From: Propioniferax innocua
Lineage (GTDB): Bacteria > Actinomycetota > Actinomycetes > Propionibacteriales > Propionibacteriaceae
Reading direction: 5' to 3'
NCBI RefSeq assembly: GCF_006716235.1
Contig: NZ_VFOR01000002.1
Span: 806,001-870,000 of the forward strand
DNA: 64,000 bases
Part shown: positions 1-64,000 of the stretch, piece by piece
How the letters are laid out: every line of letters begins with the position of its first letter
Numbering within the stretch: position 1 is the stretch's first letter
Notes under the pieces: model-generated
The model's input: only the letters and a program-made list of their open reading frames with translations
The model's database searches: none
Told to the model about the DNA's origin: nothing
Program-made: the position numbers and the translations under genes

Positions 1-762
1 GGCACCGAACATCAGACACCGGGACACCAGACACCGGGACACCAGGGCTTCGATCAGCTGGGCCAGAACCAGCAGGCACCGGGTCAGCAGGGCCAGGACG
101 TCACGATGCCTGCGCCCGGCCGCTCCGCCGGCGAGATGCCCGCCGAGGGCTCGGAGGAAGCCCCCGCGCCGTCGCGTGCTGCCCGCTCTGCAGGCCCCGT
201 GCCGGAGGACGGTCCGGTCGAGGACGACGCCCCGACGCAGGTGAACGATTCGGCGCCGAGCCCCTTCGCCCGTCAGGCCGCACCTGAACAAGCCGCACCT
301 GAACGACAGGCACCTCAGCAGCCCGCACCCCAGACCCCCGCACCTCAGACCCCCGCACCTCAGGCCCCCGCACCGGAGACGGCAGCGACGCAGGGACCGA
401 CACGGAGTATGGGGCATTTCGGGACGCACGACGCCAGTGATGCGTACGACGATGATCCGTACGACGATCCCGCCCCGGCTCGTGCCGCCGAATCCACCCC
501 GGCGGCTGAAACGCCCCCGGAGCCCGCGACTCCGCCTGCCCCTGCCGCGCCGGCGGCACCTCACTCCCAGCCCCAACCCGAACAGCCCCAACCCGAACAG
601 CCCCAGCAGGAGAGCCCACGCAAGGAGCCCGCTTTCGGTCAACGTCAAAGTGGCTTCGGCGGTTCATCCGCAGGTCAGTTCGGTTCGTCCGATCAGGGCT
701 TCGGGCGTCGCCCGGATGAGGGTTTCGGACGGCCACGTGGCGAGGGTTTCGGGCAACAGTGA
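1..762 (+). CDS. Pro/Gln/Ala-rich low-complexity protein, C-terminal part
   Basis: The reading frame is open from the first base, so this is the last 253 residues of a protein that starts before the window. It is compositionally extreme: short tandem units (TPGHQ near the beginning, then PAPQT/APQ repeats around residues 100-125), an acidic DDDPYDDP patch near residue 155, a Gln/Pro run (QPEQPQPEQP), and a Gly/Phe-rich end with repeated GFG motifs. No enzymatic motif or membrane segment is visible, so it looks like a disordered tail of a larger protein. I do not recognise the family. The next gene is convergent and a strong hairpin lies between them. Confidence 0.6.
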   Translation, partial: GTEHQTPGHQTPGHQGFDQLGQNQQAPGQQGQDVTMPAPGRSAGEMPAEGSEEAPAPSRAARSAGPVPEDGPVEDDAPTQVNDSAPSPFARQAAPEQAAPERQAPQQPAPQTPAPQTPAPQAPAPETAATQGPTRSMGHFGTHDASDAYDDDPYDDPAPARAAESTPAAETPPEPATPPAPAAPAAPHSQPQPEQPQPEQPQQESPRKEPAFGQRQSGFGGSSAGQFGSSDQGFGRRPDEGFGRPRGEGFGQQ

Positions 763-807
763 CCTGCATCTGACGACCTGAGCAAACGAGCAGGACAGCT
801 CTGATGG

Positions 808-838
808 ACAGGGTCTGACGCGAGGCGTCAGGCCCTGT
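808..838. terminator. Bidirectional hairpin between convergent genes
   Basis: A 14-bp stem (808-821 with 825-838, one G-T pair) closes a 3-base loop. It sits after the plus-strand stop at 762 and contains the stop codon of the minus-strand gene (828-830). There is no clear T tract on either side, so terminator function is inferred from position and stem strength. Confidence 0.65.
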
Positions 839-3281
839 TCGCGTCCAGCTCTTCGGATTCCACCGATTCCTCATCGGGTTCGGGCACCGATTCGGGGTTT
901 CGGCGGCGTCGCCCGAGCACGGCGGCAGCGAGAAGCACTGCGGCACTGCTGAACGCCAACATGCCGGCGACGACGTTGTTCGACAGCGTGTAGAGGTCCT
1001 CGAACTCACCGCCCTCGGGATTGTCCCCGTTGGGCAACTTCAGGTGGAATTCGTAGCTGGCCCAGATCACCGCGCCCACGAGGATGAATTGCACCCAGCG
1101 CGGCATCGGTGTGTCCAAGGCGATCTGCCGCATCACGATCAGCAAGGCCGGGATGAGCCACACGTAGTAGTAGTTCCATGCCACCGGCGAGAAGAACACC
1201 GTGGCGATACCGCACAGGCTGAGACCGATCCAGTGACGCCCGGCCCGGTACCAACGCCACGCCGCGAAGAACCCGATGGCGCCGACGCCCAGGGAGACGA
1301 GCGTCAAGACGCTCTCGGCACCCTCCCCGACGAAACGCTGCAGCCCGATCACCAGCGACACGTAGTGCACACCCACACCCTCGATGTCCTGGTTGAGTTG
1401 TCCGTGCAGCAGCATCCCCGCATATTCGAGCGTTGCCTTCGGCGCGAGGACTGCACCAAGCAGGGTCATGGCCACACCTGTGATCACCGCGTTGCGTACC
1501 GGACGCCATTGCCGCTGCAGCAGGAGCAGAACCAGGAACAGCCCCGGGATGATCTTGATCGCGGTCACGAATCCGGTGAGGACGCCGTGGGGCAGCAGGT
1601 GTGTCCGTCCAGCGGCCCACGACCACCCGCGTTTCTCGGCCAGGTCTTGGAAGACGGTGCGGCCCGGAGCGAGGTCGAGGAAGACCAGCGCCACCATGAG
1701 GCCCTGGATGTTGCCCATCATGAAGTCGGCGCTGAACGAGCCCATGAGCAGCATCAGCGCGGTGAGGACGAAGGGCCCGCGCCAGCCGCGCAGTCCGATG
1801 CGGTACATGACCAACAGCCACAGCGTCACTTTGATGGCCATCCACACCACCTGGGACGCCACGGGCCACGGCACGGTCGGCAGGGCCAGGAACGCCGCGA
1901 TCGGCGGATACAGGTACGGCCACTCCTGGGGGGCGTACGGACTCAGCCCGGCGGCGACGTTGTTGGCAGCCACGATGTAGACGTTGAAGTCCGGCATCAG
2001 GGCGACCCAGGGATTCCAGGGGTTGGACCGCGGGTAGAAGAACGTTCCGGCCAGGAAGTAGGCGGCCAGGAACGGCATCAGCACGATCGGCCAAGTGCAG
2101 AACCGTCCCACCGGCCGGAGCGACGGCACCTCCAGCATCTCGATCACGTGCAGCACGAGCCACCACAGGATCAGAACCGTCAACGGGGTCGTGGTGGTCA
2201 GACTGGTCGCGTAGACCTCCTCGGGAAGCCGACGCCACACCTCGAGCACACCGATGAGCAGCAGTGCCGCCGCGGGCACCCGGCTCCCCCTTCCGGGCTC
2301 CCGGCTGAACAGCAGCGCTGCCAGCGGCAGCAACAACAGCGATCCGGCGGGCCAGGCGGCCCAGAAGAAAGCGGCGACGCCCGCAGCGGCCAGCGCAGAC
2401 TCGAAGCGTTCACGGCGAACCGCCAGAACGACGAGCGCGGCGGCGAGTCCCCACACGAGCGCCAACAGCGCCACGGTGGCCCACCGCGTCTCGATGCCGA
2501 GGTTGTGGACGAGCACCGATGCGAACGGCTGGTGATCAACCATCTCCTCATCGAATGCGAGGCGGTTGAGCTGGTGGTATCTCCAGAACGCCCAGGTCTC
2601 CCGTGGGGACAGCAGAACTGCGGGCAGGTTCGCGACGCCGAATCCTGCGGCAGCGCGCCACAGCGTCGACCAGCGGTTCTGGATCAGCCCGGGAAGAGCG
2701 AACAGCGCGAAGATGGGTGACGCCGCCACTGCGGCGCCCCCGAGGAAGCCAGACCAGCGTCGGGTGGTGGCATGGCGCGCGAGGGTCGCATCGGCCACGG
2801 CCATGGTCGTGAGGACCAGCAGCCAGTCACCGCGTTCCAGGACCTCCAGTGCCGAGGCCGAGGCCAGGAACGCCACAGCAACCAGACCCATCGCCCAACC
2901 GCGGACGCCCAGCAGACGCACCAGAAGCACCGCGCAGGCTCCGCTGAGTGCGAGTATCACGAACGCGGCGGCCTGTGGGGCGAGGAGGGTCAGCGGTGTG
3001 CTCGCTGCGATGACCGGTGTCGAGAGGTCGATGGCCGGCAGCGGGAACGCCTCTCCTGCAAGCATGCGTCGTGCTGCGTGCAGGACATGGCCCAGCACAT
3101 ACGGCTGCGGGTTCCACGTGTCCACCGGGTTCGCGCGGCTGACCGCGACGAACATCGCCAGAGCCACACCTGCCACCCACAGCACCCAAGGTGGGGTCCA
3201 GCCCCTGGTACGGGGATCGACGTCGAGCAGCCAACGGGCCGCACGACGCAGGGCGGTGGGCGGCGTGAGCATGCCTAGCAT
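828..3281 (-). CDS. GT87-type polytopic membrane glycosyltransferase, internally duplicated
   Basis: This 817-residue integral membrane protein has many hydrophobic segments. The C-terminal half (about 405-760) has features of the DUF2029/GT87 mannosyl- or arabinosyl-type transferases that use polyprenyl-phosphate sugars: a WNPW...D loop after the first helix, MMGNIQGLMVALVFLDLAPG, TAIKIIPGLFLVLLLLQRQW and SPVAWNYYYVWLIPAL. The N-terminal half (about 45-330) repeats the same order of elements in degraded form (TWNPQP loop, RGDWLLVLTTMAVADA, GLIQNRW, YHQLNR), so the gene looks like two fused GT87 modules. The probable role is transfer of sugars to lipid-linked or wall glycans on the outer membrane face; the acceptor is unknown. 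The tail after the last helix is acidic. Confidence 0.75.
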   Translation of the reverse strand: MLGMLTPPTALRRAARWLLDVDPRTRGWTPPWVLWVAGVALAMFVAVSRANPVDTWNPQPYVLGHVLHAARRMLAGEAFPLPAIDLSTPVIAASTPLTLLAPQAAAFVILALSGACAVLLVRLLGVRGWAMGLVAVAFLASASALEVLERGDWLLVLTTMAVADATLARHATTRRWSGFLGGAAVAASPIFALFALPGLIQNRWSTLWRAAAGFGVANLPAVLLSPRETWAFWRYHQLNRLAFDEEMVDHQPFASVLVHNLGIETRWATVALLALVWGLAAALVVLAVRRERFESALAAAGVAAFFWAAWPAGSLLLLPLAALLFSREPGRGSRVPAAALLLIGVLEVWRRLPEEVYATSLTTTTPLTVLILWWLVLHVIEMLEVPSLRPVGRFCTWPIVLMPFLAAYFLAGTFFYPRSNPWNPWVALMPDFNVYIVAANNVAAGLSPYAPQEWPYLYPPIAAFLALPTVPWPVASQVVWMAIKVTLWLLVMYRIGLRGWRGPFVLTALMLLMGSFSADFMMGNIQGLMVALVFLDLAPGRTVFQDLAEKRGWSWAAGRTHLLPHGVLTGFVTAIKIIPGLFLVLLLLQRQWRPVRNAVITGVAMTLLGAVLAPKATLEYAGMLLHGQLNQDIEGVGVHYVSLVIGLQRFVGEGAESVLTLVSLGVGAIGFFAAWRWYRAGRHWIGLSLCGIATVFFSPVAWNYYYVWLIPALLIVMRQIALDTPMPRWVQFILVGAVIWASYEFHLKLPNGDNPEGGEFEDLYTLSNNVVAGMLAFSSAAVLLAAAVLGRRRRNPESVPEPDEESVESEELDANRA

Positions 3282-3298
3282 CGTGCCATGCCCGAGCC

Positions 3299-3333
3299 GT
3301 GACGGGTTCCGAGCACGCCGCAGAACCCGTCAC
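3299..3333 (-). terminator. Hairpin downstream of the BCCT transporter gene
   Basis: An 11-bp perfect stem (3299-3309 with 3323-3333) and a 13-base loop lie just after the stop of the minus-strand transporter gene and before the GT87 gene. There is no T tract. The role is inferred from position. Confidence 0.6.
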
Positions 3334-3342
3334 CGGACCGGG

Positions 3343-5184
3343 TCAGTTCCCTTTCCCGACGGCTCCGACGCCATCGTCCGAGTCGCTGTCAGAGCCCGAG
3401 GTCTCCGGCATCTCGGTGAGGTCGACACCCACCTCATCCTCGACCTTCTCGGCACGCTCCAGCTCGGTGCGGTGATAGCTGTGCAACTCGGGGGCGGAGA
3501 CGATCCTGCCCTCCCCTGTGGTGTAGGTGGGGTCGTGCTCCACCTCCGGGGTGTCGTAGGCGTCATCGTCGCCGGCCTCGCGTCGCCTGGACGCCTCCTC
3601 GGGGGCCAGCACCTGACGCCACCGCTTGGTCTCCAGCGGCAGGAGCTCACCGGCGTCCTCACGCAAGGCGCGCATGATCGCCCAGATCATCACGTAGCCG
3701 AGCACGAAGAACGGCAGACCGACCACGGTGATGACGTTCTGCAACGCGCTCAGTCCCTGTTCACCGGTGGCAGTGAGGACGACGGCCGCGATGGCACCCA
3801 CCGACAGCACCCAGATGGCGCGCTGGTGCAGGGGCGTCAGATAGGCGTCATCGTCATAGCCGCGACCCATGGCGTCCAGCACGAGCGCGGCCGAGTCCAT
3901 GGAGGTGACGAAGAACGTGGCCACCAGCAGGATCGCGAACCCCGACATGAACGTCGCCGCCGGGTAGTGGGACAGGAACGCGAACAGCGAACCGGGGATG
4001 TTTTCATCTTCCACGACGGCCTTCACCAGGCCCCCGTTGGTCCATTCGATCTGGAAGGACGCCATCCCGAAGATGCCGAACCAGATGACCGAGAAGGTCA
4101 CCGGTGCGGCGAGGACGCCGAACACGAACTCACGGATGCTGCGTCCACGGGAGATCTTGGCGATGAAGATGCCGACGAAGGGCGACCAGGTGATCGTCCA
4201 AGCCCAGTAGAAGACGGTCCAGCCGTCCTGCCACCCGGTGTTGCCGAAGGTGTCATTCCAGAACATCAACCCCGGCAACGTATCCATGTAGATACCGACC
4301 GACTCGACGGTGCCCTTGAGCAGGGTCAGCGTGGGGCCGAACACCACCACGAACACCAACAGTGAGACCGCGGCGACGATGTTGGCGTTGGACAGCAACT
4401 TCACGCCCTTGTCGAGGCCACGCGACACCGAGATGAACGCCACGAGCGTCACCACCGCGATGATCAACACCTGCGACAGCGCGCTCTCGCTGATCCCGAA
4501 CAGCTGGTTCATGCCCGAGTTGATCTGCAGCGTGCCGAGGCCGATGGAGACCGCGACACCGAAGATGGTGCCGACGATGGAACCGATGTCGATGGCCTTG
4601 CCGATGGGGCCGTGGATGCGGTCCTTCAACAGTGGGTAGAACAGCGAGCTCACGCGCGGCGGGAGGTTTCGCTTGTGGATGAAGTAGGCGAACGCCAGCG
4701 ACGGCAACGCGAAGATCGTCCACGTGTGCAGGCCGAAGTGGTACAGGGTGAAGCCCATGGCTTCACGTGCGGCCTCGGGTGAACCGGGCTGCACATCCTG
4801 CATGGGCGGGTTGGCCATGTGGCTGATCGGTTCGGCCACACCCCAGAACATCAGGATCGTGCCGATGCCGGCTGCGAAGAGCATCGCGAACCAGGCGAGG
4901 AACGAATGCTCGGGGGCTTCGTCCTTGGGTGAGAGGCGGACGCGTCCGAAGCGCGTCATCGCCACGAAGATGAGAAAGATCAGGAACACCGATACACCGA
5001 GGATGTAGAACCATCCGAGGTTCGTCTTGATCCAGGTGGAGGCGTGGCCGAAGGCCAGCCCCACTCCATCGCCGAACATCAACGTCACGGCGACGAACAG
5101 GACGGTGAGCCCGATGGACCCGAAAAAGACCGTCGGTGAGGTGCGTAGGCGGAAGGCGTCATGCAGCTTCTCCAACATGGGCAC
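3343..5184 (-). CDS. BCCT family osmolyte (betaine/choline/carnitine-type) transporter
   Basis: At 613 residues this belongs to the BCCT family, sodium- or proton-coupled importers of betaine, choline, carnitine or ectoine. About twelve hydrophobic segments span residues 15-520. Family landmarks are visible: WGVAEPISHMANPP near 125, and the signature around FYWAWTITWSPFVGIFIAKISRGRSIREF near 330-360. About 90 residues of charged tail follow the last helix, rich in Glu/Asp/Arg; in BetP-type members such tails sense osmotic stress. Substrate cannot be assigned. The frame opens with GTG, with an ATG two codons later (5178). It appears monocistronic, with a hairpin downstream. Confidence 0.9.
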   Translation of the reverse strand: MPMLEKLHDAFRLRTSPTVFFGSIGLTVLFVAVTLMFGDGVGLAFGHASTWIKTNLGWFYILGVSVFLIFLIFVAMTRFGRVRLSPKDEAPEHSFLAWFAMLFAAGIGTILMFWGVAEPISHMANPPMQDVQPGSPEAAREAMGFTLYHFGLHTWTIFALPSLAFAYFIHKRNLPPRVSSLFYPLLKDRIHGPIGKAIDIGSIVGTIFGVAVSIGLGTLQINSGMNQLFGISESALSQVLIIAVVTLVAFISVSRGLDKGVKLLSNANIVAAVSLLVFVVVFGPTLTLLKGTVESVGIYMDTLPGLMFWNDTFGNTGWQDGWTVFYWAWTITWSPFVGIFIAKISRGRSIREFVFGVLAAPVTFSVIWFGIFGMASFQIEWTNGGLVKAVVEDENIPGSLFAFLSHYPAATFMSGFAILLVATFFVTSMDSAALVLDAMGRGYDDDAYLTPLHQRAIWVLSVGAIAAVVLTATGEQGLSALQNVITVVGLPFFVLGYVMIWAIMRALREDAGELLPLETKRWRQVLAPEEASRRREAGDDDAYDTPEVEHDPTYTTGEGRIVSAPELHSYHRTELERAEKVEDEVGVDLTEMPETSGSDSDSDDGVGAVGKGN

Positions 5185-5332
5185 TCACGTTACGCCCTGT
5201 CTGCACTCCTCGTGCAGCCCTCCACCCAGATATCCCCCGGAAAACCCTCAAGGCTCACGTGAGACTCAAGGTCTTCCTTGACCGTTTCGTGACCTTCGGA
5301 TGAGCAGTGTCGTCCACCCGAGCAGAGGTGTG

Positions 5333-5686
5333 TCAGCCCCATCCGAGTTCGTGCAGCCTGGCGTCATCGATGCCGAAGTGATGCGCGATCTCGTGGATGA
5401 CGGTGATGCGGATCTGCTCGACGGCCTCGGCTCGCGTCGAACACATCCGAAGGATCGGATTCCGAAAGATATAGATGCGGTCGGGAAGCACTCCCACATA
5501 GTGCGTATCCCGCTCTGTGAGGGGGATTCCCTCATAGAGACCCAACAGTGGAGGCATCCCCTCGGGCGCTTCCGGTTCGATGAACAGCAGGCAGTTCTCG
5601 ACGTGCTCGAGGAGCCGTTCAGGGAGCTCATCGAGGGCATCGTTCACCGCCTCCTCGAAGTCCTCTTCGCTCATCTGCACAGGCAT
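5333..5686 (-). CDS. Small zincin-like metallopeptidase family protein
   Basis: This 117-residue acidic cytosolic protein carries the zinc-binding HExxH motif in HEIAHHFGIDD (about residues 98-108), preceded by ITVIHE. Length and motif position fit the minimal metallopeptidase family of actinobacteria (PF06262-like), whose substrate is unknown. It stands alone on the minus strand between the transporter and the divergently transcribed SH3 protein. Confidence 0.85.
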   Translation of the reverse strand: MPVQMSEEDFEEAVNDALDELPERLLEHVENCLLFIEPEAPEGMPPLLGLYEGIPLTERDTHYVGVLPDRIYIFRNPILRMCSTRAEAVEQIRITVIHEIAHHFGIDDARLHELGWG

Positions 5687-5756
5687 GTGGTGAACCTACC
5701 CCGAGCCCAAAAGCACACCGATGTGATTCGGGCCGTGTGCTCGATGTGGTGACCCG

Positions 5757-5980
5757 AGGAAGGGTTGCCCCCGGCTTCGGGGCTCTGGTTCAGTCCTTTG
5801 CGGGTCGTAGCCGGGAAGCTCGGCCCACCGGTGAGGTTTGGGAAGACCTCACCATGACGGGCCCTCGGGCTCGACCGGGTCTACGTGCACATGACGAGGC
5901 CCGGAATGTCAGTCGGTGGCAAGGGGAAGGCCACCGAAGGATCAACCGACCCCTCCAGCAGGGGTCGTGCAGGAGGTTCC
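5757..5980 (+). promoter_or_regulatory. Long, hairpin-rich leader of the exported SH3 protein
   Basis: The stretch before the GTG start holds three successive local hairpins: 5767-5771/5779-5783, 5830-5837/5846-5853 (8-bp perfect stem, loop TTGGGAAG) and 5913-5920/5930-5937 (8-bp perfect stem), followed by an AGGAGG ribosome site at 5971-5976. Actinobacterial wall-hydrolase and SH3 genes often have structured leaders, including c-di-AMP riboswitches, but I could not match that consensus here. Treat it as an unassigned structured leader. Confidence 0.35.
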
Positions 5981-7228
5981 GTGAGCTTTTCGCATCACGT
6001 GAAGTCAACCGGCCGGATGAGCCTTGGGATCGGCGTGCTCGTCGCGGGCAGCACGCTCGCCGGCGTCGCCGCCAGTGGCTCCGCCCATGCCGATCCATAC
6101 CAGATCACCGCCACCGACAGCGTCAACGTGCGTAGCGCACCCGGGCTTGAGGGCGAGGTGGTCGGCACCTTCGGTGGTGGCCAGCGCGTCGAGTCCGCGG
6201 GCGAAGAACAGAACGGCTGGTTGCCGGTCCGTTTCATGGGCGACACCGCGTACATCTCCACCGATTACGTGAAGACCACACCCCGTCCGGGTCAGGGCGG
6301 AGTAACCGATGCCGAAGAGCAGTCCGGCGCCGGCGAGCAGTCCGGCAACACCGGCACCGCGTACACCACCACCGAGCTCAATGTGCGGTCCGGGCCCGGT
6401 CTCCAGAGCGGCGTGGTCACCACGCTGTCCCGGGGTACGCAGGTGACCACCACCGGGCAGGTCCGGGATGGCTACACCGAGATCGAGCATGCAGGCGGAT
6501 CGGCGTGGGTATCGTCGCGTTACCTGGGTGACGAGCCGACCGAACAGCCCTCGCCACAGGCCCCCGAGGAGCAGGCATCCGAGGCACCTGAGTCCGCATC
6601 GCCACAGGGCCCGGAGGCCGAGGCGCTGCCGAAGGCCAGCGGGACGAAGTTCGCCACCGCCGCCCTCGACATCCGCACCTCATCGGGCGCGGATTCGACC
6701 ACTGTCACCGAAGTCGCCAAGGGCACCGAGCTCGAGGTCACCGGCGTCGAGGAGAACGGCCGCGCTCAGGTGATCCATGACGGCGCCGTGCGCTGGGTCA
6801 CCGCTCAGTACCTCAGCGATGCCGCACCGTCGGATGAGGCCGAGACCGTGCCGGCGTCGAACGCCGGTTCGTCAGGTGGAGTCACCCTGCCGGGTCTGCA
6901 GCCCACGACCGCGAGCATCCTCACCGATGCTCAGCAGCGCTACCCACAGATCCAGACGTACCACGGTGTTCGCCCCGACCCGATCCCCGATCACCCGAGC
7001 GGCCGCGCTCTGGACCTGATGATCCCCGACTGGAGCAACAACAACGCCCTGGGCTGGGAGATCGCGAACTACTACCGCGCGAATGCGGCGCAGTTCGACG
7101 TGAAGTACATCATCTTCGATCAGCAGATCTGGTCGGTCGCCCGCGACGGTGAAGGCTGGCGTCAGATGGGTGATCGTGGCTCACACACCGCCAACCACCT
7201 CGATCACGTCCACATCTCGGTCAACTGA
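5981..7228 (+). CDS. Secreted triple-SH3b protein with ARB-07466/VldE-like C-terminal domain
   Basis: The GTG start at 5981 follows AGGAGG with a 4-base gap and gives a clean signal peptide (charged HHVKSTGR, hydrophobic core, AHA cleavage), so I prefer it to an upstream in-frame ATG at 5885. The mature protein has three bacterial SH3 domains, each beginning with a DSVNVRSAPG-, ELNVRSGPG- or ALDIRTSSG-type strand, separated by linkers rich in Glu, Pro and Gln. The last ~110 residues contain HPSGRALDLMI and HLDHVHISV, the His/Asp/His pattern of M15-like peptidase folds found in the VldE-like domain. A role in wall binding and possibly peptidoglycan cleavage outside the cell is likely; catalysis is inferred. 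Confidence 0.85.
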   Translation: MSFSHHVKSTGRMSLGIGVLVAGSTLAGVAASGSAHADPYQITATDSVNVRSAPGLEGEVVGTFGGGQRVESAGEEQNGWLPVRFMGDTAYISTDYVKTTPRPGQGGVTDAEEQSGAGEQSGNTGTAYTTTELNVRSGPGLQSGVVTTLSRGTQVTTTGQVRDGYTEIEHAGGSAWVSSRYLGDEPTEQPSPQAPEEQASEAPESASPQGPEAEALPKASGTKFATAALDIRTSSGADSTTVTEVAKGTELEVTGVEENGRAQVIHDGAVRWVTAQYLSDAAPSDEAETVPASNAGSSGGVTLPGLQPTTASILTDAQQRYPQIQTYHGVRPDPIPDHPSGRALDLMIPDWSNNNALGWEIANYYRANAAQFDVKYIIFDQQIWSVARDGEGWRQMGDRGSHTANHLDHVHISVN

Positions 7229-7243
7229 CCGCTGCCCGGCAAC

Positions 7244-7290
7244 TCGGCCCCGACCTCGGAAGGCGTCCGCGCCCACGGAGTCGGGGCCGA
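7244..7290 (+). terminator. Hairpin after the SH3 protein gene
   Basis: An 11-bp perfect inverted repeat (7244-7254 with 7280-7290) with a 25-base loop lies 16 bases after the stop codon and ahead of tRNA-Glu. No T tract follows. Confidence 0.5.
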
Positions 7291-7340
7291 CGGGCGATTT
7301 GGCCGCAGGCCACTTGGTCCGTCTATAGTTGCTGGGTCTG

Positions 7341-7416
7341 GTCCCCATCGTCTAGCGGCCTAGGACACCGCCCTTTCAAGGCGGCAGCGCGGGTTCGAAT
7401 CCCGTTGGGGATGCCA
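7341..7416 (+). tRNA. tRNA-Glu (TTC)
   Basis: A complete cloverleaf: acceptor GTCCCCA pairs with TGGGGAT (first pair G-T), the anticodon stem CCGCC/GGCGG encloses loop CTTTCAA with anticodon TTC, the T arm reads GGGTTCGAATCCC, and CCA is encoded at 7414-7416. Confidence 0.97.
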
Positions 7417-7421
7417 CTGTT

Positions 7422-7458
7422 CTGAGCCGCATCATCGTCACACGGTGATGCGGCTCAG
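7422..7458. terminator. Hairpin between tRNA-Glu and the convergent CPBP gene
   Basis: A 13-bp perfect stem (7422-7434 with 7446-7458) with an 11-base loop begins a few bases after the tRNA. It can serve the tRNA and, from the other side, the minus-strand protease gene ending at 7516. Confidence 0.65.
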
Positions 7459-7515
7459 GTGTATGTGCTCCTCGAATGCAGGTGGGTCACACGACCAATC
7501 GGAGAACCTGCATGG

Positions 7516-8526
7516 TCACCCCGCTGTCATCTCCCTGATCCGACGCCGGCGCACCCACACCGGTGCGACGACCAAACCCCGACGCACCAACTGTCTTGCC
7601 GCCCACAGCGCCAACAACAGACAGACCATGACCGCAACGAGCGTCGACTCCGCCCCGAATGCGCCACCGGAGAGGATCTCCGGCCCATGCACCGAGGTGT
7701 CCAGCCAGCCTCCCTCCATCGCTCCACTCACCGTGACCCCAAGGACCGGTCCCTGGACCACGTTCCATGCGGCGTGCACCCCGATGACGACCCACAGCGA
7801 CCGCGTCAGGGCATACAGCAGCGCGAACAACAGCCCGGCCTCGAGCATGATCGCAACACCCCCGAGCACCGTCCCGTCCGGGTTTCCGATGTGCACGAAA
7901 CCGAAGAACGCCGCAGAGAGCAGCATGGCCAGCCAGGTGCCGAGGTACTCCTCCGACAACCGGAACAGGATCCAGCGGAACACGATCTCCTCGAAGATGC
8001 CGGCCTGCACACCGAGCAGCAGGATCGCGCCCACATAGTCATACCCCGTGGTGGTGCCCTCCACGCGGTATCCGCCGAGCGCCATGATGATGCCGAAGAT
8101 CACGAGCATCATGGCCGTTCCCAACATCAAACCGGCCCCGAGCCCTCCGATTCGTGCAGGATCGAACTCGACGGGCCGGGGCCGCCGCTCGAGCACCATC
8201 GAGCCGAGAAGCAGCACGGCGATGGCCGGCCCCACGGTCATCGCCGCCGCCACCGAGGATCGTTCCAGCAGGTCGGGGCCGCCCACGACGGAGGCCACCA
8301 CGGCGGATGACCCGACCAGCACCACCAGCACGACCATGTAGACGAGGAGCCGAAACCACGGCTGACGCCACCACGAGCGACGCTGCCCGGGTCGGTTGAC
8401 GCCGGGAACATCCATCGGCAGACCTATGCCCGGACGCAGCCCGGGCCCCCAGAACCAATGCCGCGGCGCACTGTGACCTGCGAGATCGGCCTCCGGGACC
8501 TCGCCACCGGCCTGCTGTATGACCAT
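7516..8526 (-). CDS. CPBP family intramembrane glutamic endopeptidase
   Basis: This multi-pass membrane protein has the three CPBP (Rce1/Abi) motifs: EEIVFRWILFRL with the paired glutamates and Arg, FGFVHIGNP with the first catalytic His, and HAAWNVVQG with the second His. It has about eight hydrophobic segments. Family members cleave membrane-embedded substrates in prenyl-protein processing, bacteriocin self-immunity or regulation; nothing nearby identifies a substrate. I prefer the ATG at 8526 because the 16 codons added by the ATG at 8574 look non-coding; neither start has a strong ribosome site. Confidence 0.85.
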   Translation of the reverse strand: MVIQQAGGEVPEADLAGHSAPRHWFWGPGLRPGIGLPMDVPGVNRPGQRRSWWRQPWFRLLVYMVVLVVLVGSSAVVASVVGGPDLLERSSVAAAMTVGPAIAVLLLGSMVLERRPRPVEFDPARIGGLGAGLMLGTAMMLVIFGIIMALGGYRVEGTTTGYDYVGAILLLGVQAGIFEEIVFRWILFRLSEEYLGTWLAMLLSAAFFGFVHIGNPDGTVLGGVAIMLEAGLLFALLYALTRSLWVVIGVHAAWNVVQGPVLGVTVSGAMEGGWLDTSVHGPEILSGGAFGAESTLVAVMVCLLLALWAARQLVRRGLVVAPVWVRRRRIREMTAG

Positions 8527-8689
8527 GCACCAAAGATATTCCCGCCCCTGGGCTGCGGGACCAGGTGATCTCATCGGTGTCCATCGATCTCATCACCGAT
8601 CAGACCTTGGCAGATCGTGCCTCCGAACATTCCACAGATGAGAGGAATCCGGCCCGACTCGGTAGCCTGAGCGGGTGGAGATTGGACTG

Positions 8690-10534
8690 GTGAGCGAGGC
8701 CCCCGACGCGCCTCCTCGACGCATCAAGCCAGAACCGCCCCCGGAACCCCCCCGTGGGCCCCTCGGCCGTCTCCGCGCCTACCCCGGGCGTTTCGGCTCA
8801 CTGTTGTTGCTGTCACTCCCAATCATCGTGATCGCAGCCCTCGCGTGGCGGCGACGCTGGATCAGCGACGACGGCTGGATCAACATGCGCGTCCTCCAGC
8901 AGTGGGACGCCGGAAACGGGCCGGTCTTCAACGCCGGCGAACGCGTCGAGGTCGGCACCAGCACCCTGTGGCTCTGGACCCTGCGTGGCGTCGGCCTCAT
9001 CTTTCCCGACGCCACCCACAGTCAGATCTCGATCATCCTGGGCATCGCGTTCATGGTCGGCGCCTTCACCTTGGCGACGGTGGCCGCGTCGCATCTGGCC
9101 CGCACCGGTGAGTACCGCATCACGGCGCTCCTCCCTCTCGGGACCGTGGTCTGGGTGGCTCTTCCCCCCATGTGGGACTTCACCACCAGCGGCCTGGAGA
9201 CCAGCTTGAATCTGTTCTGGATGGCCCTGTGCTTCCACCTGCTGGTCGCACGACTGAACCGTCCCCGACACCGGCAGGAGGGCGCCTTCTGGCCCATCTG
9301 GCCGGCTCTGATCATCGGGCTCGGCTGGCTGGTGCGCCCCGATTCCGCCCTTTTCTCGGCCTTCTTCGCGCTGGCACTGCTGCTGCAGAGCAAGGTGTCG
9401 GTCCTTTCGTGGCTGGGAGCTCTCGGTCTCGCGTTACCCATTCCGGTGGGCTATCAGATCTGGCGCATGGGTTACTACGCCGCACTGGTGCCCAACACGG
9501 CGCTGGCGAAATCTGCGGGTGCGGCCAACATCGATGCTGGTCTCTACTACTTCCAGGACTTCATCGGGCTGTACGCGGTGTGGTTCCCCGTCACCATCGG
9601 GCTGTTCGTCGTGATCGACCGGCTGCGTCACACCGCGCGCCTCCGCGATGTGGGTCGCATGGCCGTGCTGCTGGCGCCCGTCGTGGCAGGGCTGCTGCAT
9701 GGTGCCTACATCATCCGCGTCGGCGGCGATTTCATGCACGGACGCTTCCTGCTGCCGGCGACCTTCGCCGTCCTGCTGCCGGTGGCCTGCATCGGACTGA
9801 GCAACGAACGCCGTGGCGTCCTGGCCGCAGCAACCGCACTACTGCTGGGCTGGGCCATGGTCGCCGCCGGCGTGACGACCCGCTATGACACATCGATCGA
9901 CCTCGTCGGCCGCAACACCGGCCGCCCCACCTTGGAGGGTATCGCCAACGAACGCACATTCTGGGTGAACTCGACGCGACACCACCGTGCCATCACACTG
10001 CAGGATTGGCGTGGCTCCTACCCCGCCCAGACCGGGCTGCTCGCCCGAATGGACGCCGAGCGTCACCGCACCTACTACCAGGAGCATGATTCCGGTGAAC
10101 GCTACGAGACGGCCACCGGCGTCGGCGTCATCGTCAGCCACAACAACATGGGGATCACCAGCATGTTCGCAGGGCCCCGCGTGAAGGTGCTCGACCAGCT
10201 GGCCCTGGCCGACGCGGTGACCGCACGCACTCGACCAGACGAGGTGACCGACTCGGCGCAACGCACCGGCCACGCTCCCCGCAACCCTGCCTGGCGTCTC
10301 GCCCGCTACGCCGCACCTGATCCCGAGGAGGACCTCGAGGTCACCGACGCCCGCGCTGCCTTGCAATGTGGTGACCTTGCGGCACTGCAGGCGGCGATCA
10401 CCGAACCCATGACACAGGAACGGTTCTGGCAGAACGTGGAGCAGAGCGGACGGCTGACTTTCCTGCAGTATCCGGAGAACCCCACCGAGGCACGCATGCA
10501 GCTGTGCGGGTGGACGCCACCGCAGCGTCACTGA
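8690..10534 (+). CDS. AftB/ZomB-like GT-C membrane glycosyltransferase
   Basis: This polytopic protein of about 614 residues opens with a Pro-rich cytosolic segment, then a helix and the acidic loop WISDDGWINMRV with a nearby NAGERVEVGTS element. That is the layout of AftB and ZomB relatives, GT-C enzymes that use decaprenyl-phosphoarabinose-type donors. The soluble C-terminus has ALQCGDLAALQAAITEPMT, matching the end of that family. It probably adds sugars to a wall glycan on the outer membrane face; the true acceptor is unknown, and ZomB was also named for a flagellar role. GTG at 8690 follows GTGGAG at a workable distance; a GTG at 8675 is the alternative. Confidence 0.7.
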   Translation: MSEAPDAPPRRIKPEPPPEPPRGPLGRLRAYPGRFGSLLLLSLPIIVIAALAWRRRWISDDGWINMRVLQQWDAGNGPVFNAGERVEVGTSTLWLWTLRGVGLIFPDATHSQISIILGIAFMVGAFTLATVAASHLARTGEYRITALLPLGTVVWVALPPMWDFTTSGLETSLNLFWMALCFHLLVARLNRPRHRQEGAFWPIWPALIIGLGWLVRPDSALFSAFFALALLLQSKVSVLSWLGALGLALPIPVGYQIWRMGYYAALVPNTALAKSAGAANIDAGLYYFQDFIGLYAVWFPVTIGLFVVIDRLRHTARLRDVGRMAVLLAPVVAGLLHGAYIIRVGGDFMHGRFLLPATFAVLLPVACIGLSNERRGVLAAATALLLGWAMVAAGVTTRYDTSIDLVGRNTGRPTLEGIANERTFWVNSTRHHRAITLQDWRGSYPAQTGLLARMDAERHRTYYQEHDSGERYETATGVGVIVSHNNMGITSMFAGPRVKVLDQLALADAVTARTRPDEVTDSAQRTGHAPRNPAWRLARYAAPDPEEDLEVTDARAALQCGDLAALQAAITEPMTQERFWQNVEQSGRLTFLQYPENPTEARMQLCGWTPPQRH

Positions 10535-10559
10535 CGCTGATGGCCGCCGTGGAAACGCG

Positions 10560-10588
10560 AGAACCCCGAGCGCTCGGCTCGGGGTTCT
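10560..10588 (+). terminator. Terminator hairpin after the AftB-like gene
   Basis: An 11-bp perfect stem AGAACCCCGAG/CTCGGGGTTCT with a 7-base loop follows the stop at 10534 and ends in TTC. It may also stop transcription arriving from tRNA-Phe on the other strand. Confidence 0.7.
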
Positions 10589-10599
10589 TCATCGTGCTG

Positions 10600-10673
10600 T
10601 GGCCAGGGCCGGGTTCGAACCGGCGACCTTTCACTTTTCAGGCGAACGCTGCTACCAACTGAGCTACCTGGCC
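10600..10673 (-). tRNA. tRNA-Phe (GAA)
   Basis: On the minus strand the acceptor GGCCAGG pairs with CCTGGCC and the discriminator is A. The anticodon stem TTCGC/GTGAA encloses CTGAAAA, giving anticodon GAA, and the T arm reads GCCGGTTCGAACCCGGC. CCA is not encoded. Confidence 0.97.
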
Positions 10674-10697
10674 GCCTGACCCACCCACTGGTGAGCC

Positions 10698-10727
10698 AAA
10701 AAGCGGTGATGTTCACCATCACCGCTT
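10698..10727 (-). terminator. Rho-independent terminator after tRNA-Asp
   Basis: A perfect 11-bp stem (10701-10711 with 10717-10727, loop TTCAC) is followed on the minus strand by CTTTTTGG. It is the only hairpin in the window with a clear T tract. It separates tRNA-Asp from tRNA-Phe. Confidence 0.8.
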
Positions 10728-10730
10728 CAG

Positions 10731-10804
10731 CGACCCCGACGGGACTCGAACCCGCGACCTCCGCCGTGACAGGGCGGCGCGCTAACCAACTGCGCTACGG
10801 GGCC
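10731..10804 (-). tRNA. tRNA-Asp (GTC)
   Basis: On the minus strand the acceptor GGCCCCG pairs with CGGGGTC, discriminator G. The anticodon stem CCGCC/GGCGG encloses CTGTCAC (anticodon GTC) and the T arm reads GCGGGTTCGAGTCCCGT. CCA is not encoded. Confidence 0.97.
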
Positions 10805-10883
10805 AGAGCGCTTGTGCGCTACAGCCGCCGGTCAGACCGACCAGAGAAACATATCGCACCCTGAGCGAACCGCCAAATCCTGC

Positions 10884-12140
10884 TCACTCATCCGCCTTCG
10901 TCGGCTCTTCGCGCACGTCACCCACGATCGAATTGGCCGTGCGTGGATAGAGCAGGTAACGGAATCCCAGGTTGATCATCGCCTGGATGCGGTTGCGCCC
11001 ACCCAGCAGGAACGACAGGTGCAGCACCACCCAGAAGCTCCACGCGGGAAAGCCGGTGAATTTCGGCCCGTTCTTGAGCTGCACCACCGCGGCGCTTCGC
11101 CCGATCGTTGCCATGGTGCCCTTGTCGACGTAGGCGAACGGCCGCAGCGGTTCACCGGTGCACAGAGCCTTGATCTGCTGAGCCACATGGCGTCCTTGCT
11201 GGATCGCCGGCTGGGCCTGCTGCGGCAGAGCATTGTCATCGATGATTGCACCATCGCCGACGGCGAAGATGCGGTCGTGGCCATGTACCAACAGGTGTTC
11301 GCTGACCTCGATACGGCCGCCCCTGCCCTGCGGCATCCCCCACTCCTCGACAATGGGGTGGGCACCGATTCCGGCGGCCCACACCACGAGGTCGGCCTGC
11401 ATGGTTTCGCCGTCCTTGAACCTCACGGTGTCCGGCCCGACTTCGGCGATCGCAGTCTGCAGACGCACGTCCACCCCACGCTGCACGAGCTGCTCGAAGG
11501 TGTAGTCACGCAGATCCGGCTCGAAGGGCGCGAGCACAGCGTCGCCCATCTCCACCAACATGACGCGGATCCGACTCGGATGCACGTCGGGGTAGGCGAT
11601 CGGAATACCCTGCATCCGCATCTCGGCCAGCGTCCCAGCCATCTCCACACCAGTGGCACCGCCACCGACCACAACAATGACCGCCTCGCGGTACGGGTCG
11701 ACGGCGAGGCGATCGAGGAGTGTCATGACCTCGTCACGCACCTCGAGCGCCTGCCCGCGGGTGTAGATGGAGTAGGTGTTCTCCTCGGCCCCCGGAATCC
11801 CGAAGTGGCTGATACCAGCGCCCTGAGCGAGGACGAGGAAGTCATACTCGATCGGTTCACCACGATCGCAGTGGACGACTCGTGCCTCGCTGTCGATTCC
11901 TGTGACCCCGGCTCGCCGGAAACGCACCTTCGCCCGTCGCCGCCCCGCGTAGGACCGCAACGAATAGGTGACGTCTCCTGGGTTCAATCCGCCCGTCGCC
12001 ACTTGATACAGCAGCGGCTGGAAGGTCGTGTAGGGGCGACGATCGACGATCGTGACTCGGCACCCCATCGAAGCGAGTTCGTCGGCTGCATTCAGCCCAG
12101 CGAACCCACCGCCAACGATGACGACATGTGGTTTGCTCAC
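10884..12140 (-). CDS. ndh: Type II NADH:quinone oxidoreductase
   Basis: A single-subunit, non-proton-pumping NADH dehydrogenase that passes electrons to menaquinone. The N-terminal FAD site is VVIVGGGFAGLNAADEL, the second dinucleotide fold is VIVVVGGGATGVEMAGTL, and the FAD-closing motif is IFAVGDGAIID. The C-terminus (FPAWSFWVVLHLSFLLGGRN) is the amphipathic membrane-docking region of this family. Length is about 418 residues. The start is uncertain: GTG at 12140 gives the family-typical beginning SKPHVVIVGGG but its GGAG is only two bases away; GTG at 12164 is the alternative. DUF3073 lies just upstream on the same strand. Confidence 0.9.
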   Translation of the reverse strand: MSKPHVVIVGGGFAGLNAADELASMGCRVTIVDRRPYTTFQPLLYQVATGGLNPGDVTYSLRSYAGRRRAKVRFRRAGVTGIDSEARVVHCDRGEPIEYDFLVLAQGAGISHFGIPGAEENTYSIYTRGQALEVRDEVMTLLDRLAVDPYREAVIVVVGGGATGVEMAGTLAEMRMQGIPIAYPDVHPSRIRVMLVEMGDAVLAPFEPDLRDYTFEQLVQRGVDVRLQTAIAEVGPDTVRFKDGETMQADLVVWAAGIGAHPIVEEWGMPQGRGGRIEVSEHLLVHGHDRIFAVGDGAIIDDNALPQQAQPAIQQGRHVAQQIKALCTGEPLRPFAYVDKGTMATIGRSAAVVQLKNGPKFTGFPAWSFWVVLHLSFLLGGRNRIQAMINLGFRYLLYPRTANSIVGDVREEPTKADE

Positions 12141-12184
12141 ATCTCCAGCGTTACACATGCACACAAGGCGACGGTCAAGAGGGC

Positions 12185-12415
12185 TCAGCTGGTCTTGCGG
12201 AGCCCTTCACCGTGATCATCGCCGTCTGCGTACTTGGCTGCCAGGTCGGCATACGCATCCGGGATGGCCTCAATCGACTCATCTGCCTCGTGACGATCAG
12301 AATACTGCTCACCACGCAGCTCACGCTCGAGAGAAGCGAAGTCGGTGTTCACCGAACGGTACTTCAACTCACGAGCAACCTTGGTCTGCTTTGCCTTTGC
12401 ACGGCCGCGCCCCAT
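12185..12415 (-). CDS. DUF3073 family protein
   Basis: A 76-residue basic/acidic cytosolic protein starting MGRGRAKAKQTKVARELKY, the hallmark beginning of DUF3073, a small conserved actinobacterial family of unknown function often found near purM/purF, as here. The ATG at 12415 is chosen because family members begin exactly at MGRGRAKAKQ; the 22 codons upstream are Cys/Pro/Gly-rich and unlike coding sequence. It lies between a membrane-protein gene upstream and ndh downstream on the same strand. Confidence 0.93.
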   Translation of the reverse strand: MGRGRAKAKQTKVARELKYRSVNTDFASLERELRGEQYSDRHEADESIEAIPDAYADLAAKYADGDDHGEGLRKTS

Positions 12416-12560
12416 TGGGTCGACCCCCTCGCATTGTCCGATCCCGGTCTTGCCGGGCATGTGTGTCATCTCGTGTCCCAAAGGGTACAGTGCCCATCAA
12501 GCGGGAACAAACCCCGCGCGGATTCGTTCGATTTCCGCGCTGGACGCCTCACATCATAGG

Positions 12561-13766
12561 TCAGAACCCGCCGGCATTCTGGCCGCCGGAGCCACGGGGC
12601 CCCTCCCACGGCCCACCACCGGCGTGACCCGGGCCATGCCCCCACTGCGCATTCGGCTGCTGCCACGGACCTCCCGGCTGCCCACCGGCCGGCGGCGTGA
12701 AGCCCTGAGCCCCAAAGCCCTGACCCCCAAAGCCCTGACCCCCGAGATCCTGACCCCCGAAGTACCCACTGCCGTCGTTCCCAGAACCCATGCCGCCGGG
12801 CGCACGAGGGCCGCTTCCGGGGTAGGTCCACGCGTTGCCGGTGTCTCCGGTCTCATTGATGCGCTCGGCATACATGAGAGTGTTGAAGATGATGACCAGC
12901 GGCAGGGTGAGGAAGATCCCGGCGAAGACCACCAGATAGAACAACGCCATCCCGATGGCCATGCCGACCGGGAACTGGCCGTTCTCGAGCGCCGGGATCG
13001 AAGTCAGGACCGATGCCATCATGATGAACGCACCCAACATCATGATCGCGTAATAGATCACCGAATAGATCACGCTGAACAACAGCGTGTAACCGAGCAG
13101 GCGCCAGAAACGACCTCGGGTCAGCGTCCACGATCGTTTGGCCGCCGTGATCCCGCCATTGCCCTGGACGGTGACCTCCGGCATGAGGAACATGAGCTTG
13201 ATCGAGAGGATGAAGATCCCGATCTCCAGCGCGAACATCAGCAGGTACCCAAGGAGCATGCCCACCGCCGAACCTGCTCCGGCGTATTCGCTGTCCATGG
13301 CCACCCCGAGACCGAGCGCGGGCACGATCATCACAACACTCACCAGCGCACTGAGGGCCAGCACCAGCACAAGCCCCAGCAGAAAAATCACGACCATACG
13401 TCCCACGACGCCGCGTGTCCGACGCCACAGATCACCGAACGAGGGCTTGTGCCCCTGAACGATGTCGAAGGTCCCCTGGATGATCATCCCGTAGGCCTTG
13501 AGGGAGAACAATCCCGCAGCCACCGCCGTCGCCACGTAGAACCCGATGAAGATGAACGCCGCCGCAGCCGGAGAGTTCCCGGGATTCGCAGCGAACACCG
13601 CCATCGTGATCAGCGAGCCGGCGAGCAACAGCGCCACCGCCACACCGAGAGGAAGGAGCATGGCCGAGATGAACGTCCCGAAACCACGCTTGTAGACCTT
13701 GAACGGGCCAATCATCGCCTGTCCGAGTTCCAGTTTCTGCCCGGGAATCAGGATGGGTGAGTTCAT
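12561..13766 (-). CDS. Polytopic membrane protein with Gly/Phe/Gln repeat tail
   Basis: A 401-residue protein with about six hydrophobic segments between residues 35 and 315, including long stretches around MVVIFLLGLVLVLALSALVSVV and MLLGYLLMFALEIGIFIL. The overall pattern resembles the membrane domain found in glycerophosphodiester-phosphodiesterase-like proteins, including a cytosolic AAKRSWTLTRGRFWRLLGY stretch before a helix pair, but no catalytic domain is attached. The last ~80 residues are low complexity with repeats of GGQGFG, presumably a disordered cytosolic tail. Function unknown. It is in line with DUF3073 downstream. Confidence 0.75.
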   Translation of the reverse strand: MNSPILIPGQKLELGQAMIGPFKVYKRGFGTFISAMLLPLGVAVALLLAGSLITMAVFAANPGNSPAAAAFIFIGFYVATAVAAGLFSLKAYGMIIQGTFDIVQGHKPSFGDLWRRTRGVVGRMVVIFLLGLVLVLALSALVSVVMIVPALGLGVAMDSEYAGAGSAVGMLLGYLLMFALEIGIFILSIKLMFLMPEVTVQGNGGITAAKRSWTLTRGRFWRLLGYTLLFSVIYSVIYYAIMMLGAFIMMASVLTSIPALENGQFPVGMAIGMALFYLVVFAGIFLTLPLVIIFNTLMYAERINETGDTGNAWTYPGSGPRAPGGMGSGNDGSGYFGGQDLGGQGFGGQGFGAQGFTPPAGGQPGGPWQQPNAQWGHGPGHAGGGPWEGPRGSGGQNAGGF

Positions 13767-13793
13767 GGCCCGAACTCTAGGCGAACGGAGCGT

Positions 13794-14867
13794 TCATCCC
13801 CGGTGTTCGCCCACCAATGTGACACCAGCGTTATCCGCCGGACCGCTTGAGACCTCCCCCATGATCCACGCGTCGATACCCACATCCGCCAGCCGTGCTC
13901 GCGCCACATCGGCGTCACCGGCGGGCAGGAGTGCCACCATGCCGACGCCCATGTTCAACGTGGCCTCGATATCGGGGACGCTGATACCGCCCACCTGCTG
14001 CACCAGCGAGAAGATCGGGGCCGGCCGCCACGTGGAGCGGTCGATGGTGACATGCACGTTCTCGGGCAGCACGCGAGCGAGATTGTTCGCCAGCCCACCG
14101 CCGGTGATGTGGCTCATGGCATGCACCTCGACCGCGTCGATGAGGTCCAGGCAGGCCTTGGCGTAGATACGTGTCGGCTCCAGGAGTTCCTCACCAAGCG
14201 TCCGCCCCAGTTCGGGAACATCGCGGTCGAGGGACCAGCCCGCGTCGGACAACAACACCTTGCGCACCAACGAGTACCCATTGGAATGCAGACCCGAACT
14301 GGCCATACCCAACACCACATCACCGGGGCGGATCCGCTCCGATCCGATGATGGCGTCCTTTTCGACCACACCGGTGGTGGCTCCGGCGACGTCGTATTCA
14401 TCTGCGCCGAGCAGGCCGGGATGCTCGGCGGTCTCCCCACCGAGCAGCGAGCAGCCAGCGAGTTCACAGCCCTCGGCGATGCCCCGCACGATGTCGGCGA
14501 TGCGTTCGGGAACGAGGCGTCCGCAGGCGATGTAATCGGTGACGAAGAGCGGCTCGGCCCCACAGACCACCAGATCATCCACAAGCATGCCGATGAGGTC
14601 GCGACCGATGGTGTCGTGCTTGTCCATGGCCTGGGCGATGGCGACCTTCGTCCCGACACCGTCGGTGGAGGTCGTCAAAACCGGGTGCCGGTATTTCGCC
14701 AGGGCTGACGCATCGAAGAAGCCGGCGAACCCACCAAGACCACCAAGCACCTCGGGGCGGCGCGTCCGGGCTACCGACTCCTTCATGAGCGCGACAGCGC
14801 GCTCCCCCGCCTCGATGTCGACGCCCGCCGCAGCGTAGGCGGAGGTGGGATGGTTGGCGTCGGTCAC
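13794..14867 (-). CDS. purM: Phosphoribosylformylglycinamidine cyclo-ligase (AIR synthetase)
   Basis: PurM closes the imidazole ring of aminoimidazole ribotide using ATP, the fifth step of de novo purine synthesis. At 357 residues it has the family's N-terminal ATP-binding core (STDGVGTKVAIAQAMDKHDTIG, then GMLVDDLVVCGAEPLFVTDYIA), GETAEHPG, and HITGGGLANNLARVLP near the C-terminus. The GTG start at 14867 follows AGGAGG by four bases and overlaps the purF stop as GTGA, so the two are translationally coupled. A longer frame to 14933 lies inside purF and is not needed. Confidence 0.97.
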   Translation of the reverse strand: MTDANHPTSAYAAAGVDIEAGERAVALMKESVARTRRPEVLGGLGGFAGFFDASALAKYRHPVLTTSTDGVGTKVAIAQAMDKHDTIGRDLIGMLVDDLVVCGAEPLFVTDYIACGRLVPERIADIVRGIAEGCELAGCSLLGGETAEHPGLLGADEYDVAGATTGVVEKDAIIGSERIRPGDVVLGMASSGLHSNGYSLVRKVLLSDAGWSLDRDVPELGRTLGEELLEPTRIYAKACLDLIDAVEVHAMSHITGGGLANNLARVLPENVHVTIDRSTWRPAPIFSLVQQVGGISVPDIEATLNMGVGMVALLPAGDADVARARLADVGIDAWIMGEVSSGPADNAGVTLVGEHRG

Positions 14868-16363
14868 GATTCCTCCTGGACGAAGTGCTCTGGTGTGGCA
14901 ACCGGATACCTGCCGTCGAAACAGGCTCGGCACAGGTTGGTTTCAGGGATGCCGCTGGCCTCGGTGAGGCCGTCGATGCCAACGTATCCGAGCGTGTCGG
15001 CACCTATCGAGCGTCGGATCTCGTCGACGGACAGCCCCGGCGCGATCAATTCAGCGCGCGAGGCGAAGTCGATGCCATAGAAGCACGGCCACTGCACCGG
15101 CGGCGACGAGATCCGCACATGCACCTCGGCCGCGCCCGCCTCCCGAAGCATCCGAATGAGCTGACGCTGGGTATTGCCTCGCACGATCGAGTCGTCGACC
15201 ACCACCAGACGGCGTCCCTCGATCACATGCCGCAGAGGATTGAGCTTGAGCCGGATGCCCAACTGACGGATCGTCTGACTGGGCTGGATGAAGGTCCGAC
15301 CCACATAGGCGTTCTTGACCAGGCCCTGCCCGAAGGGGATGCCCGATTCCTCGGCGTACCCGAGCGCGGCCGGCGTTCCCGACTCGGGTACGGGCATGAC
15401 CATGTCGGCATCGGCCGGATGTTCCCGCGCGAGGCGACGCCCGATCTCGACGCGGACCTCATGGACCCGGCGGCCCGAGATCTGGGTGTCGGGGCGGGCC
15501 AGATAGACGTACTCGAAGATGCAGCCCTTGGGCTCGGGCTCGGCGAAAGTGCGTGAACGCAGGCCATTCTCGTCGATCATGACGAGCTCTCCGGGCTCCA
15601 CCTCACGCACGAACGAGGCGCCCACGATGTCGAGCGCACAGGTCTCGGAGGCGACGACCCACCCGTGAGACAGACGCCCCAACACCAACGGACGGATGCC
15701 CTGGGGGTCCCGTGCGGCGTAGAGCGTCTCCTCATCACAGAACGTCAGACTGAACGCACCCTCGAGCTTGGGAAGAACCTCCAGCGCAGCCTCTTCGAGC
15801 GGTTCGTCGTACGTGGCGAGCAGTGCGGTGACGAGCGAGGTGTCGTTCGTCGAATCCATGTTCTCCTTGTGCGGCACCGGAGCGTCGGTGCGCTCGGAGA
15901 GCAGCTGCTCCAACCGGGTGGAATTGGTCAGGTTGCCGTTGTGGCACAGGGCCATCGATCCGCGTCGGGTGGAACGGAAGGTCGGCTGCGCATTGGACCA
16001 GACACTCGCCCCGGTCGTCGAGTAACGCGTGTGCCCCACTGCCAGATGCCCCTTGAGGGACCCCAATGTGGACTCGTCGAAGACCTGCGAGACCAACCCC
16101 ATGTCTTTGAAGACCATGAGCTGGCGTCCGTTCGAGACCGCCATACCGGCCGATTCCTGGCCCCGGTGCTGCAACGCGAACAGGCCGAAATAGGTGAGCT
16201 TGGCCACCTCTTCTCCCGGAGCCCAGACCCCGAAGACACCGCAGGCGTCCTGAGGGCCGTGGTCCTGTGGATCAAGCTCGTGGGTCAACATTCCATCGGG
16301 ACGGCGCACTGGTACAGGGTACCCGTTCTGCACCGGAATCGTCCCGCCGCACGATTCGGTCAT
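14864..16363 (-). CDS. purF: Amidophosphoribosyltransferase
   Basis: PurF makes phosphoribosylamine from PRPP and glutamine, the committed step of purine synthesis. The catalytic Cys lies in DACGVFGVWAPGEEVAKLTY and would be exposed by removal of a short propeptide. The phosphoribosyl site is VVVDDSIVRGNT. Cysteines in WPCFYGID and NLCRACFDGRYP match the iron-sulfur ligands of the Bacillus-type enzyme. I place the start at the ATG at 16363 behind GGGGG; a GTG at 16375 and an ATG at 16291 (close to the Cys) are possible. It is first in the purF-purM pair and divergent from the lipoprotein gene. Confidence 0.96.
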   Translation of the reverse strand: MTESCGGTIPVQNGYPVPVRRPDGMLTHELDPQDHGPQDACGVFGVWAPGEEVAKLTYFGLFALQHRGQESAGMAVSNGRQLMVFKDMGLVSQVFDESTLGSLKGHLAVGHTRYSTTGASVWSNAQPTFRSTRRGSMALCHNGNLTNSTRLEQLLSERTDAPVPHKENMDSTNDTSLVTALLATYDEPLEEAALEVLPKLEGAFSLTFCDEETLYAARDPQGIRPLVLGRLSHGWVVASETCALDIVGASFVREVEPGELVMIDENGLRSRTFAEPEPKGCIFEYVYLARPDTQISGRRVHEVRVEIGRRLAREHPADADMVMPVPESGTPAALGYAEESGIPFGQGLVKNAYVGRTFIQPSQTIRQLGIRLKLNPLRHVIEGRRLVVVDDSIVRGNTQRQLIRMLREAGAAEVHVRISSPPVQWPCFYGIDFASRAELIAPGLSVDEIRRSIGADTLGYVGIDGLTEASGIPETNLCRACFDGRYPVATPEHFVQEES

Positions 16364-16489
16364 TCCGGCCCCCACGCGCCCGGTCTTGTGAGTAGGCTCC
16401 TGCCCAAGAGGTCCGAAGCGATTCGATCTGCCCGCGGGGATGCGTTCTCCCCCAAAGGGCTCGGGAGAACAAGGGACTCAGGGGGGACC

Positions 16490-17248
16490 ATGCACGACAG
16501 CAGCGGACGGAAGTCGACCTGGCGAATCATCGCCGCCCTGATGTTGACCGGTGTGCTGAGCACCACCGGCTGCGCCGTGATCGAGGTGGTCCCCGAAGCC
16601 CCGTGGAAGGCCCCTTGGCAGCAACGCCCCGATGAGACTCCCCGTCCGAGCCCCTCCGAGAAAACAGAGTCCTCCGCCCCGACCGAGGAGGCCTCATCAC
16701 CGTCACAGGAACCGACGGCGGAGGCGTCCGGCAACGCCACACCGAAACAGACCACCTCGCCGAAACAGACCATGGGCGCCGATGGCCCCGGTCAGTGGGA
16801 GGAATGGACGCTGACCACCGCCGGATGGGGTCCGGTGCGCATGGACGAGCCCATTCCCCGCAAGGTGCGCACAGCTTTCACACCCGAATGGGAGTGTCTG
16901 GGACCGATCTTCGAGCAGGACGGCGAGGAGATCGTGATGGTGTTCACCACCAACACCGAACGATCGGGCCGCATCGAGATGATCGCGTTGTGGTCCGAGG
17001 CCAGCTCCACGAAGTCCGGGCTGCGCATCGGCGATCCTCCGTCGAAGGTCGACGAGCTGTACCCCGAGGCGAAGAAACGCACCTCCTACGAGCACCACGT
17101 CCATGGGTCCACCACGGTGTATGAACTCAACGACGGGTACTACAGCATGTTCTTCGAGGTCGACGCGGAACAGGTGCGGCAGATCTCGACACAGATCAGC
17201 GAGGAGTTCCACCCCATGGGCCGGATCGGCCCCTGCGGTGGCCCCTGA
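16490..17248 (+). CDS. Putative lipoprotein of unknown function
   Basis: A 252-residue exported protein. The ATG at 16490 sits right after a GGGGGGA ribosome site. The signal peptide KSTWRIIAALMLTGVLSTTGC ends in a lipobox (LSTTGC), so the Cys should be lipidated and the protein held on the outer face of the membrane. A Pro/Ser/Glu/Thr-rich linker follows (about residues 50-95), then a globular domain of about 150 residues containing GPVRMDEPIPRKVRTAF and GLRIGDPPSKVDELYPEA; the latter resembles extracellular domains that repeat a GxxxGD(P/S)xxxVxxxYP motif. Divergent from purF. No enzymatic motif is visible. Confidence 0.85.
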   Translation: MHDSSGRKSTWRIIAALMLTGVLSTTGCAVIEVVPEAPWKAPWQQRPDETPRPSPSEKTESSAPTEEASSPSQEPTAEASGNATPKQTTSPKQTMGADGPGQWEEWTLTTAGWGPVRMDEPIPRKVRTAFTPEWECLGPIFEQDGEEIVMVFTTNTERSGRIEMIALWSEASSTKSGLRIGDPPSKVDELYPEAKKRTSYEHHVHGSTTVYELNDGYYSMFFEVDAEQVRQISTQISEEFHPMGRIGPCGGP

Positions 17249-17277
17249 CCCACGTCGCTCTCTGGCCCACGTCGCGC

Positions 17278-17311
17278 CCTTGCGCTGACGCGCGGTGGCG
17301 TCAGCGCAAGG
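17278..17311. terminator. Bidirectional hairpin overlapping the dipeptidase stop codon
   Basis: A perfect 14-bp stem (17278-17291 with 17298-17311, loop GCGGTG) lies between convergent genes. The stop codon of the minus-strand gene (17301-17303) is inside the right arm. The inner stem CTGACGC/GCGTCAG is the same as in the hairpin at 808-838. Confidence 0.75.
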
Positions 17312-18641
17312 AGACCTCAGCAAGCCTCGCCAAGAACAGCGCCTCGGAGCGGCAGGCCTTCGCGAAGTCACCGAGGTCCAGCGACTCGTCGATACCATGC
17401 ATCCGCGAGTCCGGGTCGACCACAGCGGTTATCAGCACCTGTGCGTTCGGGTGCAGATCGCGGAACTCCTGGGTCAACGGGATGGACCCGCCCATACCCA
17501 TGCGCACCGGCGCGACACCGAAACCCTCGGTCCATGCGGCATCGGCGGCATCGGCCACCGGACCCTCGAGCTCCAGCGAGACCGGGCGTCCGCCCTCGAT
17601 TGGAGTGACCGTGACGTGCGCACCCCACGGGGCGTGGCCGGTGAGGTGCTCGGCGACGACTCGGTGGGCGTTCTCGGGGTCGTCCCCGGGAGCCAATCGC
17701 ACCGAGATCCGGGCCCGGGCCGAGGGGATGAGGGTGTTGGACGACTGACCCACCGGCGTGGTGTCGATCCCGATCACCGTGATCGCGGGCTGGTGCCACA
17801 TGCGGTGGGTGAGCGTACCGGTGCCGATGAGATCGACGCCGTCCAACGGTGCGGCTTCGGCGCGCAGCCGCTCCTCGGGGTAGTCGAGGTCCTGCGGCCC
17901 GGCATGTTTGAGACCGGCCACGGCCACCGACCCGGCGTCATCGTGCAGGGTGGCGAGCAGTCGCGTCAGAGCCATCAGGGCGTCGGGCACCACACCGCCG
18001 TACTGCCCCGAATGCAACCCGTGGTCGAGCGTCGCCACCTCCACGTCGAGGGTGGCCATACCGCGCAACGCCGTGGTGAAGGCCGGCTCCCCCACCGCCC
18101 AGTTGCCCGAATCGGCGATGAGGAACACATCGCACGCGAGTTTGTCACCATGCTTCGCGAAAAGCGCCGGGAGCGAGGGGGAACCGATCTCCTCCTCACC
18201 CTCGATGAACAGGTTCACCCCCACCGGGGGCTTGCCATCGAAGGCGCGCAACGCCGCGAGATGGACACCGACGCCACCCTTGTCATCCGCCGACCCGCGA
18301 GCGAACAGGCGCCCCTCACGCTCGGTAGGGGTGAAGGGCGCCGAGGTCCAGGCGTCGGGATCACCGGTGGGCTGCACATCGTGGTGTGCATACAGCGTCA
18401 CCGTGGGCGCACCTTCGGGCGCGGGGAAGCGTCCGATGACGGCCGGATGCCCACCTTCGGAGACGACCTCCACCTGGGGGCAACCGATCTCGGCGAGCTT
18501 GTCGGCGACGAACTGTGCGCTGCGTCGAACATCATCGACATGTTCTGCCTGCGAACTCACCGAGGGGATCTTCACCAGTGCGGCAAGATCCTCCCGGACT
18601 CCGGGGAGGACACGGTCAACGGCAGCAATGATGTCGGTCAT
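17301..18641 (-). CDS. M20 family dipeptidase / metallopeptidase
   Basis: A 446-residue cytosolic zinc peptidase of the M20 (ArgE/DapE/carnosinase) superfamily. The metal-binding segments are TLYAHHDVQPTGD, GSADDKGG and the EGEEEIGSPSL catalytic Glu stretch. The dimerisation lid occupies roughly residues 195-355. The length and order fit the peptidase T-like/carnosinase branch, so it probably cleaves dipeptides. The ATG at 18641 gives the family-like start MTDIIAAVDRVLPGVREDL; the extra codons upstream look non-coding. It is divergent from the membrane-anchored protein at 18765. Confidence 0.92.
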   Translation of the reverse strand: MTDIIAAVDRVLPGVREDLAALVKIPSVSSQAEHVDDVRRSAQFVADKLAEIGCPQVEVVSEGGHPAVIGRFPAPEGAPTVTLYAHHDVQPTGDPDAWTSAPFTPTEREGRLFARGSADDKGGVGVHLAALRAFDGKPPVGVNLFIEGEEEIGSPSLPALFAKHGDKLACDVFLIADSGNWAVGEPAFTTALRGMATLDVEVATLDHGLHSGQYGGVVPDALMALTRLLATLHDDAGSVAVAGLKHAGPQDLDYPEERLRAEAAPLDGVDLIGTGTLTHRMWHQPAITVIGIDTTPVGQSSNTLIPSARARISVRLAPGDDPENAHRVVAEHLTGHAPWGAHVTVTPIEGGRPVSLELEGPVADAADAAWTEGFGVAPVRMGMGGSIPLTQEFRDLHPNAQVLITAVVDPDSRMHGIDESLDLGDFAKACRSEALFLARLAEVSLR

Positions 18642-18764
18642 ATCGGCATCGTAGACCTGCCACCACCCAGCGCCGTCGAGGCATCGGAGCCCGCCCTCGA
18701 CTTTCACTGGCGGCACTTGCGTGACCGCAGGCAATGCCGAACCCCCGCATGGAAGGATCGGGGC

Positions 18765-19982
18765 ATGACCGACAACCCTGTGGTGCTCATCGTCATCATC
18801 GTGGCCGTGGTGGCGGCCATCGCTCTCATCGTGTGGGGAATCCTTCGGTGGCGCTACGTGAAGTCATTGCGGGAGAAGGGCTGGGAGTTCATCACCAGCC
18901 CGTCGATCACCATCGCCCACGGGCTCAACTGCCCACCGTTCGGCGTCGGCTTGGGGCGGGCCGTTGATGATGCGGTGCGCGGTCAGGTCGACGGCGTCGA
19001 CTTCACCGTGTTCGAGTACAAGTACCGGGGATTCAAGGAGAACCGCGTCACGGTCGTGGAGATCCCGTGGGCGCTGGATGAGTTCCAGTACAGCGAGCAG
19101 GGCAAACTCGAAGGTGTCCGCGGCTTCGGACCGGTCGAGATGGGGCCCGGCAAAGCCCACGCGACCAGCGAAGAGTGGATGCAGACCGTCCAGTCGGTCA
19201 TCGGCCCCGTCCTTCCCCAGGTGGCGGGTTCGGGCGATACGCAGTTCGCCATCGACGGCAACCATGTGGTGCTTCTCAACACCCCGCCCAAGCCCGACGA
19301 GATGGAGGCCCACATCCGACGAGCCGTGGCCCTCGCCCGCGCGCTGAGCGCCCCGTCCTTGGAGCAGTACGCGCGGCCGATGCCGAAACAGCAGCTCGGA
19401 TTCCACGGCACTGACTGGCTGTACGAGGTTCAGAACGACTCGGCTCTGGATTATGTGCAGCACACCCGCGGAGGCTTCGACCACAAGGCGGTGGACGTCA
19501 TCTCCGGCCCCAACGACGGACTCGCTTTCATCGCCCTGCATCACAAGTGGAAGACCCGCGAGCAGTACACCGACAGCGAGGGACGCACCAAGACGCGGAT
19601 CAAGAACCATGACGAGTACCTCATGGAGGTCAACGTCCCCTTCCCGTTCAGCCCCATCTCGTTCAATGCGGGGTGGCTCTCGGGCGGGGAGAAGCGTCAG
19701 TTCGAGAGCATCACGTTCGACAAGATGTTCGCGGTACGTAGCGCCCATCCGAAGTTCGCCCATGACGTGGTCCATCCCCGCACGATGCAGTGGATGGAAC
19801 AGCGCGGCCGCGTCGATCTGTCGATCGAGGATGGACGCGTGCGCTGGGAGACCCATTCGCTCAACACCGCCAACCTCGCCTGGCGCCTCGATTGGACCCA
19901 CGGATTCTTCGGCCGCATCCCCGACTTCGTCTGGAAGGACCTCGGGGTCAACCCTCCCCCACGTTTCCGGCACGTCGACTGA
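18765..19982 (+). CDS. Membrane-anchored protein of unknown function
   Basis: A 405-residue protein with one N-terminal transmembrane helix (VVLIVIIVAVVAAIALIVWGIL) followed by a cytosolic domain starting with WRYVKSLREKGW. The ATG at 18765 is chosen because it immediately precedes the helix and follows GGAAGGATCGGGG. The soluble part alternates beta-rich and Trp/Phe-rich segments (VDGVDFTVFEYKYRG, LDYVQHTRGGFDHK). I do not recognise the family. A run of palindromic repeats begins about 70 bases after its stop. Confidence 0.75.
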   Translation: MTDNPVVLIVIIVAVVAAIALIVWGILRWRYVKSLREKGWEFITSPSITIAHGLNCPPFGVGLGRAVDDAVRGQVDGVDFTVFEYKYRGFKENRVTVVEIPWALDEFQYSEQGKLEGVRGFGPVEMGPGKAHATSEEWMQTVQSVIGPVLPQVAGSGDTQFAIDGNHVVLLNTPPKPDEMEAHIRRAVALARALSAPSLEQYARPMPKQQLGFHGTDWLYEVQNDSALDYVQHTRGGFDHKAVDVISGPNDGLAFIALHHKWKTREQYTDSEGRTKTRIKNHDEYLMEVNVPFPFSPISFNAGWLSGGEKRQFESITFDKMFAVRSAHPKFAHDVVHPRTMQWMEQRGRVDLSIEDGRVRWETHSLNTANLAWRLDWTHGFFGRIPDFVWKDLGVNPPPRFRHVD

Positions 19983-20053
19983 GCAGCGTCCCGCTTCTTC
20001 TGCGCTGCGACACGTTGAGCAGCGTCCGCTCCCCTTGCCTGCTCTGGCGCGCC

Positions 20054-20451
20054 CCACCTCGACGTTGTGCCGCGTCTGCCCGGCAATAGGTCAAGGTGGG
20101 CTGTTTGTGGCAGCCACCCGAACCAGCCACCACGCCCCACCTCGACGCTGTGCCGCGTCTGCGCGGCAATAGGTCAAGGTGGGCTGTTTGTGGCAGCCGC
20201 CCGAACCAGCCACCACGCCCCACCTCTACGTTGTGCCGCGTCTACCCGGCAATAGGTCAAGGTGGGCTGTTTGTGGCAGCCACCCGGGCCAACCACCGCG
20301 CCCCACCTTGACGTTGTGCCGCGTCTACCCGGCACAACGTCAAGGTGGAAGAGGACGCCCCTCTCTGCCGCTCTCCCTCTTGGCGCACCCACCCCACCCC
20401 GCGCTCCACCTCTACCTGAAGCCGCGTCTGCCCAGCACAACGTCAAGGTGG
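20054..20451 (+). repeat. Array A: five 46-bp palindromic repeat units
   Basis: The units lie at 20054-20099, 20137-20182, 20220-20265, 20303-20348 and 20406-20451. Units 1-4 recur every 83 bases with a similar 37-base spacer containing GCTGTTTGTGGCAGCC. Each unit is an inverted repeat: a 19-base left arm starting CCACCT, an 8-base loop and a 19-base right arm ending GTCAAGGTGG. Unit 4 is a perfect 19-bp palindrome; the others keep a mismatch at stem position 7. No convincing gene lies between 19983 and 20571. Confidence 0.9.
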
Positions 20452-20571
20452 GCGACGAAGTGAGCGATGTACTCAGCGAGTGGTTGTGGATGGCGTCGGA
20501 GCTGCTGGGAGTTGTCCACAGAATCATCGAAGACGGTTCGTTTTCGACGCGCCCCATCCATGGTGAGCAGC

Positions 20572-21495
20572 ATGCGAGCGAAACAGCATCTGTCCGAGAA
20601 ACTGAGGAAACAGGCGCGGTACGGCCTGTTGAGTGTCCAGGACCTTGAGGCCGAAGGCGTGGGACGGCATGCGCGACGCCGGTTGGTCGCGGAGAGCCGA
20701 CTGCACCTGCTGACGCCGGGCCAGTACAGCCTGGGCATTCCCACACCGAAGACGCTGGCCCACGTCGGGCTCCGGGTTGCTGGGGCCGGCGCAGCCGTCG
20801 GAGGTTGGCATGGGCTGCACATGCTCGGCATGAAGGTTCCCCAGCAGAACCTGCAGCAGCCGGTGACCGTGTGGGTTCCCAACGGCACGAAGAAGCGTCC
20901 AAGGGCCGGGTGGCGGTTCCGGGAAGATGGGTACGGACGCCTGCGGCGCATGCTGATCCAACGCACACTGGAGCCGGGCGACATCGTGTTGGATCTCTGC
21001 AGTGAGCTCGACGTGAGCAACACGATCGGCCTCTGCACGGATGCGATACGGGACCGGTGGACGAGCCCGCAACGACTCAACGACCTTCTCGACGCACGGT
21101 TGCGGCATCGCCATCGAACACTGATCAGCGAGTTGATGGAGGATGCACAGGAAGGCGCGGAATCCCCTCTCGAACATCGATACGTGCGCGGGGTGGAACG
21201 GCCTCATGGGTTGCCCCGCGCCTCGCGTCAGGTCCGCGTCGGCCCCAACATCGTGGACGGCTGGTACCGCGAGTGGAACTGCGCCATCGAGATGGACGGC
21301 TGGCGCTTCCACAAAGACCGTGTGCAGTCAGACGCGCGCGCCGACGCTGATCGCGCAGCTCTGGGCATCACGACCCTCCGGTTCGGCTGGGATGACATCG
21401 TGGTCAACCCCTGCAGGACAGCACACCGGGTCGCCAGTGTGCTGCAGCGCAACGGCTGGGACGGCCACCTGCGTCGCTGCTCTTCCTGCCCGTGA
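20572..21495 (+). CDS. DUF559 / Vsr-like endonuclease-fold protein with AbiEi-like N-terminus
   Basis: A protein of about 307 residues. Residues 10-60 (LRKQARYGLLSVQDLEAEGVGRHARRRL then LTPGQYSLG) resemble the winged-helix antitoxin-like domain common in front of DUF559. The C-terminal third has the Vsr/DUF559 nuclease pattern: ESPLEHRYVRG (197-207), NCAIEMDGWRFHKD (236-249, with E240, D242 and H247), and DADRAALGITTLRFGWDDI. Such folds nick or cut DNA, as Vsr does at T-G mismatches; the activity here is inferred. The ATG at 20572 has a weak GGTGA site, and an ATG at 20560 is the alternative. Arrays of the same palindromic repeat abut both ends. Confidence 0.8.
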   Translation: MRAKQHLSEKLRKQARYGLLSVQDLEAEGVGRHARRRLVAESRLHLLTPGQYSLGIPTPKTLAHVGLRVAGAGAAVGGWHGLHMLGMKVPQQNLQQPVTVWVPNGTKKRPRAGWRFREDGYGRLRRMLIQRTLEPGDIVLDLCSELDVSNTIGLCTDAIRDRWTSPQRLNDLLDARLRHRHRTLISELMEDAQEGAESPLEHRYVRGVERPHGLPRASRQVRVGPNIVDGWYREWNCAIEMDGWRFHKDRVQSDARADADRAALGITTLRFGWDDIVVNPCRTAHRVASVLQRNGWDGHLRRCSSCP

Positions 21496-21508
21496 GACAC
21501 ACCCGACT

Positions 21509-21916
21509 CCACCTCCGCGTTGTGCCGCGCAGACGCGGCCCAACGTCAAGGTGAAGCGCCCAAGGCCGGGACCGACGCTGCCATGAGGAGACGCGTCCCC
21601 TCCACCTCCGCGTTGTGCCGCGCAGACACCGCTTTACGTCAAGGTAGAGCACAGTGGTCGGCCCAGACGGCTACCGCCACCAGCCCACCTCTACGTTGTG
21701 CCGCGCAGACGCGGCCCAACGTCAAGGTGAAGCGCCCAAGGCCGGGACCGACGCTGCCATGAGGAGACGCGTCCCCTCCACCTCCGCGTTGCGCCGCGCA
21801 GACACCGCTTTACGTCAAGGTGGAGCGCCCAAGGCTGGGGCCGACGCTGCCATGAGGAGATGCGTTCCCTCCACCTCCGCGTTATGCCGCGCAGACACGG
21901 CTTTACGTCAAGGTGA
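21509..21916 (+). repeat. Array B: five 46-bp palindromic repeat units
   Basis: The units lie at 21509-21554, 21602-21647, 21685-21730, 21778-21823 and 21871-21916, spaced 93, 83, 93 and 93 bases. They have the same orientation and framework as array A (CCACCT...GTCAAGGT), but the left arm reads mainly CCACCTCCGCGTT and the loops CGCAGACx. The spacers of units 1, 3 and 4 share a sequence with GGACCGACGCTGCCATGAGG or a close variant, so whole unit-plus-spacer blocks were duplicated. The array starts 14 bases after the DUF559 stop and fills most of the gap to purL. Confidence 0.9.
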
Positions 21917-21992
21917 AGCGCGGTGGCGTGCCCCAGACAGGAGCGTGGGCGACAGTCAGTTCGGGAAGAACTCCCGGTTCAGAGGCGAAGCC

Positions 21993-24230
21993 TCAGGACT
22001 CCATGGCTGCGGGGATCGGAGCACGCCAGGTGCCACTGAGCTCCTCCAGAGAGAACTCCATGTCCCCAAGCCGTACCTGCGTCCCATCCAGCACAGTGCC
22101 GACGCGCACCGCCGGAACCTCATGCTTCTCACACGCGGCGTTCCACTCGGCTGCCACAGCAGGGTCGACCCCCACGAGGAGACGGGCCGAACTCTCGCCG
22201 AACCACCAGGCCACAGGTTCACCCTGCTGTTCGATCTCGACGCCACGTCCGGCGATGATCGCCGATTCGACCGCGGCACGTACCAGGCCACCTTCGACGA
22301 GCGGTCGCGCGCTGGCGACCAGCCCGTGGGCCTCCGACATCAGAGCCACCAGACGCTTCTCCGCCTCAAGATCCACCTTCGGGGGCATGCCACCCAGATG
22401 ACCATCGTGGACGACATCGGCCCAGACCGATCCGGAGAGCTCATCGCGGGATTCACCCAGCAGCCACAGCTCGTGTCCGACGTCGGGAAGTTTCGAGCTC
22501 ACGCGCGTCGCAACATCGTCGATGACGCCAAGAACGCCAACGGTGGGCGTCGGCACGATGGCGGTCTCACCGGTCTGGTTGTAGAAGCTGACGTTGCCGC
22601 CGGTCACCGGAGTGCCGAGTTCGCGGCAGCCGTCGACCAACCCGAGGATCGCCTCGACGAACTGCCACATGGCCGAGGGGTCCTCGGGAGACCCGAAGTT
22701 GAGGCAGTCACTGACAGCGACGGGCTCGGCGCCGGTCGCGGCCACACAACGGTAAGCCTGCGCAAGGGCGTGCTGGGCACCGAGGTACGGGTTGAGGTAG
22801 GCGATACGACCATTGCAGTCCACCGAGAGCGCGACGCCGAGACCGTCCTCGTCAACGCGGATCATCCCGGCTGATTCGGGGCGTGCAAGCACGGTGTCGC
22901 CGAGCACGTATCGGTCGTACTGCTCGGTGATCCACGTGCGATCGGCCACATTCGGGGCCCCCATGACCCGGAGCACCTGCTCGCGCAACGGCAGAGCGTC
23001 CCGGGCGAGGTCCTCGGCGGCGTCGGCATTGACCTTGTCGATCCATTCGGGACGCGCGTAGGGCCGCTCGTACACCGGCCCATCATGGGCGACGGTGCGT
23101 GGGGGAACATCGACGACGGTTTCGCCGTGCCAGTCGATGACGAGTCGGTCGCCGTCGGTGACTTCACCGATGACGGTGGCCTCCACATCCCACTTGGCGC
23201 AGATCTCCATGAATTCATCGACGCGGCCGGGCTCGACCACAGCCATCATGCGTTCCTGTGATTCGCTCATGAGGATCTCCTCCGGGCTCAGGGAGGAATC
23301 ACGCAGCGGGGTGCGGTCGAGTTCGATGTGCATACCGCCGTCTCCGGCGGAGGCGAGCTCGGAGGTGGCGCAGGAGAGCCCGGCACCGCCGAGATCCTGA
23401 ATGCCGGTCACGACTCCTGCGGCGAACAGCTCGAGGGTGCATTCGATCAGGAGCTTCTCCATGAACGGGTCGCCGACCTGCACCGAAGGCCGCTTCGCGG
23501 GACCGTCGGCGTCGAAGGTCTCCGACGCCAGCACCGAAACACCGCCGATGCCGTCGCCACCGGTGGTCGCGCCGTAGAGCACCACCTTGTTGCCGGTGCC
23601 CGACGCGTGGGCCAGGTGGAGATCTTCATGCTTGAGGACACCGACGCCCAAGGCGTTGACCAGTGGGTTGCCTGAGTAGGTGGGGTCGAAGAACGCTTCG
23701 CCGCCGATATTGGGCAGGCCCAGGCAGTTGCCGTAAGTGCCGACGCCGGCGACGACGCCGGGCAGCACGCGCTGGGTGTCGGGCAGGTCGAGGGGACCGA
23801 AGCGAAGCGAGTCCATGACACCCACGGGACGGGCACCCATGGCGAGGATGTCACGGACGATGCCACCGACGCCGGTTGCAGCACCCTGATGCGGCTCGAC
23901 GTAGCTCGGGTGGTTGTGCGATTCGATCTTGAAGGTGACCGCCCAGCCGTTGCCGATGTCGAGGACGCCGGCGTTCTCACCGATACCGGCGAGCAGTTCG
24001 CCACGGGGGGTCGTCTTGGGCAGGTCCCCGAACTTCCGCAGGTGCACTTTGGAGGACTTGTAGGAGCAATGCTCGGACCACATCACCGAGTACATCGCCA
24101 GTTCGGCCGCAGTGGGGCGTCGACCGAGGATCTCGCGGATGCGCTGGTACTCGTCCTCCTTGAGGCCGAGATCGGCCCAGGGCTGTTCCACATCGGGAGT
24201 GTTGGCGGCGTTGGCGGTGGTGTCGGCCAT
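21993..24230 (-). CDS. purL: Phosphoribosylformylglycinamidine synthase, large subunit
   Basis: PurL turns FGAR into FGAM with ATP and ammonia delivered by PurQ, the fourth purine step. The 745-residue size is that of the small-type enzyme, which needs separate PurQ and PurS, both encoded just upstream. Landmarks: [12 protein letters not shown] near the N-terminus, [21 protein letters not shown] for ATP binding, and the [11 protein letters not shown] loop. The start [12 protein letters not shown] follows an AAAGGA site. The gap to purQ is 36 bases. Confidence 0.97.
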
Positions 24231-24266
24231 GTTGCGTCCTTTCTCGGTACTCGACGCCGACGGGCG

Positions 24267-24947
24267 TCAGGCCGCGACGCGGCTGAGGAAGTTGGTGAGG
24301 CTCGCGAAGAATCCCCGGCCGTCGGTGGAGGGGGCCACCAGCGGGTCGACGTTGTGCTCGGGGTGCGGCATGAGGCCCACGACGTTTCCGCGTTCGTTGG
24401 TGATGCCGGCGATATCGTTCATCGAGCCGTTCGGGTTCTCGAGGTAGCGGAACACGACGCGACGCTCGGCCTCGAGCACCATGAGGGTTTCGGCGTCGGC
24501 CACATAGTTGCCCTCACCGTTCTTGAGGACGATGTTGATCTCCTGGCCATCGGTGAAGGCGTTGGACCACACCGTGTCGACCGATTCCACCAGCAGACGC
24601 TCGTCGCGGCAGCGGAAGCGTCGGTGTGCGTTGCGGGTGAGCGCCCCGGGGAGCAGGTGGGATTCGCAGAGCACCTGGAAACCGTTGCAGATGCCCAGCA
24701 CTGGCATGCCGGCCTCGGCGCGCTTGATGATGTCGGCCATCAGCGGTGAGAAGCGGGCCAGGGCTCCGGCGCGCAGGTAGTCGCCGTAGGAGAAGCCGCC
24801 GGGCAGGATCACCGCGTCCACATCGTCGATCGTGTCCGAACCGTGCCACAGCGGCACGGGCGCGAACCCACATTGTTCGACGGCGCGCAGGGCATCCCGG
24901 TCATCCAACGACCCGGGGAACGTGACGACGCCGACGCGGCCGCTCAC
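24267..24947 (-). CDS. purQ: Phosphoribosylformylglycinamidine synthase, glutaminase subunit
   Basis: A 226-residue class I glutamine amidotransferase that releases ammonia for PurL. The nucleophile elbow is [12 protein letters not shown], and the His-Glu pair lies in [11 protein letters not shown]. An early VITFPGS-like segment ([13 protein letters not shown]) and [16 protein letters not shown] complete the family pattern. Its ATG overlaps the purS stop as ATGA (24944-24947), which indicates coupled translation and 1:1 production. Confidence 0.97.
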
Positions 24948-25189
24948 TGCGCCTCCTCGACGCGGACGGTGAAGTTCTCGATGACTTCGTTGGCGAGCAC
25001 CTCGGAGGCGGCTTTGCGCACCTCGTCAAGGCGAGCGTCGGTGATTTGATCGACCTCGATCTCGAATCGCTTGCCCTGACGCACCGAGAGGCCGGTGTGA
25101 CCGAGCTTTTCCAGGACTCCGGTGATCGCCTTGCCCTGCGGATCCAGGATCTCGGGCTTGGGCATCACGTCGACAATAATCCGCGGCAT
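24944..25189 (-). CDS. purS: Phosphoribosylformylglycinamidine synthase, PurS subunit
   Basis: An 81-residue protein of the PurS family, which bridges PurL and PurQ to pass ammonia between them. The sequence [21 protein letters not shown], then [12 protein letters not shown], is typical of the family. It is first in the purS-purQ-purL operon and overlaps purQ by 4 bp. Confidence 0.97.
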
Positions 25190-25270
25190 GGCGGCATCCT
25201 AGCGGTCCATTCATCGACTTCGCCCATTTGCTGACGGCGTGGACCCTGATCCCACAGCTTCCGCCCAGCG

Positions 25271-27079
25271 TCAGTCGACGGCCAGCCACAGGATCGAGGA
25301 GAGACCGCTGTAGATGTTCCGGATCTGCGGCTTGCGCGGTTCCTTGGTGTTGGCGATCTGACGCAACTGATCGAGATCGAAGACCTGTTGCACGTCGGCG
25401 TTGTCCTGAACCCGTTCAATGGCGACGCGCAGCAGCGCACGAGCAGGCTCAAGGTTGTAGATCTGCCAGAAGTTCATCCTCATGGCGTTCGCCTTGTCTG
25501 TGGCTGCCTTGCGTGCCTCCGGAGAACTGTCGGTGGGAAGAATGTCCAGCTCCTGCATGAGCTCGGCGGCGGGCCCTTCGGCGACGATCCCGGGGACCGC
25601 CGTGGGCACTGAGGTTATCTCCCCCTCGGTCGGCAGATCCCGGACCGGACGGCGCTTGCGTAGTGCGAGCAGGTCGTCGTTGAAGCGTTCTTTGTCGAAC
25701 GGGTACTGCAACAGCCGCGGCTCGAAGGATTCCATCAGGTCATGGCCCACGACATTGGAACGGCGGCCCTTCTGCGTGAGCCGACTCGCGAGGAAGAAGC
25801 CTGCCACGGAGTAGAGCGGATCGAAACGAGCACCGATCCTGCTCCAGATCAGCGATCCCTGACCGATGTGGTAGCGGTTGCGGCTGTACGTGTAATAGGC
25901 GTCCCCGAGGAAGTCGACATCGAACTTCGGCAGCAGCCCGGTGAGCCGGGCCACCAGCCTGTCGTGCAGATGTTTCCGCGCCGATTCGCGGGTGACACCG
26001 GTGCCCTTGGGCATGAAGTTCTCATCGACGAGCTGCGCATCGATGGTCCGTCCATCCTTCGACCATTGACGGTCACCGTAGAACGTCCGCAGAACCTCGC
26101 CGTAGCCGCCTCCCAGAGCCGTCACCGAGACGCTGCCCTCCCGGCCGTTCGGCCCGGTCTCCATCATCCCGGCACTGTTGAACATGGGGCCGAGAAGCAT
26201 CTCAGCGATGTTGCGAGAGCCAGCACTCGACAGGCCCGCACTTTCCGCACGCCGCAGACCGAACTGCCGGAACAGTCCGTCGGACACGATGCGGTCCCGC
26301 GTGGCAGGAGGTCCGGAACAGAAGTAGAGGAATGAGTCATCGAGCCCAAGTTCGTGGATGGCCCCGAACACCAATCGCGAGTCGAATCCACCTGTCAGGT
26401 GAGTGATCCGGAAGTCGCTGGGTGACTGGTGCAGGGCGGCCACGTTGGTCAGCAGGTCCTGACGCGTGGCCTCGAACAGGTCAGTAAGAGGCCAATCAGC
26501 AAGGTCGAAGGCATGCTCATACGGACGCACCATAACGGCACCATGGCGTACGTAAATGAACTCGAACGGATCGGCCACTTCGACGTCTTCGTAACTGCTG
26601 TGCACGAGGCTGCCGTTACCAAAGAGAATCCGCTCGGCTTGGAACAACGGAGACTTCTGCAGGGGAGCCCCCGCGTCCCGCGCGTAGTCAACCAAGCCCT
26701 GGACATCAGTGGAGACGGCCTGGAGCCCCGTATGATTCATATGAAAGGCCAGCGCCCCGCCCAAGGGATCGGGCAGGCAGGCTGCCCAATCCTGACTCTC
26801 GTCCCAGACATAAAGAGCGCCGACGTCACGGGCACCGTCGGCCCACCACTTGGCGAGTCGGGCAATATCCCAAGAACCGACACCCGACGGCAGCACCGTG
26901 GCGAGCCCCTGCGTGTCCAGGACGGCCCGTCCATAAAGCACGACGCTTCCATCCAGCCAGAAATAACGTCGCCCGATCTGAACGGGAGCTTCGCCACTGA
27001 TCACTGTCGTCATCGTGCGCTGCCCCGGTGTCGCCACGATCGTCGGGGTGAGGCGGCTCGGCGTCGAGCTGGTTGTCAT
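25271..27079 (-). CDS. PP-loop (asparagine synthase-like) protein of the glycan locus
   Basis: A 602-residue protein with the overall layout of AsnB-type enzymes. An N-terminal domain (about 25-200) resembles the class II glutamine-hydrolysing fold but lacks an N-terminal Cys, so ammonia release from glutamine is unlikely. A C-terminal adenylating domain carries the ATP pyrophosphatase loop as HLTGGFDSRLVFGA (about 227-240). Such Cys-less homologues in polysaccharide loci probably activate a carboxylate as its adenylate, for example to amidate a uronic acid; that is inference. The ATG at 27079 follows TTGGAG with good spacing. It is last in the operon, 25 bases after the hydrolase gene. Confidence 0.7.
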   Translation of the reverse strand: MTTSSTPSRLTPTIVATPGQRTMTTVISGEAPVQIGRRYFWLDGSVVLYGRAVLDTQGLATVLPSGVGSWDIARLAKWWADGARDVGALYVWDESQDWAACLPDPLGGALAFHMNHTGLQAVSTDVQGLVDYARDAGAPLQKSPLFQAERILFGNGSLVHSSYEDVEVADPFEFIYVRHGAVMVRPYEHAFDLADWPLTDLFEATRQDLLTNVAALHQSPSDFRITHLTGGFDSRLVFGAIHELGLDDSFLYFCSGPPATRDRIVSDGLFRQFGLRRAESAGLSSAGSRNIAEMLLGPMFNSAGMMETGPNGREGSVSVTALGGGYGEVLRTFYGDRQWSKDGRTIDAQLVDENFMPKGTGVTRESARKHLHDRLVARLTGLLPKFDVDFLGDAYYTYSRNRYHIGQGSLIWSRIGARFDPLYSVAGFFLASRLTQKGRRSNVVGHDLMESFEPRLLQYPFDKERFNDDLLALRKRRPVRDLPTEGEITSVPTAVPGIVAEGPAAELMQELDILPTDSSPEARKAATDKANAMRMNFWQIYNLEPARALLRVAIERVQDNADVQQVFDLDQLRQIANTKEPRKPQIRNIYSGLSSILWLAVD

Positions 27080-27104
27080 GCGTTCTCCAATCAGCGGGGC
27101 CGCG

Positions 27105-28385
27105 TCAGCGCGCAGCAGGAATCTTTAGACGCCGGGTGGCTAGATCATGCCCGAGTCCGTCGAACACATCGATGTCACACCACAACGGCTCTGATGAGTG
27201 AGGGGCGGGCCAGCTCATCCAGCCACGCTGCAGAGGGCTGGTTGCGATCCGGACCCCTTGCTGGTTCCACACCTGGACCACCCAGTGCAGGCCGGCCGTT
27301 CCGGAGGCGACGCCGTCCATGCACACGGTCACGTTCCGGTCATTCACGTAGGCGTGCACGGCTTTGTCCACGTCATCGGCGTGCGGACGCAGATCTCGCG
27401 GTTGGATACGTTCGTCCTGCTCCCCGAAGAACTCAGAAGCACTCAATCGCCGGACGGTCGTAAGGATGCTGGTGCCGGGATCGATACAGGCCTTGATGAG
27501 ATCGATGATGCACTCACGTGGCGGAGGTGCATGTCCCTCCCCGAAGCGCGTCATCCAGATGACGTGGTCGGCATCGCGACGCCATATGTTCCCACCATTG
27601 GGGGTGTATCCGTGGGCTTCCAGATAAGGGGAGCAGTGTTTCTGCACATGCCAGTCTCCGGAGTTCTGCAAGTACAACAAACGAGCGGGCGCCTGGGACG
27701 GGAGGATTCCCTGCACAACCGAGTGTCGGCGGCCGAAGCGTCGCATGACCTGTCGTCCACGACGTTTCCATCCTTCTGCAGCGAACTTGACGCTGCTGAC
27801 GCGGAAGGCCGCCTGCAGGTAGGCAACAACATAACTTCGGGAGTACTCCATGATGTCGGTCTGCGGGTTCCAGACCAGCACCGAACACCGCTTGCCCAGT
27901 TGGTGCCCGAGATCCAAGGCCGCGAAGCCACCTGCGGAGCCGCCCACCAACCACAGATCCCGACCAAGCGTCTCGGCGAGGGGAAGCACGAGGTTGAAGA
28001 CATCCTGCTGCACGTCCTGCCACGCATTCCCCGCGTACCAACCGAGGGAGATGTCATCACGCAGAGCGAGAGTCGGGTCGGTGATCGCAATGAATGGCAG
28101 CCCCGTGGCCGTCGCGATGCCACGGCCAGAGAAGAACGGCGGAGGTCGTCCCTCATCACGTTGGACCGCGCCCGAGAAGATCATCAGCACAGGGCCCTGC
28201 GCCACGTTCCAAGGAGATCCGCCGGTGAGGATCTCCAATTGTCCATGCTCCGTGGTGATGACATGGACCCCGTCAGCGGGCTCGGCATCATGGAAGCTCG
28301 TGATCGAGTCCCATGTGAAGACGACGTCGTCGCGATAATCCGGTGTGAGTCGCTCGGGTTCGCCGGGGTCGTAGATCCTCCTCAT
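27105..28385 (-). CDS. Alpha/beta-hydrolase-fold protein of the glycan locus
   Basis: A 426-residue protein with a serine-hydrolase elbow LWLVGGSAGGFAALDLGHQLG (candidate nucleophile Ser150) after a strand-helix alternation starting at GPVLMIFSGAVQRD. The unusual PPPFFSGRGIA and LGWYAGNAWQDVQQDV segments recall Asp2-like and other capsule-associated hydrolases, which often act as O-acyltransferases or esterases on glycans. DADHVIWM is a candidate for the catalytic His. The last ~90 residues form a separate beta-rich part. The ATG at 28385 overlaps the stop of the upstream small gene as ATGA, so the two are coupled. No signal peptide is visible. Confidence 0.65.
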   Translation of the reverse strand: MRRIYDPGEPERLTPDYRDDVVFTWDSITSFHDAEPADGVHVITTEHGQLEILTGGSPWNVAQGPVLMIFSGAVQRDEGRPPPFFSGRGIATATGLPFIAITDPTLALRDDISLGWYAGNAWQDVQQDVFNLVLPLAETLGRDLWLVGGSAGGFAALDLGHQLGKRCSVLVWNPQTDIMEYSRSYVVAYLQAAFRVSSVKFAAEGWKRRGRQVMRRFGRRHSVVQGILPSQAPARLLYLQNSGDWHVQKHCSPYLEAHGYTPNGGNIWRRDADHVIWMTRFGEGHAPPPRECIIDLIKACIDPGTSILTTVRRLSASEFFGEQDERIQPRDLRPHADDVDKAVHAYVNDRNVTVCMDGVASGTAGLHWVVQVWNQQGVRIATSPLQRGWMSWPAPHSSEPLWCDIDVFDGLGHDLATRRLKIPAAR

Positions 28386-28795
28386 GCGAATGCGCCTTCC
28401 AAGTCCACAGACAGATGTTCGCGGACACACTCCTCGTATCTGGTCCGGTCTACATCGGCGAGAGCTTCATCACAGCGGGCGTTCCACGCGGCGAAATCCT
28501 CGTCCTCATGCAGATCGTACTGATGCAGACGCACAGCCTGCCCTGCCATACATCGCACATCGTCCAGCACATCCCCCACAGCATCCCGCAACTCATGCTT
28601 AGCCAGCGGGATCATCACCACGATCATCTGCTCGGTGCCCGCGCCGGTCTCCCCTTCGAGTATGCGGGTCACCGCATCGGCCAGACGGTTCACATCGTCC
28701 TCGGCCGCATCGATGATGGTCTCCTGGAGCCGCCGCGCCCTACCGGGAGCAGGCATGGGCGGCACACCGGTCAGCATTGCATCTCGCATGCTCAT
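28382..28795 (-). CDS. Small acidic helical protein coupled to the triple glycosyltransferase
   Basis: A 137-residue predicted soluble, mostly helical protein with many Asp/Glu/Arg residues (RRLQETIIDAAEDDVNRLADAV; MIPLAKHELRDAVGDVLDDV). I do not recognise it. It overlaps the stop of the 1,511-residue glycosyltransferase by ATGA (28792-28795) and the start of the hydrolase by ATGA (28382-28385), so it is locked between two coupled partners. An accessory or adaptor role in the same glycan-modifying complex is a reasonable guess. Confidence 0.7.
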   Translation of the reverse strand: MSMRDAMLTGVPPMPAPGRARRLQETIIDAAEDDVNRLADAVTRILEGETGAGTEQMIVVMIPLAKHELRDAVGDVLDDVRCMAGQAVRLHQYDLHEDEDFAAWNARCDEALADVDRTRYEECVREHLSVDLEGAFA

Positions 28796-31700
28796 GCCGT
28801 CCCGAGGATCTCATCGGTCAGCATGGGCAGCACGTGCTGCTCATCGAACAGCTCCTGCGCGGCCTGACTGTATTCCGCAGAGGGCTCGTGGGTGAGCACC
28901 CGCTCGACCATCTCGTCCACGTTCGTGCACAGCCACGCATCCGGGTAGATGAACTCGGCCCCGGGCCAGTTGAGCGTCACAGGAAGCGCGCCGGACGCCG
29001 CGCCATCGGCGATGGTGAGATGGAACGACTCGAACTCACTGACAGAGATCGCGACGCCGATCTTGCGGTACCAATCGGCCATATCGGGGCCGAATCCGTC
29101 GAACACGACGGCATCCGCCGCTCCAGCGTTGAGCTCGTCGATGCGGTCGAAGACGCGCTGGTAGTACGCCATTTCATCGGTGCGCCGCGCAAGCCACGGG
29201 TAAGCGTCGGGCGTCTTGCCCTTCACGAACAGGCGGTACCGGTCATCCTCCGAACGGAGGCGTTCCAACAGATCAATGGCACGGTCGATGCGCTTGGTCC
29301 TGGGCACCATCCCCACGAATCCCAGATTGAAACGAGCATCGGCGACCTTCTCTCGGCGAAGGTCGTCGACCGCGACCGGATTGGGGATCACCATCGTGTC
29401 GGCGAGAGGGACACCATGACTCCGCACCGCTGCCTGGCGGATCAGTTCGCTGACGAAGATGTGCCGGTCAACATGCGGGTGAGCGATCCGCCGCAGATAC
29501 GGCAAACGCAGCTCCTGGGAGTGGCTACGCACGACGAGGCGCTGGTCGGCACGCACATGTTTGGAGTACCACTCGGCGTTCCCGAGACCCCATTCACAGA
29601 AGATCGCGTCGGCCTGCGCGAGGGCGTCCTTCGACGCCAACTCGTCATGGCTCCCATGGCTCTGCCATTCGTCCACGATCACCTCGACGCCACGATCCTG
29701 CAGAGACTGCATGATCTCGGTGGCGAACTTCAGATCATGCCCGGCCACGACGACACGTTCGGGGGTTCGAACCTGCAGGGGTGAACTCGCAGCCTGGCTC
29801 AGGGACTCGCCCATATCACCGGCATGTGCGTCCTCGACCGTCAGCAGCTCGACGCCGCTGGCAGCATCCACCAAGAGCGCCTGCGAAGTACCACCGGCGG
29901 TACGCACCTCATCGGTCCGGATCAGGTCGACCTGCATCGAGGTGGACGCCACCGGCCGGGCCAACGGAGCACCCACGTCCTCACCCGTGACCGGACGCGA
30001 CCCGATCCGCGTCCACTGGCCGAAGCGGGTGGCTTGAAGCCGGTCCTCCAACCAGGTCCGGCTCAGCGGTCCGGTCACGATGCCGACCCAATCGGACGTC
30101 GCTTCGGTGACCGCGTCGCGCGGCCAGAGGGGAATCTCCAGACCGGAGAGTTCATCGGCGACGGCCTCGGGCACGTCATCGGCGTAGACGGCGACCGGAC
30201 GCACCGACTGCGCCACGATCGAGGACCACACATCATGACTCTGCGAATCAACCGCGAGAGCTGCGGTCTCCCGGCACGGGCCATCGACAGGAATGCCGGC
30301 AGTACGCGCCAGGATCGCCAGCGCGTCATCCACGGTGTGTGAGCGATACACCGCGCGCATCTGCAACCAGGCTTCGCGGGCGCGTTCAACCGGATTGCAA
30401 GACCAGTCCCACAACAGCGCGGCCCACACCGCCGCGTCGTTGGAGCTGGGGATGACGCCACCGAACGTCTCGGCAACACCGCGCCCCGGCCCGGAGAGCA
30501 CAAGACCGCCGCAGGCTGCGACCTCCACGACGCGACGGGAGAACATCGTCGGCGACGATGTCACCGAATTCACGTTCAGTTGGGCGATGTGGGATTTGTA
30601 GGAGTCGATGACCTCGTCGTACGGCAGGACGCCGCGGATGTGCCGTTCAAACTCCTCGGGGAACTGGTACGGCGATTCGGGGTTGGCCAGCTGACGGTCG
30701 TAGATGGTCAACCCGGCGACCTCTTGGCTGGTCTTCAGCAAACGCGCAAGTTGATGCGATCGGGTTTTGTATCGATCACCGTAGTACGTGCCTGCATAGG
30801 CGGCCGACTGTTCGTAGCGCCGGTGTCCCGGTAGCGGGTTGTGGATCTTCGGCTGCGCGTAGAACGGGAGGCTGGAGGCGGTCAGCGACGCCGACCCCTC
30901 GGTCCGCAGATACTGCGGAATCATGTTGGCATCGGTGGTGAAGACGTGGTCACAGCGGGCTGCGGTTTCCCGGAACCGCTGGAAGTGGACCGGATCCTCC
31001 TTGTTCCAGAACACCGTCGGGATACCCCGCGTGCGGCACTGTGCCAGTAGCGAGTACAGGTCGGCGTTCTCCTCCTCGCCGTAGTACCCGACCCCGCGGA
31101 ACCAGTCACCATCATTGCCGTTCCACGCCGACTCGATGAACACGATGTCGAGATGTTCGGCGTCCAGTTGCTCCCGCCATCGGCTCCGGGACAGGGGCAC
31201 GACGGTGACGCTGCCGCTGAGCGTGCTCGTGGTGAACTCATCGGCCACAAGCCCGAAACGAAGATCACCAAGATGTCGAGAATCGGCAGGAAGGTGGGCG
31301 TCGTGGTGCCACCGGGCACTGTGGTGGGCGCTGGACATGGCCCGTCCGAGCGTCCTCCAGTTGCGTTCGTGGAAAGTCCAGTGGCGTGCCACGCGACCGA
31401 GGCGCGCGCGTAGGTCCTCGTCACCGACGAGCTTCCCAAGCTGTTCGGCACACGCCTCCACATCACCGGCGGGGAAGAGCAGCGCCCTCTCCTGGTTCTT
31501 CCCTGCCAGAGTGCGGTGGGGCGAGACGTCCGACATGAGGACGGCTTTACCGGCGCTGAAGGCTTCGAGAGGTTTCAGCGGTGACACCATCTCGGTCACA
31601 ACGCTGGAGTGCCGGGGGCACGGCATGATCGAGAAGGTGCTGAGCAGCTGCGGGATCTCGATCATGGGAAGTCGCCCGAGGAACCGCACGTGTTCCAGTT

Positions 31701-33327
31701 CCAGCTCGGCCACTCGCGCCTTCAGGTCGGCTTCAGCGCCACCGGATCCTGCGATGACCACCTGGTGTTCCACACCACGCTCGACGAGGCGTGCCGATGC
31801 CTCGATCAGAGTGTCGAGGCCCTCGTAATCGACCATGCTGCCTGCGAAACCGACCACGGGGACATCGGTTCGGATGCCATGTTTCTTGGCGTACTGGGCA
31901 TCGGCCGGTATCGGCAGGAAGGTCTCGGGGTCGACCGAGTTGGGCGCGAGCGCGATTTTGGACCGTTCGACGCCACGCTCGACGAGCTCGTCAGCAACCT
32001 CCTGGGTGATCGCCAGCACACGGTCGGCGTTCTGAGCAACCAAGGTCTCCAGCTGGACGGCGGCCTTGAAACGGTCGCTCGCGGCCCAACTGGGGTCGCG
32101 TGACGCTTGGGTGAGTTCCCAGAAGCCCCGCACCTCATACACGAACGGCACACCAAGCCGACGGGCAGCGATCAGCGCAGGGATCGCGGTCAGATGATTG
32201 GACGCGGATTGGATCACGCTGGGACGCTGCAGCCGCGCCTCCCGCACGAATGCATCAGCGGCCGTGGCGAAGTACTCGTCGAGCGGGGCGTCAGCCAATC
32301 TGCTGCCCGGGAGGTGCACATAGTCGACCTCGTCGATCTGCACCACCGTCCGCTTCGCCTCCTTGGGGGCCGGGATGTCGGTCTTGTTGCTGTCCCACGG
32401 ATATCCTTCGCGAGCCACGACGACGACATCGGTACCCACCTCCTTCATCCCGGCAGCGACGCCACGGGTGCGGGTGGAGTACCCGTTGGAGTTGTAGTGC
32501 GGTGTGGAGTGCACGCAATACATGACGCGATCCGGCTCGGGGACGAAGGCCGAGCCCTTGGCGCGCATCGGGATGGCGACGCCATTGCGGGTGACCTTCC
32601 AAGTCCCCCGGATGACCTGCGCCAGTGTCCGTTTCGTCTTGGTCATCTTGGCTGACTGAGCCGAATAGCGATCGAGCAGCTCGCAGGGTGCATCGATCAT
32701 GCCCTCACCGAACCACTGGCGTGTCACCACAGCGACAAGCTTGGCGGGGGTGGGATCGGCCTGCAGATCCTCCAGAAGGTCCTCGAGTGTAGGCGCTGGA
32801 GGCTCCTCGGTCGCCGGAACGAAGCCCGTCGAATCTGCGGCCTTGTGAATCTCGTGTGTCTCGAGGGCTGTCGGGGCGGGGACAGGCACGGTACTGTCCT
32901 GCACTGTTTCAGGTTTTGCGTCGGGCGCTGAAGGCCCTCGCCCGTCTGCGTTGGCCCCGCCACGGCCCAGAGTCGATCGAACCATGCGGGTCAGGCGAAT
33001 CGCCTTGGAGTTCCGCAGGTTCGCCAGTTGCCGCTTGAGATCCTTCGTCTCCCGGCGATACGCGTCCAGTGCAGAGCGCGCCGTCCCAAGGTCGCTCCAG
33101 ATCTTGTCGCGTTCCTTCTCGCTCTTCTCCGCCGTCGACATCGCCCGTTCGGCTTCCTTGCGCGCCTCTGCCAACTCGGATTCCAGCTTCTTGATCACCG
33201 TTCGGTCGGCACGGTTTCGCTCGGCCATACCCTCGAACCGCGTAACCAAAGCGTCAGGATCCGCCAGAAGTTGGGAAACACGCTGCCGGCGAAGTCTCTC
33301 GGGTGAACGTTTCTCGTCAGCGTGCAC
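28792..33327 (-). CDS. Giant multi-domain glycosyltransferase (coiled coil + GT4 + CgeB-like + GT4)
   Basis: About 1,511 residues. After a Lys/Arg/Glu-rich coiled coil (about 35-110) come SKAIRLTRMVRS and a Pro/Ala linker, then three sugar-transferase modules. A GT4-like module (about 240-660) carries YCVHSTPHYNSNGYSTRTRG, VGFAGSMVDYEGLDTLIEA and MVSPLKPLEAFSAGKAVLMSD. A CgeB-like module (about 680-1050) carries DIVFIESAWNG, FWNKEDPVHFQRF and SRRVVEVAACGGLVLSG. A third GT4-like module (about 1180-1500) carries RHIFVSELIRQ, LGFVGMVPRTKRIDRAI and the acidic EFESFHLTIADGAASG. It should build several linkages of one surface glycan in the cytosol. The GTG at 33327 follows GGAAGG; a TTG at 33345 is possible. 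Confidence 0.85.
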   Translation of the reverse strand: MHADEKRSPERLRRQRVSQLLADPDALVTRFEGMAERNRADRTVIKKLESELAEARKEAERAMSTAEKSEKERDKIWSDLGTARSALDAYRRETKDLKRQLANLRNSKAIRLTRMVRSTLGRGGANADGRGPSAPDAKPETVQDSTVPVPAPTALETHEIHKAADSTGFVPATEEPPAPTLEDLLEDLQADPTPAKLVAVVTRQWFGEGMIDAPCELLDRYSAQSAKMTKTKRTLAQVIRGTWKVTRNGVAIPMRAKGSAFVPEPDRVMYCVHSTPHYNSNGYSTRTRGVAAGMKEVGTDVVVVAREGYPWDSNKTDIPAPKEAKRTVVQIDEVDYVHLPGSRLADAPLDEYFATAADAFVREARLQRPSVIQSASNHLTAIPALIAARRLGVPFVYEVRGFWELTQASRDPSWAASDRFKAAVQLETLVAQNADRVLAITQEVADELVERGVERSKIALAPNSVDPETFLPIPADAQYAKKHGIRTDVPVVGFAGSMVDYEGLDTLIEASARLVERGVEHQVVIAGSGGAEADLKARVAELELEHVRFLGRLPMIEIPQLLSTFSIMPCPRHSSVVTEMVSPLKPLEAFSAGKAVLMSDVSPHRTLAGKNQERALLFPAGDVEACAEQLGKLVGDEDLRARLGRVARHWTFHERNWRTLGRAMSSAHHSARWHHDAHLPADSRHLGDLRFGLVADEFTTSTLSGSVTVVPLSRSRWREQLDAEHLDIVFIESAWNGNDGDWFRGVGYYGEEENADLYSLLAQCRTRGIPTVFWNKEDPVHFQRFRETAARCDHVFTTDANMIPQYLRTEGSASLTASSLPFYAQPKIHNPLPGHRRYEQSAAYAGTYYGDRYKTRSHQLARLLKTSQEVAGLTIYDRQLANPESPYQFPEEFERHIRGVLPYDEVIDSYKSHIAQLNVNSVTSSPTMFSRRVVEVAACGGLVLSGPGRGVAETFGGVIPSSNDAAVWAALLWDWSCNPVERAREAWLQMRAVYRSHTVDDALAILARTAGIPVDGPCRETAALAVDSQSHDVWSSIVAQSVRPVAVYADDVPEAVADELSGLEIPLWPRDAVTEATSDWVGIVTGPLSRTWLEDRLQATRFGQWTRIGSRPVTGEDVGAPLARPVASTSMQVDLIRTDEVRTAGGTSQALLVDAASGVELLTVEDAHAGDMGESLSQAASSPLQVRTPERVVVAGHDLKFATEIMQSLQDRGVEVIVDEWQSHGSHDELASKDALAQADAIFCEWGLGNAEWYSKHVRADQRLVVRSHSQELRLPYLRRIAHPHVDRHIFVSELIRQAAVRSHGVPLADTMVIPNPVAVDDLRREKVADARFNLGFVGMVPRTKRIDRAIDLLERLRSEDDRYRLFVKGKTPDAYPWLARRTDEMAYYQRVFDRIDELNAGAADAVVFDGFGPDMADWYRKIGVAISVSEFESFHLTIADGAASGALPVTLNWPGAEFIYPDAWLCTNVDEMVERVLTHEPSAEYSQAAQELFDEQHVLPMLTDEILGTA

Positions 33328-33403
33328 GGTCAACCTTCCGAACAATCCTCAAGCTGGGCAGGGGCACGGTAACACCGACCCTGATTCACTTCACCAAGCC
33401 AGT

Positions 33404-34528
33404 TCAGAGATCCAACAACGCGCCCATGGCGTCCAGGCATCGCTGTGCGGATTTCCCGTCTCCGTACGGGTTCACCGCTTGGGCCATGGCTTGGTAGGCA
33501 TCCTCGGAGTCCATCAATGCGCTGACCTCGCGCACGATGTCGGCTTCCTGTGCGCCGATGAGCTTGACGGTGCCGGCGTCGACGGCCTCGGGACGCTCGG
33601 TGTTCTCGCGGAGCACCAGGACCGGCTTGCCGAGGCTTGGCGCCTCCTCCTGAATTCCGCCGGAATCGGTGAGCACGATGTGGGAGGCGCCGATGAGGTG
33701 GGCGAATTCGCCGTAGGCGACCGGTTCGATGCTGATCACGTTGGCGAGATCTGCGATGTGCGGCTTGATGGTCTCGCGCACCTTAGGGTTCTTGTGGGCA
33801 GGCCACACGAGCACCGCATCGGGATACCGCTCGGCGAGCACGCGCATGGCGCGGCCGATGTTCTCCATGTTGGAGCCGAGGTTCTCACGACGGTGTGTGG
33901 TGACGAGGATGATCTGCCTGCCGCTGTCGGCCACTTCGTTGAGCACCGGATCGGTGAACTCACGGGGACGCTCGACGGCCCAGTGCAGGGCGTCGATGAC
34001 GGTGTTGCCGGTGACGACGATGTCGGATTCATCGACGCCGTCGTGCAGCAGGTTGGCCTTGGAGACCTCGGTGGGAGCCAAGTGCAGTGACGCGATCTGC
34101 GAGACGAGCTTTCGGTTGCCCTCCTCCGGGAACGGGGAGAACAGGTCGCCGCTGCGGAGACCGGCCTCGAGGTGGACCACCGGGATCGAGCGGTTGAACG
34201 CAGCGATACCGGCTGCCATCACGGTGGTGGTGTCGCCCTGCACGAGCACGGCGGCGGGCTGGTGCTCGGCGATGGTCTCGTCGATGGAGGTGAGCACGCG
34301 GGCCGCGATCTCGTTGAGCGTCTGCCCGGGCTTCATCAGATTGAGGTCCACATCGGGAGTGACCTCGAAGACCTCGTTCACCTGATCCAACATCTCACGA
34401 TGCTGCGCGGTGATGACCGAGATCACATCGAGCTTCTCGGACTCCTCGAGCGCCTTGATGACCGGTGCGACCTTGATCGCCTCGGGACGTGTGCCGTAAA
34501 CCACCATCACTGCCGGGCGTTCAGCCAT
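33404..34528 (-). CDS. wecB: UDP-N-acetylglucosamine 2-epimerase (non-hydrolysing)
   Basis: A 374-residue enzyme that interconverts UDP-GlcNAc and UDP-ManNAc. Family landmarks are VVYGTRPEAIKVAPVIKALE at the N-terminus, TTHRRENLGSNMENIGRAM, and LTDSGGIQEEAPSLGKPVLVLRENTERPEAV. The ATG at 34528 is fixed by a GGAGG site six bases upstream; a longer frame to 34621 runs into the divergent promoter region. With wecC next door it makes UDP-ManNAcA for the surface polysaccharide. Confidence 0.95.
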   Translation of the reverse strand: MAERPAVMVVYGTRPEAIKVAPVIKALEESEKLDVISVITAQHREMLDQVNEVFEVTPDVDLNLMKPGQTLNEIAARVLTSIDETIAEHQPAAVLVQGDTTTVMAAGIAAFNRSIPVVHLEAGLRSGDLFSPFPEEGNRKLVSQIASLHLAPTEVSKANLLHDGVDESDIVVTGNTVIDALHWAVERPREFTDPVLNEVADSGRQIILVTTHRRENLGSNMENIGRAMRVLAERYPDAVLVWPAHKNPKVRETIKPHIADLANVISIEPVAYGEFAHLIGASHIVLTDSGGIQEEAPSLGKPVLVLRENTERPEAVDAGTVKLIGAQEADIVREVSALMDSEDAYQAMAQAVNPYGDGKSAQRCLDAMGALLDL

Positions 34529-34586
34529 GACTTCCTCCAAATCCCCCACGAATACAACCCGCGTGAATGAGCGCGACCTCATTTTC

Positions 34587-34623
34587 TGTGTCGCCACACG
34601 CCTTATTTGTTGTGTCACCACAC
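34587..34623. promoter_or_regulatory. Tandem TGTGTCxCCACAC sites between wecB and wecC
   Basis: Two near-identical 13-mers, TGTGTCGCCACAC (34587-34599) and TGTGTCACCACAC (34611-34623), lie 24 bases apart start to start in the divergent wecB/wecC gap. Each contains a GTGT-4-ACAC dyad. An A+T-rich stretch (CCTTATTTGTTG) lies between them. The arrangement suggests binding by a dimeric regulator; no regulator gene is adjacent. Confidence 0.45.
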
Positions 34624-34759
34624 TAGGACATGGCCTTCACATCGGGGCGTCCCCCGGCCATCTGCCGACCAGAGATACCACTGACGACGTGCGATTGCCC
34701 AGCCGATGGGTCCATACTGTGAATGATCGATTCACGAACACGAATTCTAGGAGTGCGGG

Positions 34760-36007
34760 ATGACCCAGCAGACCCCCACCGTCGCGGTGATCGGGCTCGG
34801 CTACATCGGGCTGCCGACGGCCGCGGTTCTCGCCAGCGCAGGTGCGCAGGTGACCGGTATCGACGTCAAGGAGACAACGATCGATGCCGTCAACCGCGGC
34901 GAGGTGCCGTTCGTCGAACCCGACCTGGGCACCGTCCTGGCCGGCGCGGTCAAGCAGGGGCGTCTGAGTGCTCAGTTCGAGGTGCCGCACGCCGACAACT
35001 ACATCGTGGCAGTGCCCACCCCGTTCAAGGGCGACAACGAGCCCGATCTCTCCTACATCGAGACCGCGGCCAAGAACATCGCGCCACAGTTGACCGGCGG
35101 TGAGCTCGTGATCCTCGAATCGACCTCGCCTCCCGGGGCTACCGAGCGCATGGCTCAGATCTTCTTGGAATCGCGCACGGATCTGACGCTGGAGCCCAAC
35201 CAGCCGAACACCATCTATGTCTGCCACTGCCCCGAGCGTGTACTGCCCGGCCGCATCATGGTGGAGCTGCGCACCAATGACCGCATCTGTGGTGGCCTCA
35301 ACGGCGACGCCGCAGAGCGTGCTCGCGACCTCTATCAGCTGTTCTGCGACGGCGATTTCCTGCTCACCGACGCCAAGACCGCCGAGATGTCGAAGCTCGT
35401 GGAGAACTCTTTCCGCGACGTCAACATCGCCTTCGCCAACGAGCTGTCGATTCTCTCCGACAAGCTTGGCATCGACGTGTGGGAGCTCATCGAACTCGCC
35501 AACCATCACCCACGCGTGAACATCCTCCAGCCCGGCCCCGGCGTCGGTGGACACTGCATCGCCGTGGACCCGTGGTTCATCGTGGCGGCTGCCCCCGAGG
35601 AGGCACGGATCATCCGAGCAGCCCGCGAGATCAATGACGCAAAGCCCGAATGGGTTCTCGACAAGGTGCTGCCGTTGGCTGACAAGTTTGAGAGTCCCGT
35701 CATCGCGGCACTGGGCTTGGCCTTCAAACCCGACATCGACGACCTGCGTGAATCCCCTGCGCTGCACATCACCGAAGACCTCGCGAAGCGGCTGGACGTC
35801 GGCAAGATTCTGGCCGTCGAACCCAATGTCGATGAGCTGCCGAAGTCACTGGCGGATTTCGGCAATGTCGAGCTCGCAGAGCTGGACACCGCCGTCGCCG
35901 AAGCAGACATCGTGCTGCTCCTGGTTGACCACACCGATTTCAAGGAGTTCGACCGCGAGAAGCTCTCCGAGAAGGCCTTGATCGACACCCGAGGGGTGTG
36001 GCGCTGA
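34760..36007 (+). CDS. wecC: UDP-N-acetyl-D-mannosamine dehydrogenase
   Basis: A 415-residue nucleotide-sugar dehydrogenase that oxidises UDP-ManNAc to UDP-ManNAcA with two NAD+. The dinucleotide motif is AVIGLGYIGLPTAAVLASAG; the catalytic Cys is in GPGVGGHCIAVDPWFI; DKFESPVIAALGLAFKPDIDDLRESPAL is the C-terminal substrate-binding stretch. A TAGGAG site precedes the ATG. Divergent from wecB, its metabolic partner. Confidence 0.93.
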   Translation: MTQQTPTVAVIGLGYIGLPTAAVLASAGAQVTGIDVKETTIDAVNRGEVPFVEPDLGTVLAGAVKQGRLSAQFEVPHADNYIVAVPTPFKGDNEPDLSYIETAAKNIAPQLTGGELVILESTSPPGATERMAQIFLESRTDLTLEPNQPNTIYVCHCPERVLPGRIMVELRTNDRICGGLNGDAAERARDLYQLFCDGDFLLTDAKTAEMSKLVENSFRDVNIAFANELSILSDKLGIDVWELIELANHHPRVNILQPGPGVGGHCIAVDPWFIVAAAPEEARIIRAAREINDAKPEWVLDKVLPLADKFESPVIAALGLAFKPDIDDLRESPALHITEDLAKRLDVGKILAVEPNVDELPKSLADFGNVELAELDTAVAEADIVLLLVDHTDFKEFDREKLSEKALIDTRGVWR

Positions 36008-36057
36008 GCGCAGCCTCCGATCACTGACCGAACGTCACGTCGGCCCGGCCCGCGGCC

Positions 36058-36082
36058 GCCCCGATCATTCCTTGGTCGGGGC
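36058..36082. terminator. Hairpin between convergent wecC and the small membrane protein gene
   Basis: A 10-bp stem with one wobble (36058-36067 with 36073-36082, loop TTCCT) lies about 50 bases after wecC and includes the stop codon of the minus-strand gene (36065-36067). Confidence 0.55.
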
Positions 36083-36349
36083 GTCGTCGGTGTCGGGCCG
36101 TCGGCTTTCGGCGGCCTGCAGTTCTTCGGTCAGGTGACGCTCGACACCCTCGACCTGCTGGCTGGTGGCCAACCGCTGCAGCACCACGAGGATGGCTCCC
36201 GCAGCCACCACGAAAGCAGTGTCGGCCGCAACTGGAGCGATCCATCCTTCAGTGGTGTGGGACACGATCCTCGCCACGAACCACGCTGCCAGGGCAGCGC
36301 TCGCGGCGAGCAACAGCTCCTTGTTCGTCAAAGAAGCGGTGGAACTCAT
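36065..36349 (-). CDS. Small two-helix membrane protein
   Basis: A 94-residue protein with two hydrophobic segments (LLLAASAALAAWFVARIV and TAFVVAAGAILVVLQRLA) and a charged cytosolic tail (VERHLTEELQAAESRRPDTDD). GGAGG lies nine bases before the ATG. Function unknown. It is downstream of purC's start-distal flank on the same strand, with about 110 bases between its start and the purC stop. Confidence 0.65.
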   Translation of the reverse strand: MSSTASLTNKELLLAASAALAAWFVARIVSHTTEGWIAPVAADTAFVVAAGAILVVLQRLATSQQVEGVERHLTEELQAAESRRPDTDDAPTKE

Positions 36350-36457
36350 CTCGCCGTACCTCCATGGGGATCTCCAGCGTGGCCGGGCCCGGCCAGCTCA
36401 GCCCCATCATCTCACCTGCCGCGAGGAGACAGGCCTCCCCAAGGATCCTGCCTGTCC

Positions 36458-37339
36458 TCAGCGCGTGAACGCGTTGCCCGTGAGCCGTTCATAGGCATCG
36501 AGATAGCGCTGCCGCGTGGCGTCGACGATGTGGTCCGGCAGTGGGGGTGGCGCTTGGTCACCAGACCGATCCCATCCCGATTCGTGCACGAGCCAGTCAC
36601 GCACGAACTGTTTGTCGAACGAGTCGAGGCTCTCCGGCCATGCCTGGGCATCCCAGAAACGCGAGGAGTCGGGGGTGAGCACTTCATCGGCGAGCACGAT
36701 CGTCCCGTCAGCACGACGCCCGAACTCCACCTTGGTGTCGGCGATGAGGACTCCGCGCTCACGGGCGATGCGCTCGGCGCGCGTGTAGACCGAGAGAGTG
36801 AGATCGCGGAGCTCGTCGGCGGCTTGTCCACCGACGGTCGCTGCAACGGTCGCGAAGTCGACGTTCTCGTCGTGATCGCCCATCGCCGCCTTGGTGGCCG
36901 GGGTGAAGATCGGATCTTCCAGACGCGCCCCGTCGTGCAGCCCAGCGGGCAACGGGACCCCACAGATGCTGCGATCCACCTGGTATTCGGCCCATCCCGA
37001 TCCGGTCAGGTAGCCACGTGCCACGCATTCGACGGGAAACATATCGAGCTTCTCCACGATGACGGCACGGCCGGCCACGGCGTCGGGCACATCGGTACTG
37101 AGTACGTGGTTGGGCACCACGTCGACGAGCTGCTCGAACCACCACAGAGCCATCTGGTTGAGAATGGCGCCCTTGTCGGGGATGGGTGTGGACAGCACAT
37201 GGTCGTAGGCCGAGATCGCATCGGTCGCCACCATCAACAGCGCGTCGTCACGGTCGGGTAGAGCGTAGAGTTCGCGCACCTTTCCCGCATGCACCAGCGG
37301 GAGGCCCAGAACGTCACCGTAGACAGACTCAGTATTCAC
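36458..37339 (-). CDS. purC: SAICAR synthase
   Basis: PurC joins CAIR and aspartate with ATP to make SAICAR. The 293-residue protein has an intact active-site set: HAGKVRELY (residues 17-25), ATDAISAYDHVLSTPIPDKG (38-57), VECVARGYLTGSGW, IFTPATKA followed by DHDENVDF, IADTKVEFG and ADEVLTPDSSRFWD. It starts with GTG in the context GCGGTGAATACTGAG. A diverged, fused paralogue lies 4.3 kb away at 41602-42831. This copy is the functional purine enzyme. Confidence 0.97.
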   Translation of the reverse strand: MNTESVYGDVLGLPLVHAGKVRELYALPDRDDALLMVATDAISAYDHVLSTPIPDKGAILNQMALWWFEQLVDVVPNHVLSTDVPDAVAGRAVIVEKLDMFPVECVARGYLTGSGWAEYQVDRSICGVPLPAGLHDGARLEDPIFTPATKAAMGDHDENVDFATVAATVGGQAADELRDLTLSVYTRAERIARERGVLIADTKVEFGRRADGTIVLADEVLTPDSSRFWDAQAWPESLDSFDKQFVRDWLVHESGWDRSGDQAPPPLPDHIVDATRQRYLDAYERLTGNAFTR

Positions 37340-37454
37340 CGCTCGATCATGTCACGAACTGCTGCACCGCGCAGCGGACGCCAAGGGCCTTTCTGCGTGT
37401 TGCGGCGCCGGAGCTGTTCCCTGCCGGTGCCCACATACGCAGAGGCGGACGCTG

Positions 37455-38795
37455 TCACCAGATCGAGACCCCGCGACCGATGCCGTGATAGTCCCATCCC
37501 GCCTCGCTCCAAGCTCTGGGGTCGAGCACATTGCGACCGTCAACGATGACGGGGGTCTTGACGATGCTCTTCACCGCAGCCGGATCCAGCTCCCGGAACT
37601 GTTTCCATTCGGTGAGCAGCATCGTGACCTCCGCCCCACTGAGGGCTTCCTCGATGGTGTCGACGACTTCCAGGTCGGGGCGCTGTTCCTTGAGTTTCCC
37701 ACCGGCCTGCGGATCGTGGATCACCACATCGGCACCGCGTGACCACAGCGTCAGGGCGATGTCCAGCGCCGGCGAATCACGCAGGTCGTCGGAGTCCGGT
37801 TTGAAGGCGGCACCCAGCACCGCCACCCGATGTCCGACGAGACGGGGGCCGACAAGGTCGGTGACCAGGTCGACAGCGCCCACGCGACGACGCGTGTTGA
37901 TGGCGTCGACTTCACGAAGGAAGGTCAGCGCCTGATCGACGCCGAGCTCACCGGCGCGGGCCATGAAGGCGCGGATGTCCTTGGGCAGACAGCCGCCGCC
38001 GAAGCCGATGCCGGCACGCAGGAACTTCTTGCCGATGCGGTCATCGTGGCCGATCGCCTCAGCCAGTTTGGTGACGTCAGCACCGGTGGCATCGCAGAGC
38101 TCAGCCATGGCATTGATGAAGCTGATCTTGGTGGCGAGGAACGAGTTGGCGGCGACCTTCACCAGTTCGGCCGTCGGATAGTTGGCCAGCAGGCGGGGCG
38201 TTCCCCGATCGAGGATCTCGCGGTAGCACTCATCGAGCATCTCTCGTGCCTTCTCGCCCTCAGCGACGTCTTCGCTGAGCCCGTAGACGATGCGGTCGGG
38301 TTCCAAAGTGTCCTTGACCGCGAACCCTTCGCGCAGAAACTCCGGGTTCCACAGGACAAGGAGGTTCTTGCCGGATTCGGCGACCTTCCCCGCGATGGCC
38401 TCGGCGGTCCCGACCGGGACGGTCGATTTACCAGCGATCAGCGCCGGCTCTTCACGGTTCGGGTCCGTGTTGTCCAGGATCGTCTGAACGGCGGCATCGA
38501 CCTGGGACATGTCTGCGGCATAGCGGCCCTGCATCTGCGGGGTTCCGACACCGATGAAGTGGATGTCACAGTCAGCGATGGCGGAGGGATCGGTGGTGAA
38601 GGTGAGTCGACCCGCATCGACGTTACGGCGCAGCAGCTCGGGAAGCCCGGCCTCGTGGAAAGGGGCCTCACCACGCGCCAGCAGCTCGACTTTTCGCTCG
38701 TCCACGTCGAGGCCGACGACCTCATGCCCCAACTCGGCCATACAGGCCGCGTGAACGGCCCCCAAGTAGCCACAACCGATCGTGCTGATCTTCAT
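37455..38795 (-). CDS. ugd: UDP-glucose 6-dehydrogenase
   Basis: A 446-residue enzyme that oxidises UDP-glucose to UDP-glucuronate for surface polysaccharide. The NAD+ site is STIGCGYLGAVHAACMAELG; the catalytic Cys is in GIGFGGGCLPKDIRAFM; GAAFKPDSDDLRDSPALDIA lies in the C-terminal domain. It sits among glycosyltransferase genes, between purC and the 907-residue transferase, all on the minus strand. Confidence 0.95.
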   Translation of the reverse strand: MKISTIGCGYLGAVHAACMAELGHEVVGLDVDERKVELLARGEAPFHEAGLPELLRRNVDAGRLTFTTDPSAIADCDIHFIGVGTPQMQGRYAADMSQVDAAVQTILDNTDPNREEPALIAGKSTVPVGTAEAIAGKVAESGKNLLVLWNPEFLREGFAVKDTLEPDRIVYGLSEDVAEGEKAREMLDECYREILDRGTPRLLANYPTAELVKVAANSFLATKISFINAMAELCDATGADVTKLAEAIGHDDRIGKKFLRAGIGFGGGCLPKDIRAFMARAGELGVDQALTFLREVDAINTRRRVGAVDLVTDLVGPRLVGHRVAVLGAAFKPDSDDLRDSPALDIALTLWSRGADVVIHDPQAGGKLKEQRPDLEVVDTIEEALSGAEVTMLLTEWKQFRELDPAAVKSIVKTPVIVDGRNVLDPRAWSEAGWDYHGIGRGVSIW

Positions 38796-38881
38796 CTCTG
38801 CGTCCTCTGAACCACGGAAAGGTCTGTCCGGCTGACTCTAGCCCCAAGCCCGACGCCTGTTCTGTTTCCACCGCGCCCGGG

Positions 38882-41605
38882 TCAGCCTGCGGAAACGGTC
38901 TCTCCCGGTGTCACGGCATCGTCTTCCCTGCCTCCGAAGATCGTTCTGAGCTCCTCATCGGTCCACTCCGTGAAGTCGTACATGTCGTTGATCTGTTGCA
39001 ACAACGACACCGCTTCGTCATAGTCCTCGGGCAGCACCTGCTTGAGTCTCGGCAGGTGCCACCCCTTCAGGAACGCCTCGTAACGAGTTTCCACGTATTC
39101 GTCCATCAGGCCCACCTCACGCAACCATGCCGAGCGGCTCTTCTCCAGCGGCAGGTATTTGCGGAAGAAGTTGGGGCTGATGGTGTTGACCGTCGAGGTG
39201 GAGACCGCCGCGTAGTACACATGGATCACGATCGGGAGGATCTGGATACGGCGTGCGTAATAGAGCATCTGCTGGAAGAAATAGGAGTCCTGCCCCACGG
39301 CGCCGACGGGTTGGGTCAGGCCGAGGCTCCGCAGCCACTCGGTGTTCGCGACGAGGGCCTGGATGCTCATCGGTGTGAACCGGATGTCGGCCAGGCTCGT
39401 GGGCGTCGGCGAGTGGGTTCCGTCCTCGTTGTCCACGAGGTACTTCTTGAGCATCTTGGCATTGGCGACGTGTTTGGGCATGCCCTTGCGCTTGCTCATG
39501 TCACCGATCGCGAAATCCACGCCTGATTCGGTGATCATCTCGAACAGGCGCGCGAACCCGTCGTTGACGGCTTCGTTGTCGGGGTCGAGGTACGTGACAT
39601 ATTCGGCGCTGGCCGCCGCCAGCCCCTGGTTCCGCGGCCGCGACGCACTGCCGGATCCCCCCGGTGCGTTCCGCAGCCATCGGACGCGGTCGGTTCCCCT
39701 GCTCAACCGCGCGAGAAGATCCACCGTTTCCGGGTCGGTCGAGCCATCGTCCACGAGCAGGATCTCCATATCCGAGAAGATCGAGCTGCGTCGCAGGGAG
39801 CTGAAGCACTTGTCCCTCAGGTATCGCCCGTTGTTGTAGACCGGCACGATCACCGAAAGCCGAGCGTCCGTGGCACGCGGCTGCGCGGTCTCGGCGTCCT
39901 CGAAATCCGGTTCACGGCTCGGGAGGGTGAGATCCCCAGAACCGGCGAGAGCGAACTCGAAGGGGTCGATGGCGTAACCGAGACCGTTCACGACCCCGTC
40001 TCGGATGTACGCCCCGAAGGAGGGGCTGTCTACCCAGATCGCACTCAGCTCGGGGCGAGCCTCACTCACCCGGTCATGCTCGGTGGCCGAGCCGATCTCG
40101 CCGTCGATCAGCGAGGTGCTCTTGGTGATGAAATCACTGTCGGTGTAGACGAAGCCGTTGAGCAGGTCCTCGGCGTGGTGAAGCCCGTACTCCACGCCCT
40201 CGGAGACCGGAATCACCACGTCGGCGGTCTCGGCCGCAGCACTCAACTGGTCCTGCGCCAGCACCTCCAGTCCGGGCAGCGACTGGCGTTCACAGAATTC
40301 TCGGGCAGCAGCCTCGGGACCGGTGACGGCGACGCGTGGGGCCAACGAAGCGGTGGGCAACCCGATCGCGTCGAGCATCGCGCCCAGATGTCGATGTGCG
40401 GTGTGGGCCGAGAACACCGTGCGGAGCCCCGCCATCTGCGCCCGATACATGCGTTCGGGGTCGAGCGTCTGCAACTGGTGGGCCACGTCGATGGCCGATT
40501 CGGCCATGAACACCGTCGGGAACCGATCGTTGACGCCAGCGTTGTAGTTCGAGATGACGTAGGCCCCCATGGCCTGCAGTTCCACCACACGGTTGGCGTA
40601 CATGGTCATCGAACCGACCACCGAGTTGAGGTTCACGCTGATGTCGGTGATCCGCTGCAGCTTCAGGAGCCGCTCATGGCTGATCGAGGGTGCGATGTGC
40701 GGCATCAGCATGTGCGGGAATGCGTATTTCGCCATGCCGAGATCGAAGTTCCGATCGAAGATGATCAGCTCACGGTCGGCGTCGAGGATCCCTTGGAAGA
40801 TCGCGGTACCGGCCTTGCGTCGCAGCTGGTACTTGTGACGGTGCCACGAGCCGGCGAACATGATCCGGTCGAGCCGACGACGCCGCGAGCCCACGGGGTT
40901 GTGGTGGAAAGGGTTGACGCCGAAACTCATGACGCCGAACGACTCGGCCCCCGCGCACTTGCTGCGGTAGTCCTTGAGTTTGGTGTCTGCCGTTGTGTAG
41001 ACGTGATCGGCCACGGTTGCCAGAGGCAGGAACACGTCGAAGTTCGGCGGGTCCTCCTTGGAGTAGTAGACGATCGGCACCCCGGCGTCACGGAACACGG
41101 GCACCATCTCATCCATCACCAATCGCCGGACCCATGATCCACGCGAGAGCCCGAACCACTCCTGGTTGAGGCCACGCCACGCCGAGGTGATCATGAACAG
41201 GTCCACGTCATCCACGTGGTCGCGCCAGTTTCCGGGAGTCAACGGAACGAGGTCGGCGAGGCCTTCGAGCGACGAGTAGAGGAACTGATCGGCGATGATG
41301 CCGATGCGTACCGGGTGGGGACGCAGCAGCCTGCTGCCCAGGTGGTCGGGAAGATCCGCGATGAGTTCGTCGATGGCGTCGGCCTGATCGGGAAGGGCAT
41401 CAGTCGCCAGCATCTGCTCATATTCCGCGCCTGAGGCCGCAGGAAAGGGATTGCGGCCCTCCCTCACCAGTTGTTCGAACAGATCGGAGTCCGTGTAGGA
41501 GTCTGTGTCCGCAAGCAGAAGGCGACGCTCCTCGGCTCGGGCTCGTGCCTGCGCGAGCTGCTGTCGTCGCGCAGCAAGGGGCATGCGTTGGAATCCCATT
41601 GTCAT
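38882..41605 (-). CDS. Two-domain glycosyltransferase (CgeB-like + GT2)
   Basis: About 907 residues. The N-terminal part (about 90-440) is a CgeB-like GT-B module: RIGIIADQFLYSSLEGLADLV, DLFMITSAWRGLN, PIVYYSKEDPPNFDVFL and YANRVVELQAMGAYVIS. The C-terminal part (about 570-860) is a GT2 domain: SVIVPVYNNGRYLRDKCFSSL, ILLVDDGSTDPETV and the metal site YLDPDNEAVNDG. It probably adds two sugars to a surface glycan in the cytosol. The ATG at 41605 overlaps the stop of the PurC-like gene as ATGA, so both proteins are made together; another ATG follows two codons later. Confidence 0.85.
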   Translation of the reverse strand: MTMGFQRMPLAARRQQLAQARARAEERRLLLADTDSYTDSDLFEQLVREGRNPFPAASGAEYEQMLATDALPDQADAIDELIADLPDHLGSRLLRPHPVRIGIIADQFLYSSLEGLADLVPLTPGNWRDHVDDVDLFMITSAWRGLNQEWFGLSRGSWVRRLVMDEMVPVFRDAGVPIVYYSKEDPPNFDVFLPLATVADHVYTTADTKLKDYRSKCAGAESFGVMSFGVNPFHHNPVGSRRRRLDRIMFAGSWHRHKYQLRRKAGTAIFQGILDADRELIIFDRNFDLGMAKYAFPHMLMPHIAPSISHERLLKLQRITDISVNLNSVVGSMTMYANRVVELQAMGAYVISNYNAGVNDRFPTVFMAESAIDVAHQLQTLDPERMYRAQMAGLRTVFSAHTAHRHLGAMLDAIGLPTASLAPRVAVTGPEAAAREFCERQSLPGLEVLAQDQLSAAAETADVVIPVSEGVEYGLHHAEDLLNGFVYTDSDFITKSTSLIDGEIGSATEHDRVSEARPELSAIWVDSPSFGAYIRDGVVNGLGYAIDPFEFALAGSGDLTLPSREPDFEDAETAQPRATDARLSVIVPVYNNGRYLRDKCFSSLRRSSIFSDMEILLVDDGSTDPETVDLLARLSRGTDRVRWLRNAPGGSGSASRPRNQGLAAASAEYVTYLDPDNEAVNDGFARLFEMITESGVDFAIGDMSKRKGMPKHVANAKMLKKYLVDNEDGTHSPTPTSLADIRFTPMSIQALVANTEWLRSLGLTQPVGAVGQDSYFFQQMLYYARRIQILPIVIHVYYAAVSTSTVNTISPNFFRKYLPLEKSRSAWLREVGLMDEYVETRYEAFLKGWHLPRLKQVLPEDYDEAVSLLQQINDMYDFTEWTDEELRTIFGGREDDAVTPGETVSAG

Positions 41606-42831
41606 TCCTTCCCTGGCTTCGCCCCACGGGTACGCGACCGCAGGTTCCACCACGCACGCTGGATCCGCCCCATCTTCGATGAGGCCAGATTGTCGTAGCG
41701 CCGTCTCAGATCAGTCAGCTGGCGGTCCCGCTCGGCGAGCGAGGTCTGGAGCTGCCAGACGTACTGGGAAAGCTCGTCGTCGTGTTGCTCGATCTCCCGA
41801 AGGAGTCGTTCCTCCCGGTCGTACGCCTCGCGCAGCTCGGTCTCAACCGCAGCCTGCTGCCGAAGAGCCCGGACGATTCCTCCCCGGAGGTCGTCGGGCC
41901 GAGGGGCCTCGACCTGGGCGATGTCCGGATCCTTCGGTTTCTCAGGCTGCGCGGGATCACCATCGCAAAGCCGACCGGTCAGCCTGGTGTAAGCAGCGCA
42001 GTAGCGCTGGCGAGTCACGGTGACGACCTCGACCGGCAACTCGGGAACCGCCATATCGCCAGCCTGGTCCCATCCTGAATCATTGACCAGCCAATCACGC
42101 ACGTACTCCACGCCCCACGGCACAAGGTTCTGCGGCCACGTCTCGGCATCCCAGAACCGTGAAGAATCGGGGGTCAGGGCCTCACCTGCGAGAACGATGG
42201 TCCCATCTGAACGCTGACCGAACTCGAACTCGGCATCGGCGATGATGACACCACGCTCCCGAGCGATCCCTTCAGCGCGACGGTAGAGGTCCAACGTCAG
42301 GTCGCGGAGCCGGTGGGCGATGTCGGGCCCCACCAGTTCGGATATCGCGGAAAAATCCACGTACTCGTCGTCTTCGCCCCGTCCGGCCTTGATGACCGGT
42401 GTGAAGATGGGCGTGTCCAGACGGCTGCCCTCACGCAGTCCTTCGGGAAGTGGAACACCGCAGACGTGACCGGTCTGCTGATACTCCATCCATCCCTGGC
42501 CGGTCAGGTAACCGCACGCCACGCACACCACTGGGAACATCGTGAGCTTCTCGACAATCACCGCTCGCCCCGCCACGGCGTCTGGAACGTCGGTGGAGAT
42601 CACGTGGTTGTCGACGCCGAGCCGATCGAACCACCACAGAGACATCTGGCTCAGGATGATTCCTTTGTCAGGAATCTCAGGGGTCAGGATGTGACCGCCG
42701 AGGGGCAACCGGTCAATGGCCACCATGAGATGGGCGTCCCGTCCGGGAGCCTCATACAGTTCGTGGGTCCTCCCTGCATGGACCAATGGCAGACCCAAGG
42801 TTTCAGCGTAGACCGGTTCGATACTGCTCAC
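41602..42831 (-). CDS. PurC-like pseudoenzyme fused to a coiled coil
   Basis: About 409 residues. Residues 5-290 align end to end with the purC product of this window, with more than half of positions identical by eye, but the active-site blocks have changed: GKVRELY to GRTHELY (20-26), DAISAYDH to DRLPLGGH (40-47), VECVARGYLTG to VVCVACGYLTG, DHDE to EDDE, DTKVEFG to DAEFEFG, ADEVLTPDSS to AGEALTPDSS. Structural segments such as PDAVAGRAVIVEKL and LTPDSSRFWD remain. Residues 315-395 form a coiled coil ending in NLASSKMGRIQRAWWNLRSR, like the tail of the coiled coil in the 1,511-residue glycosyltransferase. It overlaps the downstream glycosyltransferase by ATGA. SAICAR synthesis is unlikely; a scaffold or sugar-nucleotide role is inferred. 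GTG at 42831 matches the purC start; GTG at 42864 is possible. Confidence 0.85.
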   Translation of the reverse strand: MSSIEPVYAETLGLPLVHAGRTHELYEAPGRDAHLMVAIDRLPLGGHILTPEIPDKGIILSQMSLWWFDRLGVDNHVISTDVPDAVAGRAVIVEKLTMFPVVCVACGYLTGQGWMEYQQTGHVCGVPLPEGLREGSRLDTPIFTPVIKAGRGEDDEYVDFSAISELVGPDIAHRLRDLTLDLYRRAEGIARERGVIIADAEFEFGQRSDGTIVLAGEALTPDSSRFWDAETWPQNLVPWGVEYVRDWLVNDSGWDQAGDMAVPELPVEVVTVTRQRYCAAYTRLTGRLCDGDPAQPEKPKDPDIAQVEAPRPDDLRGGIVRALRQQAAVETELREAYDREERLLREIEQHDDELSQYVWQLQTSLAERDRQLTDLRRRYDNLASSKMGRIQRAWWNLRSRTRGAKPGKE

Positions 42832-42897
42832 CGGGCGATTATCGCATCCGGATTCGTTCCGCACCGGGTATCTGCTGAATCAGCTTCCGGGAGTCGG

Positions 42898-44331
42898 TCA
42901 GAGCACCGAACCGGGTGTGTACGCGGCGGCTCGTGGATGCTGCGCCGCAATGTCCTCGACTCGCTGGGCAACACTCGAAATCTGTGCCGGGGCCGCGCCG
43001 GCCATGTCCAGCGGCTCGGTCACCAGGGCCGCCAGGGCGTCCCGGGAAAGCCCCAGGCGTTCGTCCTGGCCGAGGCGATCGAACAGGTCATTCTCAGCCT
43101 TTCCGGTCTCCCGCATCTCGAGGGCGACGGCCACCGCGTGCTCCTTGATGGCCTCATGGGCGGTCTCACGCCCCACTCCGGCGCGCACCGCAGCCATCAA
43201 CACCTTGGTGGTGCTGAGGAACGGCAGATAGCGCTGGAGTTCGGCGTCGATGACGGCCTCGAACGCGCCGAAGTCGGCGAGCACCGTGAGGAACGTCTCG
43301 AACAGCCCATCGATGGCATGGAACGCACCCGGAAGGGCGACGCGGCGCACCACCGAACACGAGACGTCACCTTCATTCCACTGGTCTCCGGCCAGTTCGC
43401 CGACCATCGACACGAAGCCGCGCAGGATCACCGACATGCCGTTGACCCGTTCACACGAGCGCGTGTTCATCTTGTGCGGCATGGCACTCGACCCCACCTG
43501 GCCGGGCTTGAACCCTTCGGTGACGAGTTCGTGGCCGGCCATGAGTCGGATCGAGGTCGCGACATTGCTGGGGGCCGCCGCCACCTGCGCGAGGGCGGTG
43601 ACGACGTCGAAATCGACCGACCGTGGATACACCTGTCCGGTGGAGGTCAGGACCCGCTCGAAGCCGAGATGATCGGCGACGCGGCGCTCCATCTCGGCGA
43701 GCTTGCCCGCGTCGCCGTCGAAAAGGTCGAGCATGTCCTGCCCGGTTCCCACCGGCCCCTTGATGCCCCGCAACGGGAGACGCTCGAGCAGTTCGTTGAC
43801 ACGCTCGTAGGCGACCAGCAGTTCATCGGTGGCGGTGGCGAAGCGCTTGCCGAGCGTCGTGATCTGCGCCGCCACGTTGTGTGAACGGCCCGCCATCGGA
43901 GTCTCGGCATAGGTGGCGGCGATCCGCGTGAGCGCTGCCAGGGCGGCCACCACACGGTCCCGGACGAGTTCCAGGCCACGACGCTGCTGCAGCAGCTCGA
44001 CGTTCTCGGTCAGATCCCGACTGGTCATGCCCTTGTGGACCTGTTCGTGGCCCGCGAGGGCATTGAACTCCTCGATACGCGCCTTCACGTCGTGCTTGGT
44101 GATGCGTTCACGTTCGGCGATCGAATCGAGATCCACCTGGTCGATCACGCGCTCGTAATCGGCGAGCATCGCGTCCACGTCGGCACCGGCGAAGTCGACG
44201 CCCAAGTCACGCTGGGCGCGCAGGACGGCCAACCAGAGCTGGCGTTCGGCGATGATCTTGTATTCGGGAGACCAGATCTCGGCCATCTCGGCCGAGGCGT
44301 AACGGGTGGCGAGAACGTCGGGGGTGGTCAC
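42898..44331 (-). CDS. purB: Adenylosuccinate lyase
   Basis: PurB removes fumarate from SAICAR and from adenylosuccinate. The 477-residue protein has the fumarase/aspartase-family signature as VGSSAMPHKMNTRSCERVNG, plus TSRDLTENVELLQQRRGLEL and AGRSHNVAAQITTLGKRFA. The GTG at 44331 overlaps the purD stop as GTGA, so translation is coupled; the family-like beginning TTPDVLATRYASAEM supports it. A longer frame to 44475 lies inside purD. Confidence 0.97.
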   Translation of the reverse strand: MTTPDVLATRYASAEMAEIWSPEYKIIAERQLWLAVLRAQRDLGVDFAGADVDAMLADYERVIDQVDLDSIAERERITKHDVKARIEEFNALAGHEQVHKGMTSRDLTENVELLQQRRGLELVRDRVVAALAALTRIAATYAETPMAGRSHNVAAQITTLGKRFATATDELLVAYERVNELLERLPLRGIKGPVGTGQDMLDLFDGDAGKLAEMERRVADHLGFERVLTSTGQVYPRSVDFDVVTALAQVAAAPSNVATSIRLMAGHELVTEGFKPGQVGSSAMPHKMNTRSCERVNGMSVILRGFVSMVGELAGDQWNEGDVSCSVVRRVALPGAFHAIDGLFETFLTVLADFGAFEAVIDAELQRYLPFLSTTKVLMAAVRAGVGRETAHEAIKEHAVAVALEMRETGKAENDLFDRLGQDERLGLSRDALAALVTEPLDMAGAAPAQISSVAQRVEDIAAQHPRAAAYTPGSVL

Positions 44332-45593
44332 GAGCGCGGCACCTCGACCTGGCCGAGGACGGCGTTCTCGGCGATGTCGTGACGCCAGAACAGGTCGGTG
44401 AGCCAGAACGAGCGCAGCGTCGCGTAGACCATGTTGCGCGAGAACTTCAGGCTGCCACCGCGCCCGACGGCGCACATGACGCGACCCGATGCGGAGATCA
44501 AGCGCTCTTCCTCATCACGGGCGGTGCCGCAGTGGAAGATCTTCACCGATCCGGAGGAGAACTGGTTCTCCGCGATCCGCGAACCGGTCGTCGGCTCCTC
44601 GGGATACCCGTTGGCGGCCATGACCACTGCCACGGCGGCTCCCGGGTACTGCTCGAGTTCCCGGTACTCGGAGAGGTCACCGTTCGCGGCGGCGTGGAGC
44701 AACTGTGCCAACGGAGTGGCGTTCAGCGTCAAAACGGCCTGCGTCTCGGGGTCGCCGAAGCGTGCGTTGAACTCGATGACCTTGGGCCCCTTGGCGGTGA
44801 GCGCAAGGCCTACGTAGAGCAGGCCCTGGAACTCGGCGTCGCGCTTCTTCATCTCCTCGAGCGTGGGCGTCACGATCGTGTCGGTCACGGTCTCGACGAG
44901 GTCGTCGGGAGCCCACGGCAACGGGGTGTACGCGCCCATCCCGCCGGTGTTGGGGCCGGTGTCGCCGTCGCCGACACGCTTGTAGTCCTGCGCCGGGGGG
45001 AAGGCCACGGCGCGGGTGCCGTCGGTGACGACGAACAGCGACACCTCGGGGCCGTCGAGGAACTCCTCGACCACGACCGTCTCGCGTCCCTTGGCGTGCT
45101 CCAGTGCGGCGGACTTGTCCTTGGTGACCAGGACGCCCTTGCCGTTGGCGAGCCCGTCCTCCTTGATGACGTAGGGGGCGCCGAACTCCTCCATGGCGGC
45201 CTCGACCTCGTCGAGGGTGCGGCAGGTACGCGATTCGGCGGTGGGGACACCGGCAGCAGCCATGACGTCCTTGGCGAAGGCCTTGGAACCCTCGAGCTGG
45301 GAAGCCGCCTCCGACGGGCCGAAGCAGGCGAAGCCGGCCTCACGGACGCGGTCTGCGACGCCGGCGACGAGCGGGGCCTCGGGGCCGATCACGACCAGGT
45401 CGATGGCGAATTCCTTGGCGAGCGCGATGATCGCGTCGGCGTCGGTGATGTCATCGAGCGGGTGGATGTCGGCATTCAGCTCCATCCCGGGGTTGCCGGG
45501 TGCCGCGTGCACCTCGGTGACGACGGGGTCACGCGAGATGAAGTGCGTCAGTGCGTGTTCGCGGCCTCCGGAGCCGATGACGAGTACCTTCAT
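44328..45593 (-). CDS. purD: Phosphoribosylamine-glycine ligase (GAR synthetase)
   Basis: A 421-residue ATP-grasp enzyme that couples phosphoribosylamine to glycine. Landmarks: MKVLVIGSGGREHALTHFI, DLVVIGPEAPLVAGVADRVR, YVIKEDGLANGKGVLVTKDK and IEFNARFGDPETQAVL. It is first in the purD-purB pair and lies 21 bases after purA on the same strand. Confidence 0.97.
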   Translation of the reverse strand: MKVLVIGSGGREHALTHFISRDPVVTEVHAAPGNPGMELNADIHPLDDITDADAIIALAKEFAIDLVVIGPEAPLVAGVADRVREAGFACFGPSEAASQLEGSKAFAKDVMAAAGVPTAESRTCRTLDEVEAAMEEFGAPYVIKEDGLANGKGVLVTKDKSAALEHAKGRETVVVEEFLDGPEVSLFVVTDGTRAVAFPPAQDYKRVGDGDTGPNTGGMGAYTPLPWAPDDLVETVTDTIVTPTLEEMKKRDAEFQGLLYVGLALTAKGPKVIEFNARFGDPETQAVLTLNATPLAQLLHAAANGDLSEYRELEQYPGAAVAVVMAANGYPEEPTTGSRIAENQFSSGSVKIFHCGTARDEEERLISASGRVMCAVGRGGSLKFSRNMVYATLRSFWLTDLFWRHDIAENAVLGQVEVPRS

Positions 45594-45614
45594 TGGGTCT
45601 TCCCTTTCCGAGCT

Positions 45615-46943
<1,329 letters not shown>

Positions 46944-48833
46944 TCAGCCTTTCCGCTTCCACCCGAAATTCTCCCAGCGTGAGTGCAGATACGCTGACAT
47001 CTTTCCCCCAACATCACGGGCACACTCAATGTCCACCTCGATTTCCGGCTCAGCATTCGCCGGTCGCCTTATTTGCGAATCCACTCGCTCTCGCGCCAGT
47101 GCCAGCGTAACGGGAGCAAAGTCCTCACTGTCACGACCAATTGAAGCAACAGCGAGCTGCGTAATCAATGCACCACCATTAGCCAATTCTAGCTGAACTT
47201 CAACTGGCAGCACCTCGCGCGAGCTACGGTTGGTCTTGACAGCAATTGCCGCTAAAACCCCTGCCGCTTCGCCAATCGCAGTCACTGTGGGATGGAGGCG
47301 AATAGCCCCAGATGCAATGCGACTCACAGAGATGTTTTTCTCTGCCACAAGAAAACCATCCACCCACTTCGGTATGAGCGAATGCATCGGAATGGAGAAC
47401 GGCCCCTCTCTCCACGACTTCGGCTTATCCTCCAACGTCTCGCCAAGCGTCTCTTTTTCCAAGTCGCCGGCCTGCCTCCCCCCGTGAAGGTCCGGCGGAT
47501 AGGTCCCTACCGCAATGGTGTCCTTGTGCCAAGGCGCCTCTCCATGGTTACGGTCGCGCCAGATTTCCTTCCCAACCAACGTGCCGGCCCCTATAACGCG
47601 CCTAGACTCACGAATATACGGAATCAACGGGCTGTGCCGCTCAAACTCACGATACTTCTCATCGATATGAGGATTGAACGACCGCGGACCATCCGCAAAC
47701 CCCTCGTCCGTTGCAACCGACCAATTCAAGCCCAACTCTTGCTGCATGTAAAAGAGGACACAAAGGGTTTTCTCGAACGCCATCGCGTCCGCCTCTTGGC
47801 GCTCTTCAGGGCTAGTGAGGTACGCAGTAGTGACGGGGAAGTCGTTCATGTAGTTGAGGCACGTGCGAGTCACGCGCTGCCACTCGGCCCCAGTGTGCAC
47901 TTGACGACGACTAAGGTCCGGAGCCGCTCGATAGGCGGCAAACCCCAATGGCCCCAGCCTCAGCATGGGATCGACCAACGGGACACCCAACTTCGGCATT
48001 GCGCGCGCGAATGACAACGACGTTCGCCCGTAGCCGCGCGGAGGCTCCTTCAGCACCAGCTCATCCGGCACACCGTCGGGATACTCACGCACTACCAAAG
48101 TCCGCGTGATGTCCTGGATTGGCGCAAATGCTACTGCTCGCGGCCAAGTCATCAAACCATCTGACTCCAACCGGCCGATTCGATGCGGAACTCCCCCGAG
48201 AGAGAGCAGTTCCCCTGTCTCGGTCGCATCGATCGTAACTTTCGCCGTGATGGGGCCAGCTTGCGTCTTGACGCCGCCCACTGTTGCCCCGTTCCTGATA
48301 ACACCGGTCACCTGAGTGTTGCGCAGCGTCACGACCCCGGACTCCCTGAGCATCTCAGTCAACACGCGCTCAGCTCCTGAAACATTGGGGCCGATGGAAT
48401 CATCCCGGTAGTGCGTGACATTGAGAGGACGTGACAATTCCCCTTCATACAGGTCCAGCAACCTGCTGACGTACTCTCCCCAAATTCCATGATCGTTGAT
48501 CATGCGATCATAGAATGTGGTGACATCAAAAGACGACACCCCGGCAGCAGTTGCCTGCCCTCCCACCATGTGGGTTTCTTCAACCAGAACAACCTGCAAA
48601 CCACGACGCGCAGAGGCAACAGCGGCGGCGACGCCAGACAGGCCACCTCCCACCACTACAATGTCTGCAGCACGCTCGGCCTCATCGGGCATCTTGTTCC
48701 AGATCGCCCGGAGCTCATCAGTGATCGGGCCCCCCTCCGCTTCGTGCCCGATCTCAAACCGCCCGAAACGTTCACGTGCCCACGGCCAACCACTCTGATA
48801 GGTCGACAGCTGGTTCCGGTTGTCCTGCGCCAC
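46944..48833 (-). CDS. FAD-dependent oxidoreductase (FAD_oxidored/PF12831-like)
   Basis: About 629 residues. The FAD site is DIVVVGGGLSGVAAAVASARRGLQVVLVE, followed by THMVGGQATAAGVSSFD, a layout typical of the PF12831 group, whose substrates are mostly unknown. A second FAD-contact stretch is KVTIDATETGELLSLGG. A later block (KNISVSRIASGAIRLHPTVTAIGEAAGVLAAIA) closes the FAD fold. The GTG at 48833 has AAGGGG eight bases upstream; a GTG at 48917 extends the frame but lacks a ribosome site. Base use near the 3' end is richer in A+T than purA next to it, which hints at insertion here. It may belong to the glycan locus. Confidence 0.8.
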   Translation of the reverse strand: MAQDNRNQLSTYQSGWPWARERFGRFEIGHEAEGGPITDELRAIWNKMPDEAERAADIVVVGGGLSGVAAAVASARRGLQVVLVEETHMVGGQATAAGVSSFDVTTFYDRMINDHGIWGEYVSRLLDLYEGELSRPLNVTHYRDDSIGPNVSGAERVLTEMLRESGVVTLRNTQVTGVIRNGATVGGVKTQAGPITAKVTIDATETGELLSLGGVPHRIGRLESDGLMTWPRAVAFAPIQDITRTLVVREYPDGVPDELVLKEPPRGYGRTSLSFARAMPKLGVPLVDPMLRLGPLGFAAYRAAPDLSRRQVHTGAEWQRVTRTCLNYMNDFPVTTAYLTSPEERQEADAMAFEKTLCVLFYMQQELGLNWSVATDEGFADGPRSFNPHIDEKYREFERHSPLIPYIRESRRVIGAGTLVGKEIWRDRNHGEAPWHKDTIAVGTYPPDLHGGRQAGDLEKETLGETLEDKPKSWREGPFSIPMHSLIPKWVDGFLVAEKNISVSRIASGAIRLHPTVTAIGEAAGVLAAIAVKTNRSSREVLPVEVQLELANGGALITQLAVASIGRDSEDFAPVTLALARERVDSQIRRPANAEPEIEVDIECARDVGGKMSAYLHSRWENFGWKRKG

Positions 48834-49077
48834 GGCGACTACCCCTTCGAACGGCAACGGCAGGAGCATACCCACTCGGGACGACTTCGACCCAGCCTTC
48901 AGCGATTGAGAGGCCACCCCGCGACAGCGACAACGACACGGCGAGCCTCGGAGAACTTGCGATACCGTACTTCGTGATAGGTCGCGCAGCTGCTCTTGGC
49001 TCAGACTTGGGACGCTATCGGCACGGCGCGAATATGGTCAGGCACCGTTGGGGCCATGTCGACGAAAGGGGTTGGGT

Positions 49078-49593
49078 GTGGGCACTTTCACAACCAAGCT
49101 TGCCGCTCTCGCCTCGTCCTTGCCAGTAACTCCGTACGGCACTGGCTTCCCCGGGGACATCTTCTACATCGGATCTCAGCGGCTCGCCGACTCCATCCAG
49201 AACCGCGCCCACCTCATCCACATAACCCCTCGCGACATCAAAATTGCGCCCAGGTTTCTTCGCCCGAGGTGCTTGGCCATCGAGTTGATCACGCTTCCCA
49301 CGCGGCCCAGCTGGTTCAAACGCTTGGCAACCGGCAAGACCCTCGACAGGGATTTAAGTTCGCTGATTGGCACGTTGCAGGCTTCCAACGTTGAAACAAT
49401 GGGCTTGTGGACGAACCCTAACAACAATGCCAAGGCTTTCGAATCGTTGATCGCCGCGTTGGGCCAAGTCGTTATCCCGGAACCGCTGGACACACCCCAG
49501 ACGCTTCCTCCCGAAGTCAAGGTTTTCCACGTGGGAAGCGAGCCATACCACCTCGGAGAGGTTCTGCTCGGACGGGATCGGCACTGCTCATGA
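49078..49593 (+). CDS. Small protein of unknown function, first gene of a glycosyltransferase operon
   Basis: About 171 residues from a GTG at 49078 behind AAAGGGG. The sequence has short alpha/beta elements (DIFYIGSQRLADSIQNRAHLI, HITPRDIKIAPRF, SNVETMGLWTNPNNNAKAFE) that could be part of a Rossmann-like fold, but I do not recognise a family. Its stop overlaps the ATG of the next glycosyltransferase as ATGA (49590-49593), so it is coupled to it. It may be a partial transferase or an accessory subunit. Confidence 0.6.
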   Translation: MGTFTTKLAALASSLPVTPYGTGFPGDIFYIGSQRLADSIQNRAHLIHITPRDIKIAPRFLRPRCLAIELITLPTRPSWFKRLATGKTLDRDLSSLIGTLQASNVETMGLWTNPNNNAKAFESLIAALGQVVIPEPLDTPQTLPPEVKVFHVGSEPYHLGEVLLGRDRHCS

Positions 49594-51656
49594 AGGTGAC
49601 ATTATTTGACGGAATTCAAGAGATGCACGTCGTGCACTCTCTGGCGTCAGCGTTGCGTGCTCGTGGCCATGACGTGCAAGTGACAGGCAAGCTGACTGGG
49701 GGCTTTACCTACATCGAAAGCACCGAAGACCAGCTGACAGTCAGTCTCGCCATCACGTCCGTTGCCGAGTTCGAGCCCGACCTCATCTTGGTTTTCCGCC
49801 CTGCCGCCCTCCCTCCCCAACTCATTCAATTGCTACGGGGGAGAATTCCCAACGATTGTCTTGTCCTTGCTTGGTTCTCCGACGATCCAGTCTTGTGGAA
49901 GCTCAGCTATGCGCCCACGCTGGACTTCTACGATTTCGTTCTGCACTGTGGCTCTGAACGGATCCTGAAATTCTACGAATCCAACCACGGCCGCCCCACG
50001 GGCCTGAACTTTCCATTCTGGACGGGGCAGGATCAGTTCGCCCGTGTGTACGGCTCGAAAGAACCCGAAACGGACGCGGTCTTCTTGGGCAATGTCGGGA
50101 ACAGCGTTCGTCGAGAGCGGTACTTCCTCTTGAGCAGCCTCGGAGTGAACCTCCGAGTCCACGGCGATGTCCCCGACGACCACTTCCATCTCTCGGGAGG
50201 CCTCCTCGACTCGCACCGCGAGCTGGAGGAGATGGCTGCAACCTCACGGATTGCCATCAACATCCCCCAACGATTCTCCGACCACGCCAACCGCCCCACA
50301 TGGTTCGAGGGACTTGACGCACTCGGAACATTCGAGCTGCCCAGCCGCGTCATACAGTGCGCAGCGATGGGCCTTCCTGTCGTGAGCTTGGAGACGATCC
50401 CACCAAGCCACCGGCATCCATTTCCGGAGGTCACCCGCGTACCTGATCCCGACGCACTGCAACGCACGATCAAAGCAATCCTAAACGACACCGATCTACG
50501 TGCCCTCTCCGAAGCGGTCCACAGCCGTTTTCGCTCAACGTTCTCTGCGTCCGCGCGTGCGCTGATGCTCGAGCACCTGGCCCAAGACCCCGAAACATGG
50601 CGCCAACTCTCCGCAGAAGAGCGAACAACGTTCTACGAACAGTTCGACGGAGATTCCGCAATAAACACCTCCGCTGAAACCGTCAAGGCAGCTGATCGCT
50701 CCACCATGCGAATCTCTCCGGACACGCAACGCCGCCTTCGCATCGTCATCGCGGGAGAACGGTGGCGTGAACCCTTTTCCTTGGCGAGGATCACGGAGAG
50801 AAGCCTCCGTGCGCTCGGCCATACGGTCACGCGCCTCGACCTGGCTTCGAATGAAACCAGGCTGAAGACCGACCACCTGGGGGAGCTACGCGGCGAGTTG
50901 ACGTGGAGCCTCGTGGATGAAGCGGCAGGAGACCGCGCGGACGTGTTGTTCCTATGTTCCAACGAGTACCTGCCCCCGCCCCCAAGCGCGCGCCCGTGCG
51001 TCTGGCATGGCGCCATGCTCAACAATGTCGTCACCCCTGCCACCCGGATCGCCGCCCGATGCCATCGCATCACCAGCCCACAGCTCGATCAGGTCGCCCA
51101 CTGGATCACACGAGGATTCACTAACCTGTCGTATCTGCCTGACCTGTTCGACGCCGAGATGCTTGCCGCAACAGATGGCCGCGCTGAGGGCGAGCACGCC
51201 ATCTGCGTCCTGTCTGAAACAGAGCGCCACGTGCGTTCGTTCCCGAAGCTGTGGGACTGGGCCCCCGAAACCGACATCCTTCACTACACCACTGACCGCA
51301 TCTCTGAATTTCCTGCCGCCATGGAACGGCTTGCCGCAGCCCTGGGAGGCATGATTACGTGCACGCTCCCGGATCCGTCACGAGCAGGAAACTTGCCCCA
51401 CCGGCTGCTAGGGGTCAGCCTTGCCGCCCGAAATATCGTCCTGATCCCTCGCACATGCGTGATACCGGCAGATCTCCAGTCCGGGGTAAACTGTCTCGTG
51501 TTCAATGACCCCCGCGAGGCGCAGTTGAAACTCCGTCGTTTGGCACGAGACAATCCCGACCTAGAGCCGTTCCGCGACGCCGCCCGCGCCGCAGCGCTGG
51601 ACCGATACTCTGCAGAGAAACACATGGGCGAACTGCTTGCCTCACTTCAACCATAG
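49590..51656 (+). CDS. Double CgeB-like glycosyltransferase
   Basis: A 688-residue protein with two GT-B-type modules. The first (about 1-340) begins MKVTLFDGIQEMHVVHSLASA and has DLILVFRPAALP, VLAWFSDDPVLWK, DAVFLGNVGNSVRRERYF and LPSRVIQCAAMGLPVVSLE, in the order seen in CgeB-like transferases. The second (about 395-688) starts RRLRIVIAGERWREPFSLAR and has DVLFLCSNEYLPPPP and GVNCLVFNDPREAQLKLRRL, with a weaker nucleotide-sugar site. It should act in the cytosol on a surface glycan. It is coupled to the small gene upstream and lies 38 bases before the pyruvyltransferase fusion. Confidence 0.8.
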   Translation: MKVTLFDGIQEMHVVHSLASALRARGHDVQVTGKLTGGFTYIESTEDQLTVSLAITSVAEFEPDLILVFRPAALPPQLIQLLRGRIPNDCLVLAWFSDDPVLWKLSYAPTLDFYDFVLHCGSERILKFYESNHGRPTGLNFPFWTGQDQFARVYGSKEPETDAVFLGNVGNSVRRERYFLLSSLGVNLRVHGDVPDDHFHLSGGLLDSHRELEEMAATSRIAINIPQRFSDHANRPTWFEGLDALGTFELPSRVIQCAAMGLPVVSLETIPPSHRHPFPEVTRVPDPDALQRTIKAILNDTDLRALSEAVHSRFRSTFSASARALMLEHLAQDPETWRQLSAEERTTFYEQFDGDSAINTSAETVKAADRSTMRISPDTQRRLRIVIAGERWREPFSLARITERSLRALGHTVTRLDLASNETRLKTDHLGELRGELTWSLVDEAAGDRADVLFLCSNEYLPPPPSARPCVWHGAMLNNVVTPATRIAARCHRITSPQLDQVAHWITRGFTNLSYLPDLFDAEMLAATDGRAEGEHAICVLSETERHVRSFPKLWDWAPETDILHYTTDRISEFPAAMERLAAALGGMITCTLPDPSRAGNLPHRLLGVSLAARNIVLIPRTCVIPADLQSGVNCLVFNDPREAQLKLRRLARDNPDLEPFRDAARAAALDRYSAEKHMGELLASLQP

Positions 51657-51694
51657 GATTCAGGCGCACGTCAGACGTCAGCACGAGGAGTAGC

Positions 51695-54595
51695 ATGAAC
51701 GAGGAGATCGCCGAGCTTCGCCACGATCTCGAGGGCAAGATCTTCGACCAAGGTTTTCATTGGCGCATTCTTTTCTTGGGCACCTCTGTCAACGGCCCGA
51801 CGGACATCGTCGCTTCGTTGTCGCGATCGCTGCGGAACCTAGGACATCACGTACTGGAACTGGACGCCCGAAAGCACAAGTACCGTAGCAATCCGCTCAA
51901 GCGGCAAGGCGGCATGGGCCCAGTATACGTGCAGTTCGAAAGCCTCCGTCCGGTGCTCGACCGGTTCGAGCCCCAGATGATCGTGTGCTGCGCCGGCGGC
52001 ATGACCTTCACGGAAGAGGACGCGCAGCGCCTCAAGGAACGCGGCATCGTGCTAGTCGGTATCACCCTCAGCGACCCTGATGTCTTCCCGTCAATCAAGG
52101 AGCACCAGCACGTCTTCGACATACACACCACCAATGCAGAGATTGCGTTGGACATGTATCAGGAAGCCGGACTGAACAACACTGTGTATTTCCCGTTCGG
52201 AATCGACCGGGGTTTCGTCACGCAAAGCGTTCCAGAGACCGGGAAATTCGACGCGGACGTGATCTGCCTCGGCCACGCCACCAACCGGCCCGACCGGAAC
52301 TCGATGATGACGGCTCTTGCGAAGGACTTCGACGTCAAGACCTACGGTCGTGGCTGGGAGATCCCCAACTCCGAGACAGTATCCGGAACGGAGATGGTCC
52401 AAGCGCTCCGCGGGGGACGTATCCACGTGAACTTCCCGCTGACTCGCGCTGGTTTCGTGAACATCAAGTGCGGCGTATTCGAGTCGGCTGGCCAAGGTCG
52501 GCTGGTGGCCACTGGACGGTTTGACGAGATGGCTCGGTTCTTCGAGTACGGCGAGGAGATCATCGGGTACGACGACTCCGAAGATTTGGCTCACCAGATT
52601 ACCCATCTCCTAGCAAACCCCGACGAGCTGGAACGGATTTCCGTCAACGGGTTCAAACGGATAGTCAATGACCACCTGTATGAGCACCGCTGGATGGATC
52701 TTTTCAGGCAGATCCGCACGATGGACATCCCCAATGCCAGCCAACTCGACCAAAAGCGAGTCGCCGACGTACGCGAGATCTTGGGCAAGTCTTACCCACG
52801 AGCCAAGAAGGTCATCGTCTCCGGGTTCTACGGAGCACGGAACTTGGGGGACGAAGCCATCCTTCGGTCGATCAGCTCTCGACTTCAGAGTGCCGACGAA
52901 GCCATCCAAGTCCATGTCGCCTCGGAGAATCCCACTTTGGTGGAAGCGACACATGGCCTCCAAGCTTTCGAACGTAAAGCCCACAGGGTCACCGGATACC
53001 AGGTTCGGCAGGCCTCCGCCGTGGTTCTCGGAGGCGGCGGTCTTTGGCACGACTACACCTTCGAACGGGGCGGCGGCCTGTCAGCGATGTTCAACGGAGG
53101 CACGATCTCCATCGCCGGGTTCGGCATTCTTCCCCTGATGGGCCGTGTCATCGATGTTCCGTTCCACGTGGTGGGCATGGGAGTGGGGCCCCTTGATGAC
53201 CCGCTCGCACGCAAAGCGGTTCGATACCTCGCGTCACAAGCGGATTCAATCTTCGTGCGAGACCCCGAATCCGGGGACATGCTCACCGAGATCCTGGGCT
53301 CTGATGCCAACATCCACGTCGGACCGGACACTGTGTACGCCGTGGATCTGAACAGGATTTCCCACGTGATTCCTCGCGAGGTCGAAGAGTTGAAGGATGA
53401 GGGTTACACAATCATCGGCCTCAACCTGCGCCCGTGGGCAGCTGCCAACATGGACGACGTCGCCGAGGCGGCAGCCACAGCTCTCTCCCAGGTTGCAGCT
53501 GACTTGGAACAACGAGGGCAGAAGCTTGCCGTCATCGGTCTGCCCATGCAGGGTGGCAAGCGTATGGATGAGGCAGCGATCCAGTCCGTGTTCAAGCACC
53601 TCCCCCTCTCAGTCAAGCACGTGCACTTTGCGCCCAGCGGCAACTTGTCCTTGGAGAACTACCTGGGGGCACTCGAACACTGCTCGACCATCCTGTGTAT
53701 GCGACTTCACGCAGCGCTCTTGGCACACCGGTCCGGCCGACCCGCGGTTGGCTTGTGCTATGACCCCAAAGTGACCCGACACTTTGCGGAGGTCGGGCGT
53801 AGTGATGCTGGCCTCCCGTTGACCGCCTCCTCCGAAGACATCGCAAGAGCACTCACTGCCAGCATGAACAGCGGACTCTCCGAAGCCAACACAGCGGCAG
53901 TTCGCGACTTGGAAAACGCTGCGCTTGCCTCACTGGACATCGCTGTCAGCGCGATCGCTGACATGGAACCGGTCGAAGCGGTCTATGAGGTACCAGCCGA
54001 CGACGAAGCTGTGGCCAATGCCACCCCTGCCAAGACCGCAGCCAAGCCTGCCGTCGCCCCCTCAGCCTTCTTCACTGAAGTCCAGCCCTCCTCTGTCGGG
54101 CTCGGGGGCGTCAAGCCCAAGCCGAAGGGGCCATTCCGCTTCGGAACCCAGCATCTCTCGGTCGGGTTGGTTGGGGTGACCCAGCCGGAAGCCGGGATGT
54201 ATGTCGGCCATACCGCTAAGGTGCGCTTCAAGACCCCGAAACCACTCCAGTTGGCGCTTCGGATCAAGAACCCCTACGCAAACGAGATGGCACGAGGAAA
54301 GATCTTCCTCGAACTGGAAATCGGATCATTCGCCTACCGCATCGACCTCGTCGAGACTGCAGAAGAGATTGAGCTCAAGTACCTCCATCGTGGTGAATCC
54401 ACGGACTTGAGGTTCGGGCTCCGTGTGGTTGATGATGCGTTCAGGGCTCGGTCTTGGGAGACAGCCAGCACGGCTGAGCTCCTCATTGAGGCGACTACGC
54501 CCGGCCACGCCACCGATAAAGAGCTGCTCATAGCCTCAATCGGACAAGTCACCGACCGGTATGTCCATCCCATCCGTCAAGCTTCCCAGCCCTAA
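51695..54595 (+). CDS. CgeB-like glycosyltransferase fused to polysaccharide pyruvyl transferase
   Basis: A 966-residue protein. Residues 25-345 are a CgeB-like module (WRILFLGTSVNGPTDIVASLS, MIVCCAGGMTFTEEDA, INIKCGVFESAGQGRLVATGRFD in variant form). Residues 365-750 are a polysaccharide pyruvyl transferase (PF04230) with VIVSGFYGARNLGDEAIL, VVLGGGGLWHDYTF, GPDTVYAVDL and CMRLHAALLAHRSGRPAVGL. That domain adds ketal-linked pyruvate from PEP to sugars; in CsaB-type systems pyruvylated ManNAc anchors surface-layer proteins. The last ~140 residues are beta-rich. A role in making and pyruvylating a ManNAc-containing glycan fits the nearby wecB/wecC, but this link is inferred. GAGGAG precedes the ATG. 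Confidence 0.85.
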   Translation: MNEEIAELRHDLEGKIFDQGFHWRILFLGTSVNGPTDIVASLSRSLRNLGHHVLELDARKHKYRSNPLKRQGGMGPVYVQFESLRPVLDRFEPQMIVCCAGGMTFTEEDAQRLKERGIVLVGITLSDPDVFPSIKEHQHVFDIHTTNAEIALDMYQEAGLNNTVYFPFGIDRGFVTQSVPETGKFDADVICLGHATNRPDRNSMMTALAKDFDVKTYGRGWEIPNSETVSGTEMVQALRGGRIHVNFPLTRAGFVNIKCGVFESAGQGRLVATGRFDEMARFFEYGEEIIGYDDSEDLAHQITHLLANPDELERISVNGFKRIVNDHLYEHRWMDLFRQIRTMDIPNASQLDQKRVADVREILGKSYPRAKKVIVSGFYGARNLGDEAILRSISSRLQSADEAIQVHVASENPTLVEATHGLQAFERKAHRVTGYQVRQASAVVLGGGGLWHDYTFERGGGLSAMFNGGTISIAGFGILPLMGRVIDVPFHVVGMGVGPLDDPLARKAVRYLASQADSIFVRDPESGDMLTEILGSDANIHVGPDTVYAVDLNRISHVIPREVEELKDEGYTIIGLNLRPWAAANMDDVAEAAATALSQVAADLEQRGQKLAVIGLPMQGGKRMDEAAIQSVFKHLPLSVKHVHFAPSGNLSLENYLGALEHCSTILCMRLHAALLAHRSGRPAVGLCYDPKVTRHFAEVGRSDAGLPLTASSEDIARALTASMNSGLSEANTAAVRDLENAALASLDIAVSAIADMEPVEAVYEVPADDEAVANATPAKTAAKPAVAPSAFFTEVQPSSVGLGGVKPKPKGPFRFGTQHLSVGLVGVTQPEAGMYVGHTAKVRFKTPKPLQLALRIKNPYANEMARGKIFLELEIGSFAYRIDLVETAEEIELKYLHRGESTDLRFGLRVVDDAFRARSWETASTAELLIEATTPGHATDKELLIASIGQVTDRYVHPIRQASQP

Positions 54596-54599
54596 TGCA

Positions 54600-55067
54600 T
54601 CAGCTGCTCTCCCCCAAGGGGTTATCCGCAGACAACCGCTCGTACGCTTCTTCCGAGGAGTCCCGCAGCAGTTGCGCGCAACGCTGCGCCTCGGCAGCCT
54701 CTCCGATCCGATTGGCTGCAACAGCCAGTGCCCACACGCACCGTAGAAATCCACGGTTGGGAACATGCGACCAAGGGATCGGGCCCGCCCCCTTCCAACC
54801 TGCTCGTCGAAGAGAATCCAGCCCGCGGTGGTAGCCTGTTCGGGCATACGCATATGCATTGAGGTCCGCGTCCACCTTCTTCATCGTCAAAGCGCCCTCC
54901 GCCAGCAGCGCCCAACACAGACTCGACGACGGGTGCGCCTTCACGATCGCGACGAACCGGTCGCGTCCATGCTCTGCAATGTCAAGGGCGGCAGGATCTT
55001 GAGGCAGCAGCGTTTCGGGCGTCGTACCGTGTGTCGACAGCAGATTCTCGCGAGGTTCCTGATTCAC
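54600..55067 (-). CDS. DUF3151 family protein
   Basis: A 155-residue soluble protein with the DUF3151 hallmarks HPSSSLCWALLAEGALTM, YAYARTGYHRGLDSLRRAGWKG and PIPWSHVPNRGFLRCVWALA, followed by CAQLLRDSSEEAYE. The family is conserved in actinobacteria, often next to fba and the TrmH-like methyltransferase gene; here those are displaced by a few kilobases of acquired-looking DNA. Function unknown. The GTG at 55067 gives the family-typical NLLSTHGTTPETLLP beginning. Its stop lies 4 bases from that of the convergent pyruvyltransferase. Confidence 0.9.
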   Translation of the reverse strand: MNQEPRENLLSTHGTTPETLLPQDPAALDIAEHGRDRFVAIVKAHPSSSLCWALLAEGALTMKKVDADLNAYAYARTGYHRGLDSLRRAGWKGAGPIPWSHVPNRGFLRCVWALAVAANRIGEAAEAQRCAQLLRDSSEEAYERLSADNPLGESS

Positions 55068-55219
55068 GCCCACAACTGTAGCGGCAGGCTGCGACTCTGC
55101 GCCGTACCAGTCTGACCACCAAGCCGTCTCATGACATCCCATACCCTGATATTCCCGGGACTGCTGCACAAGTAGAATGACGCAGATCGTGCACAGAGCC
55201 CCGCATCGCAAGGATCATC

Positions 55220-55633
55220 GTGAAAATATCCATCCTCGGCAGCTGCGTCACTCGAGATGCATTTCCCGGCAAGAGCGACCCCACCTTCGAACTTGGCCAG
55301 TACATCGCGCGCTCCTCGCTGGCGAGCCTGTGCTCTGCAGCACCGCCACAGATCTTTCCGACCCACACGATCACCTCATCGTTCCAACGGCGCATGGTCG
55401 AGTTCGACCTCACCAAGCAAGGCGTGACGCGTCTGATCCAGAGCGACCCCGATGCATTGATCTATGACCCGATCGATGAACGGTTCCACCTGTGGGCATG
55501 GCCCGACAAAAGCATCGCGACCCTGTCCGTGGAGTTCCATTCCATGAAGCCCCCCGCACGTTCCTCGCGCTTGCGGATACCCGAAATCGAGGAAGCTTCT
55601 CCAAAATTCCGTTGGCTGGAGCATAGGAACTGA
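55220..55633 (+). pseudogene. Truncated DUF6270-type protein gene (N-terminal part)
   Basis: The frame starts at a GTG behind AAGGAT and encodes KISILGSCVTRDAFPGKSDP, then YIARSSLASLCS, SSFQRRMVEFDL and DALIYDPIDERFHLW, the order of conserved blocks in DUF6270 proteins, a family common in actinobacterial polysaccharide loci. Family members run to about 230-250 residues; this one stops at 137, just after the EF block, where downstream sequence turns into part of another DUF6270-like gene on the opposite strand. I read it as a broken copy. It may still be translated. Confidence 0.65.
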
Positions 55634-55781
55634 TAAGCGACTGTCTGACTACGAAGTCCAACATCTCCGCCCTGCCTGCCATGTGCCCATCGACGACGCG
55701 ACGCGCCAAGCCGCTGCCGTACACAAACACACGCCGAGTACCGGGCGCGTCTCCGCCTTCCCTTGAAGCTGACACGTACAC
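55630..55781 (-). pseudogene. DUF6270-type N-terminal fragment, opposite strand
   Basis: On the minus strand, from an ATG at 55781, the frame reads RRVFVYGSGLARRVVDGH and then LDFVVRQSLISSYAP, the first two blocks of a DUF6270-type protein, before running into the end of the convergent truncated copy. The rest of the domain is missing. The frame stays open to 55410 but is antisense to the other copy there, so I mark only the part that resembles the family. Confidence 0.5.
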
Positions 55782-56038
55782 ACCTCCGTCATGACAGCCA
55801 CCTCAGCTTGAGGCTGAACCTACAAGATGGTCGACACAGCCGTCGCCACACCCAGGCCGCATCAGAGGCATGAGCGCACGAAAATTAGAATCGGCAAAAA
55901 TATCACAGCAGCCAGGGGCAGACGACGCCTGCGCTTCTTAACCCAAGCCACGCAGGCCCTTCCCGGCGAGTCGCCATGGCCACCTTCGAGTGCTAACCTG
56001 CCACAATCCTGCTCTTGGTGCACATGGGGGTACATATC

Positions 56039-56770
56039 GTGGCTGGCCTAATGCTCTTCGGTGGATGCTTGATGGGCGACACCTACCACCAGCGTCTGAA
56101 GGGCGATTTCTCACTGCTGTGCTACGTTGCTCGCCAGTCACTTATTAGCGCAATGAGTGGCCCTACTTCTGGACTGCCGGATCCCAAGCTTGGATCAGCC
56201 TTTCAGAAAAGGTGCGTTGACGGCGATATCAAGGGCGATCTTTATACCAAGATCAGTCGATTCAGCGCTGATGCGGACGTATTCGCCATGGACCTTCTCG
56301 TCGAGAGACTCGGCGTTCTGAAGATGCCCGACAGGACGTACATCACCCGCTCCAACGAGTTGATCAAATCATCAGCCCTCTCTCCCCTCAAGCCTGCACC
56401 ACCTCACATCCGCGAAGGAACACCGCAGCATCAGAATTTGTTCCACCGTGCCGCATTTCATCTTGCAGATTCCCTGAACGGGCACGACCTACTATCCCGA
56501 ACCATAGTCATCAGCACGCCATTGGCAAATGTCACATCGACCGGGCGACCGATGCATAAATTCCAACGCTACGATGTTGAAGCCATAAGCAGCCTCCTTG
56601 CGGGATATGCGCATACACTCCAGGAACTGGGGATCGAGGTTCGGAGGATGCCGCCAGAGCTTGCTGTGGCAGACGAGGATCATCAGTGGGGAGCCGCCCC
56701 TTGGCACTACACGGCCCCCGCATATGACTGGATAAGTGAACAGGTCCGAGAAAAAGCGGCATCCTGTTGA
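56039..56770 (+). CDS. DUF6270-type protein, near full length
   Basis: About 243 residues from a GTG at 56039. MLFGGCLMGDTYHQRLKG corresponds to the first block of the family (normally GSCVxRD), then CYVARQSLISAMSG, VDGDIKGDL, DVFAMDLLVERLGVLKM and TYITRSNELIKS follow in family order, ending with WHYTAPAYDWISEQV. The GSCVxRD motif is altered to GGCLMGD. DUF6270 proteins lie in surface-glycan loci; a hydrolase or acyltransferase role is suspected but unproven. The 257 bases before it hold nothing I recognise beyond A+T-richer sequence. Confidence 0.65.
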   Translation: MAGLMLFGGCLMGDTYHQRLKGDFSLLCYVARQSLISAMSGPTSGLPDPKLGSAFQKRCVDGDIKGDLYTKISRFSADADVFAMDLLVERLGVLKMPDRTYITRSNELIKSSALSPLKPAPPHIREGTPQHQNLFHRAAFHLADSLNGHDLLSRTIVISTPLANVTSTGRPMHKFQRYDVEAISSLLAGYAHTLQELGIEVRRMPPELAVADEDHQWGAAPWHYTAPAYDWISEQVREKAASC

Positions 56771-57011
56771 CCGCCAAAGCCAAGCCTAAACGTTACCTCT
56801 CCACAGCCGCTGGGGCCTGCCTCCGCGAAGGGAACCCAAGATCAGAACTGAAAGATTGCGCCGATAAAGATTTCTGAATATGCAGCCCCATAAACAAGAG
56901 GCCCCAAACTCCACCAATCCGCACATCTGCAGCCTGCCACACAATATCCCTGCTCTGGCAACACCCGCCGGACAAGACTGGATCTAATTTTCTCGTAGAG
57001 AGCGAGTTCCC
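56771..57011. other. Intergenic stretch without recognisable features
   Basis: These 240 bases between the DUF6270-type gene and the TupA-like gene show no frame with coding character, tRNA, or strong hairpin. They look richer in A+T than most of the window, in keeping with the acquired look of 54.6-57.8 kb. Confidence 0.4.
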
Positions 57012-57818
57012 GTGGCCACCAAACACGTCCCGTCATTCGACCATCTTCTGGCCATGCATTCCAGAGCTTCTTATGCAGTTGGACCATCAGTTGTTTATAC
57101 GCTCGACGACAAGATTACCACTTATCGCTTCGCTGACTCCCTCGGCGTCAAGCGCCCCGAGGTTTTGGCAGAAAATGTTCCCCTTGAGCAAGTTCCGCTC
57201 AATTCAGCCTGTGTCCTCAAGCCCAAGGTCGGCGTCTTGTCCAAGAATGTGTTTAAGATCATCGATGACGAGGCCACCGAGCTCACAACGAACCGCGCCA
57301 TGCCCATCGAAGAGATGCTCCAAGTACTACGTGAACGCATCACGTCCAACAAAGTCAAAGACGCTTGGATAGTCGAAGGGTTGGTGACCGACCCAGAAAC
57401 AGGCGGGATCCCGCACGACTTCAAGTTCTACGGATTCTATGGGGCCATTCCGTTGGTCTTGGAGACGATCCGAGAGCCCGAAGTACGGCGATGCTGGTAT
57501 GACGGCGACGGAAACCTCGAACACACGACTGGAGTTTTCGACAGCAGTTTCTTCGAGGGCTCAGGGGTCCCTGACGGGATGATGGATTTAGCCCAAAGGA
57601 TCAGCCGGGAGATTCCTGCCCCATTTATCCGAATCGACTTCCTGCGCGGGAGCGAACCATACCTGAACGAGTTCACGCCCCGCCCCGGAGGCCTCTGGGA
57701 GTTTACACGGAGGTGGGACCAAAAGTTGGGTAGTTACTACATCAATGCTCAAGTGCGTGTAGAGCGCGACCTTGTGGCCGGCAAAGAGTTCTCCGCATAT
57801 CGAAAACTTCACCGTTAG
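57012..57818 (+). CDS. TupA-like ATP-grasp protein
   Basis: A 268-residue protein with the TupA-like ATP-grasp pattern: a lysine-bearing ACVLKPKVGVLSKNVFKI strand, GGIPHDFKFYGFYGAIPLV, then FIRIDFLRGSEPYLNEFTPRPGG and the terminal WDQKLGSYY. TupA relatives ligate amino acids or peptides to glucuronate-type polysaccharides, so this protein could add an amino acid to the uronic acids made by ugd and wecC; that is inference. It starts with GTG, with GAGAGCGAG upstream. Last gene of the acquired-looking segment. Confidence 0.75.
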   Translation: MATKHVPSFDHLLAMHSRASYAVGPSVVYTLDDKITTYRFADSLGVKRPEVLAENVPLEQVPLNSACVLKPKVGVLSKNVFKIIDDEATELTTNRAMPIEEMLQVLRERITSNKVKDAWIVEGLVTDPETGGIPHDFKFYGFYGAIPLVLETIREPEVRRCWYDGDGNLEHTTGVFDSSFFEGSGVPDGMMDLAQRISREIPAPFIRIDFLRGSEPYLNEFTPRPGGLWEFTRRWDQKLGSYYINAQVRVERDLVAGKEFSAYRKLHR

Positions 57819-57998
57819 TGTCCGCACGAAAGACTCGAACCAGAACGAGGCTATGGCACCTCGAGGAAGAAACGCCCCTTCAAACCTCACACACGGGCCT
57901 TTAGCCTCACAGGGGCACCGCTCAACGGAGCTGTGCCGCTACAGCCGTACCACGCGTCAACGTTCGAACGACCGTGATGAACAGGCCCGTTCGCTGAC

Positions 57999-58973
57999 CT
58001 ACCCCTCTGCCTCCACCAACACCTTGCCGAAGGCGTGTCCCGATTCAAGTCGTGCGAAGGCGTCCTTGGCGTCGGCGAACGCGAAGGTCTGGTCGATCGT
58101 CGGTTCAATGTGTTGGTGCATCACGAGGTCGGTCACTTGATGGAGCTGGGCGACCGACCCCATCGTGCTACCGATCACACGGAGCTGCTGGAAGAAGAGA
58201 CGCTGCAGCTCACCCTTGGGCGGATTCGCTCCAGAGGTGGTCCCGGTCAGCACGAGCGTGCCACCGGGGCGCAGGGACTTGAGCGAATGCGACCACGTGG
58301 CCTCGCCCACGGTGTCGAGCACCGCGTCGACCTTCACCGGCAGACGTTCACCGGTCTCGAAGGCATCGGCTGCGCCCAGATCGACGGCACGTTGGCCTCG
58401 TTCCTCCGACCGACTCGTCACGAAAGCCCGGATCCCCGTCGCGGCAGCCAGTTGCACCGCTGCTGTGGCGACGCCGCCACCCGCGCCCTGCACCAGAACC
58501 GTGTCACCGGGCTGGACGCCTGCGCTGGAGAACAGCATCTTGTAGGCCGTCAACCATGCGGTCGGCAGGCTCGCCGCCGTCGCCCACGACATGCCCTCCG
58601 GCTTGGGCACCAGATTCCGCTTGGGAACGTACACGTATTCGGCCAATGTGCCGGGGTACTTCTCGGACAACAGCGTCCGCTTCGGGTCGAGCGTCTCCTC
58701 ACCCGACCAGTCGGGGGAAGGGATCACCGCGTGCACGATCACCTCGTCACCATCATCGGTGACGCCCGCCACGTCCGTGCCGAGCACCATGGGGAGCTGC
58801 TCCTCACGCAGACCCACGCCTCGCAGCGACCACAGGTCATGATGATTCAGGGACGCCATGCGCGTCCTCACCCGCACCCAGCCCTCGACAGGAGCGCGGT
58901 CATCCACGTGGATGAGGTCGAGCTGTGAAACCGGATCGTCAGCATCGAAACCCGATGCGGCCCATGCCTTCAT
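57999..58973 (-). CDS. Zinc-type/quinone oxidoreductase-like MDR protein
   Basis: A 324-residue medium-chain dehydrogenase/reductase. The N-terminal GroES-like part has SLNHHDLWSLRGVG and PMVLGTDVAGVTDDGDEVI; the NAD(P) site is VLVQGAGGGVATAAVQLAAATG; LVLTGTTSGANPPKGELQRLFF follows. The four-Cys structural-zinc loop is absent, which points to the NADPH:quinone reductase branch. Substrate unknown. The 180 bases between it and the TupA-like gene hold no recognisable feature. Confidence 0.88.
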   Translation of the reverse strand: MKAWAASGFDADDPVSQLDLIHVDDRAPVEGWVRVRTRMASLNHHDLWSLRGVGLREEQLPMVLGTDVAGVTDDGDEVIVHAVIPSPDWSGEETLDPKRTLLSEKYPGTLAEYVYVPKRNLVPKPEGMSWATAASLPTAWLTAYKMLFSSAGVQPGDTVLVQGAGGGVATAAVQLAAATGIRAFVTSRSEERGQRAVDLGAADAFETGERLPVKVDAVLDTVGEATWSHSLKSLRPGGTLVLTGTTSGANPPKGELQRLFFQQLRVIGSTMGSVAQLHQVTDLVMHQHIEPTIDQTFAFADAKDAFARLESGHAFGKVLVEAEG

Positions 58974-59037
58974 GATGAAACCTCCCGTCTCCCGGGCTCA
59001 GTGCCCACTGATGCCACAGTCTCCCAGAACACCGGCC

Positions 59038-59799
59038 TCATCCGAAGTAGGACAACGCCCCCGCCACCGGGCCCAGGAGCACAGCAAGCCAGGAGATCTC
59101 GCGCATATGTTTCGCGATCGGCTCATCCCCCTTGCGTTCGGCTCGCCCGGCTTCGACCCGCAGCCCCACGACCGACGCCACCGTCAACACCACGGCTGCC
59201 CCTACCAGGAACACGCGGGGAATCCACACCAAGGGCACCTGCCACATCACTGCGACCACGATCAGAACGACCAGCACCACGGTGAGGACGAACATGAGCG
59301 CAATCAGGTGATTGAGCAGGAGCCTCATGGGAAGCAGCGTGCACCCCAGAACCACGGCGAGCGGGGCCAGCACCCCCAGAAGGAAGCCCGAGGTCATGTG
59401 CACACCGGATCCACCATCGGCGTACATGATCCCGGCCATGATCGACGCAAAACAGGCCACCACCATGACGGCGATCCACACGATCGCCGCCACATAGACC
59501 GGCATGCCGATCTCCCTGCCCAGAGCGAACCCGGACATGTTCAAGAACTCCTCATCGGAGTCACCTCGCTGCCCGAGCGTCCACTGATCGGCGAGCACGA
59601 CCGGATCCCCGAAGGCCGCATGCAAACCCCGCTCGCGGGCCATGGCAGACCTCGCATGGGCATCATGCAGGTCGCCCACGGCTCGGTTCACCTCCGAACT
59701 GGATGCCCCACGTTCCTCCAGACGGCGCACGAAAGCCCAGGCCCAAGTGGCGTCGACACCTTGGAATGATCCGACCGGTCGTGGTTCATGCTGGCTCAT
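59038..59799 (-). CDS. HAAS/permease-prefix-type membrane protein
   Basis: About 253 residues. The N-terminal cytosolic domain (about 18-75; FVRRLEERGASSSEVNRAVGDLHDAHARSA, FGDPVVLADQW) has the helical pattern of HAAS/DUF1700-type domains, which are typically encoded with PadR-family repressors. Six hydrophobic segments follow. No PadR gene is in view, but two strong palindromes lie in the upstream region (59857-59958). GGAGGAGG precedes the ATG at 59799; the frame continues upstream without a better start. Function unknown, possibly membrane-stress sensing. Confidence 0.75.
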   Translation of the reverse strand: MSQHEPRPVGSFQGVDATWAWAFVRRLEERGASSSEVNRAVGDLHDAHARSAMARERGLHAAFGDPVVLADQWTLGQRGDSDEEFLNMSGFALGREIGMPVYVAAIVWIAVMVVACFASIMAGIMYADGGSGVHMTSGFLLGVLAPLAVVLGCTLLPMRLLLNHLIALMFVLTVVLVVLIVVAVMWQVPLVWIPRVFLVGAAVVLTVASVVGLRVEAGRAERKGDEPIAKHMREISWLAVLLGPVAGALSYFG

Positions 59800-59856
59800 C
59801 GGCCTCCTCCACTCCGATACGCAAGCGTTCACACCAATGCGATGAGTACTCGAAAG

Positions 59857-59884
59857 CTACTCTCAACACCTCACTTGAGAGTAG
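59857..59884 (-). promoter_or_regulatory. Palindrome 1 upstream of the HAAS-type gene
   Basis: The inverted repeat CTACTCTCAA...TTGAGAGTAG has 10-bp perfect arms (59857-59866 with 59875-59884) and an 8-base centre. It starts 58 bases before the start codon. It shares the TACTCT/AGAGTA half-site with palindrome 2, so it is a candidate operator. Confidence 0.55.
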
Positions 59885-59929
59885 AAAGCCTGCAAACCCC
59901 ACCACCACAGGCTTCTTCGCACCACTCCA

Positions 59930-59958
59930 GCTCTACTCTAAAATTTTTAGAGTAGAGC
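59930..59958 (-). promoter_or_regulatory. Palindrome 2 upstream of the HAAS-type gene
   Basis: A 29-base perfect palindrome, arms GCTCTACTCTAAAA and its complement around a single T, with an A+T-rich centre unusual for this window. It carries the same TACTCT/AGAGTA half-sites as palindrome 1. It lies after the fba terminator, hence in the promoter region of the HAAS-type gene and not in fba's transcript end. Confidence 0.6.
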
Positions 59959-59985
59959 CAAGGCGTTCGTCGCAGCCCACGACAA

Positions 59986-60013
59986 AGCGGCGCACCCCGA
60001 AGGATGCGCCGCT
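59986..60013 (-). terminator. Terminator hairpin after fba
   Basis: A 9-bp perfect stem (59986-59994 with 60005-60013, 10-base loop) lies 29 bases after the aldolase stop on the minus strand and is followed there by TTTGTCG. Confidence 0.65.
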
Positions 60014-60041
60014 CGTGCGAGTCGATCAGATCAACCGATGA

Positions 60042-61067
<1,026 letters not shown>

Positions 61068-61101
61068 TGCTGCACCTCTCTCTTGGTGGAGTGTGTCGGT
61101 C

Positions 61102-61767
61102 TCAGTCTGTCATTGCATGCGCCGACGCCGACGAGGGCCCCGCCGGTTGCTGCGGGTCCGGTGAGGGGGCCACCGCCCCAGAGCCCCTCGTGACGTCACG
61201 GTCGATGGGCCGCAGGTCGATGCCCAGCCGATTGACCGTCTCGGCGCGCACCACCAGATCCAATGTGGCGGGGCTGGCGTCGAGTGCATCGAGCGGGAAA
61301 CGGATGACCTCGCCGGCGTCGGCGTCGACCACCAGGTGCCACCCCCAACCGAAACCTCGCTTGTCGACGCGAACCTCACGGACCTGCTCCCAGGCAACGA
61401 ACTGCTGCTCGGTCTGGATTCCGTCGGGGCCGAAGATCATCGCCAACCCCGGCTTGACCATGCCGGCCTCCGCCTTGGCCCGCCGATACCTGATCCCACG
61501 CACGACTGCGCACACCGCGCCGACGACCACGTTCAGCAGCACCACCGCCCACAGGATGACCGTGACGCTGTAACCCGCCGCGCCCACCCAGCCACGAAAG
61601 ACCGTGCGCCCCAACAACAGCGCCGTCCCAGCCAGCAACACGGTGAAGCCCACTGAGACCAGATCGAACGTCCACGGGTACCCCGGACCGAACACGAGCG
61701 CACGGCGACGATCGGTCACATGCGCCTGAGCCTTCTCGTACTCGAAATGGACCGGGTAGGTATTCAC
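61102..61767 (-). CDS. Membrane protein with PH-like domain
   Basis: A 221-residue protein with two hydrophobic helices (LVSVGFTVLLAGTALLLG and SVTVILWAVVLLNVVVGAVCAVV), followed by a PH-like beta domain (LAMIFGPDGIQTEQQFVAWEQVREVRV, WHLVVDADAGEVIRFPLDAL). The tail is Pro/Ser/Ala-rich. It lies between fbaA and the GntR gene on the same strand. Function unknown. Confidence 0.7.
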   Translation of the reverse strand: MNTYPVHFEYEKAQAHVTDRRRALVFGPGYPWTFDLVSVGFTVLLAGTALLLGRTVFRGWVGAAGYSVTVILWAVVLLNVVVGAVCAVVRGIRYRRAKAEAGMVKPGLAMIFGPDGIQTEQQFVAWEQVREVRVDKRGFGWGWHLVVDADAGEVIRFPLDALDASPATLDLVVRAETVNRLGIDLRPIDRDVTRGSGAVAPSPDPQQPAGPSSASAHAMTD

Positions 61768-61810
61768 GCGCCCACCCTAGAACACCGGTGGTCGTGAACC
61801 AGATCAATCA

Positions 61811-62542
61811 TCAACCGGCACCGGTAAGCGTCAGATCCATCTTCAACCGGTAACGATCAGCACGGTAGTGGGAGGCGGCCAACTCCATGACCTGCTCCCC
61901 CGCCCAGGTGACGCGCTCCTGCACCAGCAGCGGTGCGCGACGGGCGACGCCCAGAACACTCGCCTGACGCACATCGGCCGATTCGGCCCGCACGGTCTGC
62001 TGGGCCGAGGTGACCCACACGTTGTAGCGATTCGCGAACACGTCGTAGAGGGAGTTGAGGTCCTGCTCGAGCAGCCCGGGGAACATCTCCGACGGGTAGT
62101 GCCCCACCTCCAGGGCCATCGGGGCTCCATCGGCCAGTCTCAGTCGCTCGACGCGGACCACCGGCGCGCCCGTCCGCAGATGCAGCCTGGCGGCGGTCTC
62201 GGCATCCACGCGAACCTCCTCGGCGTCCAGGACCTTCGTCTGCGGTTCGAGGCCACGGGCACGCATCTCACGGGAGAAGGACATGAGATGGAGCTGGGTG
62301 TTGATCTTGGGGCCGGTCACGTACGTGCCCTTGCCGTGCACGCGCTCCAGCTGTCCGGCCTCGACCAGATCGGCGATCGCCAACCGCACTGTCACCCGGG
62401 AGACCCCGAACTGCTCCACCAGACGCCGCTCGGAAGGGATGGCATCACCGGGGTGCAGTTGGCTGTGGATCATCTGTTCCAGCAACTCGCGAACCTGGGC
62501 GCGCTTGGTCGTGGCGGCGATCCTTCCGCGATAGGTCTCCAT
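61811..62542 (-). CDS. GntR/HutC-type transcription regulator
   Basis: A 243-residue regulator. Residues 10-75 are the GntR winged helix (MIHSQLHPGDAIPSERRLVE, GVSRVTVRLAIADLVEAG, GKGTYV); residues 95-240 are a UTRA ligand domain (SFSREMRARGLEP, PVVRVERLRLADGAPMALEVGHYP, LVQERVTW). That places it with NagR/DasR-like sensors of sugar phosphates, although its ligand is unknown. AGGAG precedes the ATG at 62542. An ACTGGT...ACCAGT dyad lies just upstream, so it probably represses itself. Confidence 0.9.
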   Translation of the reverse strand: METYRGRIAATTKRAQVRELLEQMIHSQLHPGDAIPSERRLVEQFGVSRVTVRLAIADLVEAGQLERVHGKGTYVTGPKINTQLHLMSFSREMRARGLEPQTKVLDAEEVRVDAETAARLHLRTGAPVVRVERLRLADGAPMALEVGHYPSEMFPGLLEQDLNSLYDVFANRYNVWVTSAQQTVRAESADVRQASVLGVARRAPLLVQERVTWAGEQVMELAASHYRADRYRLKMDLTLTGAG

Positions 62543-62553
62543 GACGACTCCTG

Positions 62554-62576
62554 ACTGGTATTGACCCCGGACCAGT
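62554..62576 (-). promoter_or_regulatory. Candidate GntR/HutC operator
   Basis: ACTGGT (62554-62559) and ACCAGT (62571-62576) form a dyad starting 12 bases before the regulator's ATG. The half-sites equal those of NagR/DasR-type operators (ACTGGTCTAGACCAGT), but the centre is wider, so the match is to half-sites and not to the whole consensus. Confidence 0.5.
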
Positions 62577-62654
62577 ATCCACCAGAGGCATTCGCGCTGA
62601 TCAGGGGCCGCCGCCGGGCGGCACGGCCGGTGACCCCCACCGGCGGCAGGGGCA

Positions 62655-63344
62655 TCACGCCGGGTGCTGCAGCCCCCAGTGGTACATCGCGATCGCCGCC
62701 GCAGCACCGGCGTTGATCGACCTCGTCGACCCATGCTGGGTGATCGCCACGATGCGCTCGGCGGCGTCGAGGATCTCCGGGCTCAACCCCGGCCCCTCCG
62801 AACCGAACACAAGACAGGACGCACGCGGCAGCGTCGCCGATTCCAGGGGGACCGAACCGGGCACGTTGTCCACGGCGATCGGCGTCGACCCGACCCCTGC
62901 GAGGAAGGCCAGAAAATCGCTGGCATCTGGATGGTGATGGACGCTGAGGTACCTGTCGGTGACCATGGCGCCGCGCCGATTCCAACGCCGCCGCCCGATG
63001 ATGTGGACACCGGAGACGTTGAACGCATTAGCCGTGCGCACCATGGACCCGATGTTGAAATCGTGTTCCCAGTTCTCGATCGCGATACGGAGGGGCCGAC
63101 GCCGCGTGTCGAGCTCGGCGACGATCGCCTCGACACTCCAGTAGCGGAACTCATCAACCACGTTGCGCCGATCCCCCTGCGCCAAAAGCTCCGGGTCCAG
63201 ACACGGATCCTGTGGCCACGGCTCGGGATGCGGACCAACACCGACCTGTGGTTCTGGGACTTCGGACTCTGGGACTTCGGACTCTGGGGCTTCGGATTCT
63301 TGCGCTCCGGGCACTGGGGTTCCGGATACTGAGGTCTCAGACAC
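62655..63344 (-). CDS. TrmH/SpoU family RNA methyltransferase
   Basis: A 229-residue SPOUT enzyme that methylates tRNA or rRNA ribose using S-adenosylmethionine. The three family motifs are HDFNIGSMVRTANAF, LVFGSEGPGLS and ITQHGSTRSINAGAAAAI. An N-terminal extension of about 45 residues, rich in Glu, Ser and Pro with repeated ESEVPE, is unlike the usual short N-terminus and is probably disordered. The start at 63344 keeps this extension. A third palindromic repeat array lies upstream. Confidence 0.9.
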   Translation of the reverse strand: MSETSVSGTPVPGAQESEAPESEVPESEVPEPQVGVGPHPEPWPQDPCLDPELLAQGDRRNVVDEFRYWSVEAIVAELDTRRRPLRIAIENWEHDFNIGSMVRTANAFNVSGVHIIGRRRWNRRGAMVTDRYLSVHHHPDASDFLAFLAGVGSTPIAVDNVPGSVPLESATLPRASCLVFGSEGPGLSPEILDAAERIVAITQHGSTRSINAGAAAAIAMYHWGLQHPA

Positions 63345-63403
63345 CCCTGCAGATTAGCCCGGCACCCCCGCTCCCCTGCTCCGCGACCCACAGGTTGAAC
63401 GCC

Positions 63404-63696
63404 CCACCTCTACATCCAGCCGCACAGACACAGCACAACGTCAAGGTAGAGCGGCACACCCACAGACCAAACGCCCCACCTCTACGCCCAGCCGCACAGA
63501 CACAGCACAACGTCAAGGTGGAGCATCAAGGAGCGCAGGGGCACAAGAGAAAGCACCACCCACCACAAGTCAAACGCCCCACCTCTACACCCAGCCGCAC
63601 AGACACAGCACAACGTCAAGATGGAGCGGCACACCCACGGACTGGACGCCCCACCTCTACACCCAGCCGCACAGACACAGCACAACGTCAAGGTGG
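63404..63696 (+). repeat. Array C: four 46-bp palindromic repeat units
   Basis: The units lie at 63404-63449, 63476-63521, 63579-63624 and 63651-63696, spaced 72, 103 and 72 bases. They have the same framework and orientation as arrays A and B. The right arm (AGCACAACGTCAAGGTGG) is well kept, while the left arm has changed to CCACCTCTACxCCCAGCCG, so only the outer part of the stem pairs well. No gene is recognisable from 63345 to 63842. Confidence 0.9.
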
Positions 63697-63842
63697 AGCG
63701 GCCAAGGAGCGGAATGGCCAAGGAGTGGAGCGCGCTCAAGGGTGGGGCGGCCAAGGAAAGGGAAACAATCAAGACACGCAAAGGGCGACTCGCCGATCAT
63801 CAAGACCGGACGAGCCGCCCTGCGAAGGAGGCCGTGCGTGGA

Positions 63843-64000
63843 TCAGTTCTGGCCGTACTGACCCTGATCACCATAGGGCTGCTGGCCATACTGACCCTGA
63901 TCACCATAGGGCTGCTGGCCGTACTGACCCTGATCACCATAGGGCTGCTGGCCATACTGACCCTGATCACCGTAAGGCTGCTGCCCATACTGCTGAGATT
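63843..64000 (-). CDS. C-terminal end of a Tyr/Gln/Gly repeat protein
   Basis: On the minus strand a frame enters from beyond the window and ends at TGA (63845-63843). It consists of four full copies and part of a fifth of an 11-residue repeat, [11 protein letters not shown], ending YGQN. Such tails are disordered and occur on actinobacterial membrane and cell-division proteins; the body of this protein is outside the window, so its function cannot be named. Confidence 0.75.
63851..63982. repeat. Four tandem 33-bp coding repeats
   Basis: Copies start at 63851, 63884, 63917 and 63950, with a fifth, partial copy from 63983. The first three differ only at one base (GTACTG or ATACTG); the fourth has two further changes. 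They encode the 11-residue repeat of the gene above. Confidence 0.9.

Follow-up and report, generated by a model that had tools for sequence, protein, structure and literature searches.

A second PurC in Propioniferax innocua that seems to have become the non-catalytic head of a glycosyltransferase-associated coiled-coil protein

Pseudoenzymes are well known, and in the literature searched we found no description of one derived from PurC, the SAICAR synthetase of purine synthesis (PF01259). The gene reported here, PurC2-cc, lies in a 64,000-nucleotide stretch of P. innocua DNA (referred to as the window). Its product has a head resembling the PurC of M. abscessus (PDB 6YX3) and yeast (2CNQ) in sequence family, fold and length, and it shares with purC genes a position adjacent to purB. 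In contrast to these enzymes its catalytic, Mg- and substrate-binding residues have been replaced, and a C-terminal coiled coil and apparent coupling to a glycosyltransferase (GT) have been added. The succession of head, coil and C-terminal region with a two-module GT partner recalls WbdD of E. coli O9a and K. pneumoniae O3 (PMC3482155, PMC11231755), in which a coiled coil lies between the head and a C-terminal membrane helix with a polymerase recruitment site (PMC11231755); the likeness is one of layout, and no homology is claimed. Folded head, coiled coil and tail follow one another in the AF2 model of PurC2-cc, and the partner gene, encoding a putative polymerase, carries two GT modules (38882-41605). 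The C-terminal region of WbdD is membrane-proximal; the tail of PurC2-cc is basic and Trp-containing, and its helical moment is not significant (p 0.10). The head of WbdD is an active kinase-methyltransferase terminator, whereas that of PurC2-cc, for which SAICAR_synt was the sole family found, has lost its site, and no terminator activity is expected of it. A third comparison is offered by PurC-PurS fusions (genomes G003, G002 and G051 and genus g14), where purC likewise reads onward in frame through a disordered-looking linker, but with PurS as the partner and with an intact enzyme; a literature search returned no relevant paper on such a fusion.

PurC2-cc occupies positions 41602 to 42831 of the minus strand (409 codons). 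Its open frame, counted from the first GTG past a stop, reaches 42864, and residues of PurC2-cc are numbered here from that upstream GTG; translation probably begins with the GTG at 42831, which lines up with the start of purC1, the normal copy. The PurC-like domain (41965-42831) matches Pfam SAICAR_synt with an E-value of 2.8e-47 (161.9 bits against a cut-off of 20; 1e-72 for purC1) and is 62.5% identical to purC1 across 288 amino acids, as expected from the claim of an earlier note on this DNA that a close second PurC lies near the normal one; these two are the only PurC genes of this genome. A proline-containing and charged linker (41899-41964), predicted to be disordered (pLDDT below 50 at residues 303-321), leads into a coiled-coil helix (41680-41898) and a basic tail, SSKMGRIQRAWWNLRSRTRGAKPGKE, from about residue 395 (41605-41679). 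AF2 models the protein with a mean pLDDT of 87 as a PurC fold, the low-confidence linker and one helix of 91 residues (323-413), so the coiled-coil tail that the earlier note had proposed is also predicted structurally; hydrophobic residues take 14 of 21 a/d positions in the coil and 11 of 52 positions elsewhere, in the best register chosen. The TGA stop (41604-41602) overlaps the ATG of the GT gene at 41605, and the resulting ATGA (41602-41605, with AGGGAAGG just 5' of it) is the stop/start overlap previously noted, by which the two genes would be translationally coupled. Scanning for start codons found none in frame between residues 283 and 398; the coil would therefore be made only within the fusion, and its translation separately from the PurC part was ruled out. 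The earlier note had allowed that a fusion present only here might be an artefact of assembly or frameshift. The fusion was indeed found in one species, but the artefact was not borne out and was discarded: the gene is intact, the contig exceeds 1 Mb, codon-position GC is normal, overlaps are ordinary, purB is 66 nt away and nothing points to a frameshift or to a break in the assembly. Promoter and terminator scans gave nothing exceeding chance.

The minus-strand order is purA, purD, purB (42898-44331, start inferred from homologs), PurC2-cc, the two-module GT (38882-41605; Glyco_trans_1_2 and GT2, 907 aa), a gene of the UDP-glucose/GDP-mannose dehydrogenase family (37455-38795), which is part of the insert, and purC1 (36458-37339), which has every active-site position of a normal SAICAR synthase. 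PurC2-cc therefore sits directly downstream of purB in the canonical purC slot, while purS (24959-25180, minus strand), which adjoins purC in relatives, is 16.4 kb away. The de novo purine cluster is in two parts, 21993-25180 and 36458-46943, and since purS, purQ and purL lie at 25180-21993, about 16 kb consisting mostly of polysaccharide genes, together with purC1, separates PurC2-cc from purS. In the relatives examined purB, purC, purS and purQ are contiguous, wholly in L081 and partly in L087, L088 and L089. In several relatives the purC frame continues across a variable linker into purS, which is a precedent for in-frame joining at that junction; such single frames were seen in L081 (7889-9223), L026, L021, L013, L024 and L019, in several genera of the family. 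A cassette between two purC copies is, we infer, the expected product of a single-crossover integration. The purine cluster has been broken up between purC and purS by a polysaccharide cluster, and it is there that a purC copy was fused onto a pre-existing GT partner. The window also holds two large ORFs between PurC2-cc and purS that have no Pfam match (25271-27079 and 27105-28430), and a neighbouring plus-strand cluster with a TupA-like ATP-grasp protein (57012-57818), a pyruvyl-transferase/GT fusion (51695-54595) and a DUF6270 protein (56015-56770). The enzymes of this cluster, together with an epimerase and sugar dehydrogenases, suggest an acidic polymer resembling teichuronic acid. No Wzm/Wzt pair for ABC-transporter export was found among the window ORFs scanned.

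PurC2 (the PurC part of PurC2-cc) probably arose by duplication in its own lineage. In the tree PurC1 and PurC2 are sisters with weak support (92/43, then 72/65), an alternative topology with the PurC of genome G015 was not rejected (p-AU 0.46), and the branch to PurC2 has roughly three times the length of that to purC1. Second, distant PurC paralogues occur in some members of the family (L050, L051, L052 and L053), with about 37-39% identity to purC1 and on a deep branch apart from PurC2. The second PurCs of genomes G022, G113, G124 and G129 were set aside as counterparts of PurC2, being a different and distant paralogue.

The altered active-site motifs reported in the earlier note are all present in the sequence: from purC1 to PurC2, GKVR becomes GRTH, SAYD becomes PLGG, CVAR becomes CVAC and DTKVEFG becomes DAEFEFG. 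One further change, given there as DHDE to EDDE, holds for the His, which is lost (GDHDEN to GEDDEY), but the Asp that follows is kept. Counting only columns with a family conservation of 95% or more, PurC2 carries a deviating residue in 11 of 20 active-site columns and in 8 of 82 others (Fisher p 3.2e-5), as against 0 of 20 and 3 of 82 for purC1, with an active-site list taken from the human PAICS model (PMC9376930), mapped by motif onto purC1 and omitting human F129 and D133, for which there was no safe mapping. Gone are the Lys and Arg of GKVR, the Ser and Asp of SAYD, the Mg-binding Glu (V113), the Thr and Lys of DTK (A211, E212), an Asp (G227), the Lys of the DKQ motif (V252), and the Arg (C117) and Ser (Q123) of the RGYLTGS motif, while K159, D166, E214, the DSSR block and R256 are retained. 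In variable columns (consensus below 80%) PurC2 differs at 61 and purC1 at 56, so the excess change in PurC2 falls in conserved columns and mainly within the active site. Measured against the conserved ATP-, Mg-, CAIR- and Asp-binding residues that characterise a SAICAR synthetase, the 11 changes mean that PurC2-cc is almost certainly not a SAICAR synthase.

The remainder of the domain has changed far less. The earlier note had proposed a comparison of the predicted structure with PurC, and the head of the AF2 model does match PurC structures, an agreement partly built in, since the alignment behind the model consists mostly of true PurCs. In 300 runs of a drift simulation that rejected only stop codons and halted once 11 active columns had changed, a mean of 41 of the 82 other conserved columns were altered (minimum 16), against the 8 observed. 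A two-ratio codon model gave an omega of 0.17 on the PurC2 branch and 0.049 elsewhere; outside the active-site columns, here a wider set than the literature list, the values were 0.107 and 0.054 (2dlnL 2.4, not significant), and an omega of 1 was rejected (2dlnL 17.5). The active-site partition was left out, its fit being unconverged and the omega=1 fit better than the free one. Simulation and codon model together argue that the fold was kept while catalysis was lost. Purifying selection on the fold is thus supported, judged from a single sequence of one species on a long branch and with an omega averaged over time, which takes in any period as an active enzyme. The opinion of the earlier note that catalytic positions lost selectively from an otherwise conserved fold speak for neofunctionalisation over decay is supported by these figures.

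The coil is not confined to P. innocua. Genome G004, the only other one in the family set or the order sample with a full-length ortholog of the GT (42% identity), carries a stand-alone coil gene (L072, 13513-13959) of 148 residues that ends in KSKLGRLQRRVWRLRTSLRRGGKA and whose stop meets the GT frame, and a third coil, in genome G166 (L086, 5630-6325), ends in NSTLGRVTTKYWALRKRLRS and meets a GT2 gene likewise. The PurC2-cc tail SSKMGRIQRAWWNLRSRT aligns with both, the common motif being S(K/T)(L/M)GR...W.LR; against the G004 coil it scores 88, where 5000 heptad-preserving shuffles reached at most 69. The stop/start contact is ATGA in PurC2-cc, and TTGA and GTGA are possible starts in the relatives. 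These genes resemble PurC2-cc in coil, tail and contact with a GT and differ from it in having no PurC head. The coil thus ranks as an established GT-associated element and the novelty of PurC2-cc is its PurC head, which, as the headless coils of G004 and G166 show, is dispensable for the basic coil-GT partnership. PurC2 was said in the earlier note to have gained a coiled-coil tail; the fusion stands, but its direction is reversed, a purC copy having apparently joined a pre-existing GT-partner coil. The SKxxRxxR motif which that note likened to one in the giant GT of the window is a real but loose resemblance: in the GT it follows an N-terminal coil, starting at residue 113, and has an E-value of only 0.002 against the tail profile, and closer relatives of the PurC2-cc tail are in other genomes. 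The giant GT itself (28792-33345) is a multi-module protein of 1517 aa whose N-terminal coil ends in SKAIRLTRMVR, so that a similar coil motif occurs in cis on a GT in the same genome. A protein of another family (L092, 1042-2190; 382 residues) consists of an N-terminal domain, a coil and the tail motif of PurC2-cc, here SKLGRLTLQYWGAKRHLR, followed by a hydrophobic, transmembrane-like segment, which fits a membrane-proximal location of the tail.

The fusion, the ATGA overlap, the loss of the active site, the constraint elsewhere in the fold and the free coils beside GTs are the observations from which we start in reading PurC2-cc as an adaptor of the coupled GT, built of a coiled coil and headed by a pseudoenzyme, an explanation we hold with moderate confidence. 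A purC copy beside purB would have become continuous in frame with a small coiled-coil gene of the kind that precedes a two-module GT in a relative; its catalytic site would then have been lost and its fold retained under purifying selection while purC1 sustained the purine pathway. PurC2-cc would be made in step with the GT through the overlap, and its coil and basic tail may bind the GT or position it at the membrane. By analogy with WbdD, coil and tail probably hold the GT near the membrane with the PurC fold as a non-catalytic head, which could serve as a spacer, a dimer module or a docking surface. Contact with the GT and the membrane and the part played by the head are the inferred side of this explanation, the exact role (scaffold, spacer or ruler, or sensor) included; the scaffold or sensor suggested in the earlier note is possible. 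The AF2 model of the GT (pLDDT 35) was too poor for use. In a bolder and rather improbable version, the former purine enzyme heads a coiled-coil ruler or sensor which fixes how long a surface polysaccharide becomes or how fast it is made; such a device would be WbdD-like, would rest on a pseudoenzyme and might still read adenine nucleotides.

An unlikely alternative is that only coil and tail matter and that the PurC part is a dead remnant kept open for their translation. The need to translate the coil through the PurC part would alone explain the intact frame, given the missing internal start, and this alternative also accommodates the headless coils of G004 and G166 and the long PurC2 branch; it is countered by the uniform relaxation it predicts, which would have altered about 41 of the 82 other conserved columns where 8 are altered, and by an omega outside the active site well under 1. 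Less probable again is a head that binds an adenine nucleotide or purine intermediate and so ties glycan synthesis to the purine state of the cell. The adenine pocket of M. abscessus PurC includes His69 and the RRLDM hinge (PMC6501894), to which H87 and EKLTM of PurC2 correspond; such a sensor would also make sense of the retained K159, D166, E214 and DSSR block and of the location in a purine operon, but the phosphate/metal positions (K20R, R22H, E104V and D218G, in purC1 numbering) and substrate positions (R108C and S114Q) are lost. New catalysis, in which the protein would serve as ligase or kinase for a glycan or amino-acid substrate, is very unlikely: the PurC fold is distantly kinase-like and the cluster has other modification enzymes, including the TupA-like and pyruvyl-transferase proteins, but the Mg-ligand Glu, the nucleotide/metal-site Asp and both substrate Lys have become Val, Gly, Glu and Val with no substitute motif, which tells against the new ligase imagined in the earlier note. 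That PurC2-cc is a divergent duplicate still working as a SAICAR synthase is extremely improbable, its Pfam score far above the cut-off notwithstanding, since 11 of 20 conserved active-site columns differ, many of them by radical replacements, and purC1 is intact.

The adaptor with a pseudoenzyme head has so far one representative. No PurC-coil fusion was found elsewhere among the 198 genomes of the family searched, and P. innocua is here the sole representative of its genus. Across 395 genomes of the class a profile of the tail gave four matches including that of the window itself, with no other PurC fusion, and among the other three only the L092 protein looks meaningful; a scan of genome contigs returned only ordinary purC genes of Kocuria and Micrococcales. 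In this one species a metabolic enzyme thus seems to have been turned into a non-catalytic part of the machinery for cell-surface sugars. Both ancestral parts are identifiable, purC1 in the operon and the free coil in relatives, and PurC2-cc would illustrate the capture of an enzyme of primary metabolism by a glycan-assembly operon. With it one can test clearly whether a dead enzyme fold can be kept for structural reasons, and it draws attention to small coiled-coil proteins as partners of glycosyltransferases in actinobacteria, a class that has been little noticed.
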